Shown one piece after another: positions 1-64,000 of a DNA stretch of 64,000 nt. The DNA lies in contig RPFO01000138.1 in NCBI GenBank assembly GCA_009746045.1, forward strand, positions 973,259 through 1,037,258, given 5' to 3'. The translations under genes and the position numbers were made by a program. Positions within the stretch are counted from its first letter, which is position 1. Each line of letters opens with the position of its first letter. Source of the stretch: Mesostigma viride (taxonomy: Eukaryota > Streptophyta > Mesostigmatophyceae > Mesostigmatales > Mesostigmataceae). The notes under the pieces were generated by a model. The model saw only the letters and a program-made list of their open reading frames with translations. It was not told the DNA's origin and searched no databases.

Positions 1-348
1 CTGGGCGACGACAGCGCATCAGCGGCTGCGAGGCCTACCCCCCCAGGGTGTTCCACGCTGCACGGCTACAGAGGATGGTGCACGCTAGCCTGCGCGGGAG
101 AACCATAAGCTAGGGATGGGCAATCAAGTGGCTAGCGATCACATGGGGGCGGGCTATGGCGGCCACAAGGCCAACTTCTGGCTGGGTAGCACCACACATG
201 CCATCCCCGCCCCCCTCATGCCACGTGCTATGGGAGCCATGCAGAGGCAGGAAGCAACTAAAAAGGAAGGGGGCAAACAACGCAGAAGAAAGGGGGCGGA
301 TAACCCAGAAGGAGGGGGGAGCAACAAAGAAGAGGAAGGCCAGCATAC

Positions 349-3072
349 CTCACCCCCCAGCAGCGCGCAGTCGGACTCCTGGCAGCCATCCACCATCCCC
401 TTGATAACCTGCAGGTACCCGCCAGGGAGGCACGCACGGTGCACGCACAGAGCATGGGTGTGGAAAGTGGGTCCACCCAGGCAGCCCAAACGCGCGACCG
501 CCAGCAGCCACAAAACATCAAGCAAGGCACTGGCTGCACATTGTGGCGTATGCTGAGGGGGAGAGAATATCGCATGTCACACGGCAGCAGCTCCACAGGT
601 GGTTGTCAACAAGCACCTGCAGGGTGGGGTTGCATGCCAGAGGCAGGCACACGGGCATATTGTGACCACACTAGGGGTAAGCTGGCCACACGTTGGGGTC
701 AAATTGATGATTGCAACTACGGTACGGTGGCTGCCCCCACCAATTCGGCCACGTCCACCACACCCACCATTCCTGCCTCGTCCACCCCTCCCTACCATTC
801 CTGCCATGTCCACCCACCCTACCATTTCTGCCACCTCCACCCCACCCTATCATTCCTGCCACGCCCATCGCCCCTACCATCTCTGCCACATCCACGTCAA
901 GCTTGGACGTGCCGTAGTAGTCGAGGAAGAAAAGGGGCTTGGCGCCCAGCGTGACGATGTCGTTCACGCTCATCGCCACCTGGCAGCACGGCGCGCACAC
1001 GGCCAGGCATGCGGCCAAGGCCACGCGAGGTAACACAAGGCAAGAGACGATGCACAGATATGATCACAGTTGGAAGATGAAGGAAAGATTGGGAACGGTG
1101 GTCCTGCTACCCCGCTGTACATGTAGCATTAGGTGGGGTATAGGGGTAGGTGGTCCTGCTACCCCGCTCTACATGTAGCATTAGGTGGGGTATAGGGAAA
1201 GGTGGTCCTGCTACCCCGCTGTACATGTAGCATTTGGTGGGGTATAGGGGTAGGTGGTCCTGCTACCCCGCTGTACATGTAGCATTTGGCCCCCTTCCCC
1301 CCTCCCCAAGGCTAGGCTGGGCCCCCTTGCACCCAAGGCAATGTGGTGGTGCAATTTCACGGAGAAAATTCAACCGCGGCACACTCACTGGCACCATTAC
1401 ACGACCCTCACAGCACGATAACAGCACACCCACGTGCCGCCCTGAAGGCAGCCCAGGACGCCATGCCAGCCACCTCCTTGCAGCCATGGAGGAACAGCAA
1501 AGCGCGCTGGGACCCACCTTCTGGCTGCCCCCCTGCCCTGCTGCGCGCTGGCATATACGACCCCCGGTGCAGCATGCACACGTACTGCCCACCCCGCATG
1601 AGTATGCTGCGTTCCAACGGGCTTGGCCGCACCAGAGCAAGAGCGGGGCGGTGATGTACTGCTTGATCCCACGCCTAGCCATGGCACATCTAGGGCACAT
1701 GTATGGCACATGCATGGCACATGCATTGCACATGTATTGAACATGTATTGCATGTATTGCACATGTATTGCATGTATTGCACATCTATTGCACATCTAAT
1801 GCACATCTATTGCGCATCTATTGCACATCTATTGCACATCTATTGCACATCTATTGCACATCTATTGCACATCTATTGCACATCTATTGCACATCTATTG
1901 CACATCTATTGCACATCTATTGCACATCTATTGCACATCTATTGCACATCTATTGCACATCTGTTGCACATTCAACAATCACAAGCCCAGCCAACAGTCA
2001 AGCATGCGAGGGAGTTCCAGTCCCGACATTTGAATGGGACGAAGACCTCCCACACATTCAGAGCGTCGGGATGGGGCCACGCCTCCCACCACCACGATCA
2101 GGGCTGGGTAGCCCTATTGCGACACATGGCACGCGCGGGGCCAACACTTGACAAGTGCCACCCCATCGGGGTCCAGTACCGGTTTGCAGCATTAAGGCAC
2201 GCTGCAAATTCCAAGGACATAGCGTGCGCAGGTTGCATTCACCCGCGGCTTGGCAGCGCACATCACAGAGGGTGCAGACAAGCCACATGCATGCATGCCG
2301 GGGTTGCAGTGACCATGCTTGGGAAATTACACATGTGACGTACAGGGATCTCCTTCAGTGTTGGCTACCAGGGTGTTCACGAAGACTTAATGCTGGCAGC
2401 AAGGATAGTCCCGCCAGGATCATGCCATGCATGGTCCGTACCAGGTCAATGCCGATGGTGTCGTGCTTGTTCATCTCAAAGGCAAGCTTCAACTTCGTGC
2501 CTACTCCATCGGTGCCCGCCACCAGATAATGGTCACCTGCAGACATTGTCAAAAGCCCCAGAGGCCACGATATTGCAGCAGCATTAACTGTGCATGCTCC
2601 TCGACGGCAATTGACCAGGCACGTCGTGATTATCAATTATACGACCGGCCGGGAGCTGATTCAACCAAAGCAATCACGGGCAGAAGGGATATGAAAAAAG
2701 GCATTAAACATTAAAATAAGATTTCCAAATTCCGAACATACCGAAGGGGAAAAGACCGCCAAAACCACCAATGCCTTTAACCATTTTCTGAATGCGCCGA
2801 ACGAGCTCTTCCCCGGCATCAATATCTACACCTGCGGCCTTGTACGTGAGACCATCATTGGAGGAAGCTTCACATTTCACTACTCGCAAATGCTTTTTCG
2901 CAAGACGCACATCTGTTCCCTTCGCAGATACTCCAGCGGGTGCCCATCGTGCTGGGCGAACTAGCCGGAGTTTCGAATTCGCTCTAGCGGCAATCCCAGC
3001 CTGACAGGTGCCAGGAACCGATGAACATGCAGGGTCAACAACAAAAGCGGTTGTACACGATAGGGACGCCAT
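349..3072 (-). CDS. PUR5: Phosphoribosylformylglycinamidine cyclo-ligase (AIR synthetase), plastid-targeted; 5' four exons, 3' end outside window
   Basis: Catalyses the ATP-dependent closure of FGAM to aminoimidazole ribonucleotide in purine synthesis (PurM family). I assign exons at 2742-3072, 2442-2536, 878-979 and 349-408 by GT-AG borders that keep one frame. Exon 1 begins [10 protein letters not shown]. It gives about 70 residues rich in Ser, Ala, Arg and Lys, a transit-peptide-like leader that suggests plastid import, then [20 protein letters not shown]. Exon 2 has the ATP/FGAM-binding stretch [17 protein letters not shown] and HDTIGIDL. Exon 3 has MSVNDIV and [11 protein letters not shown]. 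Exon 4 has [20 protein letters not shown], after which TAEMP is expected. I could not find that next exon down to base 1, so the gene leaves the window. An upstream in-frame ATG exists at 3222, but 3072 gives the better leader. The exon 4 donor could instead be at 353 (GTGAGG), which would shift the phase. Confidence 0.93.
738..895. repeat. 27-bp degenerate tandem repeat spanning the PUR5 exon 3 donor
   Basis: About five units of roughly 27 bp, each with a core like ATTCCTGCC plus CCACC. Read on the minus strand, each unit resembles the last bases of PUR5 exon 3 and its donor (GCAGAGATG then GTAGGG). The array therefore looks like an amplified exon-intron junction. Confidence 0.8.
1096..1292. 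repeat. 52-bp minisatellite in PUR5 intron 2
   Basis: Nearly four copies of a 52-bp unit containing GGTGGTCCTGCTACCCCGCT and ACATGTAGCATT, with one or two substitutions per copy. It lies in the PUR5 intron between exons 2 and 3. Confidence 0.9.
1682..1973. repeat. 11-bp tandem array (TTGCACATCTA) in PUR5 intron 2
   Basis: About 17 nearly perfect 11-bp units run from 1779 to 1973. Degenerate related units (CACATGTATTG, GGCACATGCAT) precede them from 1682. Because the period is not a multiple of three, all frames are open through the array and yield spurious repetitive ORFs. Confidence 0.95.
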
Positions 3073-4175
3073 TAATAACCGCTGCAAACAGGCAGCCCGT
3101 TGTACTGGCACTGCGCCCTCTAGCAAACCCAACCCGTTTTCTTTCCGACCCTGTCGGCTTGTTGTGTCAGCCGCGGTGACGTCTCCCTTTTCGCCAGCGA
3201 CAGCGGCTAGCGTAATGGCCAAACGTGCATTATGTACAAGCGGAGAAAGCTTTTTGGCGCCAAGTGTGGACCAAATATCTGGCTTAGCCTGGGTTGTTGT
3301 GCCGCCTTGGACGCATCCGTGACCGCGGCCGGCGGCCGGCCACTCACCGACTCACGTCCTGGATTGGCTCACCATGACAATCGGCTCAGTCCTGCAAATG
3401 CCTGCATTTTTGCTATCAAGGTGGCCCCCAGGCCCCAGCCCCCAGTGTTTACCTTACTGTACAGTACTATATAGTATATGCTACTGTACAGTACTGTACT
3501 GTATACTCTCTGTGAGGATGGAGCGGGTGGCAGCATAAACTAGGGCAACCTGCTACCTTGCACGAAGCACCGTGCCATACAAAAGTACAAGTCACACTTA
3601 CAAAAAGAACCTAAAATTCTAAGCTCCTAATAAATGGGAAGGGTCATTGTTGCCTTACTGGGTATTTCCACATTCGGTCAGTTTTAATGTATGGGAGTAA
3701 GGGACGCGTTAAGCCGTGCAAAGCGAAACGAGCAGCGAGCTCGATGTTTATCACAACGGGCAAGTAGCACTCCCAACTGAAGGTGTAGATAATCACAACC
3801 GGTGCAGTTCACAATTGTTCCCGCTGCAAAACGGGTGCCCTCCGCTGTCAGTTTGCCTGGGCTTGAAAGGTTTAGTTCACTGGGGACGCCGCGATAGCGC
3901 TGTTCTCATACCACATTTTGTTGCGCGCAGGATGTGCCAAGATAGGGTCTTCAAGAATCAGTGCTAGCTACCCGTGTCTGTGCATCCGGAATTTCTATGT
4001 GCATCCGGTTTGCTTGGAAGCAAGGTGAAGGATTGCGGCGAACTTAGCCCCACAGCGCTCCCGACAGAGACACCGGCAGCGCGGAACTTGGTACTTCAAG
4101 TCGTCTGCCGAGCAATCGTGTCAACAAGACAAAAACATTGAGCTTCAACCGATTCCAGCAACACTCTAGTCGAAA
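3073..4175. promoter_or_regulatory. Shared divergent promoter region of PUR5 and RPB9
   Basis: A 1.1-kb stretch between the start codons of PUR5 (minus) and RPB9 (plus). I see no gene in it. It holds a GC palindrome cluster near 3325-3345 (GGCCGGCGGCCGGCC) and a palindromic TACTGTACAGTA cluster at 3450-3505. No confident TATA box was found for either gene, so the promoter role is inferred from position. Confidence 0.5.
3450..3505. repeat. Palindromic ACTGTACAGTA cluster
   Basis: Two or three copies of TACTGTACAGTA, itself a palindrome, flank TATATAGTATA. The whole segment could fold into a cruciform or hairpin. It lies in the divergent intergenic region and its function is unknown. Confidence 0.6.
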
Positions 4176-7100
4176 ATGAGTACTATGCGATTTTGCCGTG
4201 AATGGTACGTGCGTCTATCGTGTGTGGATATGCCTGTAGTTTGCGAACAGAGTTTTTCATATGACTGTTTTGCTTATCGCTGATTTAAACCCCGTGACGG
4301 CGCGCTTTTTTCCCTTCTTGTCCACCTCTTGGCAGCAACAACATACTTTATCCAAAGGAAGATCGAGAGCAAAAGATTCTGCTGTTTGCGTGCCGGAACT
4401 GTGACCACCAGGTAAGTCTTCCACTGCTGAGTTTTTCGTAGTGTTCTCTACGGGATGGTTCATGGCCGCAGCTTATACGCATCACTGGGGTGCTGCTCAC
4501 CCCCATAGTGGCTGCCCCTCTCTTCTGTGATGCCTGGACAATTACCATGGGTCCTGCTGATGCGGTGAAGGGTGGGGTGAAGGATTGTTGGCCCACGCAC
4601 AGTCCCACGTATGCGTACAGGGGGTAATGGAGCCCACCATGCTCCTCAGCCATTGCCAGTGAGGGAGGTGACTAAGAAAACAACCAATTGGTGCCCGGCA
4701 TGCCATCTGCCTGATGTAACGGCCATGCCGCCACGGCCCTTTGTTCCTCTTGCCGCCACGGCCAGTGGAGGCAGGCATGTGTGCACTTTTGCGGGCGGGC
4801 GTATGTATGCTCGCACCAGGTATCCGCTGTCATCATGTGCTGTACGTTGCTGTCGGCGCCAGCCCCTTGGATGGCCGTACTATCATCCCCTTCTACTGGT
4901 GTGCAAGTGACCTCACCTGCGGCTCCATGTACCTGCCACCCTATGATGCCCTTCTTCTCTTTTCTAAAATCTGAGCAGGAACGTGCGAACAGCAACTGCA
5001 TCTACCGAAACGTCGTCTTCCACTCAGAGGAGTGAGTCCTGTCAGTCGGATTACCTGAACGAGATCATCTCAGCAACTTGTGGAGAATATGGGGAAACGA
5101 ATGTGCTGCGCCCTGCCACGCTGCGCCTTCCACGCTGCGCCCTGCCACGCTGTGCCCTGGGGCCCAACCCATTATTCTTACTGCACACTGCTTCTTCGTG
5201 CTCGCCTCTTTTATTGCACGCCTCTCTTACTGCACGCCGTGCTGGCCAACCGATGGCATCGTGCTCGCGTCACCGTGCCATGTTTAGGTGGTTCTCCGCC
5301 CCATTTTCACCAAGCGCTTGTGGGCCAAGTTCTATCATGCGCCCGTGGCCGGCGTAGCGGTTGCCCGGTCCTACCCATCTGAAAGCATGCGGTGTGTGCC
5401 ACGCATGCGCCATGAATCAGCTGTCTGCAGCCTCTGTTTTTGCGCTGTGTGCAGGTGGCATAGATAGATGCACGCCAAGGATTGTACATGGTGCTGTGAT
5501 GTATGTGAAGGTATATTAAAAGGTATATTGTACATGGTACTGTGATATATGTGAAGGTATATTATAAGGTATATTATACATGGTACTGTGATGTATGTGA
5601 AGGTATATTATAAGGTATACTGTTCATGGTACTGTAATGTATGTGAAGGTATATTAAAAGGTATATTGTACATGGTACTGTGATATATGTGAAGGTATAT
5701 TATACGGTATATTGTACATGGTACTGTAATGTATGTGAAGGTATATTATAAGGTATATTGTATATGGTACTGTAATCTATGTGAAGGTATATTATAAGGT
5801 ATTTTGTACATGGTACTGTAATGTATGTGAAGGTATACCGCTGGTGCATGTTCACAGCGGTCAGGCGGTGTCCCATAACCGAGGGGACACACGGCCGCGC
5901 TCAAGGCACACACACACACACACACACACACGCTCAAGGCACACATGCACACACTCAAGGCGCACACACACACGCTCAAGGCACACACACACACACACGC
6001 ACACACATGCTCAAGGCACACACACACACACACAATGCTCAAGGCACACACAGTGAACGAGTAGTTCCCTTTGCTCTGGGCACACATGCTTGCGGCGGCG
6101 ATTGGCCCTCCCCCCAGAGGTTGCTCTCCCTCAAAATGCCGCTGGCCAAACTCATGTGCGTGCTTCATTGTACACATGGCGTCGCAGACGCGTCGCATCA
6201 TCAACCATCGCCGTCACCAGTTACGGGCGATGGCTCATTCATCACCCCTCTCGCTTCCCCTCCCTCCCCCCCCCCCCGCCAAATACCCTGTCCCCGCTTG
6301 CATGCGTGCGTGCTTGCGTGGCGGCACCAGCGAGCGCACTCAGGTGCTGCAGGACGTGAGCTCCGACCCCACGCTACCTCGCACGAAGGACGTGCGCTGC
6401 GCCAAGTGCGGGCACCGAGAGGCCGTCTTCTTCCAGGTGAGGGGGGGGGGGGGGAAGACCCGGGAGGGGGGGGGGGGCGGTGGCAAGTCCATGGGTGAGG
6501 GGGGGGGTAGGGATGCGGGTGAGGTTAGGGACGGGTATAGGGGGAGGGGCGGTCTTGGGGGAGGGGAGCCTGGGCGGCGTGAGGGTGGTGACAGGCCACT
6601 GAGATAGGAGTGTGCTTGCAGGGGCCGTCATCGGTAGCCAGCAATCAGGGGCAATTATAGGCCATCATCGGTAGCCAGCAATCAGGGGCAATCATAGGCC
6701 ATCATGGATAGCCAGCAATCAGGGGCAATCATAGGCCATCATCGGTAGCCAGCAATCAGGGGCAATCATAGGCCATCATGGATAGCCAGCAATCAGGGGC
6801 AATCATAGGCCATCATGGGTAGCCAGCAATCAGGGGCAATCATAGGCCATCATCGGTAGCCAGCAATCAGAGGCAATCATAGGCCATCATCGGTAGCCAG
6901 CAATCAGGGGCAATCATAGGCCATCATCGGTAGCCAGCAATCAGAGGCAATCATAGGCCATCATGCATAGCCAGCAATCAGGGGCAATCATAGGCCATCA
7001 TGGGTAGCCAGCAATCAGGGGCAATCATAGGCCATCATGGGTAGCCAGCAATCAGAGGCAATCATAGGCCATCATGGATAGCCAGCAATCAGGGGCAATC

Positions 7101-10100
7101 ATAGGCCATCATGGGTAGCCAGCAAGCAGGGGCAATCATAGGCCATCATCGGTAGCCAGCAATCAGGGGCAATCATAGGCCATCATGGGTAGCCAGCAAT
7201 CAGGGGCAATCATAGGCCATCATCGGTAGCCAGCAATCAGAGGCAATCATAGGCCATCATGGATAGCCAGCAATCAGGGGCAATCATAGGCCATCATGGG
7301 TAGCCAGCAATCAGGGGCAATCATAGGCCATCATCGGTAGCCAGCAATCAGGGGCAATCATAGGCCATCATGGATAGCCAGCAATCAGGGGCAATCATAG
7401 GCCATCATGGGTAGCCAGCAATCAGGGGCAATCATAGGCCATCATGGGTAGCCAGCAATCAGGGGCAATCATAGGCCATCATGTATAGCCAGCAATCAGG
7501 GGCAATCATAGGCCATCATGGGTAGCCAGCAATCAGGGGCAATCATAGGCCATCATCGGTAGCCAGCAATCAGGGGCAATCATAGGCCATCATCGGTAGC
7601 CAGCAATCAGAGGCAATCATAGGCCATCATGGATAGCCAGCAATCAGGGGCAATCATAGGCCATCATGGGTAGCCAGCAATCAGGGGCAATCATAGGCCA
7701 TCATCGGTAGCCAGCAATCAGGGGCAATCATAGGCCATCATGGATAGCCAGCAATCAGGGGCAATCATAGGCCATCATCGGTAGCCAGCAATCAGGGGCA
7801 ATCATAGGCCATCATGGGTAGCCAGCAATCAGGGGCAATCATAGGCCATCATGTATAGCCAGCAATCAGGGGCAATCATAGGCCATCATGGGTAGCCAGC
7901 AATCAGGGGCAATCATAGGCCATCATGGGTAGCCAGCAATCAGGGGCAATCATAGGCCATCATGGGTAGCCAGCAATCAGGGGCAATCATAGGCCATCAT
8001 CGGTAGCCAGCAATCAGGGGCAATCATAGGCCATCATGGGTAGCCAGCAATCAGGGGCAATCATAGGCCATCATGGGTAGCCGGCAATCAGGGGCAATCA
8101 TAGGCCATCATGGATAGCCAGCAATCAGGGGCAATCATAGGCCATCATGGGTAGCCAGCAATCAGGGGCAATCATAGGCCATCATGGATAGCCAGCAATC
8201 AGGGGCAATCATAGGCCATCATGGGTAGCCAGCAATCAGGGGCAATCATAGGCCATCATGGATAGCCAGCAATCAGGGGCAATCATAGGCCATCATGGAT
8301 AGCCAGCAATCAGGGGCAATCATAGGCCATCATGGGTAGCCAGCAATCAGGGGCAATCATAGGCCATCATGGATAGCCAGCAATCAGGGGCACTCATAGG
8401 CCATCATCGGTAGCCAGCAATCAGAGGCAATCATAGGCCATCATGGATAGCCAGCAATCAGGGGCAATCATAGGCCATCATGGGTAGCCAGCAATCAGGG
8501 GCAATCATAGGCCATCATCGGTAGCCAGCAATCAGGGGCAATCATAGGCCATCATGGATAGCCAGCAATCAGGGGCAATCATAGGCCATCATCGGTAGCC
8601 AGCAATCAGGGGCAATCATAGGCCATCATGGGTAGCCAGCAATCAGGGGCAATCATAGGCCATCATGTATAGCCAGCAATCAGGGGCAATCATAGGCCAT
8701 CATGGGTAGCCAGCAATCAGGGGCAATCATAGGCCATCATGGGTAGCCAGCAATCAGGGGCGATCATAGGCCATCATGGGTAGCCAGCAATCAGGGGCAA
8801 TCATAGGCCATCATCGGTAGCCAGCAATCAGGGGCAATCATAGGCCATCATGGGTAGCCAGCAATCAGGGGCAATCATAGGCCATCATGGGTAGCCGGCA
8901 ATCAGGGGCAATCATAGGCCATCATGGATAGCCAGCAATCAGGGGCAATCATAGGCCATCATGGGTAGCCAGCAATCAGGGGCAATCATAGGCCATCATG
9001 GATAGCCAGCAATCAGGGGCAATCATAGGCCATCATGGGTAGCCAGCAATCAGGGGCAATCATAGGCCATCATGGATAGCCAGCAATCAGGGGCAATCAT
9101 AGGCCATCATGGATAGCCAGCAATCAGGGGCAATCATAGGCCATCATCGGTAGCCAGCAATCAGGGGCAATCATAGGCCATCATGGGTAGCCAGCAATCA
9201 GGGGCAATCATAGGCCATCATGGGTAGCCAGCAATCAGGGGCAATCATAGGCCATCATGGGTAGCCAGCAATCAGGGGCAATCATAGGCCATCATCGGTA
9301 GCCAGCAATCAGGGGCAATCATAGGCCATCATGTATAGCCAGCAATCAGGGGCAATCATAGGCCATCATGGGTAGCCAGCAATCAGGGGCAATCATAGGC
9401 CATCATGGGTAGCCAGCAATCAGGGGCAATCATAGGCCATCATGGATAGCCAGCAATCAGGGGCAATCATAGGCCATCATGGGTAGCCAGCAATCAGGGG
9501 CAATCATAGGCCATCATCGGTAGCCAGCAATCAGGGGCAATCATAGGCCATCATGGGTAGCCAGCAATCAGGGGCAATCATAGGCCATCATCGGTAGCCG
9601 GCAGTCAGGGGCAATCATAGGCCATCATGGGTAGCCGGCAATCAGAGGCAATCATAGGCCATCATCGGTAGCCAGCAATCAGGGGCAATCTCATAGGCCA
9701 TCATCGGTAGCCAGCAAGCAGGGGCACTCATAGGCCATCATCGTTAGCCAGCAATCAAGGGCAATCATAGGCTATCATGGGTAGCCAGCAAGCGGGGGCA
9801 ATCACGGGTAGCCAGGTGCTGGGAGTGCAGGTGGAGGTTCCTGGCCCGTGGTCAGGGTGTGCATACCAAGCCATACGACTGCGGTCAGGCCATCATCGGT
9901 AGCCAGCAATCAGGGGCAATCATAGGCCATCATGTATAGCCAGCAATCAGGGGCAATCATAGGCCATCATGGGTAGCCAGCAATCAGGGGCAATCATAGG
10001 CCATCATGGGTAGCCAGCAATCAGGGGCAATCATAGGCCATCATGGATAGCCAGCAATCAGGGGCAATCATAGGCCATCATGGGTAGCCGGCAATCAGAG

Positions 10101-13100
10101 GCAATCATAGGCCATCATCGGTAGCCAGCAATCAGGGGCAATCTCATAGGCCATCATCGGTAGCCAGCAAGCAGGGGCACTCATAGGCCATCATCGTTAG
10201 CCAGCAATCAGGGGCAATCATAGGCCATCATGGGTAGCCGGCAATCAGGGGCAATCATAGGCCATCATGGATAGCCAGCAATCAGGGGCAATCATAGGCC
10301 ATCATGGGTAGCCAGCAATCAGGGGCAATCATAGGCCATCATGGATAGCCAGCAATCAGGGGCAATCATAGGCCATCATGGGTAGCCAGCAATCAGGGGC
10401 AATCATAGGCCATCATGGATAGCCAGCAATCAGGGGCAATCATAGGCCATCATGGGTAGCCAGCAATCAGGGGCAATCATAGGCCATCATCGGTAGCCAG
10501 CAATCAGGGGCAATCATAGGCCATCATGGGTAGCCAGCAATCAGGGGCAATCATAGGCCATCATCGGTAGCCGGCAGTCAGGGGCAATCATAGGCCATCA
10601 TGGGTAGCCGGCAATCAGAGGCAATCATAGGCCATCATCGGTAGCCAGCAATCAGGGGCAATCTCATAGGCCATCATCGGTAGCCAGCAAGCAGGGGCAA
10701 TCATAGGCCATCATCGGTAGCCAGCAATCAGGGGCAATCATAGGCCATCATGGATAGCCAGCAATCAGGGGCAATCATAGGCCATCATCGGTAGCCAGCA
10801 ATCAGGGGCAATCATAGGCCATCATGGGTAGCCAGCAATCAGGGGCAATCATAGGCCATCATGTATAGCCAGCAATCAGGGGCAATCATAGGCCATCATG
10901 GGTAGCCAGCAATCAGGGGCAATCATAGGCCATCATGGGTAGCCAGCAATCAGGGGCAATCATAGGCCATCATGGGTAGCCAGCAATCAGGGGCAATCAT
11001 AGGCCATCATCGGTAGCCAGCAATCAGGGGCAATCATAGGCCATCATGGGTAGCCAGCAATCAGGGGCAATCATAGGCCATCATGGGTAGCCGGCAATCA
11101 GGGGCAATCATAGGCCATCATGGATAGCCAGCAATCAGGGGCAATCATAGGCCATCATGGGTAGCCAGCAATCAGGGGCAATCATAGGCCATCATGGATA
11201 GCCAGCAATCAGGGGCAATCATAGGCCATCATGGGTAGCCAGCAATCAGGGGCAATCATAGGCCATCATGGATAGCCAGCAATCAGGGGCAATCATAGGC
11301 CATCATGGATAGCCAGCAATCAGGGGCAATCATAGGCCATCATGGGTAGCCAGCAATCAGGGGCAATCATAGGCCATCATGGATAGCCAGCAATCAGGGG
11401 CACTCATAGGCCATCATCGGTAGCCAGCAATCAGAGGCAATCATAGGCCATCATGGATAGCCAGCAATCAGGGGCAATCATAGGCCATCATGGGTAGCCA
11501 GCAATCAGGGGCAATCATAGGCCATCATCGGTAGCCAGCAATCAGGGGCAATCATAGGCCATCATGGATAGCCAGCAATCAGGGGCAATCATAGGCCATC
11601 ATCGGTAGCCAGCAATCAGGGGCAATCATAGGCCATCATGGGTAGCCAGCAATCAGGGGCAATCATAGGCCATCATGTATAGCCAGCAATCAGGGGCAAT
11701 CATAGGCCATCATGGGTAGCCAGCAATCAGGGGCAATCATAGGCCATCATGGGTAGCCAGCAATCAGGGGCGATCATAGGCCATCATGGGTAGCCAGCAA
11801 TCAGGGGCAATCATAGGCCATCATCGGTAGCCAGCAATCAGGGGCAATCATAGGCCATCATGGGTAGCCAGCAATCAGGGGCAATCATAGGCCATCATGG
11901 GTAGCCGGCAATCAGGGGCAATCATAGGCCATCATGGATAGCCAGCAATCAGGGGCAATCATAGGCCATCATGGGTAGCCAGCAATCAGGGGCAATCATA
12001 GGCCATCATGGATAGCCAGCAATCAGGGGCAATCATAGGCCATCATGGGTAGCCAGCAATCAGGGGCAATCATAGGCCATCATGGATAGCCAGCAATCAG
12101 GGGCAATCATAGGCCATCATGGATAGCCAGCAATCAGGGGCAATCATAGGCCATCATCGGTAGCCAGCAATCAGGGGCAATCATAGGCCATCATGGGTAG
12201 CCAGCAATCAGGGGCAATCATAGGCCATCATGGGTAGCCAGCAATCAGGGGCAATCATAGGCCATCATGGGTAGCCAGCAATCAGGGGCAATCATAGGCC
12301 ATCATCGGTAGCCAGCAATCAGGGGCAATCATAGGCCATCATGTATAGCCAGCAATCAGGGGCAATCATAGGCCATCATGGGTAGCCAGCAATCAGGGGC
12401 AATCATAGGCCATCATGGGTAGCCAGCAATCAGGGGCAATCATAGGCCATCATGGATAGCCAGCAATCAGGGGCAATCATAGGCCATCATGGGTAGCCAG
12501 CAATCAGGGGCAATCATAGGCCATCATCGGTAGCCAGCAATCAGGGGCAATCATAGGCCATCATGGGTAGCCAGCAATCAGGGGCAATCATAGGCCATCA
12601 TCGGTAGCCGGCAGTCAGGGGCAATCATAGGCCATCATGGGTAGCCGGCAATCAGAGGCAATCATAGGCCATCATCGGTAGCCAGCAATCAGGGGCAATC
12701 TCATAGGCCATCATCGGTAGCCAGCAAGCAGGGGCACTCATAGGCCATCATCGTTAGCCAGCAATCAAGGGCAATCATAGGCTATCATGGGTAGCCAGCA
12801 AGCGGGGGCAATCACGGGTAGCCAGGTGCTGGGAGTGCAGGTGGAGGTTCCTGGCCCGTGGTCAGGGTGTGCATACCAAGCCATACGACTGCGGTCCTGG
12901 CGCAAATGGTTCATTAAGGCAGCACGGCAGGGGAAGTAATGAATTATGGTGCGGCCTGAGTTGTTGCCGCACTCATAGCAGGGGTTGCAACCTTGTGGGG
13001 GGTTTTGGCGTGAAGACCTTGCAAGGGGTCAGGTGGGCCTTGCAGCTAAGTGGGTAGATGGACTGCCTGCTTGTCCCATCCAGCCACTGGGGCATCGCGC

Positions 13101-13533
13101 AGGCCATGCAAAGGAAAACCGCTTGTTTGTTATGGCCAGCCTTCCTGTGTCCCTGGTAGCACCCACCGTTGACGATGCCATGTTTACAAGGTAAGAATAG
13201 GTTTCAGATTAATCGACCGGAGTGGGTGACATCCTTGGTGTGCCCATTTCTGGCCAGGCCATGGCCATTATATCGCTGGCGACGGGTTTCGTAGAGGCCA
13301 GAGCTTGACAGGCAGCAGGGGCAGACGAGATATGCATGCTAGCACTACGCGTCTCCACAGGGCAGCCTTCATGGTTGTGCCTGTCACGTCAGGATGTGAT
13401 GCAGTCATGGCCTTATTCTTGACATGTTGAGCCTGCTGTTTGGCGTGTGCAGGCAACAAGCAGGACAGAAGAAGGAATGACACTGTTCTTCGTTTGCTGT
13501 AACCAAAACTGCGGCCACCGGTGGCGAGATTGA
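4176..13533 (+). CDS. RPB9: RNA polymerase II subunit RPB9, five exons, complete
   Basis: Small zinc-ribbon subunit of RNA polymerase II that supports start-site selection, elongation fidelity and TFIIS-stimulated cleavage. Exons are 4176-4204, 4336-4411, 4979-5031, 6331-6436 and 13453-13533. All have GT-AG borders and consistent phase, giving 114 aa, the usual plant length. Exon 1 encodes [10 protein letters not shown] across the splice. Exon 2 gives [20 protein letters not shown] and NCDHQ. Exon 4 has [19 protein letters not shown]. Exon 5 ends [19 protein letters not shown] then RD and TGA. The four CxxC pairs of the two zinc ribbons and the DPTLPRTK motif are all present. Intron 4 is 7.0 kb and mostly minisatellite. 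Its donor at 6437 is followed at once by long G runs. TGTAA at 13824, a common green-algal polyadenylation signal, lies about 290 bp after the stop. The start agrees with the highly conserved family N terminus. Confidence 0.96.
5481..5837. repeat. 46-bp minisatellite in RPB9 intron 3
   Basis: Nearly eight copies of a 46-bp AT-rich unit (TGTACATGGTACTGT followed by ATGTGAAGGTATATTA), as judged from the 46-base spacing of CATGGTACTG. Copies differ by a few substitutions. Confidence 0.9.
5905..6056. repeat. Interrupted CA microsatellite with CTCAAGG spacers
   Basis: Seven or so blocks of (CA)n separated by GCTCAAGGC, within RPB9 intron 3. It looks like expansion of a compound unit and not a pure dinucleotide run. 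Confidence 0.9.
6437..6600. repeat. G-run rich segment at the RPB9 intron 4 donor
   Basis: Begins at the intron 4 donor and carries repeated runs of 6-14 G on the coding strand. These could form G-quadruplexes in the pre-mRNA next to the 5' splice site; that is inference only. Confidence 0.6.
6626..12822. repeat. 37-bp minisatellite, about 165 units, inside RPB9 intron 4
   Basis: The unit is 37 bp, for example GGTAGCCAGCAATCAGGGGC followed by AATCATAGGCCATCATC, in head-to-tail order. Copies differ mainly at the three bases after CATCAT (CGG, GGG, GGA or GTA) and in GGGG versus GAGG. Rare variants have an extra TC (CAATCTCATAGG) or a GCCGGCA core. A non-repeat segment of about 80 bp interrupts the array at 9800-9886 and recurs as its right border at 12810-12896. 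There are no spacers between units, so this is a satellite and not a CRISPR array. Confidence 0.97.
7682..12896. repeat. Higher-order duplication in the minisatellite, offset 3010 bp
   Basis: The variant pattern at 7682-9886 is repeated at 10692-12896 with a constant shift of 3010 bp. The duplicated part includes the unique border segment ending CATACGACTGCGGTC. The shift is not a multiple of 37, so this was a segmental duplication of the array plus its edge and not simple slippage. Confidence 0.85.
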
Positions 13534-14780
13534 CACACTATGAGTAAACATTTGCTATTGTCTAGCAATTGAGAGAGGCTGGCAAATGTCATCATACATT
13601 GTGGTGCAGGTTTTCTAATCAACGTAGAGGCAGGGCTAGTTAAACTGTGTTCACAGTTGAATGGGCAACATGGTTGTCTCTTGTTTCGATGAACAAAAAA
13701 GCACGACGCATTCTTCCTGTTATTGCTTCGAGTGCTACCTTTGCTCATGTGCTCATGTGGGTTTGATGCTCCGTGACTCCCTGACGGGACCGCATGTCAT
13801 TAATGTGCTCATAACTTCGGGATTGTAATATTAGGCGTTGTGTTGCAAAATGGTTTCAAAGGTCCCGGTTGCTACTGTTTACTGGCATTAGCAATGAGTT
13901 GTAAATGCTACTAAGATTTCTTGTGCCTTCAGGGACTAAGGGCTAACAGAACGTCATATTGCTCTTTAAAAATTCATTTTCTACATGCAATCTCGTGAAC
14001 AATCAGTAAGAAGCATGATACTTGTCTAATAAGCTGCATGTAGCTTGAAGTAGCTAGTGTAGCACGGCCATCCTGGCCTGATCCAGTTCAACAGACTGAG
14101 AATTCATGCTCTATGGTCAATGCAGTTATGATTTTTAACACGTGGGCCCATGTAGTTGTTGTTGCGAGCCGCACCATCGACTGCGAAAGATTCTAGTCTA
14201 GCGTGAGTTACATATGCCTGAGTGGACCCGGAATCTGCTATCCGCGAGGACTACGGGAATGTAGCTCCGAATTCTAGCTGCTGGGCGGAAATACTAGCTA
14301 GGCCCTGAATGCACATCTGGATAAATTATGCAATTGCATGGAATGCATTTACAAGGGCATTAGTGCATTCCAGATATGACCCCTGGTTTGGCAGACGAGT
14401 TTCACTCAAGTGGATTTTCATTCCAAACCAAAGATGCGGAAGCCATTGCCACCTACAACAATTGTCCTAGGCTGTGCGACGCCAGCGGGCCACCAGTGGG
14501 CCGGACCTCTAGCGCCGCAATCCCTACGCAATATTAGCCGTAGATTTACTCATGGAATTCGCCGGTCTGGTGTAACATCCCAGCCCCGGCGTCTAACCTC
14601 GGGCCGAGGTAGCACCTAATTCAAATACGAAAGATCTTTTCCTACTGGACAGGGGATGCAATGCCAATTTACAATATCGTCATTTACAATTATTATCAAT
14701 CATGCCAGGGTCGGCTTCACCCAAACGGGACAAGGTTGAAGAACTAATCACTCCCCAAGGGGAGGGTAATGACGCTACTC
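13534..14780. other. RPB9 3' UTR and intergenic DNA, no gene seen
   Basis: Follows the RPB9 stop codon. It contains TGTAA at 13824 and again near 13896, either of which could serve for polyadenylation. Composition is more AT-rich than the neighbouring elements. I recognise no coding exon. The stretch ends at the tail of the retroposon that starts at 14781. Confidence 0.5.
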
Positions 14781-16427
14781 CATTGAATTGAATTGAATTG
14801 AATTGTAACATAACTCCGTTGGGAGTATATGTAGCACATAGCCCTTGAGAGGGGGGCATATGGCCTATCATACATCCTAAGCTACTTCCTGCAAGGGTGG
14901 GGATGTAAAGGACCCTTGCTCTAGGTGCACCAGGGCACTTGCATCCCCATGATCTTCAAGCTATGCCCAGCGAAGGGGGGAGCCTGTCATGGGGGGGAAG
15001 ATCAGCATAGCTATACAAAAAGCTAGGGCATGGCTGCTCAGCAGGGAGTTACTCCCTGCATGGGCACGGCATAATAAAATAAAGCTAGGCATCATCTGGA
15101 GGGTGGCTCATCATAGGCACACATGTACATGACTAAAAAGGCTAGGCCTCAGCTGGTATAGTGCCTGTAGTAGGCGGGCATGTACAAGGCCACTGTCTAA
15201 CTATTCTACACTACTGCTGTATTCCTCTAGGCTGCCCAGGGCTGGAGTTGCTGGGGCCGCGGTGGTCGAGGGGGTCGCTTGCCAGGGCTTGTGGCCGACG
15301 TAGATGGCCGCCCCCTTCCAGTACACCGGCTGGCCCGCCTTGGTCTGCCGGAGCTGGAGGTAGGTCGGCCATAGCTCCCGTCGCCGTTGTTGCTGTGCCA
15401 GGGTCAAGTCGTCGTCAAGGGTGAAGAGAGTCTTCTCGAGCCGCTTGCGGCGTCTGAGAAAAGAAATCTTGTCCGCCGGGGTCTTAAATGTGAGAAGGAG
15501 CGGGGGCGCCCCGGCCTTACCCCGCGCGCGGGGAAGGCGGTGGGCGGCCAGCTCGATCTCACCAGTAAGGCCCATGCGATCAAGGATTTCTCTCTCAAAA
15601 GCACGCGCAAGCTTCTCGGAATTCTCACCTTCCTCCATCTTGAGATTCTTGACAATGACGTTGAGGCTGCGCTTGGCGAGCTCGGCCTCCTCGCGGAGGT
15701 CAAGCGTCTGCCGCTGGAGCTGGGCTGCGACGGCGGAGGTGGTGGAGGTGGTATGTTGCTTAAGCATGTCCGCCCAGGTCGTGATGGGAGGGGCATCGCC
15801 GGCCAGGCCAGCAGGGGCTGGCTTGGCGGCAATGTCCTTCACTGCCTGGGCGGTGAGGCCCGCGGTGTTCTGCGAGACCTCGATAGCGATTGCATTATCC
15901 TTGAGGCGCTGGTCGATGTCGCGGAGCTGGGCGGTGATGGAGTCGGTGGAGGCGGAGGGGGGGGGGGGTGGAGGCGAGGAGGGTGGCGGTGGCGGTGGGG
16001 ATGGTGGGAAGCGCAGCAGCCAGCGTGCCGCCAATGGCCGCCACATCTGCGGCAAGAGGGGTCACGTGCTGCTCGAAAGCTTCCTTGAGGAGGGTGCGGA
16101 TGGTGGCTTCGGTGGGGAAGGTGGGGGGGGGCGGTGGGGAAGCCCAGATCGCGGCTTCGGAGCGTCCAACAAGGGAGCAGAGGGCGAAGCGTTGGAGCTT
16201 GGGGCGACTCATGCGATGAATGATTGGGAGAGCCTCGGCGGGGTCGACAAGCTGGCCATCACCAGGCCAGCGGCCACAGTTGTGGGACGTGAGGTACACG
16301 CACAGGGCTAGAAGCGAGGCGTGATTGCCGTAATACAAGTCTTCCATGAACCAACCGGGGCTGCGTTGCCAGAAGCCGGGGCGGTTGACGTCAAAGGAGG
16401 TCTCTTCCCAGGGCGGCTCAGCAGAGC
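14781..16427 (-). mobile_element. ORF1-only retroposon (copy 1), 3' part; interrupted by the gypsy element
   Basis: Minus-strand element. Its 3' end is a (CAATT)n-type tail (read here as repeated TTGAA at 14783-14805), preceded by the conserved terminal hairpin ACTCCGTTGGGAGT at 14813-14826. The ORF1 gene follows at 15201. The element is cut at 16427 by the gypsy retrotransposon. It resumes at 37486-37541 and ends at its 5' terminus at 44564. Excluding insertions it is about 1.9 kb, matching the uninterrupted copy at 54095-55998. Confidence 0.85.
15201..16427 (-). pseudogene. L1-type ORF1 protein gene, frameshifted and split
   Basis: Encodes an RNA-binding chaperone-like ORF1 protein of the L1 class. 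Reading on the minus strand, a Pro/Ser-rich part is followed by a heptad-like segment (ITAQLRDIDQRLKDNAI). Next comes an RRM-like region (RSLNVIVKNLK, then PPLLLTFKTPADKISFLRR), and then the C-terminal block FTLDDDLTLAQQQRRRELWP. The reading frame changes near a G run at about 15960, so 15201-16055 and 15895-16427 lie in different frames. The true start, MSKRLSTQRSLAAALG, lies at 44489 beyond the insertions. No reverse transcriptase follows: the 3' UTR and tail come directly after ORF1. Confidence 0.8.
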
Positions 16428-17564
16428 TGTCACGGACGCGCGCTATGTCATCCGGGCGCCCACTATGCACAAGACCGGTGACGTGCGCAAGGAATTTGTC
16501 TTCTACGCATTTTCGACAAAGGCTAGTGACCGGGGGGGGACACTAGCACTTGCAGCATAAGAGCGGACGAAAGTGTACGTGCACGCGCGCCGGGCCAGGC
16601 ACAGCTGGGCGCGCAGCACTGACTTGAGCGGACGGCAGCACAAGTGTGCAGCGTCGAGAGGATCATACGCGTGTTAGTGGACAGCTGGAGCTGAAGCTGG
16701 ACTGCTGGACTTCAACAGCGCCGAGGCTATTGACAGGCCAGGTGTCTTTGTGGTGTAGAATAGCGGGTCAACGTTATGAGGACTGGACAGAAAATGGAAA
16801 AGGACAATTTGCGGTGCGGAGCCAGATCGCTGGAATGAATGCGAAATCGCTGGCAGCCCTAAAAAGGGATTTCTTCTAGAAAGGAACGATTAGACGCAAT
16901 GTTTGCTGGGCCACTCACACGCAAGGTGTGAGCGTGCAGATTGTCTGAAGGATATTATGCTTCGACCTTGCTGGACGTGACTCAATGTCGGACATTCCCA
17001 GGGACAGAAATGCCGGAGCCTCTAGGAGATGAGATCGGCAACAGGGTAGCAATTTAGATTTGTCGGGATGCCTTCCTGCTTTTGTTGGCATGTGTGGTAG
17101 AAAGCCAGGACGGCAACTGGAATGCGGTTTCTATTCGCATGGTTCAGGCAGCAAGATAGTTTTGGCATTCCTGGCTGGACTGACAAGTGTGGCGTGTGTC
17201 ATGCGTGTGGCATGACGAATGGTTTGGTTCATAGTCGAAGAGGACTCTCACGCAGCGTGTAGTCTCTTCGAGTCTCTCGTTAGTGGCCTTCGTGTTTCTC
17301 CCTTTCCTTGGGAGCAAGGCCGGTAGCATGTCATGGAGCGCTGCCTAACTGCGGGCTCGTGAGCATGGAGTGCATCGATATTGAGACTATCAACGTGTTG
17401 TAATTGTATTAACTTTCTCAATAAATTCCGCATGTGCGGCTTCATCATCAGACTGTGCAAAGTGTGTGTTTGAAAGCATTATTCTATAGCAGGGGAGGCA
17501 ATAAGGTGGTTATCAGGCACGAGGGACAGTTCCTTGTCCTCGGCTGAGAGCCCTCCTTTCTTTA
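16428..17564 (+). repeat. Terminal repeat A1 of gypsy copy 1
   Basis: A 1137-bp repeat starting TGTCACGGACGC and ending CCTTTCTTTA. It recurs as A2 at 25877-27012 with only scattered single-base indels, for example AATAAATTCC versus AATAAATCC. AATAAA at 17420-17425 is a possible poly(A) signal. In A1 it is followed directly by internal sequence (CTCGAAGAG), not by B. Confidence 0.9.
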
Positions 17565-17832
17565 CTCGAAGAGACTACCCGGTAGTCTGCTTCCTTCTGT
17601 TCGAAGCCAAGACGTTGGCTTTAGTGTTTAGCAACCATCAGCAGTACAGGGAACGGCCTGGCTGACAGTTTGTAAAGGAAGTGTCTTGAGACAGATTTTA
17701 AGAAAATAGAACTAGCCAGAATTTGCTGGCTCTTGTCTTTTTCTGGCAGGCTAGTCGAGTCGTTATCCTTGACACCTGTTATAAAGCCTTTGGTTGTTGC
17801 TTCTTCTCAGCGAAACCTAGGCTTGTTGGTTC
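17565..17832 (+). promoter_or_regulatory. Structured leader and TATA box of gypsy copy 1
   Basis: Directly after A1 there is a palindrome GACTACCCGGTAGTC (17573-17587). A hairpin AGCCAA/TTGGCT follows near 17606-17622. TATAAAG at 17780-17786 sits about 50-80 bp upstream of the candidate gag start codons, a normal core-promoter distance. No obvious tRNA primer-binding site beginning TGG was found. Confidence 0.5.
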
Positions 17833-17859
17833 TTGTTTTGCCCATCGGTCAGCTGGTGC

Positions 17860-19668
17860 ATGCCACTGACGCGAGCGCAGACTCGAGCCATGGCAGATGC
17901 AAATAGAGCAGATGCCGACACGTCCGCTCCGGGGTCGAATGGCGGGATTCCTCCCGCCGTACCCGCAGTGGGTGAGAGTCGCGACCAAGAAGCGCCGCTG
18001 AGTATGGTGGCGCTGTTCGCGCAGATGCAAGCGCAGATGCAGCAACAGTCGCAACAGTTGCAGCAGCAATTGGCGCTGCAGATGCGGGAAGTGACCGACA
18101 GATTGGTGGCCGTAGAGGGTCGTCATCTGCAGTCCACACCATGGGACGGGCAGGCATCGATGCCGGGCCCCAGTGGTGTTGCCGCGGAGCCGAGGGAGCG
18201 GGACCAGCCGCCAACCTCAGGTAATGCGGCGGGAAGGGCTTCGATGGAACCGGGGGTTTTGGCTGGGTCGCTAACCCAACACGACTTGCTTGGTGAGGCG
18301 GATGGTCAGCCACGGGGCGAGTATACGCTGGCGCCCAGGCGCCTGCCTTTCGATCAAGCGCGAGACGGATTGCACGAGGAGAACGGGGCAGGGCTGGCGC
18401 GCGCGATGGACCCACACAGGGGTGCACCAGGACGCATGCTGCCAGGCGGGGCCTCAATTCCGTTTGGGCGAGGCGGTGGGGCGCTGACCGGCGGGTCGAC
18501 TGCACGGTGGTCAAGTGTGCCAATCGGGCGCATTCCGCCCATGGAGGACATAACCACGCCGCTGGCTTTCCGAGTACGGGAGGCAGCACGACCAAGCACG
18601 CTGGCGCAGGGACGCGCAGCTCAGCGACCGCCGGAGGATGCCGATGGGGTGCAGTACCCGCAAAGGGTGCGCCTCATACCGGAAGGCGCGAAGATGCCCA
18701 CCCTACCACGGGTGGACATGCGCGAGAAGTTCTCCACAACCGGCAATCTGGCCACGCTGGCGCAGGCCTACAACGCGTACAAGTCATGGATTGATCTGCA
18801 ATACATGACTACGCAAGGCGCTGTAATGCATGAGTTTGTGATGAACAACATGCATTTTTTCTTTCACGGCCTTACGCTGAGGCGAGTGGCTAGGCTGGTG
18901 GAGCAGTGGAGAGAGGTCTCGCTGTACACGCGTCACACGGACGTGTGGTTCGGCTTCGACGGGCGTGGCCAGCCCGACTATGACAACATCATGTATGGTG
19001 TCGACCCTGCCGAGGAACTGTGGGGCCTCCTTCGCCAGGAATACCCGGTGGAGACCATCAAGGCAGAGCGTGAGTGGCGCAGTTTCAAGATAGCCGAGGG
19101 TGAAACCCCGGAGCAATCTTACGAGCGCCTCATGGAGTTCGCCGGCGAAGTGGAGGACTGGTCCGAAAAGCTGGCGTGTCAGAAATGGCTGCAAGCGCTA
19201 GGCTCCAAGGAGATGGAGCTGCCCACGCCGCCCAACGGCCAGCCGTGGCGATTGCGGTCACTGTGCATTGAGGTCAGGGCCATGATGCGACGACACGCGC
19301 AAGGCCGGATCTCGGTAAGCACGGTGGTGGCCGAGCTGCAGGCCAAGGTCGACGCGCTGACCAAGGCCAAGTCGGGTGAGTCGTCTGCCACAAGACAAGC
19401 GCGCCCGCAAGGCGGCCACGGTGCTAGCAGGAACCAAGGGGGGTCTCGCAACGCCTCATCGCATGATGCAACCCAGGGTAACGCCGCTGGCGGCAACAAA
19501 GACGCTGCCGCCCCGACGCGAGCTGGGGGGGCACGTCCTCACAGACGGGTACTAGGACGGATGCGCGCAAATCGGGCTGCTTCCTTTGCGACAAGGATGG
19601 GCACCTTAGTCGCGAGTGTCCAAGCCGCTGCACGAAGCCGCATGGGGCAGACACGAAGTGGCACCTGA
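17860..19668 (+). CDS. Gag-like structural polyprotein (copy 1), frameshifted before its zinc knuckle
   Basis: Capsid-type protein that would package element RNA. The likely start is MPLTRAQTRAMADANRADAD; in-frame ATGs also lie at 17833 and 17890. Residues 45-85 are a Gln-rich coiled coil (MQAQMQQQSQQLQQQLALQM). A retrotransposon-gag-like helical core follows (YKSWIDLQYMTTQG, WFGFDGRGQPDYDNI, EREWRSFKIAEGETPEQSYE). A basic Gly/Asn/Arg tail precedes the zinc knuckle. A run of 7 G at about 19526-19532 (8 in copy 2) shifts the frame, so the knuckle CFLCDKDGHLSREC (19580-19625) is read only in the next frame. The stop at 19666 is a product of that shift. Confidence 0.85.
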   Translation: MPLTRAQTRAMADANRADADTSAPGSNGGIPPAVPAVGESRDQEAPLSMVALFAQMQAQMQQQSQQLQQQLALQMREVTDRLVAVEGRHLQSTPWDGQASMPGPSGVAAEPRERDQPPTSGNAAGRASMEPGVLAGSLTQHDLLGEADGQPRGEYTLAPRRLPFDQARDGLHEENGAGLARAMDPHRGAPGRMLPGGASIPFGRGGGALTGGSTARWSSVPIGRIPPMEDITTPLAFRVREAARPSTLAQGRAAQRPPEDADGVQYPQRVRLIPEGAKMPTLPRVDMREKFSTTGNLATLAQAYNAYKSWIDLQYMTTQGAVMHEFVMNNMHFFFHGLTLRRVARLVEQWREVSLYTRHTDVWFGFDGRGQPDYDNIMYGVDPAEELWGLLRQEYPVETIKAEREWRSFKIAEGETPEQSYERLMEFAGEVEDWSEKLACQKWLQALGSKEMELPTPPNGQPWRLRSLCIEVRAMMRRHAQGRISVSTVVAELQAKVDALTKAKSGESSATRQARPQGGHGASRNQGGSRNASSHDATQGNAAGGNKDAAAPTRAGGARPHRRVLGRMRANRAASFATRMGTLVASVQAAARSRMGQTRSGT

Positions 19669-22600
19669 TGAACAAGTGTCCAGCCGCGGGCATCAAGACG
19701 GTCCACTTCGCCGAGATGGCGGGCAAGACCGACTCGATGGAAGCCCAGGTGGCTGCCATCAAGCATGGTGAGGAGGCGACGGCGCCCCCCAACCAATTCG
19801 AGACGGTGTACCGGGAGGACCCATTCTGGGCGCCCATGCCGGGTGACGTCGAGATCAACGCTGCGGAGGCTACCAAAGGCAAGCAGGCACGCAGCCCGCT
19901 TTCTTTTCAGCAGGCACCCATGTTGCCTGCCGGGCAGTTGCCCGCGTCCTTTTCCATGCCGCTGGCTGGGGTGCAATCTGCTTTTGAGCATGCGAACCCT
20001 GCTGGGCTGGAGCAGCGTAGGCGATTGGCGCCTGTGTACCCAATGCCGTTCATTGTGGACGTACCCATGTTTTCAGCACGGCAGGTGGTCGACACCTTCG
20101 GGCAGAAGGGGGTTGAGTGGCTGGGGTCGGTTGTGTCCGAGATCCAGTTGTTCGCAGATGGGCATGATGTGCGCACCTTGCGCAATTCTGAGTCCGTCAC
20201 CTACGGGCGCCAGCCGGTAGAAGCCGCAGTGCCCGTGGTGCAAGCGGGAGTGGTCAGCACAAGTAGCCAGCAGCGCACTAGTGCAGTCCCCCAGGTTCCC
20301 ACGGTGGTTCCATACCCCAATGGTGAGCCGTCCATGGCGTTCCAAGCAGTTGGAGCCTGTGGAGATGTATGGAGCGACATGGTGACATGTCCGTTGGTTG
20401 GCGCAGTCAAGCTTGATAGCGGTGCTCAGCCGCTAGTCATCAGCACGGACTTGGCCACCATGCTGAACCTGACCTACGAGAACGGTGGCTTAGTGGAAAG
20501 CCCCGTGTCTGTGTCAGGTTGGCAGGGTCCGGCTAGTAAGCCGTACGCTATGACGGCGGTTAAAGTCAACGTGATTTTCAATCCGTTGCGCGCCTCTAGC
20601 ATGACCACCGTGTCCGCGTATGCGCTGGTGGTCAACAAGTGTGGATATTCCGCACTACTCGGGGTGGATGTCCTTGCTCGCGCCATGGTTCAGGTGGACT
20701 ATAGGGCGGAGGAGGCATCTTACATCCCTGATTGGGATGGGGCTGGCCTGAAGCGGGCCAGCGTGCCGGTCTCATGCTTCAGTTCTTCAGCCGGGGCTGC
20801 ACGCCTCAACCCTTCCGCGGCTGCGGGCGTGGTGGAGGTCAGCATGGTGGAGGTACGGGCGGCGGGCTCATCGGCGTGGGACAAGCATCGGACGGTGCTG
20901 CCCCAGCCAACGGCGAGCATTGCCAAGATGCGCACGCAGTGGTCGCTGGATGCTGTGACGTCCACGCGGCAGCTGGCTATGCGCAAGCGGGTAACTGAAG
21001 CCGTCATCACCATTCCTCAGATGGCCAGCCATGGCCTCACTTTGCTGCAACCGGGTGTCTCGGAGGCCCAAGGTAATTTTTCTGCTGCAATCTTACCGCA
21101 GGCCCCTGATTTTGCCAAGGGTGCGGTAGTGTTGGAACTGTTTGCGGGGATCGGAGGGGGCATTGCAGGCTTTTTGGCCGCAGGCGGCGTGTGCCGTAAA
21201 CTCATCGCGGTAGAGCCATCGCACAAGGCGCGTCAGGTGTACTTCAGTCACTGTGGCGTGTTGTCGCGAGAGTATCCCGCGCAGTTTCCGCCATCAGCAT
21301 GGCGTGACCCGTTTGGGGAATGTCCTCAAGATATCCGAGCCATCGGTGAGGTGCAGGTGCAGCAGTTGTTGCGCAGGCATCATGCCATCGACTTGGTAAT
21401 TGCGGGTTGGGAGTGCCAGGGCCTGAGCCAGGCAGGGCAAGGGCGGGGGCTAGCCGATCCGCGTAGCGCGCTGTTCTGGGAACTGTTGCGTGTGGTGGGA
21501 CTGTTGCAGTCGCGTCAGCCCCATCCGCCTGCGTATCTGTTTGAGAACGTTGTGGCGGGTGACAGCCCACATCAGGCGGTGCGGGAGGACTGGGCTACAA
21601 TCGTGGCACTCCTGGGGGAGCCCATCGTGTGTGACAACGCAGGGCTGGGTGGGCTCACGCATCGTTTGCGTGCCTATTGGACCAACGTGGCGTGTGCGAC
21701 CGATGTGCAGGCGGTCTTGGGGGCCGTAGCAAGGCAGCATCCGAGTGTGTCTGCGGAGGTAGCATTGCCTTCCCACCTAGTCACGCAGAAGGTGGATAGC
21801 GAGGATCGCCCACCGTATGCACGCGTCAACCGGGTCGGGAGCCCCATGTGTGCACTGCCGACCCTGGTCAGTTACCAAGGGTCGACAGCATACCGTGATC
21901 GGGGTAAGGGTCTCGTTTGGGACACTACCACCGGTCTGTTGGTGCAGCCACCCGCAGAATTTCGTGAGGCCAGCATGGGTTTTCATGTCGGGGCCTCGGC
22001 GCTGCCGGGCGTGCTCGAGAGTGAGCGCTGGTCTTTGATAGGCCAGGCTATGTCGGTGTTGCAGGTCGGGTATGTGCTGCTTGCATCGGTTGCCGTGCGC
22101 CAGTCTGGGGGGGCGTCCCCAGCCAATCCGCCTCAGCAGGTTGAGGCGCGCGCAGCCAAACTGAAGCGCCCTGCAGCGACGGGGACTTCATCAGCATGGG
22201 GGTGGCGTCTGCGACAGGTGTGGACTATCATTCTCATGACCGCCCTGCTGACCAGCACCGTGCTGGCCGGCGAGCCCACGCTGCATCGGGTAATACACCG
22301 TGCGGCACGCGAGGCTCCGGCGGTGGGTGTCACACCAGGCGTGGCAGCCTTTTCCTTGTTCCACGACGATGCGGCTAGGGCGCCGCATCTTGAGGCACAT
22401 GCGGTAGCTGTGGGTGATCCCGCGGATACGCACCCCTGGGCTATTGGCGAACACCTTTCTGATGCGCAGCGCTCAGCCATGCTAAAGTGGCTAGGCACTG
22501 CAAGGGGGGCCTTCGCTTTCACAAGTGATGAACTGGGGTGTTTCAATGGTGGGACCATGCGTGTTCCATTGGACACTGACACCCCTTTGTTCCGACGCCA

Positions 22601-23069
22601 GCATCGCCTGAGTCAGGCCGAGTTGGATTTTGTAGCCGAGCAATGCAAGGAGTTAGAGGATGCCGGTATCATCAGGCAATCTTCCTCCAGCTATGCCGCT
22701 GCCGTTGTCGTTGCGCCCAAGAAGGACGCTATCACCGGGGCATGGACGGGTATGCGCATGGCCACCGATCTGCGGTTGCTGAATGCACACACACCCGTGG
22801 ACCGTTACCCCATGCCACGTGTGGATGATGTCCTGGATAAGATATCTCCTCATGTGAAGTTTGTGTCCTCGCTGGACCTGCGTAGCGGCTTTCATCAGAT
22901 CGCAGTTGCGCCGGAGGATCAGCGGAAGCTTGCATTCTGGGGGGCGGCAATTTGTATGAGTGGGTGCGCATGCCCTTTGGGCACCGCAACGCTAGTGCTG
23001 TTTTCCAACGAGCTATGGACAAAGTGCTTGCAGGTCTTCCTTTCGCCGCTTGTTACATTGATGATGTAA
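19668..23069 (+). CDS. Pol part 1: protease, C5-cytosine DNA methyltransferase, N-terminal reverse transcriptase (copy 1)
   Basis: One open frame of 1133 codons, open upstream through the zinc knuckle as well. Near residue 250 VKLDSGAQPLVIS is a retropepsin active site (DSGA). Residues 480-810 form a C5-methyltransferase. Motif I is VVLELFAGIGGG, with GWECQGLSQAG as motif IV (catalytic Cys at residue 583), LFENVV as motif VI, HRLRAYW near motif VIII and SLIGQAM as motif X. A hydrophobic stretch (VWTIILMTALLTSTVLA) follows. RT begins with DLRLLNAHTPVDRYPMPRVD and SSLDLRSGFHQIAV. The frame breaks at about 22943 in the RT palm, so the last residues (AAICMSGC onward) are out of frame. The methyltransferase order between protease and RT is unusual for Ty3/gypsy. 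Confidence 0.92.
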   Translation: MNKCPAAGIKTVHFAEMAGKTDSMEAQVAAIKHGEEATAPPNQFETVYREDPFWAPMPGDVEINAAEATKGKQARSPLSFQQAPMLPAGQLPASFSMPLAGVQSAFEHANPAGLEQRRRLAPVYPMPFIVDVPMFSARQVVDTFGQKGVEWLGSVVSEIQLFADGHDVRTLRNSESVTYGRQPVEAAVPVVQAGVVSTSSQQRTSAVPQVPTVVPYPNGEPSMAFQAVGACGDVWSDMVTCPLVGAVKLDSGAQPLVISTDLATMLNLTYENGGLVESPVSVSGWQGPASKPYAMTAVKVNVIFNPLRASSMTTVSAYALVVNKCGYSALLGVDVLARAMVQVDYRAEEASYIPDWDGAGLKRASVPVSCFSSSAGAARLNPSAAAGVVEVSMVEVRAAGSSAWDKHRTVLPQPTASIAKMRTQWSLDAVTSTRQLAMRKRVTEAVITIPQMASHGLTLLQPGVSEAQGNFSAAILPQAPDFAKGAVVLELFAGIGGGIAGFLAAGGVCRKLIAVEPSHKARQVYFSHCGVLSREYPAQFPPSAWRDPFGECPQDIRAIGEVQVQQLLRRHHAIDLVIAGWECQGLSQAGQGRGLADPRSALFWELLRVVGLLQSRQPHPPAYLFENVVAGDSPHQAVREDWATIVALLGEPIVCDNAGLGGLTHRLRAYWTNVACATDVQAVLGAVARQHPSVSAEVALPSHLVTQKVDSEDRPPYARVNRVGSPMCALPTLVSYQGSTAYRDRGKGLVWDTTTGLLVQPPAEFREASMGFHVGASALPGVLESERWSLIGQAMSVLQVGYVLLASVAVRQSGGASPANPPQQVEARAAKLKRPAATGTSSAWGWRLRQVWTIILMTALLTSTVLAGEPTLHRVIHRAAREAPAVGVTPGVAAFSLFHDDAARAPHLEAHAVAVGDPADTHPWAIGEHLSDAQRSAMLKWLGTARGAFAFTSDELGCFNGGTMRVPLDTDTPLFRRQHRLSQAELDFVAEQCKELEDAGIIRQSSSSYAAAVVVAPKKDAITGAWTGMRMATDLRLLNAHTPVDRYPMPRVDDVLDKISPHVKFVSSLDLRSGFHQIAVAPEDQRKLAFWGAAICMSGCACPLGTATLVLFSNELWTKCLQVFLSPLVTLMM

Positions 23070-25705
23070 TCGTCTTTAGCGCGACATTTGAGGAGCACCT
23101 GGCGCACTTGGAGCAGGTTCGCTTGGCTCTCGAGGAGCATAATATGCGGCTGCACCCTGAGAAGTGCAAGTTCGCCCAGCGGACCCTCTCATTCCTTGGT
23201 CATCAGATTGTGCCGGGTGGCCGGACGCCTGATGCCGCCAAGGTCGAATCCATTGTGCAGGCCGCCGTACCCACGGATGTCTCAGGGGTGCGGGCGTATT
23301 TGGGTTTGGCTGGCTATTACCGAGGTTACATTGAGAACTTCAGCAGCAAGGTGAAGCCCTTGACCGAGTTACTCAAGAAGGGGTGCGTGTGGGCGTGGGG
23401 TCCCGCACAGCAACGCGCCATCGAGACAATCAAGCAGGAGCTCACGTCGGCCCCGATTCTGCGCGCCCCTGACTATGCTTTGCCGTTTGTGTTATATACC
23501 GACTGGTCCAAGGTAGGACTGGGTGCGGTCTTGGCGCAAAAGGATGGTGATGGGCGCGAGCACGTTATTGCTTATGCTAGTCGCAGCAACAACCCAGCGG
23601 AGAGCCGGTATTCTTCCTATGAGGGGGAGGCACTGGCTGTGGTGTGGGCCATCAAGCACTTTCGCCCGTATTTAGTTGGGCGCGTGTTTACTCTGGTGAC
23701 AGACCACCAGCCGCTTCAGTGGCTAATGACCAACACCAACCTGACGGGTAAGCTCGCCCGATGGGCCATGATTATCCAGGAGTACCACATGACCATTGTG
23801 CATCGGGCCGGCAAGGACCATGTCAACGCCGATGTGCTATCCCGATACGCCATGCCTACCACTGTTGACCACACTGGAGCCCGGGCCATGGGTGCCGAGG
23901 GCTCGTCGGGTTCTGTGGTCTTTGTGAACGCTGCTGGGTATGCGGCCGACGATGAGGAGGAGGCGTGGTGGCGCAGTGTCGAGTACTCTGTGGCGGACTT
24001 CGGCATCAGCGACGACCCGGTGCGGCCGTCGCCATTCACGCCATCCAAAGCTGTGTGCGCTATGGAAGAGGGTAGGTCTCTGTCCTTTGACATTGATCCT
24101 TCTCTGCAGCAGCTGATCGCTGTGCAGGCTCTCTTAGCGCGTAGCTCTCTTGCTGATTGCTACACCGCTGATATCTGGCTAGATGGTCGAGTTTTGGAGC
24201 AAGTGCAGGGTGCTGTCTTGACTCCTACTCCAGTCGATTGGACTCCTGCTCAGAAGGCGACGGAGTTGAACAGGGTGCAGCACAGGGCTGCAACCTATGG
24301 TTGGGAAGATGGGGTTTTGTACAAGCTGTTGGGCAAGCGTAGGGTGGTCGTCCCACCGCCTGACAAGCGCGTTGCTATAGTGCAGGCGTACCACGAGCGG
24401 TATGGTCACTTGGGTGGCAATCGCACGCTCAGCCTCGTACGGACCAGCTATTGGTGGAATAACATGCGACACACAGTGGCCCAGGTAGTGGCCAGCTGTG
24501 TCCCGTGTGCTCGAACCAAGGCTAACTTTAGCGCAGATCATGGTGCCAAGGAGCTGATGTCGCTTCCCATCAAGGGCTTGTTTTATCGCTGGCACGTCGA
24601 TCTGTGCGGGCCGTTTCAGGAGAGCCCTGACGGCAACCTCTATGTCATGGTATGCGTGGAGAGCTTTAGCAAATGGGTTGAGTTGATCCCCATTGCTGAC
24701 AAGCATGCCGCTACCACAGCGAAGCATTTTGCAGACATCATCACCAGGTTTGGGGCTCCCGCGGAGGTAGTCACGGACCAGGGTGGTGAGTTCAGGGGTG
24801 AGTTCCAGGAGTTGCTGGATGGATGTCTTATTGATCACCGTCGCACTTCTCGGGAGCATCCTCAGGCCAATGGTTTGGCTGAGAGATTGGTGCAGACCGT
24901 CAAGCAGGCGCTGCGCAAGTGGAGCCTGCAGGTGCCGGAGTCGGCCAGGTGGGATCGCGAGTTGGCATGGATTGCCATGGGTTATCGCATGTCTCCCCAG
25001 GAGTCTCTCGCTACCTTCTCCCCGTATTTCCTTCTGTTCGGGCGTAATCCTCTTTTGCCTACGGAGGCACAGGTTGCGCACCCCGAACCCATGGCCTTCG
25101 ACAACGCTCAGCAATTTTTGGTTGAGGTGCTGGCCAGGGCAGAGACTTTTAAGAAGGTCATGCCCATCGCGATGAACAACTTGTTCATTGCTCAGCACAG
25201 GGACTCCCTGCGTTACGCTCAGCGCCGGGGGGGCGCATACATGGCTCGCCAGCTGCGGTTTAGGCCAGGGCAGTATGTTTTCCTGCGCACTCAGCTGAAG
25301 CACACTTTGGATGTGGAGGCGGGGCCCACCATTTTGCGCATTGTGGCTATCAAACCATCGGGAGTGGCAATTTTGGAGGGCGCCGACGGGAGCCGTACGA
25401 CAGACAACCTCAGCAATCTCAGTCCCTGCTCACTGCCCAATTTGGTCCACGACCTCCAACCGCACACATCTCGCCGAGTCAAGGACGCCCAGTGTCAGGT
25501 TTGTCACCGGGTCGATCAGGCGGAGTCCATGTTATTGTGTGATCAGTGTAACTGTGGTTGGCACATGCAGTGCTTGCAGCCCGTGGTCACCAGCATTCCG
25601 GAGGGGGATTGGTTTTGTCCAGTGTGCACCGCTGCGCAGTTTACCTCCCGCAGCTTGACTGCGGTCACCGCTGCCCTTGTCTTGGTACGATCGCTGTCTT
25701 CGTGA
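22952..25705 (+). CDS. Pol part 2: C-terminal RT, RNase H, integrase, PHD finger (copy 1)
   Basis: Continues RT in another frame: EWVRMPFGHRNASAVFQRAM, the catalytic YIDD at 23054, then LHPEKCKFAQ and FLGHQI. RNase H shows FVLYTDWSKVGLGAV, EGEALAVVWAIKHF and TDHQPLQWL. Integrase has an HHCC zinc module (HERYGHLGG to CVPCARTK). Its D,D,E core is HVDLCGPF (D at 24599), VVTDQGGEF (D at 24776) and GLAERLV (E at 24881); the last two acidic residues are 34 apart, one less than usual. An SH3-like tail (RFRPGQYVFLRTQL) is followed by a C4HC3 PHD finger at about 25490-25630 (CQVCHRV, LLCDQCNCGWHMQC, WFCPVC). Such a finger would read histone tails; chromodomains are more usual at this place. The ATG at 22952 is only the first in frame. 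Confidence 0.93.
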   Translation: MYEWVRMPFGHRNASAVFQRAMDKVLAGLPFAACYIDDVIVFSATFEEHLAHLEQVRLALEEHNMRLHPEKCKFAQRTLSFLGHQIVPGGRTPDAAKVESIVQAAVPTDVSGVRAYLGLAGYYRGYIENFSSKVKPLTELLKKGCVWAWGPAQQRAIETIKQELTSAPILRAPDYALPFVLYTDWSKVGLGAVLAQKDGDGREHVIAYASRSNNPAESRYSSYEGEALAVVWAIKHFRPYLVGRVFTLVTDHQPLQWLMTNTNLTGKLARWAMIIQEYHMTIVHRAGKDHVNADVLSRYAMPTTVDHTGARAMGAEGSSGSVVFVNAAGYAADDEEEAWWRSVEYSVADFGISDDPVRPSPFTPSKAVCAMEEGRSLSFDIDPSLQQLIAVQALLARSSLADCYTADIWLDGRVLEQVQGAVLTPTPVDWTPAQKATELNRVQHRAATYGWEDGVLYKLLGKRRVVVPPPDKRVAIVQAYHERYGHLGGNRTLSLVRTSYWWNNMRHTVAQVVASCVPCARTKANFSADHGAKELMSLPIKGLFYRWHVDLCGPFQESPDGNLYVMVCVESFSKWVELIPIADKHAATTAKHFADIITRFGAPAEVVTDQGGEFRGEFQELLDGCLIDHRRTSREHPQANGLAERLVQTVKQALRKWSLQVPESARWDRELAWIAMGYRMSPQESLATFSPYFLLFGRNPLLPTEAQVAHPEPMAFDNAQQFLVEVLARAETFKKVMPIAMNNLFIAQHRDSLRYAQRRGGAYMARQLRFRPGQYVFLRTQLKHTLDVEAGPTILRIVAIKPSGVAILEGADGSRTTDNLSNLSPCSLPNLVHDLQPHTSRRVKDAQCQVCHRVDQAESMLLCDQCNCGWHMQCLQPVVTSIPEGDWFCPVCTAAQFTSRSLTAVTAALVLVRSLSS

Positions 25706-25732
25706 TGGGGCCGGTCGCCAGCGAGGGGGGGA

Positions 25733-25874
25733 ATCATGGGACAGGTCCTCGCCCACCCCACAGGGCATGCAGTTAAGGCAGGCACATCAGCTCAGCTCAT
25801 TTGGGTTTTACCAAATTAAGCTGAGTGGCCAGCCGCCATGGTGGCGCCGGAGATTGTGGCACGCAGACGCGACA
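25733..25874 (+). repeat. Terminal repeat B1 of gypsy copy 1
   Basis: 142 bp starting ATCATGGGACAGG and ending GACGCGACA, immediately after the polypurine tract. It contains a strong imperfect hairpin around the turn TTTGGGTTTTACCAAA. Two bases (GC) separate it from A2, forming GACAGCTGTC, a perfect 10-bp palindrome. Confidence 0.85.
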
Positions 25875-25876
25875 GC

Positions 25877-27012
25877 TGTCACGGACGCGCGCTATGTCAT
25901 CCGGGCGCCCACTATGCACAAGACCGGTGACGTGCGCAAGGAATTTGTCTTCTACGCATTTTCGACAAAGGCTAGTGACCGGGGGGGACACTAGCACTTG
26001 CAGCATAAGAGCGGACGAAAGTGTACGTGCACGCGCGCCGGGCCAGGCACAGCTGGGCGCGCAGCACTGACTTGAGCGGACGGCAGCACAAGTGTGCAGC
26101 GTCGAGAGGATCATACGCGTGTTAGTGGACAGCTGGAGCTGAAGCTGGACTGCTGGACTTCAACAGCGCCGAGGCTATTGACAGGCCAGGTGTCTTTGTG
26201 GTGTAGAATAGCGGGTCAACGTTATGAGGACTGGACAGAAAATGGAAAAGGACAATTTGCGGTGCGGAGCCAGATCGCTGGAATGAATGCGAAATCGCTG
26301 GCAGCCCTAAAAAGGGATTTCTTCTAGAAAGGAACGATTAGACGCAATGTTTGCTGGGCCACTCACACGCAAGGTGTGAGCGTGCAGATTGTCTGAAGGA
26401 TATTATGCTTCGACCTTGCTGGACGTGACTCAATGTCGGACATTCCCAGGGACAGAAATGCCGGAGCCTCTAGGAGATGAGATCGGCAACAGGGTAGCAA
26501 TTTAGATTTGTCGGGATGCCTTCCTGCTTTTGTTGGCATGTGTGGTAGAAAGCCAGGACGGCAACTGGAATGCGGTTTCTATTCGCATGGTTCAGGCAGC
26601 AAGATAGTTTTGGCATTCCTGGCTGGACTGACAAGTGTGGCGTGTGTCATGCGTGTGGCATGACGAATGGTTTGGTTCATAGTCGAAGAGGACTCTCACG
26701 CAGCGTGTAGTCTCTTCGAGTCTCTCGTTAGTGGCCTTCGTGTTTCTCCCTTTCCTTGGGAGCAAGGCCGGTAGCATGTCATGGAGCGCTGCCTAACTGC
26801 GGGCTCGTGAGCATGGAGTGCATCGATATTGAGACTATCAACGTGTTGTAATTGTATTAACTTTCTCAATAAATCCGCATGTGCGGCTTCATCATCAGAC
26901 TGTGCAAAGTGTGTGTTTTGAAAGCATTATTCTATAGCAGGGGAGGCAATAAGGTGGTTATCAGGCACGAGGGACAGTTCCTTGTCCTCGGCTGAGAGCC
27001 CTCCTTTCTTTA
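25877..27012 (+). repeat. Terminal repeat A2 of gypsy copy 1
   Basis: 1136 bp, nearly identical to A1 at 16428-17564. It is followed directly by B2, so A2+B2 makes one contiguous TGTC...GACA repeat. Confidence 0.9.
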
Positions 27013-27154
27013 ATCATGGGACAGGTCCTCGCCCACCCCACAGGGCATGCAGTTAAGGCAGGCACATCAGCTCAGCTCATTTGGGTTTTACCAAATTAAG
27101 CTGAGTGGCCAGCCGCCATGGTGGCGCCGGAGATTGTGGCACGCAGACGCGACA
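27013..27154 (+). repeat. Terminal repeat B2 of gypsy copy 1
   Basis: 142 bp identical or nearly so to B1. It ends GACA and is followed by the flank GAGC and then resumed ORF1-retroposon sequence. Confidence 0.88.
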
Positions 27155-27269
27155 GAGCGACTGCGCTTAGGTTCAGGCGATGCAGATGCGAGGCGAGCCC
27201 GGGAGGCTGGGCGAGCACCAGTGCACTACACCGGGAAGGGGTCTGTGACATTTTGTGATATTTTTTATC
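27155..27269. mobile_element. Right flank of gypsy copy 1: ORF1 retroposon 5' part and start of the TIR element
   Basis: Bases 27155 to about 27228 continue the minus-strand ORF1-only retroposon (GCGCTTAGGTTCAGGCGATG matches 55733-55752 closely). After GTGCACTA begins the terminal inverted repeat of the DNA element (CACCGGGAAGGGG, then GTGACATTTTGTGAT), cut off by the N run. The same succession recurs after gypsy copy 2 at 37486-37580. Confidence 0.8.
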
Positions 27270-27393
27270 NNNNNNNNNNNNNNNNNNNNNNNNNNNNNNN
27301 NNNNNNNNNNNNNNNNNNNNNNNNNNNNNNNNNNNNNNNNNNNNNNNNNNNNNNNNNNNNNNNNNNNNNNNNNNNNNNNNNNNNNNNNNNNNN
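27270..27393. other. Assembly gap (124 N)
   Basis: A run of N joining two contigs. On its left is the beginning of the TIR element and on its right the middle of repeat A1. The biology across it is unknown. Confidence 1.
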
Positions 27394-27897
27394 TTGTCGG
27401 GATGCCTTCCTGCTTTTGTTGGCATGTGTGGTAGAAAGCCAGGACGGCAACTGGAATGCGGTTTCTATTCGCATGGTTCAGGCAGCAAGATAGTTTTGGC
27501 ATTCCTGGCTGGACTGACAAGTGTGGCGTGTGTCATGCGTGTGGCATGACGAATGGTTTGGTTCATAGTCGAAGAGGACTCTCACGCAGCGTGTAGTCTC
27601 TTCGAGTCTCTCGTTAGTGGCCTTCGTGTTTCTCCCTTTCCTTGGGAGCAAGGCCGGTAGCATGTCATGGAGCGCTGCCTAACTGCGGGCTCGTGAGCAT
27701 GGAGTGCATCGATATTGAGACTATCAACGTGTTGTAATTGTATTAACTTTCTCAATAAACTCCGCATGTGCGGCTTCATCATCAGACTGTGCAAAGTGTG
27801 TGTTGAAAGCATTATTCTATAGCAGGGGAGGCAATAAGGTGGTTATCAGGCACGAGGGACAGTTCCTTGTCCTCGGCTGAGAGCCCTCCTTTCTTTA
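27394..27897 (+). repeat. Partial terminal repeat A1 of gypsy copy 2
   Basis: The last 504 bp of repeat A, directly joined to internal sequence (CTCGAAGAG) as in copy 1. The first 630 bp or so are missing in the gap. Confidence 0.88.
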
Positions 27898-28192
27898 CTC
27901 GAAGAGACTACCCGGTAGTCTGCTTCCTTCTGTTCGAAGCCAAGACGTTGGCTTTAGTGTTTAGCAACCATCAGCAGTACAGGGAACGGCCTGGCTGACA
28001 GTTTGTAAAGGAAGTGTCTTGAGACAGATTTTAAGAAAATAGAACTAGCCAGAATTTGCTGGCTCTTGTCTTTTTCTGGCAGGCTAGTCGAGTCGTTATC
28101 CTTGACACCTGTTATAAAGCCTTTGGTTGTTGCTTCTTCTCAGCGAAACCTAGGCTTGTTGGTTCTTGTTTTGCCCATCGGTCAGCTGGTGC

Positions 28193-30553
28193 ATGCCACT
28201 GACGCGAGCGCAGACTCGAGCCATGGCAGATGCAAATAGAGCAGATGCCGACACGTCCGCTCCGGGGTCGAATGGCGGGATTCCTCCCGCCGTACCCGCA
28301 GTGGGTGAGAGTCGCGACCAAGAAGCGCCGCTGAGTATGGTGGCGCTGTTCGCGCAGATGCAAGCGCAGATGCAGCAACAGTCGCAACAGTTGCAGCAGC
28401 AATTGGCGCTGCAGATGCGGGAAGTGACCGACAGATTGGTGGCCGTAGAGGGTCGTCATCTGCAGTCCACACCATGGGACGGGCAGGCATCGATGCCGGG
28501 CCCCAGTGGTGTTGCCGCGGAGCCGAGGGAGCGGGACCAGCCGCCAACCTCAGGTAATGCGGCGGGAAGGGCTTCGATGGAACCGGGGGTTTTGGCTGGG
28601 TCGCTAACCCAACACGACTTGCTTGGTGAGGCGGATGGTCAGCCACGGGGCGAGTATACGCTGGCGCCCAGGCGCCTGCCTTTCGATCAAGCGCGAGACG
28701 GATTGCACGAGGAGAACGGGGCAGGGCTGGCGCGCGCGATGGACCCACACAGGGGTGCACCAGGACGCATGCTGCCAGGCGGGGCCTCAATTCCGTTTGG
28801 GCGAGGCGGTGGGGCGCTGACCGGCGGGTCGACTGCACGGTGGTCAAGTGTGCCAATCGGGCGCATTCCGCCCATGGAGGACATAACCACGCCGCTGGCT
28901 TTCCGAGTACGGGAGGCAGCACGACCAAGCACGCTGGCGCAGGGACGCGCAGCTCAGCGACCGCCGGAGGATGCCGATGGGGTGCAGTACCCGCAAAGGG
29001 TGCGCCTCATACCGGAAGGCGCGAAGATGCCCACCCTACCACGGGTGGACATGCGCGAGAAGTTCTCCACAACCGGCAATCTGGCCACGCTGGCGCAGGC
29101 CTACAACGCGTACAAGTCATGGATTGATCTGCAATACATGACTACGCAAGGCGCTGTAATGCATGAGTTTGTGATGAACAACATGCATTTTTTCTTTCAC
29201 GGCCTTACGCTGAGGCGAGTGGCTAGGCTGGTGGAGCAGTGGAGAGAGGTCTCGCTGTACACGCGTCACACGGACGTGTGGTTCGGCTTCGACGGGCGTG
29301 GCCAGCCCGACTATGACAACATCATGTATGGTGTCGACCCTGCCGAGGAACTGTGGGGCCTCCTTCGCCAGGAATACCCGGTGGAGACCATCAAGGCAGA
29401 GCGTGAGTGGCGCAGTTTCAAGATAGCCGAGGGTGAAACCCCGGAGCAATCTTACGAGCGCCTCATGGAGTTCGCCGGCGAAGTGGAGGACTGGTCCGAA
29501 AAGCTGGCGTGTCAGAAATGGCTGCAAGCGCTAGGCTCCAAGGAGATGGAGCTGCCCACGCCGCCCAACGGCCAGCCGTGGCGATTGCGGTCACTGTGCA
29601 TTGAGGTCAGGGCCATGATGCGACGACACGCGCAAGGCCGGATCTCGGTAAGCACGGTGGTGGCCGAGCTGCAGGCCAAGGTCGACGCGCTGACCAAGGC
29701 CAAGTCGGGTGAGTCGTCTGCCACAAGACAAGCGCGCCCGCAAGGCGGCCACGGTGCTAGCAGGAACCAAGGGGGGTCTCGCAACGCCTCATCGCATGAT
29801 GCAACCCAGGGTAACGCCGCTGGCGGCAACAAAGACGCTGCCGCCCCGACGCGAGCTGGGGGGGGCACGTCCTCACAGACGGGTACTAGGACGGATGCGC
29901 GCAAATCGGGCTGCTTCCTTTGCGACAAGGATGGGCACCTTAGTCGCGAGTGTCCAAGCCGCTGCACGAAGCCGCATGGGGCAGACACGAAGTGGCACCT
30001 GATGAACAAGTGTCCAGCCGCGGGCATCAAGACGGTCCACTTCGCCGAGATGGCGGGCAAGACCGACTCGATGGAAGCCCAGGTGGCTGCCATCAAGCAT
30101 GGTGAGGAGGCGACGGCGCCCCCAACCAATTCGAGACGGTGTACCGGGAGGACCCATTCTGGGCGCCCATGCCGGGTGACGTCGAGATCAACGCTGCGGA
30201 GGCTACCAAAGGCAAGCAGGCACGCAGCCCGCTTTCTTTTCAGCAGGCACCCATGTTGCCTGCCGGGCAGTTGCCCGCGTCCTTTTCCATGCCGCTGGCT
30301 GGGGTGCAATCTGCTTTTGAGCATGCGAACCCTGCTGGGCTGGAGCAGCGTAGGCGATTGGCGCCTGTGTACCCAATGCCGTTCATTGTGGACGTACCCA
30401 TGTTTTCAGCACGGCAGGTGGTCGACACCTTCGGGCAGAAGGGGGTTGAGTGGCTGGGGTCGGTTGTGTCCGAGATCCAGTTGTTCGCAGATGGGCATGA
30501 TGTGCGCACCTTGCGCAATTCTGAGTCCGTCACCTACGGGCGCCAGCCGGTAG
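28193..30553 (+). CDS. Gag-like polyprotein with in-frame zinc knuckle (copy 2), frameshifted after it
   Basis: The 8-G run at about 29860-29867 keeps gag in frame with the zinc knuckle CFLCDKDGHLSREC (29911-29952, CX2CX4HX4C). The C run at about 30119-30123 is one base shorter than in copy 1, so the frame is lost just after ATAPP, and the following 140 or so residues (Arg- and Cys-rich) are nonsense. The two copies are thus damaged at complementary sites. Confidence 0.85.
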   Translation: MPLTRAQTRAMADANRADADTSAPGSNGGIPPAVPAVGESRDQEAPLSMVALFAQMQAQMQQQSQQLQQQLALQMREVTDRLVAVEGRHLQSTPWDGQASMPGPSGVAAEPRERDQPPTSGNAAGRASMEPGVLAGSLTQHDLLGEADGQPRGEYTLAPRRLPFDQARDGLHEENGAGLARAMDPHRGAPGRMLPGGASIPFGRGGGALTGGSTARWSSVPIGRIPPMEDITTPLAFRVREAARPSTLAQGRAAQRPPEDADGVQYPQRVRLIPEGAKMPTLPRVDMREKFSTTGNLATLAQAYNAYKSWIDLQYMTTQGAVMHEFVMNNMHFFFHGLTLRRVARLVEQWREVSLYTRHTDVWFGFDGRGQPDYDNIMYGVDPAEELWGLLRQEYPVETIKAEREWRSFKIAEGETPEQSYERLMEFAGEVEDWSEKLACQKWLQALGSKEMELPTPPNGQPWRLRSLCIEVRAMMRRHAQGRISVSTVVAELQAKVDALTKAKSGESSATRQARPQGGHGASRNQGGSRNASSHDATQGNAAGGNKDAAAPTRAGGGTSSQTGTRTDARKSGCFLCDKDGHLSRECPSRCTKPHGADTKWHLMNKCPAAGIKTVHFAEMAGKTDSMEAQVAAIKHGEEATAPPTNSRRCTGRTHSGRPCRVTSRSTLRRLPKASRHAARFLFSRHPCCLPGSCPRPFPCRWLGCNLLLSMRTLLGWSSVGDWRLCTQCRSLWTYPCFQHGRWSTPSGRRGLSGWGRLCPRSSCSQMGMMCAPCAILSPSPTGASR

Positions 30554-33402
30554 AAGCCGCAGTGCCCGTGGTGCAAGCGGGAGTGGTCAGCACAAGTAGC
30601 CAGCAGCGCACTAGTGCAGTCCCCCAGGTTCCCACGGTGGTTCCATACCCCAATGGTGAGCCGTCCATGGCGTTCCAAGCAGTTGGAGCCTGTGGAGATG
30701 TATGGAGCGACATGGTGACATGTCCGTTGGTTGGCGCAGTCAAGCTTGATAGCGGTGCTCAGCCGCTAGTCATCAGCACGGACTTGGCCACCATGCTGAA
30801 CCTGACCTACGAGAACGGTGGCTTAGTGGAAAGCCCCGTGTCTGTGTCAGGTTGGCAGGGTCCGGCTAGTAAGCCGTACGCTATGACGGCGGTTAAAGTC
30901 AACGTGATTTTCAATCCGTTGCGCGCCTCTAGCATGACCACCGTGTCCGCGTATGCGCTGGTGGTCAACAAGTGTGGATATTCCGCACTACTCGGGGTGG
31001 ATGTCCTTGCTCGCGCCATGGTTCAGGTGGACTATAGGGCGGAGGAGGCATCTTACATCCCTGATTGGGATGGGGCTGGCCTGAAGCGGGCCAGCGTGCC
31101 GGTCTCATGCTTCAGTTCTTCAGCCGGGGCTGCACGCCTCAACCCTTCCGCGGCTGCGGGCGTGGTGGAGGTCAGCATGGTGGAGGTACGGGCGGCGGGC
31201 TCATCGGCGTGGGACAAGCATCGGACGGTGCTGCCCCAGCCAACGGCGAGCATTGCCAAGATGCGCACGCAGTGGTCGCTGGATGCTGTGACGTCCACGC
31301 GGCAGCTGGCTATGCGCAAGCGGGTAACTGAAGCCGTCATCACCATTCCTCAGATGGCCAGCCATGGCCTCACTTTGCTGCAACCGGGTGTCTCGGAGGC
31401 CCAAGGTAATTTTTCTGCTGCAATCTTACCGCAGGCCCCTGATTTTGCCAAGGGTGCGGTAGTGTTGGAACTGTTTGCGGGGATCGGAGGGGGCATTGCA
31501 GGCTTTTTGGCCGCAGGCGGCGTGTGCCGTAAACTCATCGCGGTAGAGCCATCGCACAAGGCGCGTCAGGTGTACTTCAGTCACTGTGGCGTGTTGTCGC
31601 GAGAGTATCCCGCGCAGTTTCCGCCATCAGCATGGCGTGACCCGTTTGGGGAATGTCCTCAAGATATCCGAGCCATCGGTGAGGTGCAGGTGCAGCAGTT
31701 GTTGCGCAGGCATCATGCCATCGACTTGGTAATTGCGGGTTGGGAGTGCCAGGGCCTGAGCCAGGCAGGGCAAGGGCGGGGGCTAGCCGATCCGCGTAGC
31801 GCGCTGTTCTGGGAACTGTTGCGTGTGGTGGGACTGTTGCAGTCGCGTCAGCCCCATCCGCCTGCGTATCTGTTTGAGAACGTTGTGGCGGGTGACAGCC
31901 CACATCAGGCGGTGCGGGAGGACTGGGCTACAATCGTGGCACTCCTGGGGGAGCCCATCGTGTGTGACAACGCAGGGCTGGGTGGGCTCACGCATCGTTT
32001 GCGTGCCTATTGGACCAACGTGGCGTGTGCGACCGATGTGCAGGCGGTCTTGGGGGCCGTAGCAAGGCAGCATCCGAGTGTGTCTGCGGAGGTAGCATTG
32101 CCTTCCCACCTAGTCACGCAGAAGGTGGATAGCGAGGATCGCCCACCGTATGCACGCGTCAACCGGGTCGGGAGCCCCATGTGTGCACTGCCGACCCTGG
32201 TCAGTTACCAAGGGTCGACAGCATACCGTGATCGGGGTAAGGGTCTCGTTTGGGACACTACCACCGGTCTGTTGGTGCAGCCACCCGCAGAATTTCGTGA
32301 GGCCAGCATGGGTTTTCATGTCGGGGCCTCGGCGCTGCCGGGCGTGCTCGAGAGTGAGCGCTGGTCTTTGATAGGCCAGGCTATGTCGGTGTTGCAGGTC
32401 GGGTATGTGCTGCTTGCATCGGTTGCCGTGCGCCAGTCTGGGGGGGCGTCCCCAGCCAATCCGCCTCAGCAGGTTGAGGCGCGCGCAGCCAAACTGAAGC
32501 GCCCTGCAGCGACGGGGACTTCATCAGCATGGGGGTGGCGTCTGCGACAGGTGTGGACTATCATTCTCATGACCGCCCTGCTGACCAGCACCGTGCTGGC
32601 CGGCGAGCCCACGCTGCATCGGGTAATACACCGTGCGGCACGCGAGGCTCCGGCGGTGGGTGTCACACCAGGCGTGGCAGCCTTTTCCTTGTTCCACGAC
32701 GATGCGGCTAGGGCGCCGCATCTTGAGGCACATGCGGTAGCTGTGGGTGATCCCGCGGATACGCACCCCTGGGCTATTGGCGAACACCTTTCTGATGCGC
32801 AGCGCTCAGCCATGCTAAAGTGGCTAGGCACTGCAAGGGGGGCCTTCGCTTTCACAAGTGATGAACTGGGGTGTTTCAATGGTGGGACCATGCGTGTTCC
32901 ATTGGACACTGACACCCCTTTGTTCCGACGCCAGCATCGCCTGAGTCAGGCCGAGTTGGATTTTGTAGCCGAGCAATGCAAGGAGTTAGAGGATGCCGGT
33001 ATCATCAGGCAATCTTCCTCCAGCTATGCCGCTGCCGTTGTCGTTGCGCCCAAGAAGGACGCTATCACCGGGGCATGGACGGGTATGCGCATGGCCACCG
33101 ATCTGCGGTTGCTGAATGCACACACACCCGTGGACCGTTACCCCATGCCACGTGTGGATGATGTCCTGGATAAGATATCTCCTCATGTGAAGTTTGTGTC
33201 CTCGCTGGACCTGCGTAGCGGCTTTCATCAGATCGCAGTTGCGCCGGAGGATCAGCGGAAGCTTGCATTCTGGGGGGCGGCAATTTGTATGAGTGGGTGC
33301 GCATGCCCTTTGGGCACCGCAACGCTAGTGCTGTTTTCCAACGAGCTATGGACAAAGTGCTTGCAGGTCTTCCTTTCGCCGCTTGTTACATTGATGATGT
33401 AA
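30139..33402 (+). CDS. Pol part 1 of copy 2: protease, DNA methyltransferase, RT N-terminus
   Basis: The translation matches copy 1 from EDPFWAPMPGDV onward with no difference that I noticed. The methyltransferase lies at about 31447-32443. It ends with the same frameshift in the RT palm (about 33276) as copy 1, so that break predates the duplication or belongs to one shared locus. Confidence 0.9.
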   Translation: MYREDPFWAPMPGDVEINAAEATKGKQARSPLSFQQAPMLPAGQLPASFSMPLAGVQSAFEHANPAGLEQRRRLAPVYPMPFIVDVPMFSARQVVDTFGQKGVEWLGSVVSEIQLFADGHDVRTLRNSESVTYGRQPVEAAVPVVQAGVVSTSSQQRTSAVPQVPTVVPYPNGEPSMAFQAVGACGDVWSDMVTCPLVGAVKLDSGAQPLVISTDLATMLNLTYENGGLVESPVSVSGWQGPASKPYAMTAVKVNVIFNPLRASSMTTVSAYALVVNKCGYSALLGVDVLARAMVQVDYRAEEASYIPDWDGAGLKRASVPVSCFSSSAGAARLNPSAAAGVVEVSMVEVRAAGSSAWDKHRTVLPQPTASIAKMRTQWSLDAVTSTRQLAMRKRVTEAVITIPQMASHGLTLLQPGVSEAQGNFSAAILPQAPDFAKGAVVLELFAGIGGGIAGFLAAGGVCRKLIAVEPSHKARQVYFSHCGVLSREYPAQFPPSAWRDPFGECPQDIRAIGEVQVQQLLRRHHAIDLVIAGWECQGLSQAGQGRGLADPRSALFWELLRVVGLLQSRQPHPPAYLFENVVAGDSPHQAVREDWATIVALLGEPIVCDNAGLGGLTHRLRAYWTNVACATDVQAVLGAVARQHPSVSAEVALPSHLVTQKVDSEDRPPYARVNRVGSPMCALPTLVSYQGSTAYRDRGKGLVWDTTTGLLVQPPAEFREASMGFHVGASALPGVLESERWSLIGQAMSVLQVGYVLLASVAVRQSGGASPANPPQQVEARAAKLKRPAATGTSSAWGWRLRQVWTIILMTALLTSTVLAGEPTLHRVIHRAAREAPAVGVTPGVAAFSLFHDDAARAPHLEAHAVAVGDPADTHPWAIGEHLSDAQRSAMLKWLGTARGAFAFTSDELGCFNGGTMRVPLDTDTPLFRRQHRLSQAELDFVAEQCKELEDAGIIRQSSSSYAAAVVVAPKKDAITGAWTGMRMATDLRLLNAHTPVDRYPMPRVDDVLDKISPHVKFVSSLDLRSGFHQIAVAPEDQRKLAFWGAAICMSGCACPLGTATLVLFSNELWTKCLQVFLSPLVTLMM

Positions 33403-36038
33403 TCGTCTTTAGCGCGACATTTGAGGAGCACCTGGCGCACTTGGAGCAGGTTCGCTTGGCTCTCGAGGAGCATAATATGCGGCTGCACCCTGAGAAGTGC
33501 AAGTTCGCCCAGCGGACCCTCTCATTCCTTGGTCATCAGATTGTGCCGGGTGGCCGGACGCCTGATGCCGCCAAGGTCGAATCCATTGTGCAGGCCGCCG
33601 TACCCACGGATGTCTCAGGGGTGCGGGCGTATTTGGGTTTGGCTGGCTATTACCGAGGTTACATTGAGAACTTCAGCAGCAAGGTGAAGCCCTTGACCGA
33701 GTTACTCAAGAAGGGGTGCGTGTGGGCGTGGGGTCCCGCACAGCAACGCGCCATCGAGACAATCAAGCAGGAGCTCACGTCGGCCCCGATTCTGCGCGCC
33801 CCTGACTATGCTTTGCCGTTTGTGTTATATACCGACTGGTCCAAGGTAGGACTGGGTGCGGTCTTGGCGCAAAAGGATGGTGATGGGCGCGAGCACGTTA
33901 TTGCTTATGCTAGTCGCAGCAACAACCCAGCGGAGAGCCGGTATTCTTCCTATGAGGGGGAGGCACTGGCTGTGGTGTGGGCCATCAAGCACTTTCGCCC
34001 GTATTTAGTTGGGCGCGTGTTTACTCTGGTGACAGACCACCAGCCGCTTCAGTGGCTAATGACCAACACCAACCTGACGGGTAAGCTCGCCCGATGGGCC
34101 ATGATTATCCAGGAGTACCACATGACCATTGTGCATCGGGCCGGCAAGGACCATGTCAACGCCGATGTGCTATCCCGATACGCCATGCCTACCACTGTTG
34201 ACCACACTGGAGCCCGGGCCATGGGTGCCGAGGGCTCGTCGGGTTCTGTGGTCTTTGTGAACGCTGCTGGGTATGCGGCCGACGATGAGGAGGAGGCGTG
34301 GTGGCGCAGTGTCGAGTACTCTGTGGCGGACTTCGGCATCAGCGACGACCCGGTGCGGCCGTCGCCATTCACGCCATCCAAAGCTGTGTGCGCTATGGAA
34401 GAGGGTAGGTCTCTGTCCTTTGACATTGATCCTTCTCTGCAGCAGCTGATCGCTGTGCAGGCTCTCTTAGCGCGTAGCTCTCTTGCTGATTGCTACACCG
34501 CTGATATCTGGCTAGATGGTCGAGTTTTGGAGCAAGTGCAGGGTGCTGTCTTGACTCCTACTCCAGTCGATTGGACTCCTGCTCAGAAGGCGACGGAGTT
34601 GAACAGGGTGCAGCACAGGGCTGCAACCTATGGTTGGGAAGATGGGGTTTTGTACAAGCTGTTGGGCAAGCGTAGGGTGGTCGTCCCACCGCCTGACAAG
34701 CGCGTTGCTATAGTGCAGGCGTACCACGAGCGGTATGGTCACTTGGGTGGCAATCGCACGCTCAGCCTCGTACGGACCAGCTATTGGTGGAATAACATGC
34801 GACACACAGTGGCCCAGGTAGTGGCCAGCTGTGTCCCGTGTGCTCGAACCAAGGCTAACTTTAGCGCAGATCATGGTGCCAAGGAGCTGATGTCGCTTCC
34901 CATCAAGGGCTTGTTTTATCGCTGGCACGTCGATCTGTGCGGGCCGTTTCAGGAGAGCCCTGACGGCAACCTCTATGTCATGGTATGCGTGGAGAGCTTT
35001 AGCAAATGGGTTGAGTTGATCCCCATTGCTGACAAGCATGCCGCTACCACAGCGAAGCATTTTGCAGACATCATCACCAGGTTTGGGGCTCCCGCGGAGG
35101 TAGTCACGGACCAGGGTGGTGAGTTCAGGGGTGAGTTCCAGGAGTTGCTGGATGGATGTCTTATTGATCACCGTCGCACTTCTCGGGAGCATCCTCAGGC
35201 CAATGGTTTGGCTGAGAGATTGGTGCAGACCGTCAAGCAGGCGCTGCGCAAGTGGAGCCTGCAGGTGCCGGAGTCGGCCAGGTGGGATCGCGAGTTGGCA
35301 TGGATTGCCATGGGTTATCGCATGTCTCCCCAGGAGTCTCTCGCTACCTTCTCCCCGTATTTCCTTCTGTTCGGGCGTAATCCTCTTTTGCCTACGGAGG
35401 CACAGGTTGCGCACCCCGAACCCATGGCCTTCGACAACGCTCAGCAATTTTTGGTTGAGGTGCTGGCCAGGGCAGAGACTTTTAAGAAGGTCATGCCCAT
35501 CGCGATGAACAACTTGTTCATTGCTCAGCACAGGGACTCCCTGCGTTACGCTCAGCGCCGGGGGGGCGCATACATGGCTCGCCAGCTGCGGTTTAGGCCA
35601 GGGCAGTATGTTTTCCTGCGCACTCAGCTGAAGCACACTTTGGATGTGGAGGCGGGGCCCACCATTTTGCGCATTGTGGCTATCAAACCATCGGGAGTGG
35701 CAATTTTGGAGGGCGCCGACGGGAGCCGTACGACAGACAACCTCAGCAATCTCAGTCCCTGCTCACTGCCCAATTTGGTCCACGACCTCCAACCGCACAC
35801 ATCTCGCCGAGTCAAGGACGCCCAGTGTCAGGTTTGTCACCGGGTCGATCAGGCGGAGTCCATGTTATTGTGTGATCAGTGTAACTGTGGTTGGCACATG
35901 CAGTGCTTGCAGCCCGTGGTCACCAGCATTCCGGAGGGGGATTGGTTTTGTCCAGTGTGCACCGCTGCGCAGTTTACCTCCCGCAGCTTGACTGCGGTCA
36001 CCGCTGCCCTTGTCTTGGTACGATCGCTGTCTTCGTGA
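33285..36038 (+). CDS. Pol part 2 of copy 2: RT C-terminus, RNase H, integrase, PHD finger
   Basis: 917 codons, the same length and apparently the same protein as 22952-25705 in copy 1, including YIDD, the D,D,E triad and the C4HC3 PHD finger near the C terminus. The stop is followed by the polypurine tract and B1. Confidence 0.9.
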   Translation: MYEWVRMPFGHRNASAVFQRAMDKVLAGLPFAACYIDDVIVFSATFEEHLAHLEQVRLALEEHNMRLHPEKCKFAQRTLSFLGHQIVPGGRTPDAAKVESIVQAAVPTDVSGVRAYLGLAGYYRGYIENFSSKVKPLTELLKKGCVWAWGPAQQRAIETIKQELTSAPILRAPDYALPFVLYTDWSKVGLGAVLAQKDGDGREHVIAYASRSNNPAESRYSSYEGEALAVVWAIKHFRPYLVGRVFTLVTDHQPLQWLMTNTNLTGKLARWAMIIQEYHMTIVHRAGKDHVNADVLSRYAMPTTVDHTGARAMGAEGSSGSVVFVNAAGYAADDEEEAWWRSVEYSVADFGISDDPVRPSPFTPSKAVCAMEEGRSLSFDIDPSLQQLIAVQALLARSSLADCYTADIWLDGRVLEQVQGAVLTPTPVDWTPAQKATELNRVQHRAATYGWEDGVLYKLLGKRRVVVPPPDKRVAIVQAYHERYGHLGGNRTLSLVRTSYWWNNMRHTVAQVVASCVPCARTKANFSADHGAKELMSLPIKGLFYRWHVDLCGPFQESPDGNLYVMVCVESFSKWVELIPIADKHAATTAKHFADIITRFGAPAEVVTDQGGEFRGEFQELLDGCLIDHRRTSREHPQANGLAERLVQTVKQALRKWSLQVPESARWDRELAWIAMGYRMSPQESLATFSPYFLLFGRNPLLPTEAQVAHPEPMAFDNAQQFLVEVLARAETFKKVMPIAMNNLFIAQHRDSLRYAQRRGGAYMARQLRFRPGQYVFLRTQLKHTLDVEAGPTILRIVAIKPSGVAILEGADGSRTTDNLSNLSPCSLPNLVHDLQPHTSRRVKDAQCQVCHRVDQAESMLLCDQCNCGWHMQCLQPVVTSIPEGDWFCPVCTAAQFTSRSLTAVTAALVLVRSLSS

Positions 36039-36064
36039 TGGGGCCGGTCGCCAGCGAGGGGGGA

Positions 36065-36206
36065 ATCATGGGACAGGTCCTCGCCCACCCCACAGGGCAT
36101 GCAGTTAAGGCAGGCACATCAGCTCAGCTCATTTGGGTTTTACCAAATTAAGCTGAGTGGCCAGCCGCCATGGTGGCGCCGGAGATTGTGGCACGCAGAC
36201 GCGACA
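36065..36206 (+). repeat. Terminal repeat B1 of gypsy copy 2
   Basis: 142 bp, joined through GC to A2, recreating the GACAGCTGTC palindrome seen in copy 1. Confidence 0.85.
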
Positions 36207-36208
36207 GC

Positions 36209-37343
36209 TGTCACGGACGCGCGCTATGTCATCCGGGCGCCCACTATGCACAAGACCGGTGACGTGCGCAAGGAATTTGTCTTCTACGCATTTTCGACAA
36301 AGGCTAGTGACCGGGGGGGACACTAGCACTTGCAGCATAAGAGCGGACGAAAGTGTACGTGCACGCGCGCCGGGCCAGGCACAGCTGGGCGCGCAGCACT
36401 GACTTGAGCGGACGGCAGCACAAGTGTGCAGCGTCGAGAGGATCATACGCGTGTTAGTGGACAGCTGGAGCTGAAGCTGACTGCTGGACTTCAACAGCGC
36501 CGAGGCTATTGACAGGCCAGGTGTCTTTGTGGTGTAGAATAGCGGGTCAACGTTATGAGGACTGGACAGAAAATGGAAAAGGACAATTTGCGGTGCGGAG
36601 CCAGATCGCTGGAATGAATGCGAAATCGCTGGCAGCCCTAAAAAGGGATTTCTTCTAGAAAGGAACGATTAGACGCAATGTTTGCTGGGCCACTCACACG
36701 CAAGGTGTGAGCGTGCAGATTGTCTGAAGGATATTATGCTTCGACCTTGCTGGACGTGACTCAATGTCGGACATTCCCAGGGACAGAAATGCCGGAGCCT
36801 CTAGGAGATGAGATCGGCAACAGGGTAGCAATTTAGATTTGTCGGGATGCCTTCCTGCTTTTGTTGGCATGTGTGGTAGAAAGCCAGGACGGCAACTGGA
36901 ATGCGGTTTCTATTCGCATGGTTCAGGCAGCAAGATAGTTTTGGCATTCCTGGCTGGACTGACAAGTGTGGCGTGTGTCATGCGTGTGGCATGACGAATG
37001 GTTTGGTTCATAGTCGAAGAGGACTCTCACGCAGCGTGTAGTCTCTTCGAGTCTCTCGTTAGTGGCCTTCGTGTTTCTCCCTTTCCTTGGGAGCAAGGCC
37101 GGTAGCATGTCATGGAGCGCTGCCTAACTGCGGGGCTGTGAGCATGGAGTGCATCGATATTGAGACTATCAACGTGTTGTAATTGTATTAACTTTCTCAA
37201 TAAATTCCGCATGTGCGGCTTCATCATCAGACTGTGCAAAGTGTGTGTTGTGAAAGCATTATTCTATAGCAGGGAGGCAATAAGGTGGTCATCAGGCACG
37301 AGGGACAGTTCCTTGTCCTCGGCTGAGAGCCCTCCTTTCTTTA
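36209..37343 (+). repeat. Terminal repeat A2 of gypsy copy 2
   Basis: 1135 bp, nearly identical to the other A repeats, with a handful of one-base indels, for example a missing G in GCTGAAGCTGACTG. Confidence 0.88.
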
Positions 37344-37485
37344 ATCATGGGACAGGTCCTCGCCCACCCCACAGGGCATGCAGTTAAGGCAGGCACATCA
37401 GCTCAGCTCATTTGGTTTTACCAAAATTAAGCTGAGTGGCCAGCGCGCCATGGTGGCGCCGGAGATTTGGCACGCAGACGCGACA
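37344..37485 (+). repeat. Terminal repeat B2 of gypsy copy 2
   Basis: 142 bp with several small indels relative to the other B copies (TTTGGTTTTACCAAAATT, GAGATTTGGC). It is followed by retroposon sequence, but the GAGC flank seen after copy 1 is altered. Confidence 0.8.
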
Positions 37486-37541
37486 GACGCTGGTAGTTAT
37501 GCAGATGGCGAGCGGGAGGCTGGGCGAGCACCAGTGCACTA
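37486..37541 (-). mobile_element. ORF1-only retroposon copy 1, short middle segment
   Basis: 56 bp of the minus-strand retroposon between gypsy B2 and the TIR element (ATGCAGATGGCGAGCGGGAG, then CACCAGTGCAC). It aligns with about 55745-55806 in the uninterrupted copy. Confidence 0.75.
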
Positions 37542-37555
37542 CACCGGAAGGGGTC

Positions 37556-37860
37556 TGTGACATTTTGTGATATTTTTTTATCACAAAATGTCACTTTTGT
37601 GACATTTTGTGATAAAAAAATGATAAAACGTGACAAAATGTGACAAAATGTGATAAAACTGTGACAAATTGTGATCGAGACATGTCATGATTGTGACAAA
37701 ACGTGACAAACGTGATAAAACCAGCATATTTTGTGATAACGTCACTATCACAAAATGTCAAAGTGTCACAAAATGTCACAAACCCACAGAAAAACAAAAT
37801 GTGACAAGATGATAAATCACAACCACTCAGGGGAAGTGATATATCACAAAGCACGCATAA
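37556..37860. repeat. Left subterminal GTGACA/TGTGAT repeats
   Basis: About 15 irregularly spaced copies of GTGACAAAATGTGAT-like motifs in both orientations. Such arrays are typical transposase-binding regions in several DNA transposon groups. Confidence 0.75.
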
Positions 37861-38141
37861 TGCACATCCGCAGCAAGGAAGTGCGTGCCGCAGCAGAGAC
37901 GGAGAAGGAAAAGGCCAAGGTGGGACACGACACGGTGGCAATGCCAGGAGAGACAACACGTGCAGCGGTACGGGGCAAGCGTACTGAAAGGAACTGACAA
38001 AACAAGCTGGAAACACTCTCAGGTGCATGATAAAATGCACCACAATGTCATGAGCCATGGGAGACATGGTTTATTGCAAAAATATCGACTGGGATGTTAA
38101 GAAAAACACCAATATTGAACATTCAATGATCATCACGGTCA

Positions 38142-38217
38142 TCAAGTGTCAACCTCCGACCCATCGCTGGCCAAGCATCCATCGTGCTGATCAAAGGTAA
38201 AATCGTCAATATCTACA
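38142..38217 (-). CDS. Possible C-terminal exon inside the TIR element (uncertain)
   Basis: On the minus strand, after a CAG acceptor, comes VDIDDFTFDQHDGCLASDGS then EVDT and TGA. The acidic composition and clean stop look coding, but no partner exon or homologue was recognised. Confidence 0.25.
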
Positions 38218-38483
38218 CTGAATCACAACACTGCATCATGCATCCATTGCTCTGAGCTCACAACACTAGTATGATAAAATGGCAACGGGGAGTGAACATA
38301 TTCAGATGGCATGCAACAACCCGATGAAATGGCACAACTGATCAAATACGAACACAAACTGTATTGATACACACACAAGGAACGGTGCACTCAAGCATGG
38401 CTGTGGGTGGTGTGCAAAATGGACACCCACAATCATCTCACAAATGCAATATAAAATCTGTTGACCGAGAAGTACAACGGGGC

Positions 38484-38642
38484 TCAACAGTCCTCGTCAT
38501 CAAAGTCATCATCCTCATCATCACCGAAACCATCACGAGGGCTGTCCCAGCCACCATTGCTGAAGTAACTGGATGACTCTCTAGAAACAATCACAGGACA
38601 CTGTCGAGTGCTACGGCAATGTGACCATTGAAGGCTCAGAGC
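38484..38642 (-). CDS. Possible C-terminal exon with acidic tail inside the TIR element (uncertain)
   Basis: After a TTTTGTAG acceptor, 52 codons read ALSLQWSHCRSTRQCPVIVS, then SSSYFSNGGWDSPRDGFG, and end in DDEDDDFDDEDC and TGA. The sequence is protein-like with a strongly acidic end. It could be the last exon of an element-encoded protein on the minus strand. I recognise no family. Confidence 0.3.
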   Translation of the reverse strand, partial: ALSLQWSHCRSTRQCPVIVSRESSSYFSNGGWDSPRDGFGDDEDDDFDDEDC

Positions 38643-41600
38643 CTACAAAATCTGCATCCGCATGTGGCCTCTCGCCGTGTTGGACTGACGGATGTGCCCG
38701 GCCCGACTGTGTTAGGTATATTGCCTGCATGCAAGACAAAAATACATCATCCGGCAAAGCACGCATCGGTACACACAAAAATTTGTTAGTGAGATGAACG
38801 CTACGCGCTGGACGTGCCAACAACTTTGCATGACTTCAGTTCACTTGTATGTAAGGATGCGGGGGAGATCGCAGCAGTTGCGTGGCTATCTATGAGTACC
38901 GGCCTAATTTTAGGACAAAGAAAGGTGAGATACTGGGCCAAGAGAGAGACAGGGGTGCTCGAGAAAAAAAATTGGCCATAGATGTTCACCTAAATTGTAT
39001 CTACATGCCTCACAAGTTGTAGGGAACTGCACACCCAGAAATCCTGGAGTCGCAAAGGTTCCCTAACATGCCAAGAGGCCTCACAATCTACTTCATTGCA
39101 ATCTCTGTATGGTTAATACGGCAATAAGAAAGAAACGCCTGAATAGTGCCAAGAAAATGCAAGGCCAATCAACCAACAATATGCCCCGTTACAGGTAGGA
39201 TGAACTCTAACGAGGCTGAAGGCTCTACGTCTGCAGTTGACACTAGCAGGAGTCGTTCAGGGTGGGGAGCGGGGGGAGGGAATGAAAAAAAGCTGTGATC
39301 TGAGCAAAAAGGATAAATATGCAAAGATGCTACCCATGCAAGGAAGCGAGATATAGTCCAGCAATGCCATGAATGTCAACCAAGGCTACTGGATTGCAAA
39401 AAGATTCTACCGACAGCGAAGGAATTGGTACAAATAATGCAAACTATTTGTAGCTCAGAGCATCACCAGCGGGCTACAAAAAAATCATGCACTGAAGCTG
39501 GAAGAACAAGGCCAATGGTGGCTGACACGCACAGCACGTTGATAATTTGAGGAATGAGCACTACATAAAGAATGATCACCGTTGCTCACCATCAAGAATT
39601 CGCCGCGCTGGACAGGTGACCAAGAGCTTGTCGCTGCCACATGCGATGGGGCCGCGTGCAAGTCCAACGGTATCAGGCATCACAAGTACACGCGCAAAAT
39701 TGACACCACAATGGCAACACAGATGCACACATACGAATGTATAACGACCGAAAGCATAAACAGAGAATCAGTAGGTTAAGACAAGGAAAGTGGCGCAAGA
39801 GCAGCCCATGTCATGCAACTCTCAATCTGAACAAGGTTATGCCCTTCATGAAAACTAAATCGGATGTCGTTTGCATAGTCTATTGACCTTGTACGAATGA
39901 GATAGTGAAACTGCTGCAGCATTCATGGCAAGCACGGCTAACTTGGCATGAAACCGAGCGGCCCATAGCAGCCTTGGCCCTAGGGCGATACGTGAGAATG
40001 CCACGTGCGTACGGCATGCATGTTAAAGTCGATGCAAACTTATTAGAATTTCAGGCGAGGAATTCCTTGCTCACCTCAACTGGTAAAGAGTGGGCAGCTT
40101 CTGGATGTCCGAATGTGCTGTGCCTACCACTGAGCGAACAGATCGATTAAAGCTTTATTCCAGACCATGCCTATGTTTCTCCCCCGATGGCTGCTTGTAG
40201 CCTTGTCCGAGCTCGCTCCTGAATTCATTTAAGACGACGCCCTAATGGCTACATAAATCACGACGGTCATCAGTGAGCCTATGCTCCTATTCCAACCACC
40301 ACGTGCGTTCATACAGAAGCGACATTGCTGGAAATCAAAAGGCACATAATCCCGCCTTGGCTGCGAGCCGATCGCAGCTCCCTTCCACCTTTCCCACCTG
40401 TGCAGCGTGGATAGATGTTCAAGTCAAGTAATTTTTTTTTTCGCGTCGTCTTAACTTCAACTTCAACGGTAACACCCGCGCAACCACTGGAATGAGGGCT
40501 CGCAATTCGCTAAGTCTCATCAACGTCGCAAAGTCTGGTAACTTGGGGTCATCGCTCTTCCTGTCATCATCACTCATCAGTCAGTGCCAAATACTATCGT
40601 CATCACTGTCGTCATTAGAGGCCCTTTACTATCGTCAGTCACTCGCTTTGTGACGATAACTAACGTACGGTATATTGCATCAGTCGTACTTCCCGCCCCC
40701 CCCCTGCCCACGTCCCCTTCCGATTTCGCCGCTACTACGTATCTCTCCGAGTAGAAGTAGTTTGACATACATGAGGAATAACTGACTGACGAAACCAGTA
40801 AAAAGACGACTGACATGACTCTCTAGTATCGCTTGGTTTTGACCGCTTGCTGCTGGCCTGGCATCGTAACTGTTAGCCGTACCGTTCAGACTACAGTCGA
40901 CGGCGGCCCCTAGCTTGGGAGTCTGGAATGAATGGACAATAAATCAATAATCTTTCGCAACAAGCGCAAGTCTGGAATCAACCCGTCAGGATCCTTGCGC
41001 AAAATTCAAATATTGCGCCGAAACCGATGGCGAACGACTAGGTGCATGGACTGAGGCGCACGCAAATCCATTTGGCTACTGTAAGGCTAGGCAGTATATC
41101 CCATGGAAAGCGGGAAAATTTTTTAAATGGCGGCTACGGCGGATTTACGATTTTCACCCGCCTAATCTTCGAGACTGAGAAAAATTTTAGCCTATCGAAA
41201 CCTCCTGCGCGAGACCTTCCTAATGAGCTCTCATTGCGCCACCCATGCGCAGCTTTGACAGACTTATCGTCGCCCTGCCAACTGAGCCGACGCCTCGACT
41301 CCTTCTGAGGCCCAGCACTGTAAACAGGCCATCTTTCCTCAACCGCTGGCGCAATGTTTCCCTCTTTTACCTTGCCTGCCCATGCCCGCGATTCGAGCTT
41401 TCTTGGGTCAATTCTGTGCAGTTACCAGAATTCTAGCCCCACCGCCAATGCAGCCGCCCCTTTGGCTGTTGAGTGATGTCCAACTGGCACGATGGAAAGG
41501 CCTCCATCACATTGGCGCCCTCTCCAGTGGCCCACATGTACCGACGAGACCTGCATCTCGAGCTCCTCGGCCCACACGCTGCAGCTGTCACCACGCGAGA

Positions 41601-42475
41601 CGCCCTGAGACTCTCGGCATCATTTTCCCATGCAATATCACGCCCTCGATTCGCAGCAAGGTCTTCACCTACCGGCTACCACCATACCGGCCATGAGCCC
41701 TTGCTGCACCACTGCACCACACGAAGTGTGCGGCCCTGAATTAAGTTAAGTACACGGCAGGACTAGGAACCCCCCGAAATTACATCAGGATCTCCAATGG
41801 CCTTGGCGTCACATTGGTTGTTGCATGGTGAGGGTTTCAGATGTTCTCGGAACAGCTGGTCCCATGTTGCTATGCATGCAGTTACTCTTGCCATTATGTG
41901 TGTCCATGTGCCTCCAACCATCCCGCCACAATGCCAGCACCCTCCACCCTGCTAATCCCCACTCGCCCCACTCCCCTGCCTGTTCCATACCCACCCCACC
42001 CACAAAGATACATTACGGACATCCACATGCCGCTATCCATCCCCCCCTGACTACGGACCACTCTCGCCCCCACCCTGAGGTCCCCCACAACACCGTAACA
42101 CCGCCCTCCTCCCCAAATCCACTGCCCTCCTCCCCAAACCATACGCTGACCCACCCGACCATCCACCTTGAGTCCCCCTAGCCAACCTATGTGACTACCA
42201 CCCTTCCGTATTACCTCCACCACATTCCACACCAACATCGCAAACCATCCACTAAACCAACCACCCGCCCCACAACGAGGTTCCCCTACACCACTGCACC
42301 CCGCCCAGTGACCCCACCCCCCGCTGCCCTAATATACGATGACTCCACCCCACCATCCACATGAACCATAACCAACCCCGCCCACCCCGGCCTCCGGGGC
42401 AACCAACCCCTTGTCCACTCAACCATAACTGACCCTGCTGCATAGACCATCGCCAAGCCCGCCTACGTACCATTA
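38643..42475. other. Interior of the TIR element, no recognisable gene
   Basis: AT-rich to neutral DNA with only short open frames. Two plus-strand frames (39582-39779 and 39905-40150) read as moderately protein-like but match nothing I know. The stretch 41820-42470 is C-rich with many CCCCACC blocks and no coding signal. Confidence 0.4.
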
Positions 42476-42645
42476 ATTAATTAATTAATTAGGAACATAA
42501 CTCCGTTGGGAGTATATGTAGCACATAGCCCTGAGAAGGGGCATATGGCCTTTAATACACTCTTGGCTACTTCTTGCAGGTGGGGGAATGTAAACTGCCA
42601 CCTGCTCTGGGTGCACGAAGTGCACCTGCCCACCACTGTATTCAG
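42476..42645 (-). mobile_element. Short 3' fragment of a TTAA-tailed retroposon inside the TIR element
   Basis: Minus-strand fragment with tail TTAATTAATTAATTA at 42476-42491 and hairpin ACTCCGTTGGGAGT at 42500-42513. It matches the 3' ends at 14813 and 48565. It is 5'-truncated after roughly 150 bp. Confidence 0.8.
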
Positions 42646-42944
42646 GCACCTACGTACCATAGGCAAGCCACCACGGCAACCCAAGCATCCCCACCCCTCA
42701 CACGAACCTGTGACCTACGCACGAGCTACCCACATTTACAACTGCGTTCCACAACTACTAAATCATCAACCCCTACCAATGTCCCCCTTGACACCCGCCA
42801 AAGGAGGGGGAACCCCCCCCCCTTCCCCCCCCCCCCCACCCCCCCCCCCACTACACTACATCGGACCGGTATTGTAATCTAGCGCCGCACCGGCTGTGAC
42901 TGACCTGACTGACCCCAGGTTGCGCGGTTTCTCAGGTGACTGTG

Positions 42945-43150
42945 GGAAACTGGGCTTATTCATGAGAGGGGGTGTCTAAACTGGGGTGGTTAATGTCAGA
43001 GTGGGCTGAGTGGGGGCTGTGGGAAACTGGGATAGTGTATGAGTGGGGGGGTCTAAACTGGGTTGTTCATGAGTGGGCTGAGCGGGGGCTGTCAGAAACT
43101 GGGATTATTTATGAGTGGGCAGTGTGTGAAACTGGGATTTTTTTTATTTT
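42945..43150. repeat. Degenerate tandem repeat (GGGAAACTGGG / ATGAGTGGG)
   Basis: About three units of 60-75 bp containing CTGTGGGAAACTGGGATA, TCATGAGTGGGCTGA and GTCTAAACTGGG, with variable spacing, inside the TIR element. Confidence 0.65.
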
Positions 43151-43834
43151 TTTTTTAATGACTGATTGCAATTTTACAACCCCCTCATGAGGGGGTTGTA
43201 AACACTGGGATTATGAGTTTGCGGGCGGGGGAGGCCGCCTTGCTGTTCTTGAAACCCATTCAAGGATGTTCTAGGCAACACATTGATTTTGATGTGCATT
43301 TCTATTGATCGAGGCTGTGAAAGGCTATGACAAATCTTGAGTGTTCAAACTTGCCTTTTTTTTTCTGCTCACAGGGAGACAAGGTGCCGGCCTCCTCGTC
43401 GTCGTCCACTTAACATCGTCATCTAGGCGCCATGACTGCGCAGGTTTGTTTTTGTTTTCTTGATCTATATCGAGCGCTTTCTTGTTCATGAATTGGTTTT
43501 CTAGGGTGCGGTGGCAGATGAGACAACTGACACCAACCATCCGTTAATGTTTCTTGCGCATGTGCGTTTTTTAATGCATTCCAGGAACATTCTGAGATTT
43601 CTGTCACGCAACGACAAGCGCCAAGCCGGCGTTTGCAAATTGTCACTGATCGATAATCACTGTTGAAGAATGAAGAATCAAGAATGAAGAATGAAGATCT
43701 GTTACATTTATCTTTATATTTGTAATAAAGAAATCGCGAGCTGTGCTTTTCATCCGTTTTGCTTTGGAATGTGTTCTGATATATCTGTGTGATATGTCAT
43801 GATCGCCCGTGGTTTTATGTCACTGTTTTCTCCC
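43151..43834. other. Interior of the TIR element, no recognisable gene
   Basis: Contains a T-rich run (43138-43157), an inverted repeat CCCCCTCATGAGGGGG near 43180, and a GAATGAAGAATCAAGAATGAA repeat at about 43668-43695. I see no coding signal. Confidence 0.4.
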
Positions 43835-44360
43835 TAGATTTATCAGTGACATTGTCACGGCTTTGTCACCCTTTTTTTCCTGATATATCAGTGACAATGT
43901 CACGGATTTCGTCACCCTTTTTTTCCTGATATATCAGTGATAATGTCACGGATTTGTCACCCTTTTTTTGTGATAATGTCACGGATTTGTCACCCTTTTT
44001 TTGTGATAATGTCACGGATTTGTCACCCTTTTTTTCGTGATAATGTCACGGATTTGTCACCCTTTTTTTCGTGATAATGTCACGGATTTGTCACCCTTTT
44101 TTCGTGATATATCAGTGATAATGTCACGGATTTTGTCAGTGCGTTTTATCAAGTCGTGACATTGATATTTTGTGATAATTTCCTTGTTTTTGTCACAAAG
44201 ATAATCACAGAATATGCTGGTTTTATCACATGATTTGTCACGAAATGTCACAGAATATCACACTTTTGTCACAAAAAATCACAAAATGTCACATTTTGTC
44301 ACATCCACATCACAAAATGTCACGTGATATGTCACAAAATATCACAAAATGTCACACCCC
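43835..44360. repeat. Right subterminal repeats, including a 34-bp GTCACGGATTTGTCACCC array
   Basis: Six or seven copies of a unit of about 34 bp (TGATAATGTCACGG, ATTTGTCACCC, T-run) at 43840-44130. Dense ATCACAAAATGTCAC motifs then run up to the right terminus. They are inverted relative to the left array. Confidence 0.85.
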
Positions 44361-44373
44361 CCTTCCCGGTGTA

Positions 44374-44564
44374 CTAGTGTCACCGTTGCCATCTGGGCCG
44401 GTGGGCGAAGCTGCAGCCGAAGCTGCAGGCGTATTTTCATTGCCGAGCGCAGCCGCCAGGCTGCGTTGCGTCGAGAGGCGTTTGCTCATCGTATATTGCG
44501 TAATAGCTTTGGAAAATTATATCAGCATGTGCGTCGTAGAAAGACGCATCGATTGTGATATTCA
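44374..44564 (-). mobile_element. ORF1-only retroposon copy 1, 5' end with ORF1 start codon
   Basis: Minus-strand 5' part of the split retroposon. It matches 55808-55998 and shares the terminal sequence GTGATATTCA. ORF1 starts at 44489 with MSKRLSTQRSLAAALGNENT, close to MANKRASTQRSLAAALGNEN of the other copy. Confidence 0.8.
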
Positions 44565-46094
44565 CGGCTAAATTCGGTGCTCAAACGTGAAAGTTATGAG
44601 CTCCGCCGTCAGCCATGGCTATCTCGTGGCTCGTGGCTCGTCCATCGTTACCAACGCTACTCCATAGCTGAGTATCAAGCGTGTAGGAAGGTTGGGCCAC
44701 CTTCCTAGCTTGCTAATATTCCTTGCCACATGCTCTGTCCTGACCACACTTGACAGTGGGCCGACATGGGCCGTCGGGCGCAACCACACAAAGAATACTA
44801 AGTACGTGGCACACATATTTATGTCCACAATTCCCACTTGTCTTTTGGTCCTACTAAAGGGCGCCGGGCCATCCGGCCCTTAGCAAACATGGTACACACA
44901 ATTAGGGTCGCATTTCGGCACAAGGGTACTGACTGTTGTTGCCACGGTTGACAGTAGGTACTACGCAGCGCAGGTGCTGACGATCGCTGGTTGTCTCCTT
45001 GATACCTAAACCTACCGGACGGTACCACATTGGTTCCGACCGGGTACACAACAACCGACTGCGCACCAGTTGCCATCATATCAAGGAGACAACCAGTGCA
45101 GGCCCAGAAATCGGGAGAAGCCGGACCATGGTAGCTCGAGCCTGCCGTTATCGTGTCCGCGTGTTCGAGTCGTTCAGGATGATGAAGATGAATGGTGATG
45201 GAAATGTGTAGCCTTGTGGGTGCATTGAAATTATGGCTGGCTTACGTGTAGAGCGACTAGATGACCTAGACGGTGGGGCCGGAAATAGCATGCTTGATCA
45301 GGTGTGTTTCGAGCCTAACTGGCCAGGAGTGTCTAGTGGTGAGCACCATTGCTGCGATCGCTCTCCCACCATTTACGAGGAAATACCCGCAAATGGAAAA
45401 CCACTGAAAAGGTCTAGCTAGTCAGTCATTACGTTAGCCATGCCATGATTCCAAACGTCCAAGAACTGCACACGGTGCAAAGGCAAAAAGCCGGAGGACA
45501 GCACTTTCAAATGTGCGGCGGGAACCAAAAGCCCGCGTATGCCAGAAAACATCGTGTTGAGCACTGCAGCGACGCGACGATGTGGACAACTAATCCAGTG
45601 CCAAGCTCGGAACGGCCGCAAAGGAGATCTGGCATGACAGGGTTCACATGTGCGGAGATACTACGCGATCCAGCCGGTCCATGACCTGTTTGTAGAGCTT
45701 GTGCCAAGGGGCATGCAGCACCAAACAGATGTGGGTGACGGTGCAAAAAACACCGGACTTGACGGAGCATAATGTCTCGGTCATAGTCTTTGACCAACAA
45801 ACGATGCAAGAGTTCAACAAGAGTCGTGATGAAATCGACACGATAAGAGCAAAGACGGGGAAAACGATGTAACTGACTAAGAACAACACCATATTTTGCT
45901 ATGTGGGAAAGGAGACTGTGAATATCGGGGTAACGAATAAAAGGAATATGCTGGTAAATTTAGGATCCTTGCGCTAAGTTATCATAGACAGCCGTACGCC
46001 AGCCCTTCTTGTTATGGGTAATGTTAAGATCGAGGTAATTGCAGGTCATATAACTTTCTGCAGACTTGTTTAAATTCAGCGGAACCTAGGGCGA
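44565..46094. other. Intergenic DNA without recognised gene; one 18-bp inverted repeat
   Basis: No convincing coding exon. A perfect inverted repeat (CTGGTTGTCTCCTTGATA at 44987-45004 and its complement at 45079-45096) encloses 74 bp. The origin of the rest is unclear. Confidence 0.4.
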
Positions 46095-47196
46095 TTGAAC
46101 AGACGCAACAAACTCGCGATCACGAACGAGATTGGGGAAGGGGGGCTGACTAACAAGCAGAATTTACTAGCTGACCTCATTTATGCCGACGACATCACGC
46201 TCATCGAGAAGCCGGAGTCTGCCCAACTTTGGCTGGACTGCCTGGCGCTCGAGGCTCGGGCGGTTGCATGGTCTAGAAATCAGCCCCAAAACGGAGGCCC
46301 TGGCCCTCGGCATGGCAGGGCCCCCACCCACACTCCGCCTCTTAGACGTCAGACGATGCCGAGGTCAACTACCCTCCTTCAGGCCGCTTCAAGCTGCTCG
46401 GCAGTTGGCTTCCCGACTGCGAGGACGACATGACGACACGGATCGGCATGGTGTGGGCGCACCTCCATGACCACCGCCGCTGGTGGAGCAACCCCGCCCT
46501 ACCCCGGATCGTCAAGCGTGACCTCTTCAAGGTCGTCATTCTGACGATCCTGACCTACGGCGCCGAGACGTGGACACTGACGCAGGAGCTGGAGCAACGA
46601 CTCGACGTCGCCGTCACCAAGATGCTGCGCAAGGCCCTTAACATCCCCTTTGGTTTGCACATTACGGTAATGAGGATTTGTACGCTGATTTGCCCTATGT
46701 TTCCCACATTATTAGGCACAGGCGCCTGGGCCTAGCCGGGCACCTGCATGGCCCGCACAGATCAGGTAGATACCTCAGATAGACCAGCTGGCACCAAGCC
46801 CGCCCAGCCTGGGCGATATGCCCTCACCTGGCGTGCCCCCGGCCGCGCGCGGCAGGGCCGCCACCCGTGGACTTTTCGTGATAGACTCGGCATGGACATG
46901 TGCTACACTAGACGTGACGGGCTCACCCCCGGGCAGCCTCCTGAATTTGTCTGTAATATGGAGGCAGATGGTGCGCAAGGATAGATGGCAAGTAGTGATG
47001 AAGGAGACCACCCCCAAGCCTGTGGGGGCTCCGCGTGTGACCAAGTATGGCATTCATAGCGATTCGGACCGCGGTGCCCACACCCCTGTAACTAGGAACT
47101 AGATAGCTTATACCATCCATTCCATCCCATGTTCCCCTCCCACTGAGGACTTATGCTCACGTGGCGCAGTCACGTGTCTATTAATTAATTAATTAA
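46095..47196 (+). pseudogene. LINE reverse transcriptase C-terminal fragment with TTAA tail
   Basis: Shows the RT catalytic box LLADLIYADDITLIEKP and WLDCLALEARAVA. After frameshifts come RIGMVWAHLHDHRRWWSNP and LTILTYGAETWTLTQELEQR then LDVAVTKMLRKALN, the usual thumb and post-RT region of non-LTR elements. The 5' part is missing and the frame changes at least twice. The 3' UTR ends in TATTAATTAATTAATTAAT at 47179-47197. It corresponds to the minus-strand RT at 53252-57316. Confidence 0.8.
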
Positions 47197-47590
47197 TGCC
47201 TTTGCAGAGAGATGCTCTCTGTTGAGAAGCCATGCGCTTAGCTCTTGCTTGTATTCTGAGTTGGCACGCCGCAAAGGTGAAAACCATTTGCGTTCAGTGC
47301 CGGTCCGCGGAAAACGCGATCTACAAATGAATCCGACCGGAATCGGACTGGGGCTCTTGTATAGCCATGATGATCTTCCCCCACATGACATGCTCCCCCT
47401 TATAGCTGGGCATAGCGTGATAGATCATGAGGGTGCAGGTGCCCTGGTGCACCTAGAGCAAGGGTAGCTTACATTCCCACCATTGCAGGAAGTAGCCCAG
47501 AATGTATTAAAAGCCATATGCCCCTTCTCAGGGATATGTGCTACATGTACTCCCAACGGAGTTATGTTCCTAATTAATAAATTAATGGGG
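47197..47590 (+). mobile_element. 3' UTR fragment of a TTAA-tailed retroposon
   Basis: Plus-strand 3' end with the hairpin ACTCCCAACGGAGT at 47549-47562, then TTCCTAATTAATAAATTAAT. The stretch CTTGTATAGCCATGATGATC onward resembles the 3' UTR of the next copy at about 48350. Confidence 0.75.
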
Positions 47591-47639
47591 CAACGGCCCA
47601 TTCTTGGTATTGCTAGCTTTAATGTGCGTAGGACTGTTT

Positions 47640-47682
47640 GCACCCTTCCATCCATCCATCCATCCATCCATCCATCCATCGG
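47640..47682. repeat. (CCAT)n microsatellite
   Basis: About nine CATC/CCAT tetranucleotide units. Confidence 0.95.
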
Positions 47683-47737
47683 GGTTAACCCGTGTTTTTT
47701 TCAATTAGAACGCGATATATCTTATTGTCAAGAACTT

Positions 47738-48598
47738 CACCGTGGAGGAAGGTGAGAATTCCGAGAAGCTTACGCGTGCGTTTGAGAGAGAAATCCTTGG
47801 TCGCATGGGCCTTAACGGTGAGATCGAGCTGGCCGCCCACCGCCTTCCCGCGCGCGGGGTAAGGCAGGGCCGCCCCCGCTCCTTCTCACCTTTAAGACCC
47901 CGGCGGACAAGATTTCTTTTCTCAGACGCCGCAAGCGCGGCTCGAGAAGACTCTCTTCACCCTTGATGACGACCTGACCCTGGCGCAGCAACAACGGCGA
48001 CGGGAGCTATGGCCGACCTACCTCCAGCTCCGGCAGACCAAGGCGGGGCAGCCGGTGTACTGGAAGGGGGCGGCCATCTACGTCGGCCACAAGCCCTGGC
48101 AGGCGACCCCCGCGGCCCCAACGACTCCAGACGCCCCAGCTTAGGGGAATACAGCAGCAGTGTAGAATAGATAGACCGTGGCCATGTACATGTACGCCTC
48201 CTAGAGGCACTATCCCAGCTAAGCCACGCGCTTTATTTAATCATGTACATGTGTGCCTATGATGAGCCACCCTCCAGATGATGCCTAGGTTTATTTAGTT
48301 ATGTTGTGCCCATGCAGGTAGTCACTCTCTGCTGAGACGCCATGCCCTAGCTTTTTGTATAGCTATGCTGATCTTCCCCCCCATGACAGGCTCCCCCTTC
48401 GAACGCTGGGCATAGCTTGAAGATCATGGGGATGCAAGTGCCCTGGTGCACCTAGAGCAAGGGTCCTTTACATTCCCACCCTTGCAGGAAGTAGCTTAGA
48501 ATGTATATGATATAGGCCATATGCCCCTTCTCTGGGCTATGTGCTACATATACTCCCAACGGAGTTATGTTCCTAATTAATTAATTAATTAATTAATA
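47738..48598 (+). mobile_element. ORF1-only retroposon, 5'-truncated, plus strand
   Basis: Begins inside ORF1 (MEEGENSEKLTRAFEREILG) and continues in shifted frames through the DLTLAQQQRRRELWPTYLQL block to about 48145. A 3' UTR of about 400 bp follows, then the hairpin ACTCCCAACGGAGT (48552-48565) and a long TTAA-repeat tail (48571-48598). It has no RT, like the other copies. Confidence 0.85.
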
Positions 48599-48861
48599 TC
48601 GCGTTGTAAGCTTTTTTTAGAACGCGTATATAGCACCTAAGGAAATTTTTTTTTCATGGTCATGTATATACTTTCCTGAAAGAACATAAATCAAAGGATG
48701 TTTTGAGCTACTCAGACCTACAAAATGCTAATTCATTAGAGAGATACACTGGTTTGAATACAGGGGGGTCTGACCATGACCGCGATTTCTTGACCCTAGG
48801 TCACAAGTCATGTGCTTATTCACAAATGGTTCATGAAAAAAATCTGGCTTCTTGCACGAGC
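48599..48861. other. Short unassigned spacer
   Basis: Starts with TATCGCGTTGTAAG and GAACGCGTATAT, related to the palindromes at 57735-57780. No gene is seen. Confidence 0.4.
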
Positions 48862-49869
48862 TATTAATTAATTAATTAATTAATTAAAATCATAGCTCCG
48901 TGGGGAGCATATGTAACACATAGCCCTGAGAAAGGGGCATCTATGGGTTTGTAATACAATCAGGGCGACAACCTGCAGGTGTAGGATGTACAACTATCAC
49001 CTGCTCTGGGTGCACAAGGTGCACCTGCACCGCCATGATGGTTCATGCCTCAGTCCTAAACAAGCACAGGCACACAAGGCGGCTTGAGGAGAGGGCCTAG
49101 AAGGCCTGCATGACATATGGGGTGGAAGGTATATGGCTAGGCTATAGCTGGGGTACACATGGCCTCTCAGCAGAGAGTAACTCCCTGCATGGGCAAAGCA
49201 TGACTCGAAATTGCTACGGCTATAGTAAGGGCGGGTGTGGGCCCATCACGGCATCACGTAGGCATACATGGCCACGTCACTAGGCTTTCTAGTCTACACT
49301 ACTGCTATATATTCCCTAGGCTGGGGTGGCTGGGGTGGCTGGGGCGGCAGGGGTCGCCTGCCAGGGCTTGTGGGCGACGTAGATGTCCGCCCCCTTCCAG
49401 TAGACCGGCTTCTGCCCCGCCGTCTGCCGAAGCTGGAGGTAGGTCGGCCATAGCTCCCGTCGCCGTTGTTGCTGCGTCAAGGTCAAGTCGTCGTCCAGCG
49501 TGTAGGCGGTCCCCCCAAGCCGCCTGCGACACTTGAGGAACTCCATCTTATCCGCCATGGTGTCAAAGGTGAGGGGCAAGGGGGAGGGGCCGGCCTTACC
49601 CCGCGAGCGGGGAAGGCAGGTCACCCCCCGCGGCTTGCCCTTACCAGTGAGAGCCATGGGGACAAGGATTTTGTTCTCAAAGGCCAGGGCAAGGGTCTCG
49701 GAGGTCTCGTCCTGCAGCGGGTCGAAGTGCTTGACTATGACGTTAAGGCTGCGCTTGGCGAGCTCCGTCGGCCTCCTCGCGGAGGTCCAGCGTCTGCAGG
49801 TTAAGCTGGGCGGCGACGGCGGAGGTGGTGGAGGTGGTGTGCTGCGTGCTGCGTGCTGCGTGCTGCGTG
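48862..49869 (-). mobile_element. ORF1-only retroposon, 3' part, interrupted by an inverted-repeat element
   Basis: Minus-strand copy. It has a TTAA-repeat tail at 48862-48888, then a variant hairpin (GCTCCGTGGGGAGC), a 3' UTR, and ORF1 C-terminal coding from 49316. That coding shows TLDDDLTLTQQQRRRELWPT and FDTMADKMEFLKCRRRL. ORF1 continues beyond the insertion at 51615-52083. Confidence 0.85.
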
Positions 49870-50463
49870 CACGTCGTACGTAACCCTACCTATTTTTAGG
49901 ACTGAGTTGAACTCAGTCCTAATTTTAGGACTGAGTTTTTGGGTTTCGTAGAAAATTCGCCCCGGTCAGAGTGTTGGACAAAAAAATTCTCTCAAAATTT
50001 ATTCAAATACTACGTGAAAAGACCTTTCTTGGACATATTTTTGGGATTTTTTTTGATTTTGTTTGGGCGGCTAAATGTGCGGTCAAAGTACAGGTGGTAA
50101 GGGTACTTTTTCACGCGAAACGTGAGTTCCGGAAATGCACGACCTAGCCATGGCGGCTTGCGCCCATGCATGCAGTTTACGTTTGCGGACGATTGAGCTG
50201 GTCAAACTCAGGAAGTAGATTTCTTATGTCTTAAAGATGACACAGGCAAAATTTTAGCTCGCGGAGATGCGATCTACCAGGTGTCGGCACTGCTCTTGGT
50301 GGAAAAAACTGCGATCAGGCAGGCTGACGGAATTGATGACTAAAACTGCTTTCCGGCGCAGGTCGAAGGGTTTATATGCTTCTTTCTACTAATTATCATG
50401 CATTTTCGTAGAATAAAGTCAGTGGCAGTAAAGATTTGATGATTTCAAGCACTCTGTCACGTC

Positions 50464-50853
50464 ATGCTTTGTGTGCCGGCAAGTGTCACTTTTGCGGGCA
50501 CCGCCTGGGCCAAGGTAACGCCATCCGTGAACGGTAAAGCTGAAATATCGTTGCCTCATCGTTTTTTGATGTTCTTGAATGAGTTTAAGCTTGCGAGGCG
50601 TTGTCAGTTTCGAGTCTTGATGCGCTTTCTTGACCGTTGCCTGCCCCTCTCTAAAACCCCCTTTTTTGATGATGTTACCAGGCATTTGCCTTACCCTAGT
50701 GTAATTGTGCAGGTTTTTAGGCGCTTAATGGGTTTTAATACCTTCATAGATGTTAGTTCTTCTTTTGCTACGTTCATACTGCATGATTGTGTGGCCATGG
50801 GCTGCATCAAGCGTGCTTTCGAGCTTACACTTGTGAGTGAAAAGTCTTGGTGA
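50464..50853 (+). CDS. Hypothetical 129-aa open frame inside the inverted-repeat element
   Basis: Starts MLCVPASVTFAGTAW and includes FLMFLNEFKLARRCQFRVLM and DDVTRHLPYPSVIVQVFRRL. It is moderately hydrophobic and protein-like in composition, yet matches no family that I recognise. It could be a decayed piece of a transposase gene or chance. Confidence 0.25.
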   Translation: MLCVPASVTFAGTAWAKVTPSVNGKAEISLPHRFLMFLNEFKLARRCQFRVLMRFLDRCLPLSKTPFFDDVTRHLPYPSVIVQVFRRLMGFNTFIDVSSSFATFILHDCVAMGCIKRAFELTLVSEKSW

Positions 50854-51483
50854 TAAACCACTGTCATAATGTGCCAGCAAGTATGTTGGCCATGTCATGG
50901 CAAAGCAAAACAGCTTTAGCCATGTCTATTCTTGTTAGAAACAATTGAAATATGCTTAACCTACCCATCATATTGGTGGTTAAGACTTATAATACAACCC
51001 TTTGTAGGTAGGTATCCATACCCATTCCCTACGTGCGTGCATAGGCTCTCACACATACTAAGGTATCATATAACTGCAATATGATGATGCAAGCATGTTG
51101 TCATATTATGCTAGAAGGGAAATGAGTTGATTGGCATGGTTGGTTGCCACGGTGGTGTGTAGTATGACCGCACTTACATGCTAGCATTTTGCTAGCAAGG
51201 CCCACTCCTATTATAGGACTGGCAGTATTTTGTGTGTTTCAGGCAGTGCCTGTGGCCAAATTGAGTCCAGTTTTTTTCTACAGGTCAAGAACTATATTTT
51301 TTACATGCCTATATTTTTTCAACATGCATATGGAATTTATTCAATTTGTCCCAATCGTGCTTCCACACAAAAATGCAAAATCGCGAGTAAGGGTCCACAC
51401 CCCAGTAAAATTATACATGATTTGGTCAATGTATGATTTTTTATGCATATGCCCAAGCATTAGCATGATATTGAGTGCTATTA

Positions 51484-51550
51484 TGCATATCAAACATATG
51501 GGGTACCCCCCTACCCTCTTTGATATGGGGTACCCCCCTACCCTTACCGC
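51484..51550. repeat. Tandem GATATGGGGTACCCCCCTACCC, two copies
   Basis: Two near-identical units of about 33 bp containing the palindromic GGGGTACCCC, near the right end of the inverted-repeat element. Confidence 0.8.
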
Positions 51551-51614
51551 TACATGATCTCAAAGTTGGCATACTCAGTCCTATTTTTAGGACTGAGTTT
51601 GCACGTACGACGTG

Positions 51615-52083
51615 TTAATAAGCATGTCCGCCCAGGTCGGGATGGGAGGAGCATCGCCGGCAGGGCCAGCAGGGGCTGGCCGAGCGGCGATGTCCTTCAC
51701 CGCCTCAGTGGGCCGTGATGCCGGCGGTGTTCTGCAAGCATTCGATGGCTATGGCATGGTCCTGCAGGCGCTTGTCGATGTCGAGGAGCTGGGCGGTGAG
51801 GGCGTCGGTTGTGGTGGAGGTGGAGGCGAGGAGCTTGGAGGTGGCGGTGGTGGTGGAGGAGAGGAGGGGAAGCTCGGCAGCCAGCGTGCCCCCCATGGCC
51901 GCCACATCTGCGGCGAGGGGGGTCACGTGCTGCATGAGGGCCTGGTTGATGATGAAGCGGATTTCGGAGGTGGAATTCATGGAAGTGGGGGCCCAGATCT
52001 CGGCGACAGAGCGCCCGAGGAGGGAGCAGAGGGCGATGAGCTGATGGCGGGGGCGGGGGAGGCTGGGCAGATCCGGCATGCAC
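51615..52083 (-). mobile_element. ORF1-only retroposon, 5' part right of the insertion
   Basis: Encodes on the minus strand the ORF1 middle: LIALCSLLGRSVAEIWAPTS, HVTPLAADVAAMGGTLAAEL and TAQLLDIDKRLQDHAIAIE. These match the same stretches in the copies at 15201-16427 and 54578-55873. The element is truncated at about 52083. Confidence 0.8.
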
Positions 52084-52740
52084 GAGCTATGGGCAACATA
52101 TGCAGGCTCTGTGAAACAAAACTCAGGCCCATTGGGCCTCTGGAGCTATTTTTCATTAGCATCACAATTACAACGCAGTACAACGCAGTGGGAAAAATGA
52201 GAGCCCTTCACAACGTGACGCAACGACACGAGCCCCATAAACGGGGCCATAGTGAGCTTGGAGGGTCAAAACGTTGAAAATAGGTGTTGTATTAGTTATA
52301 CAGCATCAAACATGCATCAAACATCATGACTGGATGACCTAATATGACTGAATCAGGCAGCCATAGCCAAAGCATCATCCACTCTCACAACGTGTCGAGC
52401 ACATGCCTCGTGGGAACGGAGGTGCTGGGCTTTCATTCCATAACGCGTGCAATTAACTGAAAGAAAGAGGCACGTGTAATGCAAGGCTTGGATAGGTTGA
52501 GTGATCCATGAGCTTACATGCAGGCAAAGATGACGCTGGATCGAATGCATGCTAGCAAATGGTGGCAAGATGCTAGCTAACAACACATGATTATACACCA
52601 TGATTATGGGCACCTAGCTGATCTTCTTGCACAATCAACGCAGTATAAACCATCAACATCCAATCCTCACGATATATGCACCGCTTGACGACGTATACAG
52701 CACCTAAATACTGCACAACCGCAACCTGCTATGGCTGACA
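52084..52740. other. Unassigned spacer
   Basis: No gene, RNA gene or clear repeat recognised. Confidence 0.4.
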
Positions 52741-52812
52741 TGCAAGCAACGTCGAGTACCGTGAAGTCCTCCCCAACGGGAGCACGAGTCTAATTAATTA
52801 ATTAATTAACGT
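52741..52812 (+). mobile_element. 3' end of a TTAA-tailed retroposon
   Basis: Plus-strand terminal hairpin variant CTCCCCAACGGGAG (about 52770-52783), then CACGAGTC and a TTAA-repeat tail at 52791-52810. The same end occurs at 57803-57851. Confidence 0.7.
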
Positions 52813-53105
52813 CGAGTAGGATGGCGGTCTTAGAGAGGCTGGGCAGAGGTCGATAGAAATAAGTGGAAAACTGGCAGAAACTAGGTAGAAACACGATATA
52901 CTTACGCCTGCAAGCACTATTGAGCCGGTGGCAGAGGCCATTTCCAGGAAAATACAGCATACCGTAGCAATAGGCACGGTCACGCCTTACGCTATTTGCA
53001 GGCACCATCATGCCCAGAGCTACCCAATAAAAGTCTGCACAAATCTCGGTTTAGCCGAGAGTCCGGGCGTTCGGAATGAATAAACATGTGTTAAGAAGAA
53101 GTCGA
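52813..53105. other. Unassigned spacer
   Basis: About 290 bp with no recognised feature between two retroposon ends. Confidence 0.4.
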
Positions 53106-54094
53106 AATTAAAAATTACAATTAAATTATAACATGCCTCCGTTGGGAGATCATGTAGCACATATTCCTTGATGGATGGGTGGGGTGGAAGGAGCCGCGTA
53201 ATCGAACTAACCTAACTCTACTCTAGCTAGTCTAGAAAAGTCCTAACTACCCTACTCATCAAAACGCCTCCTCCGCTTGGGGGGAGGTGGTATGCCCACA
53301 GGGTCGGGCGTGTGAGCCTTGACAATCCTCTTCCACCGCCTCTTGTTCTGCATGGCGGTCCAAAGAAGGGAGAGAGAGTGGATGCGGTATTCAAACTGGG
53401 CTGGGACCAGTAGGTCATCCAGCAACATCTGTACGTAGTTCGTGACATGTTTCCCTACCTTTTTGGCAATGCCCTTGGGGCCAGGCCAGGTCAGAATGTG
53501 CCGCCCTGGCTGGCCAAGCCGCTGGGGGCCGGCCAGACCAAGGGCGGTGTCGACCTGGCTGGTGCGAGCAAGGTGTCCTACAAATGCTATCCTACGCTGT
53601 CTAATCTCGTCCGAAATACAAGGCATGCCCTGATACAAAGACTCTGCTGACGGGCGCTTGAAAAACCCTACGTTCAGGACCTGTCGGAGCATCCTGTAAA
53701 CTGTGCCGTCTAGCCTAGATGCCAGTGTGGGGGTGAGTGTCCACGCCTCGGCGCCATACGTGAGCACCGTGAGGACGAGGACCTTGAAGAGCATGCGCTT
53801 GCGGTGATCGCCCAGGCCCTTGGAGCGCCAGTAGGTGTTGAGCGAACGGAGCCTAGCCCAGGCCAGGCCAATGCGGGTGTCCACATCGTCGGCTGTGTCA
53901 GGAAGCCAGCTCCCTAACATTTTGAAGCGGTCGCGGAACGGGACCGTCGTCCCGTCGAGCAGGCGCGGCAGCGGCGGTGGACTGGAGGCCCCAATCACCA
54001 TCGCCTCAGTTTTGACACTAATCTCCAACCCCACCGCCCTCGCCTCCAGGCCCAGACAGTCCAGCCAGGTCTGAATGTCCTCGGGGCGCGCGAT
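53106..54094 (-). pseudogene. LINE RT C-terminal half and 3' end, split by an ORF1-only retroposon
   Basis: A minus-strand open frame at 53252-54034 and its upstream extension encode WLDCLGLEARAVGLEISVKT, FKMLGSWLPDTADDVDTRIG, VLTVLTYGAEAWTLTP and RLDGTVYRMLRQVLN. A basic end (PPPPKRRRRFDE) precedes the stop. The short 3' UTR carries CTCCGTTGGGAG (53140-53151) and an AT-rich tail at 53107-53132. The other half of the RT is at 56011-57316. The reading joins exactly across the 12-bp duplication. Confidence 0.85.
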
Positions 54095-55998
54095 TAATTA
54101 ATTAATTAAAATCATAGCTCCGTTGGGAGCATATGTAACACATAGCCCTGAGAAAGGGGCATCTATGGGTTTGTAATACAATCAGGGCTACAACCTGCAG
54201 GTGGAGGATGTACAACTGTCACCTGCTCTGGGTGCACAAGGTGCACCTGCACCGCCATGATGGTTCATGCCTCCTTATCAAGCACAGGCACCCAGGGGGG
54301 GCTTGAGGAGAGGGCCTAGAAGGCCTGCATGACATATGGGGTGGAGGGTATGTGGCTAGGCTATAGCTGGTGTACACATGGCATCTCAGCAGAGAGTAAC
54401 TCCCTGCATAGGCATCGCATGGCTAAATTCTTAATGCATCATCCATGGGAGGTCCCATTGTAGGCTGGGCGCGGCTAAATACTGAAAGCAACATCCATGG
54501 GGGCCATTATGGGCGCACATGCGCGTGGGCCACTTGCAAAGGCTAAGCCTATCTAATCTACACTACTGGTATATTCCCTAGTCTGGGGTGGCAGGAGGGG
54601 CCTGCCAGGGCTTGTGGTCAACGTGGATGACCGCCCCCCTCCAGTATACCGGCTTCCCCCCTGCACGCTGCCGGAGCTGAAGGTAGGTCGGCCATAGCTC
54701 GCGTCGCCGCTGTTGCTGGGCCAGGGTCAAGTCGTCGTCCAGCGTGAAGCGAGTCTCCGCGAGCTTCTTGCGGCATTTAAGGAACGCCAGCTTGTCCGTC
54801 ATGTACTTAAAGGTGAGGAGCACGGGTGCCGGGCCAGCCTTCCCCCGCGCGCGGGGGAGGCGGACAGCCGACATGTCCAGCTCACCAGTGAGTAACATGG
54901 GGGCAAGAATGGCGCGCTTAACTGCCTCAAGGAGACTCGTGGAGGTCTCACCTGCCGGCTGGTCGAAGTGCTTGACGATGACATTGTGGCTGCGCTTGTC
55001 GAGCTCGGCCGCCTCGCGAAGGTCGAGGGCTTGTTGCTTGAGTTGTGCCGCGATGGTGGAGGTGGTGGAGGTGGTATGATGCTTAAGCAAGTCCGCCCAG
55101 GTGGAGGGAACATCACTGGCCGGGCCAGCAGGTGCCGGCTGGGCAGCGATTTCCTGCACCGCTTGGGCGGTGAGGCCGGCGGTGTCATGCAAGCTCTCAA
55201 GGGCGGTGGCGGTGGCTTGAAGGCGTTGGTCGAGGTCGAGGAGCTGGGCTTTGATGTCGGCAGTGAAGGCGGAAACGGCGGTGGAGGTGGAGGCGGCGGC
55301 GGTGGAAATGTGAGGAAGTTCAGCAGTCAGCGTGCCGCCGATTGCTGAAATGTCGGCAGCAAGGGGGGTCACGTGCTGCTGAAAGGCTTCCGCGAGGATG
55401 GAACGAAGGGTGGGGGCGGTGACGGTTGCAGCCCAGATCTCGCCGTCGGAGCGCTGGAGAAGGGAGTTGAGGATGGCGTGCTGGAGTTCGGGGCGGGGGA
55501 TGTTTCCGGGCAGCGGGAGGGGGAGCCATCGGCGGCCGTCCGGGAGGAGGAGGCGACGGTTGGAGTGGAGATGGTGGCACAGGTCGTGAAGCGAAGCGTA
55601 ATCCCCGAAGAAGATGCAGCGCATAGCATCGGTCGGAGAAATGGTGGCCCAGTCGTAATCTGCGACCTTGAAAGGGGCCGAAAGCGCGGTTCTGAGGGCT
55701 TGAAGACCCTCCTGTTTGGTCGGCTGAGCGGGTGCGCTTGGGGTCAGGCGATGCAGATGGCGAGGCGTTAAGGCCGGGAGGTTGCTGGACGACCACCAGT
55801 GCACGACTAGTGTCATCGCCGCCTGCCGGACCTGATGGCGAAGCTGCAGCCGGAGCTGCAGACGTATTTTCATTGCCGAGCGCAGCCGCCAGGCTGCGTT
55901 GCGTAGAGGCGCGTTTATTCGCCATATATTGCGTAATAGCGTCGGGAAATTATATCAGCATGTGCGTCTTAGAAAGACGAAGCGATTGTGATATTCAT
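54095..55998 (-). mobile_element. Full-length ORF1-only retroposon (1.9 kb) with 12-bp target duplication
   Basis: Flanked by GGGGCGCGCGAT at 54083-54094 and 55999-56010. The 3' end on the left has a TTAA-repeat tail (54095-54108) and hairpin GCTCCGTTGGGAGC. The 5' end on the right starts with TGAATATCAC. The only gene is ORF1. It sits inside the RT gene of a LINE in the same orientation. Confidence 0.9.
54578..55925 (-). pseudogene. L1-type ORF1 protein, one frameshift
   Basis: The start MANKRASTQRSLAAALGNEN lies at 55925. The frame changes near 55715, after SPDPKRTRSAD. The remainder is open to 54578: KVADYDWATISPTDAMRCIF, then HVTPLAADISAIGGTLTAEL, and a coiled-coil-like stretch LLDLDQRLQATATALESL. 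The RRM-like part is RSHNVIVKHFDQ and VLLTFKYMTDKLAFLKCRKK. The C-terminal block is FTLDDDLTLAQQQRRRELWP. Total length is about 447 codons. This domain order is that of L1 ORF1p, a nucleic-acid chaperone that coats element RNA. It is the best-preserved ORF1 here. Confidence 0.85.
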
Positions 55999-56010
55999 GG
56001 GGCGCGCGAT

Positions 56011-57316
56011 GAGGGTGGTGTCATCCGCATAAATCAGGTCGGCCAGGCGGTAGCCAGGCTCAACCCCGCCGTGCTCTTTCTCGTTAAGGATGTCCAAGCC
56101 TGGCTCGAACCCCTTAAGAGCAGTAAAGCGCGCACGTGCTCGGCGCATGACGTGATCCACGACAATAATGAACAGGTATGGGGACAGGACACAACCTTGC
56201 CACACCCCGTGGTGAAGGGGGAATGGTGGGGTGGTGCCTTCCGCAGTCCGCACTACTGCCTGTGAGCCCTCATACAGCCGGCGAATGGCAGCAATAAACG
56301 CAGGTGGCACTCGATCCAGAGCTAGGATGGCCCAAAGAGCCTCCCAGAGGACCGTGTCAAAGGCCTTGATATAGTCAACAAAAATGAAGACCAGCGGCAA
56401 ACTGTCAGGGGGAAGGCGACGCACCTCCTCCATCAACCGGCGCGCGACAAACACAGCCATGACAGTGTTACGACCACGACGGAAACCCATCTGAGACTCA
56501 CCCAGGTGTGGGTCCAGCGCGGCGCGGAGCCTGTGCAGCATCATGCGCATGAAGACCTTCAGCGCGGCGCTCTGGAGGCAGACACCCCGGTAGTTACCGG
56601 GGTCAGCAGCAGAGCCCTTCTTTTACAGCATGACGCGGATGGCCGTCTGCCACTCAGCAGGCGGAGGCTCGTCAGAAAGCAGGACACGGTTGCAGAACGC
56701 CAGCAGAAGATCCCTAACCGCCGGATCAGGGGTCTTCAGCAGCTCGGCAGAAAGGTGGTCAGCACCGACCGCCGCATCGTACCGCAGGCGAGCAAGGGCG
56801 CCGTCCAGTTCCTTCAGAGTGAAGGGGTGGACGACGTCGTCAGTGGCAAGGCAGCCCTCCTGCAAGGCCGGGACTTGGTAGTCCGCGGCCGAGGAGGGGG
56901 GCGCTGGCGGCGGCGGGGGTCCGGCAACCCCAAGCTAGGCGGGCGGCCGTCTCGGGGTGAAGCGGCGGAGGGGGGGCGCGAGCCCCACCGGTCAAGGAAA
57001 CATTGTGGGCCAACCAGCGGTCAAGGCTGACCGGCGCCGTGCCGTCCCCCGTGTGCTCCACCGGGGTGCGCTGCCGCCGGCCGCCGAGCCGGTCGAGGTG
57101 GTACCACATGTCCTTGCCCTGGTTGCGAGCCTGGCAGGCCTTGGCATCCGCGATGCACTGGGCCGCCTCCGCGTCCTGAGCGTGCTCGTAGGCCTCCACG
57201 AGGGCGGCCTTGAGCACCGGTTTCTGCAGCGGGTCCCGGTTACGCTTGAGGCGGTGCCGGGCGGCCAAGACCTTGGGGTCCAGAAGAAGTCGAAACACCA
57301 TGGAAATACCAAGCAT
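56011..57316 (-). pseudogene. LINE RT N-terminal half, 5'-truncated, one stop and one frameshift
   Basis: Reads RNQGKDMWYHLDRLGGRRQR, then in another frame FTLKELDGALARLRYDAAVG and EWQTAIRVML. An in-frame TAA (56620-56622) precedes KKGSAADPGNYRGVCLQSAA, MGFRRGRNTVMAVFVARRLM, FIFVDYIKAFDTVLWEAL, GVWQGCVLSPYLFIIVVDHV and ADLIYADDTTLIA. These are the finger and palm motifs of a non-LTR reverse transcriptase. No endonuclease domain is visible; the element stops at about 57316. Confidence 0.88.
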
Positions 57317-57799
57317 GGTGCCGCAGCAGACCCGAGTCTTGACGTAATAATATGTATGCCGGTTTCCAGGGTTTCCGCATGAAAGTTGGGTGAGAACTGG
57401 AAAAAACTACGTTTCCTTTGCCCCAGTACCTCAACAAACTCGTAGAAACCTAATTATCAACCTTTGAACGCATCATATCATGGTCGTGCCACCCAACAGC
57501 CACTAAAATTCGCGCGAAAACTGGCGAGATCCACCTGCCGCCATCGCCGTCGTCTTCACCTTCGTCCCGCGAAAATTCCTGATTTCAGTAGTACATATTT
57601 GTTTGCAGCTGTCACAAAAAAAATACAAAAAATACCAGCATTTTTTCTTGAATTCTATGAGATGTTTCTGACCTATGTTGAAAGTTTCAGACCAAAAATC
57701 GCATGTTTAATAGGTTTGCCACGTGTCAGATTACAACGCGATACATCGCGTTCTAACCCTACAACGCGATGTATCGCGTTGTAAAAAAACACGGGTTAA
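57317..57799. other. Unassigned repeat-rich segment with two 18-bp palindromes
   Basis: AACGCGATACATCGCGTT (57735-57752) and AACGCGATGTATCGCGTT (57763-57780) lie in tandem. AAAAAAACACGGGTTAA follows, whose complement occurs at 47686-47702 next to GAACGCGATATATC. It may be the end of an undescribed element. Confidence 0.45.
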
Positions 57800-57852
57800 T
57801 GCTCCGTGACTCCCCAACGGGAGCACGAGTCTAATTAATTAATTAATTAATA
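57800..57852 (+). mobile_element. 3' end of a TTAA-tailed retroposon
   Basis: Plus-strand GCTCCGTGACTCCCCAACGG, then GAGCACGAGTC and a TTAA-repeat tail (57833-57851). Same type as at 52770-52810. Confidence 0.7.
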
Positions 57853-58277
57853 GCAGCCAAAGTTAGGCCAATCCAAAGCATCGCGGAGGCGTAGCTCCAG
57901 TACAGCATTCATAACACACAAAGTCTACTTAACCCTACGGCTTCGCAAGGCAACACCCTTGTTGCCTGTTTAGGCAACATGTTTTGAAACAACATCATCA
58001 TAGAGGCTACAAAAACAGCAAGTAGCTCACGCTTCCGCTAGGCTGTTTATAATACAGGTTCGGGACAGGGAAGCATGCCAGCCTATGACACAAAACCACG
58101 TTTTACTTCCCAGAGTTATGGGTGCCATAGCTGGTCCCACAAAAGAATGAATAAAAACAAGTTTTTAAACTGAAATGTTATAACAAATGCCATTTTCCCT
58201 CAAACGTGGGCACATGGCTCACGCTTGCCACCCAGGGGCCCTGCCCGACCCCCCAGGTCGCCCCCTTGCGGGCAGCT
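57853..58277. other. Downstream region of the thrombospondin-repeat gene
   Basis: Probably includes the 3' UTR of the minus-strand gene that stops at 58278. No other feature was recognised. Confidence 0.45.
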
Positions 58278-60782
58278 TTATGGCGGCAGCGGCTCCACGT
58301 GTAGCTGCATATGCGCGTGCAGGCCGCCGTACGTGGTGGTGTTCTCGAACGCGAGGAAGCCGGCAAGGATGGTCTTCCCCCCGTCGATGGAGAAGCCGTC
58401 GAATACAAAGTCCCATGTGCACCCGTTGCTGTCAAACGTGCCCAGCAGCGCATTCACATTCTGCTCGATCGTCATGATGTCCGCGTTCGCCACCGCTGAG
58501 ATGTCTGGGTCTATGTTGGGAGTGAAGTTGAGCGACAGCGTCACGCGCACAGGGTCGGTGCGCACCGCGATTGGGGACTTGATGTCCAGAACCAGCTCCA
58601 GGGGGATACTGCCGATGCTGCTGCTGTACGTCATCCCATTGGCGTACTGTTGGGAGGGAGGGGGGGCACCAAGTGGAGGGGGGAAACAGAGAAAGATGAA
58701 TGTTCAGCGGTCAGCATGCAGCCGCGGATCAAAATGCCCTAATGAGAGTGGGAGGATGGGCCACCGAGGGGAATGAGCACGCGTGCACCCTTGTCCTGCG
58801 TGCGTCTTTACAGGGTTCCCACACAAATGGGGGCGGCACATGGATCAAAGGTAGCACATACCAGCCAGCGGGACCACTTGAGAGGGGTGGCTGCGTGCGC
58901 CAGCAGGAACCCTTGGTCCCAGGACCAGCGTGCAAATTCGTGGTGACCGATCTAGCATCCTCTTTGCACTAATGCGCAGGCCGCCCGGCCGCCTGGCCGC
59001 CTGGCCGCCCACCCACCCACCCGCCCGCCAGGCCCCCTGCCCGCCCCGCCCGCCCGCCCGCCCGCCCGCCCGCCCGCCGCCCGCCCGCCCGCCCGCCGCC
59101 CGCCCGCCCGCCCGCCGCCCGCCCGCCGCCCGCCCGCCGCCCGCCCGCCCGCCCGCCCGCCCGCCCGCGCCCGCCGCCCGCCCGCCCGCCCGCCGCCCGC
59201 CCGCCCGCCGCGCCGCCGCCCGCCCGCCCGCCCGCCCGCCCGCCTGCCCGCCCGCCCGCCCGCCCGCCCGCCCACCCGCCAATCCTCTCTCCTGCCCTAC
59301 TGCCCTACTGTCCTCCTGCTATCCTCCCCCTGCCCCCCTGCCCATATGCGTGCGTGCGTGCCTGCTTGCGCGCTCGCTCACCTGGATGTCCACCAGCTTG
59401 AGCGAGTCCGACCCATGGGTGGTGAAGGAGCAGTCCGACACGCAGGGCAGCTCAATGCGGTTGCTGAACGATGGCTGGCTCTCGTCCGTCAGGCCCCACA
59501 CCACCTTCTTGTCCGTGCGCTCCAGGCAGCTGGCGCACATCACGTCAGCCGTCAGCAGCGTGGCCTCCGCGTTGCCCATGATGACCGGGTACTGCGACAC
59601 CTCCGGGTTGCGCCCGTTGCACAGGTCGCACGCGTCGCCGATGTAGTCCCCATCCGTGTCCCCTTGGTCCCCGTTGGACGCAAGAGGGCAGTTGTCACAA
59701 GCGTCCGCGACGCCATCGCTGTCAGTGTCAGCCTGGTCGGCGTTGGCCTTGTCCACACAGTTGTCGCACACGTCGCCCACACCATCGCCGTCACCGTCCT
59801 TCTGGTCTGCGTTGCGTGTGCCCGGGCAGTTGTCGCACGCGTCCCCAAACCCATCGCGATCCTTGTCCGCCTGGTTGCTGTTGGGCACGCCACGGCAGTT
59901 GTCGCAGGCGTCCCCCACTCCGTCCTCGTCGCTGTCGACCTGGTCCGCGTTGGGTGTGTTCGGGCAGTTGTCGCACTTGTCACCGTCACCATCCCCATCC
60001 GCATCCGCCTGATTGGGGTTGAAGTCGCCACGGCAATTGTCGCACGCATCGCCTACGCCGTCGCCGTCACTGTCAGCCTGGTCAAAGTTCACGGTACCTG
60101 GGCAGTTGTCGCACGCGGCACCGATCCCATCCCCATCGATATCCGCCTGGTTGGGGTTCGCCGTATCCACACAATTGTCGCAGGCGTCCCCCACACTGTC
60201 ACGATCCCGATCAGCCTGGTCGGGGTTGGGTTCGAGGAGACAGTTGTCACAGGCATCGCCAACTCCATCCCCGTCGGTGTCAGCCTGGCTGGGATTTGAA
60301 GCCGCCGGGCAGTTGTCGCAGGCGTCACCGATCTTATCACCATCGCGGTCCGTCTGGTCACGGTTCGCCACGCTCACACAGTTATCGCAGGCGTTCCCAA
60401 CCCCATCACCGTCCGTGTCGGCCTGGTCGGGGTTCGCCACCTTGGGGCAGTTGTCAGGTTTCGGATCGATATCCGTCTTGTTATCTCCATCCTGGTCTAT
60501 GCAGGGCGGAAAATATCCAGTGCGGAGCTTGAACTGATCCGCCAGCCGGTTGCAAGCCACTAGTGTCTTCGGAAGCATGGCCGAGCAATTTTGCGCATAG
60601 CAATAAGATACGCAGAGTCCTTGCGCACCCTGTATCTGAAACCAGGGCGCCGTCGGCTGGAGGCACCAATCATGAACCACTGCATCCTTGGTATCCGCCA
60701 ACAACAAGCGTGACGATGCATTCACGGCTGTTATGGAAAGAAGGGCACAAACCGCGAGTATGGCTTTGTATGTTATCTTCAT
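58278..60782 (-). CDS. Secreted thrombospondin type-3 repeat protein, two exons
   Basis: Exons 59382-60782 and 58278-58646 join in phase 0 to give 589 aa. The start [20 protein letters not shown] is a typical signal peptide, so the product is likely secreted or at the cell surface; an earlier in-frame ATG at 60869 would hide it. Residues 40-95 are Cys-rich. From residue 110 there are 12 tandem 23-residue units of the form CDNCPxxxNxDQADxDGDGV, the Ca2+-binding thrombospondin type-3 repeat. The array ends [15 protein letters not shown]-terminal region of about 200 residues ([20 protein letters not shown], then [20 protein letters not shown]) looks beta-rich and matches nothing I can name. The intron is a long CCCG-type repeat. 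The gene is divergent from CBF5. Confidence 0.88.
58975..59278. repeat. GCCCGCCC-type GC-only repeat in the thrombospondin-repeat intron
   Basis: Some 300 bp made almost only of CCGCCCG units, including runs of (CCCG)n. On the coding (minus) strand this is G-rich and quadruplex-prone. Confidence 0.95.
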
Positions 60783-62148
60783 TTCTTTAACATGTCGATC
60801 CAGAGCTATAACTGAAGCCACATGCGGAGGAAGGTGGCTACGCCTTAAAAAGCACTTGCATGCGTTCAAGAGAAAAGGCTTCTCAACAAGGCTTTTTCGT
60901 ACTGCGACAGAAATATCAGTTATACGCTATGGCCTAGGTAAATGACTTCCGCACGGCGATACGTGTAGGTTACCATACACAAGCAAGCCCGGGCGGAGCC
61001 TTGCTGCCTATTTTTCGATCGGAGCCATTTCCCGCGGCACGCACGCGGTATCACTTGTTAGGTGGCAGATTTCCCGGTGGCCGGTAGTTCAGGAAGGTCA
61101 GTCAGCTTCCGGGAAAATGTCAGTCAGTTTTATGGACGCGGAAGGATTGTAACGACCGGCACGTGCGCTTCAGTCCACGCAATTGATGTAGTTTCTGGAG
61201 ATCGTTACAGTATGTACTACAACTGGTCATCTTTCTAGTAGACAATCGCTGCTCTTGTTCGGTTGGCGCTGGGGCAGTACGGGAATGGTTGCCGGCAAAG
61301 TTGCGCGCTAAGTTGACGTGCTGCATGGAGACGTGCGCTCCTCAAGTGGACGCTCTCTGATCTTCCTGGCAAGGAGATGGATATGCAGGCCAGCAGCTGA
61401 CGTGGTACCTCTTCACCTTACGATATTCCTATTGGTTAATAAAATTACCCATTTACCCAAGGATTTACCCAGGATTTACCCGGAAAATATGCAGCAGCTG
61501 ACGACCAGCTGCGGAGTGCGGACGTTCGGTTTGTTCAGTTCGTACACTTAAACACGTACGGAATTCAGCAAACTTTTGGACTGTTGGGTGGTCAGTATCC
61601 GATGATGCAACCGTCCATGTCCCCGCTGAGTATCTTTGTTTCTTGTACGTTTGTGATGGCATGCTGTTCAGTGTCTTGGCCCTCGGCCGTTTCCAATTCT
61701 CTGCTGCCCATGTGCGGCGTCAAACATCAACAACAACAACACCGGGAATAAACTCAACACTAGTATCTGCTGTAAGCGGAACCGCAGACAACTCAACAGT
61801 ATTTAGGGCGCTGGCGCCGCGCGCCATGCCCGGCTGCGCCGCGCCAAGTTGTGGAGTGTGGTCGCCACCAACACACCTAGTCAGCAGTGACAACTGACAA
61901 GGCAGCGGGCCCAATTACTGCTGCCTGCTGCCTGCCCCGGAAGCCCAAGTCGGACCGCCTGGGGAGTGGGGATCGATGCCGGCCATCGCGTGCAAGCGCT
62001 GCCAAACCGAGCTGTGTGGCATGAGCACAGAGGGAGTCCGGTGGCATTTGTGAAAGGGAAGTGGCTTCAATCGTAACGTTCTCACCAATGCTATTAACCT
62101 CGGAGTGGGTGCAATAGTTGCAATTTAGTGTCAAAAGGGTGGGTCACC
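60783..62148. promoter_or_regulatory. Divergent intergenic region between the thrombospondin-repeat gene and CBF5
   Basis: A 1.37-kb stretch with both genes reading outwards, so it should hold both promoters. I found no clear TATA box near either start and no further gene. ACTTCCCTTTCACAAATGCC and similar motifs near CBF5 have no known meaning to me. Confidence 0.45.
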
Positions 62149-63117
62149 ATGGCGGATGTCGACGACAAGAAGAAGAAGAAAAAGAAAAAGAGCGAAGATG
62201 TCGGCGAGGATGCACTGGGGGCAGTCCAGGCAAGCACGGATTTCCTGATAAAGCCGGACAGTAAAGCAAGCTCTTTGGACACTTCCCAGTGGCCATTGCT
62301 GCTGAAGAACTACGACAAATTGAATACGCGAACAGGGCATTACACGCCTATCCCAACCGGGTATTCCCCGCTGAAGAGGCCGCTGCACGATTACGTGCGG
62401 TATGGGGTTCTGAATCTTGATAAGCCGTGCAACCCCTCGTCTCACGAGGTCGTGGCATGGATCAGGCGTATTCTGCGCGTAGAAAAGACCGGGCACAGTG
62501 GAACCCTGGATCCCAAGGTCAGCGGCTCGCTGATTGTTTGCATCGAGCGAGCCACACGGCTGGTGAAGGCCCAGCAGGGCGCCGGGAAGGAGTACGTGGG
62601 CATTGTCCGCCTTCATAGTGCTGTGGACCATTCCAAGGTCGGCCGTGCGGTGGAGACGCTCACAGGTGCCCTTTTCCAACGGCCGCCGCTCATTTCTGCC
62701 GTGAAGAGGCAGCTTCGTATTCGCACCATTTACGAGAGCAAGCTTCTCGAATACGACAGCGAGAGGCACCTGGGCGTCTTCTGGGTGTCCTGCGAGGCGG
62801 GCACATACGTGCGTACGCTATGTGTGCACCTGGGCCTGCTGCTGGGCGTGGGCGGCCACATGCAGGAGCTGCGCCGCGTGCGGTCGGGCATCATGGGCGA
62901 GAAGGACAACTTGGTGACAATGCACGACGTGCTGGACGCGCAGTGGATGTATGACAACTTCAAGGACGACAGCTACCTGCGACGCATCATCATGCCACTG
63001 GAGCGGCTGCTGATCAACTACAAGCGCGTGGTGGTCAAGGACAGCGCGGTTAATGCAGTGTGCTACGGCGCCAAGCTCATGATCCCGGGCCTGCTGCGCT
63101 ACGAGTCCGGCATCGAG
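62149..63117 (+). CDS. CBF5: Dyskerin/Cbf5 H/ACA pseudouridine synthase, first exon only
   Basis: Catalytic subunit of H/ACA snoRNPs, which converts uridine to pseudouridine in rRNA and snRNA and helps form telomerase RNP. It acts in the nucleolus. The exon encodes 323 residues from MADVDD, in a good context (CACCATGG). Lys-rich [11 protein letters not shown] is a nucleolar-targeting patch. The dyskerin-like domain starts near residue 45 ([20 protein letters not shown]). The TruB catalytic loop [12 protein letters not shown] has Asp121. [20 protein letters not shown] is the later TruB motif, and [20 protein letters not shown] starts the PUA domain. The donor GTGCGT is at 63118. The rest of PUA and the usual Lys-rich tail must lie beyond the window, since no continuing exon was found to 64000. 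Confidence 0.95.
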
Positions 63118-63311
63118 GTGCGTGCCGCAGGGATGGGGGGGGGGGTGAAGCGACAAATGAGCATGGGGGGGTAAAGGAAGGGAGGGAGAAGGGAGGGGGG
63201 AGGGGGGGGCGAAAGGATACAGGCAGGCGGGCAGGCGGGCAGGCGGGCAGGCGGGCAGGCGGGCAGGCGGGCAGGCGGGCAGGCGGGCAGGCGGGCAGGC
63301 AGGCAGGCGGG

Positions 63312-63342
<31 letters not shown>

Positions 63343-64000
63343 AATGGGTGGCGGTGAGGGGTTGTGCCACTGGTGGGCAACAGCAGCACCCAGCAAGCAT
63401 GACACCGCGGCGCCACCCTGGGCTAGCGTGTGCGGGGTTGTCGTTGCATGTGGGTCAGCAGCTGCACTGGAAAGGGGGGGGGGGGGTGAGATGAAGGTGG
63501 AAGGGATGCTGTCTTTTGGTGCGTGGAATGGGGTGCACTGCCGTCATGGGAGCACGTGCTCACCCAGCAGTGCTTGCTGCACTGGGGTAGTGACACCGCT
63601 TGGCGCTCATTGTGCCCTTGTCTTGCACTGTGGCGGGGTATCTATATCCCATCACCGCCGATTGTGTTCTCTCGGTGTTGGTGTGCTGGCAGCATGCTAA
63701 GCAATGCCACTGCCAAACGACAGGGCCCGGCTGTGGCAGTCACATGGCAAATGGCGTGCCGTGATGTGCAAGGCTTGTGGGTATATGGGTCGCTGTTGTC
63801 ATGTCAGGATTGCATGTTGTTGGAGCTAGAGGTAGGTCTGTTGCTTATGGGACAGCCAGGGCACAAGCCGCCAAATGCCTGCATTCGCATCCCCTCGGCA
63901 AATTGCTAGAACTACGGAGAATTGGAGGGTCTGGGCCTTTTGATGCCATGTACCATTGCAGGGGAGGTTCATGTGACATGTGGTGGCCACCTGCTGGTAG
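63118..64000 (+). other. CBF5 intron (start)
   Basis: Begins with G-rich sequence and the GGCAGGCG repeat. No exon continuing the PUA domain was recognised, so the intron exceeds 880 bp. Confidence 0.6.
63213..63343. repeat. GGCAGGCG/GGCA tandem repeat in the CBF5 intron
   Basis: About 130 bp of GCAGGCGG and GGCA units near the intron donor, G-rich on the coding strand. Confidence 0.95.

Follow-up and report, generated by a model that had tools for sequence, protein, structure and literature searches.

In this work we have analysed a stretch of 64,000 nucleotides from the genome of the unicellular streptophyte alga Mesostigma viride (hereafter the window), and we find that its positions 16428-27154 are a complete Ty3/Gypsy-type retrotransposon. 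Judged by sequence comparison and structure prediction, the C5-cytosine methyltransferase (MTase) within its pol is a complete catalytic domain of the DNMT3 type, and in diverged subfamilies of the element purifying selection holds this domain much as it holds the integrase. The most likely function, which we favour by a modest measure, is that the element methylates CpG sites of its own new DNA, so that new insertions would arrive already marked.

Organization of the element and its ends

The element does not have two plain identical LTRs. Its layout is a direct repeat A1, a gag-like ORF, pol and then the repeats B1, A2 and B2. The Pfam scan of the ORFs gave the pol order as protease-like region, C5-cytosine methyltransferase, reverse transcriptase (RT), RNase H, integrase and PHD finger. 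Three proposals of a first-pass annotation made from the letters of the window are thereby borne out: the methyltransferase sits within a Ty3/Gypsy pol in the order PR-MTase-RT, pol carries a PHD finger (PF00628, 4.2e-9), and the repeats, as compared with each other, are split into A1 ... B1-A2-B2. The features are as follows.

16424..16427, no strand: 5' target-site duplication GAGC; the same 4 bases stand at 27155-27158 (junction sequence)
16428..17564 (end approximate), + strand: direct repeat A1, starting TGTCACGG; about 1.14 kb, 99.65% identity to A2
17833..19668, + strand: gag-like ORF (ORF list)
20409..20669, + strand: aspartic-protease-like stretch, placed via the near-identical Mesostigma protein P0001; DSGA in the translation
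21111..22082, + strand: predicted DNMT3-type C5-cytosine methyltransferase domain (PF00145, profile against DNMT3A, structure model, Foldseek)
22716..23209, + strand: reverse transcriptase (RVT_1, first part 0.0025, below the cut-off; second part 2e-19)
23471..23785, + strand: RNase H (RT_RNaseH, 7.4e-39)
24353..24862, + strand: integrase, H2C2 zinc-binding part and DDE (rve) core (Integrase_H2C2 9.5e-17; rve 3.2e-11)
25493..25627, + strand: PHD finger at the end of pol (PF00628; closest solved chain BAZ2B, 5.5e-16)
25720..25733 (ends approximate), + strand: purine-rich tract immediately 5' of B1, a candidate plus-strand primer by its sequence
25731..25874 (start approximate), + strand: direct repeat B1, ending ...GCGACA; 144 bases, 100% identity to B2
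25871..25880, no strand: B1-A2 joint GACAGCTGTC, in which the element ends abut with a GC spacer (sequence)
25877..27015 (end approximate), + strand: direct repeat A2 (repeat comparison)
27012..27154 (start approximate), + strand: direct repeat B2, whose ...GCGACA is the end of the element (repeat comparison)
27155..27158, no strand: 3' target-site duplication GAGC (junction sequence)
27394..37485, + strand: second element copy, 99.6% identity to copy 1 over 10.2 kb; MTase ORF from 30139 (PF00145, 2.5e-11)

The gag-like ORF of copy 1 had no Pfam match, and its counterpart in copy 2 gave a weak zinc knuckle (5.7e-4, about 29909-29959). The protease region of P0001 matched Asp_protease_2 at 0.034, which is below the cut-off. 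The pol frame of either window copy is interrupted inside RT, near 22952-23069, and copy 2 lacks its 5' end owing to a 124-base gap in the assembly (27270-27393). The 3' flanks of the two copies (27180-27266 and 37499-37578) have 87 bases in common at 92%, and parts of this flank are found again at other points of the window; a tandem duplication may lie behind this, or the element may have inserted into a repeat, or one insertion may be represented twice. Because of the 99.6% identity, the gap between them and the common flank, the two copies may be a single insertion seen twice, and the 93 scored genomic copies described below are therefore the stronger support. Between the MTase and RT lies a hydrophobic segment, VWTIILMTALLTS (about 22218-22256), which subfamilies A, B and C all retain despite a fast-evolving linker. 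Positions 6470-12825 of the window, immediately upstream of the repeat-rich region, are a satellite array with a 37-base unit, repeated about 170 times at 95-99% similarity.

Both ends could be read in three of the four copies examined (start TGTCACGG, end GCGACA), and the fourth gave neither. The termini are TG...CA, and the three copies are flanked by 4-bp target duplications, GAGC, TAGT and AGCT, which argues for a DDE integrase and not a tyrosine recombinase; no match to the latter was found in the six ORFs scanned. A DIRS element was considered and rejected on account of the rve integrase and these duplications. The B1-A2 joint reads CA-GC-TG, as expected if the element ends were joined via two bases. 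This palindrome recurs at loci L030 and L042 with diverged neighbours. The whole 10-mer GACAGCTGTC occurs also at L035, within a subfamily-A copy, and at L043, the host MET1 locus, where it presumably stands by chance, so that the independent support for the joint comes from L030 and L042. The DNA form of the element would be a circle with abutted ends which the integrase opens at CA/TG; a similar circle junction is known from IS911-type elements of bacteria.

The closest solved relatives of the PHD finger are those of BAZ2B (5.5e-16), Lid, BAZ2A, CHD4, WSTF and ATXR5. Several PHD fingers of this group bind histone H3 unmethylated at K4. Standing after the integrase, the finger of the element would bind the unmodified H3 tail and direct insertion to chromatin without H3K4 methylation.

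The methyltransferase domain and its conservation

All the motifs reported by the first-pass annotation are present, namely I (LELFAGIGGG), IV (GWECQG), VI (LFENVV), a VIII-like motif (HRLRAYW) and X (SLIGQAM), with motif IV reading ECQ in departure from PCQ. The Pfam DNA_methylase model matched frame 19668 significantly (PF00145, 2.8e-11, 43.9 bits against a cut-off of 22, residues 488-628), and the objection of a missing match falls away. The alignment spans just positions 3-111 of the 324-position model. The predicted structure of 21111-22082 corresponds to the whole catalytic domain (pLDDT 93.6, pTM 0.92), and its best structural matches are DNMT3A and DNMT3B (Foldseek, DNMT3A 6e-17). The family profile likewise found DNMT3A at 1.4e-24, with plant and bacterial enzymes ranking behind and the RNA enzyme DNMT2 far below at 2.7e-8. 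Among public proteins the best match of the region is a gene model of M. viride itself, P0001 (eukprot Mesvir1), at 99% identity. As nearest source, bacteria were rejected, since their C5 enzymes score far under DNMT3 against the profile (best named bacterial match of the protein search 1.0e-7, P0076), and so were viruses, for which the viral_contigs scan gave 14 weakly related loci, the best at 3e-10 and 33% identity.

Do other genomic copies carry the domain? The first-pass annotation had raised the possibility that they lack it. In all 93 scored copies (from 582 candidates) the MTase is 100% identical over 457 aa with zero stops, which upholds its presence in these copies; the query was the domain itself, so the search speaks of domain-bearing copies only and cannot reveal MTase-less ones. 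An unbroken pol frame of 2,074 aa was present in 38 of the 93. Over about 4.37 kb, 17 of 20 fetched copies (L009-L028) had at most two substitutions relative to window copy 1, and the other three, L010, L011 and L023, differed from it at 85-586 positions, located towards either end of the sequence fetched.

Two diverged subfamilies have the MTase at the same place as in subfamily A. Subfamily B (L029) encodes PR, MTase, RT, RNase H, integrase and PHD finger, and subfamily C (L031) encodes PR, MTase and part of RT within the fetched stretch; their MTases are 67% and 76% identical, respectively, to that of A over 310 aligned residues. Between subfamilies the MTase has a dN of 0.20-0.31, and fourfold-degenerate sites differ at 0.66-0.71. 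Elsewhere in pol, dN is 0.20 for the integrase, 0.12-0.16 for pieces of RT and 0.35-0.59 for the linker after the MTase. Synonymous sites are saturated (NG86 dS in 9 of 11 pairs), hence these values give no precise dN/dS ratio. Purifying selection about as strong as that on the integrase argues that the MTase works for the element.

The genome holds another C5-methyltransferase, an ORF of 364 aa that scores equally at each of 10 loci, namely L002-L008 (contigs C35, C47, C64, C79, C340, C389 and C815) and three more; most of the contigs are short (22-44 kb for those listed). At L002 the three adjoining ORFs had no Pfam match. Possibly these loci are contamination, or they belong to a virus or to a further mobile element.

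Relatives among algae and known elements

Protein searches listed 10 entries for the window domain and 21 for P0010 of Klebsormidium nitens, each count including the query's own. Relatives of the MTase were found in K. nitens (KFL_009030040), Closterium sp. NIES-53, eukprot records and many environmental contigs. The MTase precedes RT in Mesostigma, Klebsormidium, Closterium and some of the contigs; in other relatives it follows RNase H and precedes the integrase. K. nitens P0010 has the order PR-like, MTase, RT, RNase H, integrase. In the trees of the MTase, RT-RNase H and integrase, the labelled rows of the two domain orders are split by one branch (100/99, 99/98 and 97/98), and P0010, whose MTase row is partial, lies on the Mesostigma side of it in all three. 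In the first labelling of the MTase tree, 13 of the 32 rows bore no domain-order label. Under a narrower labelling, the AU test rejected the seven 'MTase after RNase H' rows as one clade (p 0.029), because rows with the MTase directly before the integrase, in ORFs without RT, fall among the seven. Six such rows were then added, and both trees gave a two-sided split.

The agreement of the MTase, RT and integrase trees argues for a single change of domain order, and the simplest reading of the sequences is one capture followed by one move of the MTase within pol. A capture private to one species was rejected on the basis of the homologous elements in several algae and the agreeing trees. Taken without a fixed root or a firm branching order of the hosts, the trees favour a capture that would be older than, or shared beyond, one genus, and horizontal spread among hosts may have occurred. 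Some relatives carry further domains. P0003 has a G-patch domain (3.1e-7) at residues 404-438, placed between its MTase and its integrase. The last 160 or so residues of P0004, P0007, P0008, P0009, P0029 and P0030, in which the MTase precedes the integrase, form a second domain with DPWAG...ND...PP-like motifs, whose sequence is reminiscent of a degenerate N6-adenine methyltransferase (MethyltransfD12 against P0004, 0.069); it had no PDB match, and a profile search gave a chance-level match only.

The Mesostigma element belongs to the KnitGypsy-Dnmt3 kind. De Mendoza et al. (2018; PMC5890265) describe KnitGypsy-Dnmt3 of K. nitens as an LTR Gypsy element with Dnmt3-related domains in the Pol ORF and many intronless copies, its DNMT under purifying selection, and the legend of their Fig. 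4 states that its repeat structure 'is the same as that of a DIRS retrotransposon'. The first-pass annotation knew of no such combination; this claim does not hold, as KnitGypsy-Dnmt3 already unites Gypsy pol, Dnmt3 and DIRS-like repeats (PMC5890265) and K. nitens P0010 has the same domain order. By description, the two elements are alike in their Gypsy pol (RT, RNase H, DDE integrase), the Dnmt3 in the Pol ORF, the A-coding-B-A-B repeats and purifying selection. They differ in host, and for the Mesostigma element we describe a PHD finger, TG...CA ends, 4-bp duplications and the GC-spaced joint. None of these was mentioned for KnitGypsy-Dnmt3 in the part of PMC5890265 available to us, and among the literature matches listed (subscription papers and supplements lie outside this scope) there was no PHD-bearing MTase-Gypsy element. 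Similarly, in the available part of the Mesostigma genome paper (PMC6947507) we found no such element, and 'gypsy' is absent from its main text. The residence of some DNMT3s in retrotransposons of streptophytes and dinoflagellates is stated by Sarre et al. (2025; PMC12344493), and DNMT3s in retrotransposons likewise in PMC6338049.

Other systems share single traits with the element. SymbioDIRS-Dnmt3 and SymbioLINE-Dnmt of dinoflagellates are also retrotransposons encoding a C5-methyltransferase, the former with Dnmt3 and split repeats (PMC5890265), but they are a DIRS element with tyrosine recombinase and a LINE, whereas the Mesostigma element is a Gypsy with DDE integrase. Orchid Gypsy elements (PMC9289625) have captured a nucleic-acid modification enzyme too, although theirs is an AlkB-type m6A RNA demethylase in a separate ORF, and a DNA methyltransferase is unmentioned in the text available. 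Chromoviruses, as described, combine a Ty3/Gypsy pol with a chromatin-reading module after the integrase; however, this module is a chromodomain at the integrase C terminus and not a PHD finger, and a methyltransferase is unmentioned. The catalytic domain nearest to the element MTase by profile and fold is that of animal DNMT3A/3B (ADD and methyltransferase), which are, however, cellular genes with PCN and not ECQ as motif IV. The ADD domain of DNMT3A/3B reads H3K4me0; the PHD finger of the element is of a different kind and stands at the opposite end of pol.

Proposed self-methylation and alternative functions

In 12 subfamily-B copies compared with L029, 41 of 1248 CpG positions carry a transition, as do 33 of the 4206 remaining C/G positions (odds ratio 4.3, p 1e-9); for transversions the counts were 14 at CpG and 44 at other C/G positions (odds ratio 1.07). 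The transition rate was 0.033 in CG, 0.011 in CHG and 0.0065 in CHH context. C-to-T changes at CpG exceeded those elsewhere in 12 of 12 copies, L029 being a reference and not the ancestor, and changes from TG/CA to CG relative to L029 were also frequent in several of them. From this pattern the subfamily-B copies look CpG-methylated over time. Three pairs of MTase-less window repeats served as a control and gave 15/197 at CpG vs 68/719 elsewhere (ratio 0.8), in a small and older sample; they belong to a second, older family present in both orientations (14780-15656, 42472-42629, 47357-49845 and 54584-54764). Subfamily A is without CpG depletion (observed/expected 0.85, against 0.70-0.82 in three other window stretches), perhaps because its copies are young.

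Could the footprint be due to host enzymes? On that explanation MET1, CMT, DRM or DNMT3 of the host alone lay the CpG mark, and the MTase of the element would serve another end, such as slower transposition, altered host defence genes or counter-defence. The host does have a MET1-type gene (L043, with DNMT1-RFD, MTase and a BAH match below the cut-off). M. viride DNA contains 5mC, chiefly at CG, and the genome is widely CG-methylated (PMC6947507). Retrotransposons without DNMT have spread too in the dinoflagellate hosts of such elements, according to PMC5890265. However, this explanation leaves the alternative use of the MTase unspecified, and with purifying selection near the level of the integrase the most direct use would be on DNA of the element itself; we regard the host-only explanation as possible but doubtful. 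An action on RNA or an RNA-DNA hybrid of the element, for example protecting genomic RNA or aiding reverse transcription, seems to us unlikely. The MTase adjoins RT in pol and would be packaged with RNA, its motif IV deviates from PCQ, and RNA methylation was considered for SymbioLINE-Dnmt by De Mendoza et al. (PMC5890265). Against this stand the nearness of profile and fold to the DNA enzymes DNMT3A/3B, with DNMT2 so far behind, and the CpG-transition excess of the subfamily-B copies.

Less probable still is that the domain is structural or inactive and kept as a folded piece of the polyprotein. Motif IV is PCQ in 16 of the 32 family domains, ECQ in 15 and PYQ in one, P0011, where Tyr replaces the catalytic Cys; yet the Cys is present in the other 31, and loose patterns of motifs VI and VIII are matched by all 32. 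We give almost no credence to an assembly join or a chance insertion in one copy. It is true that the window copies flank an assembly gap and have some flank in common, but at least 93 copies exist, two diverged subfamilies have the domain at the same place, and other algae contain homologous elements for which the trees agree.

We therefore return to self-methylation as the preferred reading. It draws on the DNMT3-type assignment by profile, model and fold, an MTase unbroken in every one of the 93 scored copies, purifying selection, the subfamily-B CpG excess, the host MET1-type gene, the 5mC of M. viride at CG and the activity of related SymbioDIRS-Dnmt3 domains in yeast; against it are the ECQ motif IV, subfamily A without CpG depletion, a CpG footprint that may be due to the host, and the silence of the KnitGypsy-Dnmt3 domain in yeast. 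In the yeast experiments two SymbioDIRS-Dnmt3 domains methylated CpG de novo and the KnitGypsy-Dnmt3 domain gave no methylation, a result its authors call inconclusive (PMC5890265). The enzyme of the element would be active and act on its own DNA, and the MET1-type methyltransferase of the host would keep the mark through cell division. The expected benefit would be masked extrachromosomal DNA and quiet, less harmful insertions. A more far-reaching proposal, which we put forward tentatively, is mobile self-marking by a widespread green-algal lineage that would have acquired DNMT3 once, before streptophyte algae diverged. Its CpG writer and H3K4me0-type PHD reader would re-create the logic of DNMT3A; the CA-GC-TG circle would be methylated, after which the DDE enzyme would cut and insert it with 4-bp duplications, and copies would be born silent and kept so by host MET1.

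The present analysis adds the spread over algae and the agreeing trees and, for the element itself, a PHD finger, a GC-spaced joint together with 4-bp duplications, and a CpG footprint. The capture was taken to be independent in the K. nitens lineage (PMC5890265), whereas our trees argue against a private Klebsormidium event and favour an older or shared capture and a single move of the domain within pol. Self-marking is directly testable in Mesostigma because there are an assembled genome, published bisulfite sequencing, a MET1-type gene and near-identical copies. DNA methylation usually has retrotransposons as its targets; that a lineage of them has kept a DNMT3-type enzyme in several algal hosts suggests that self-methylation pays.
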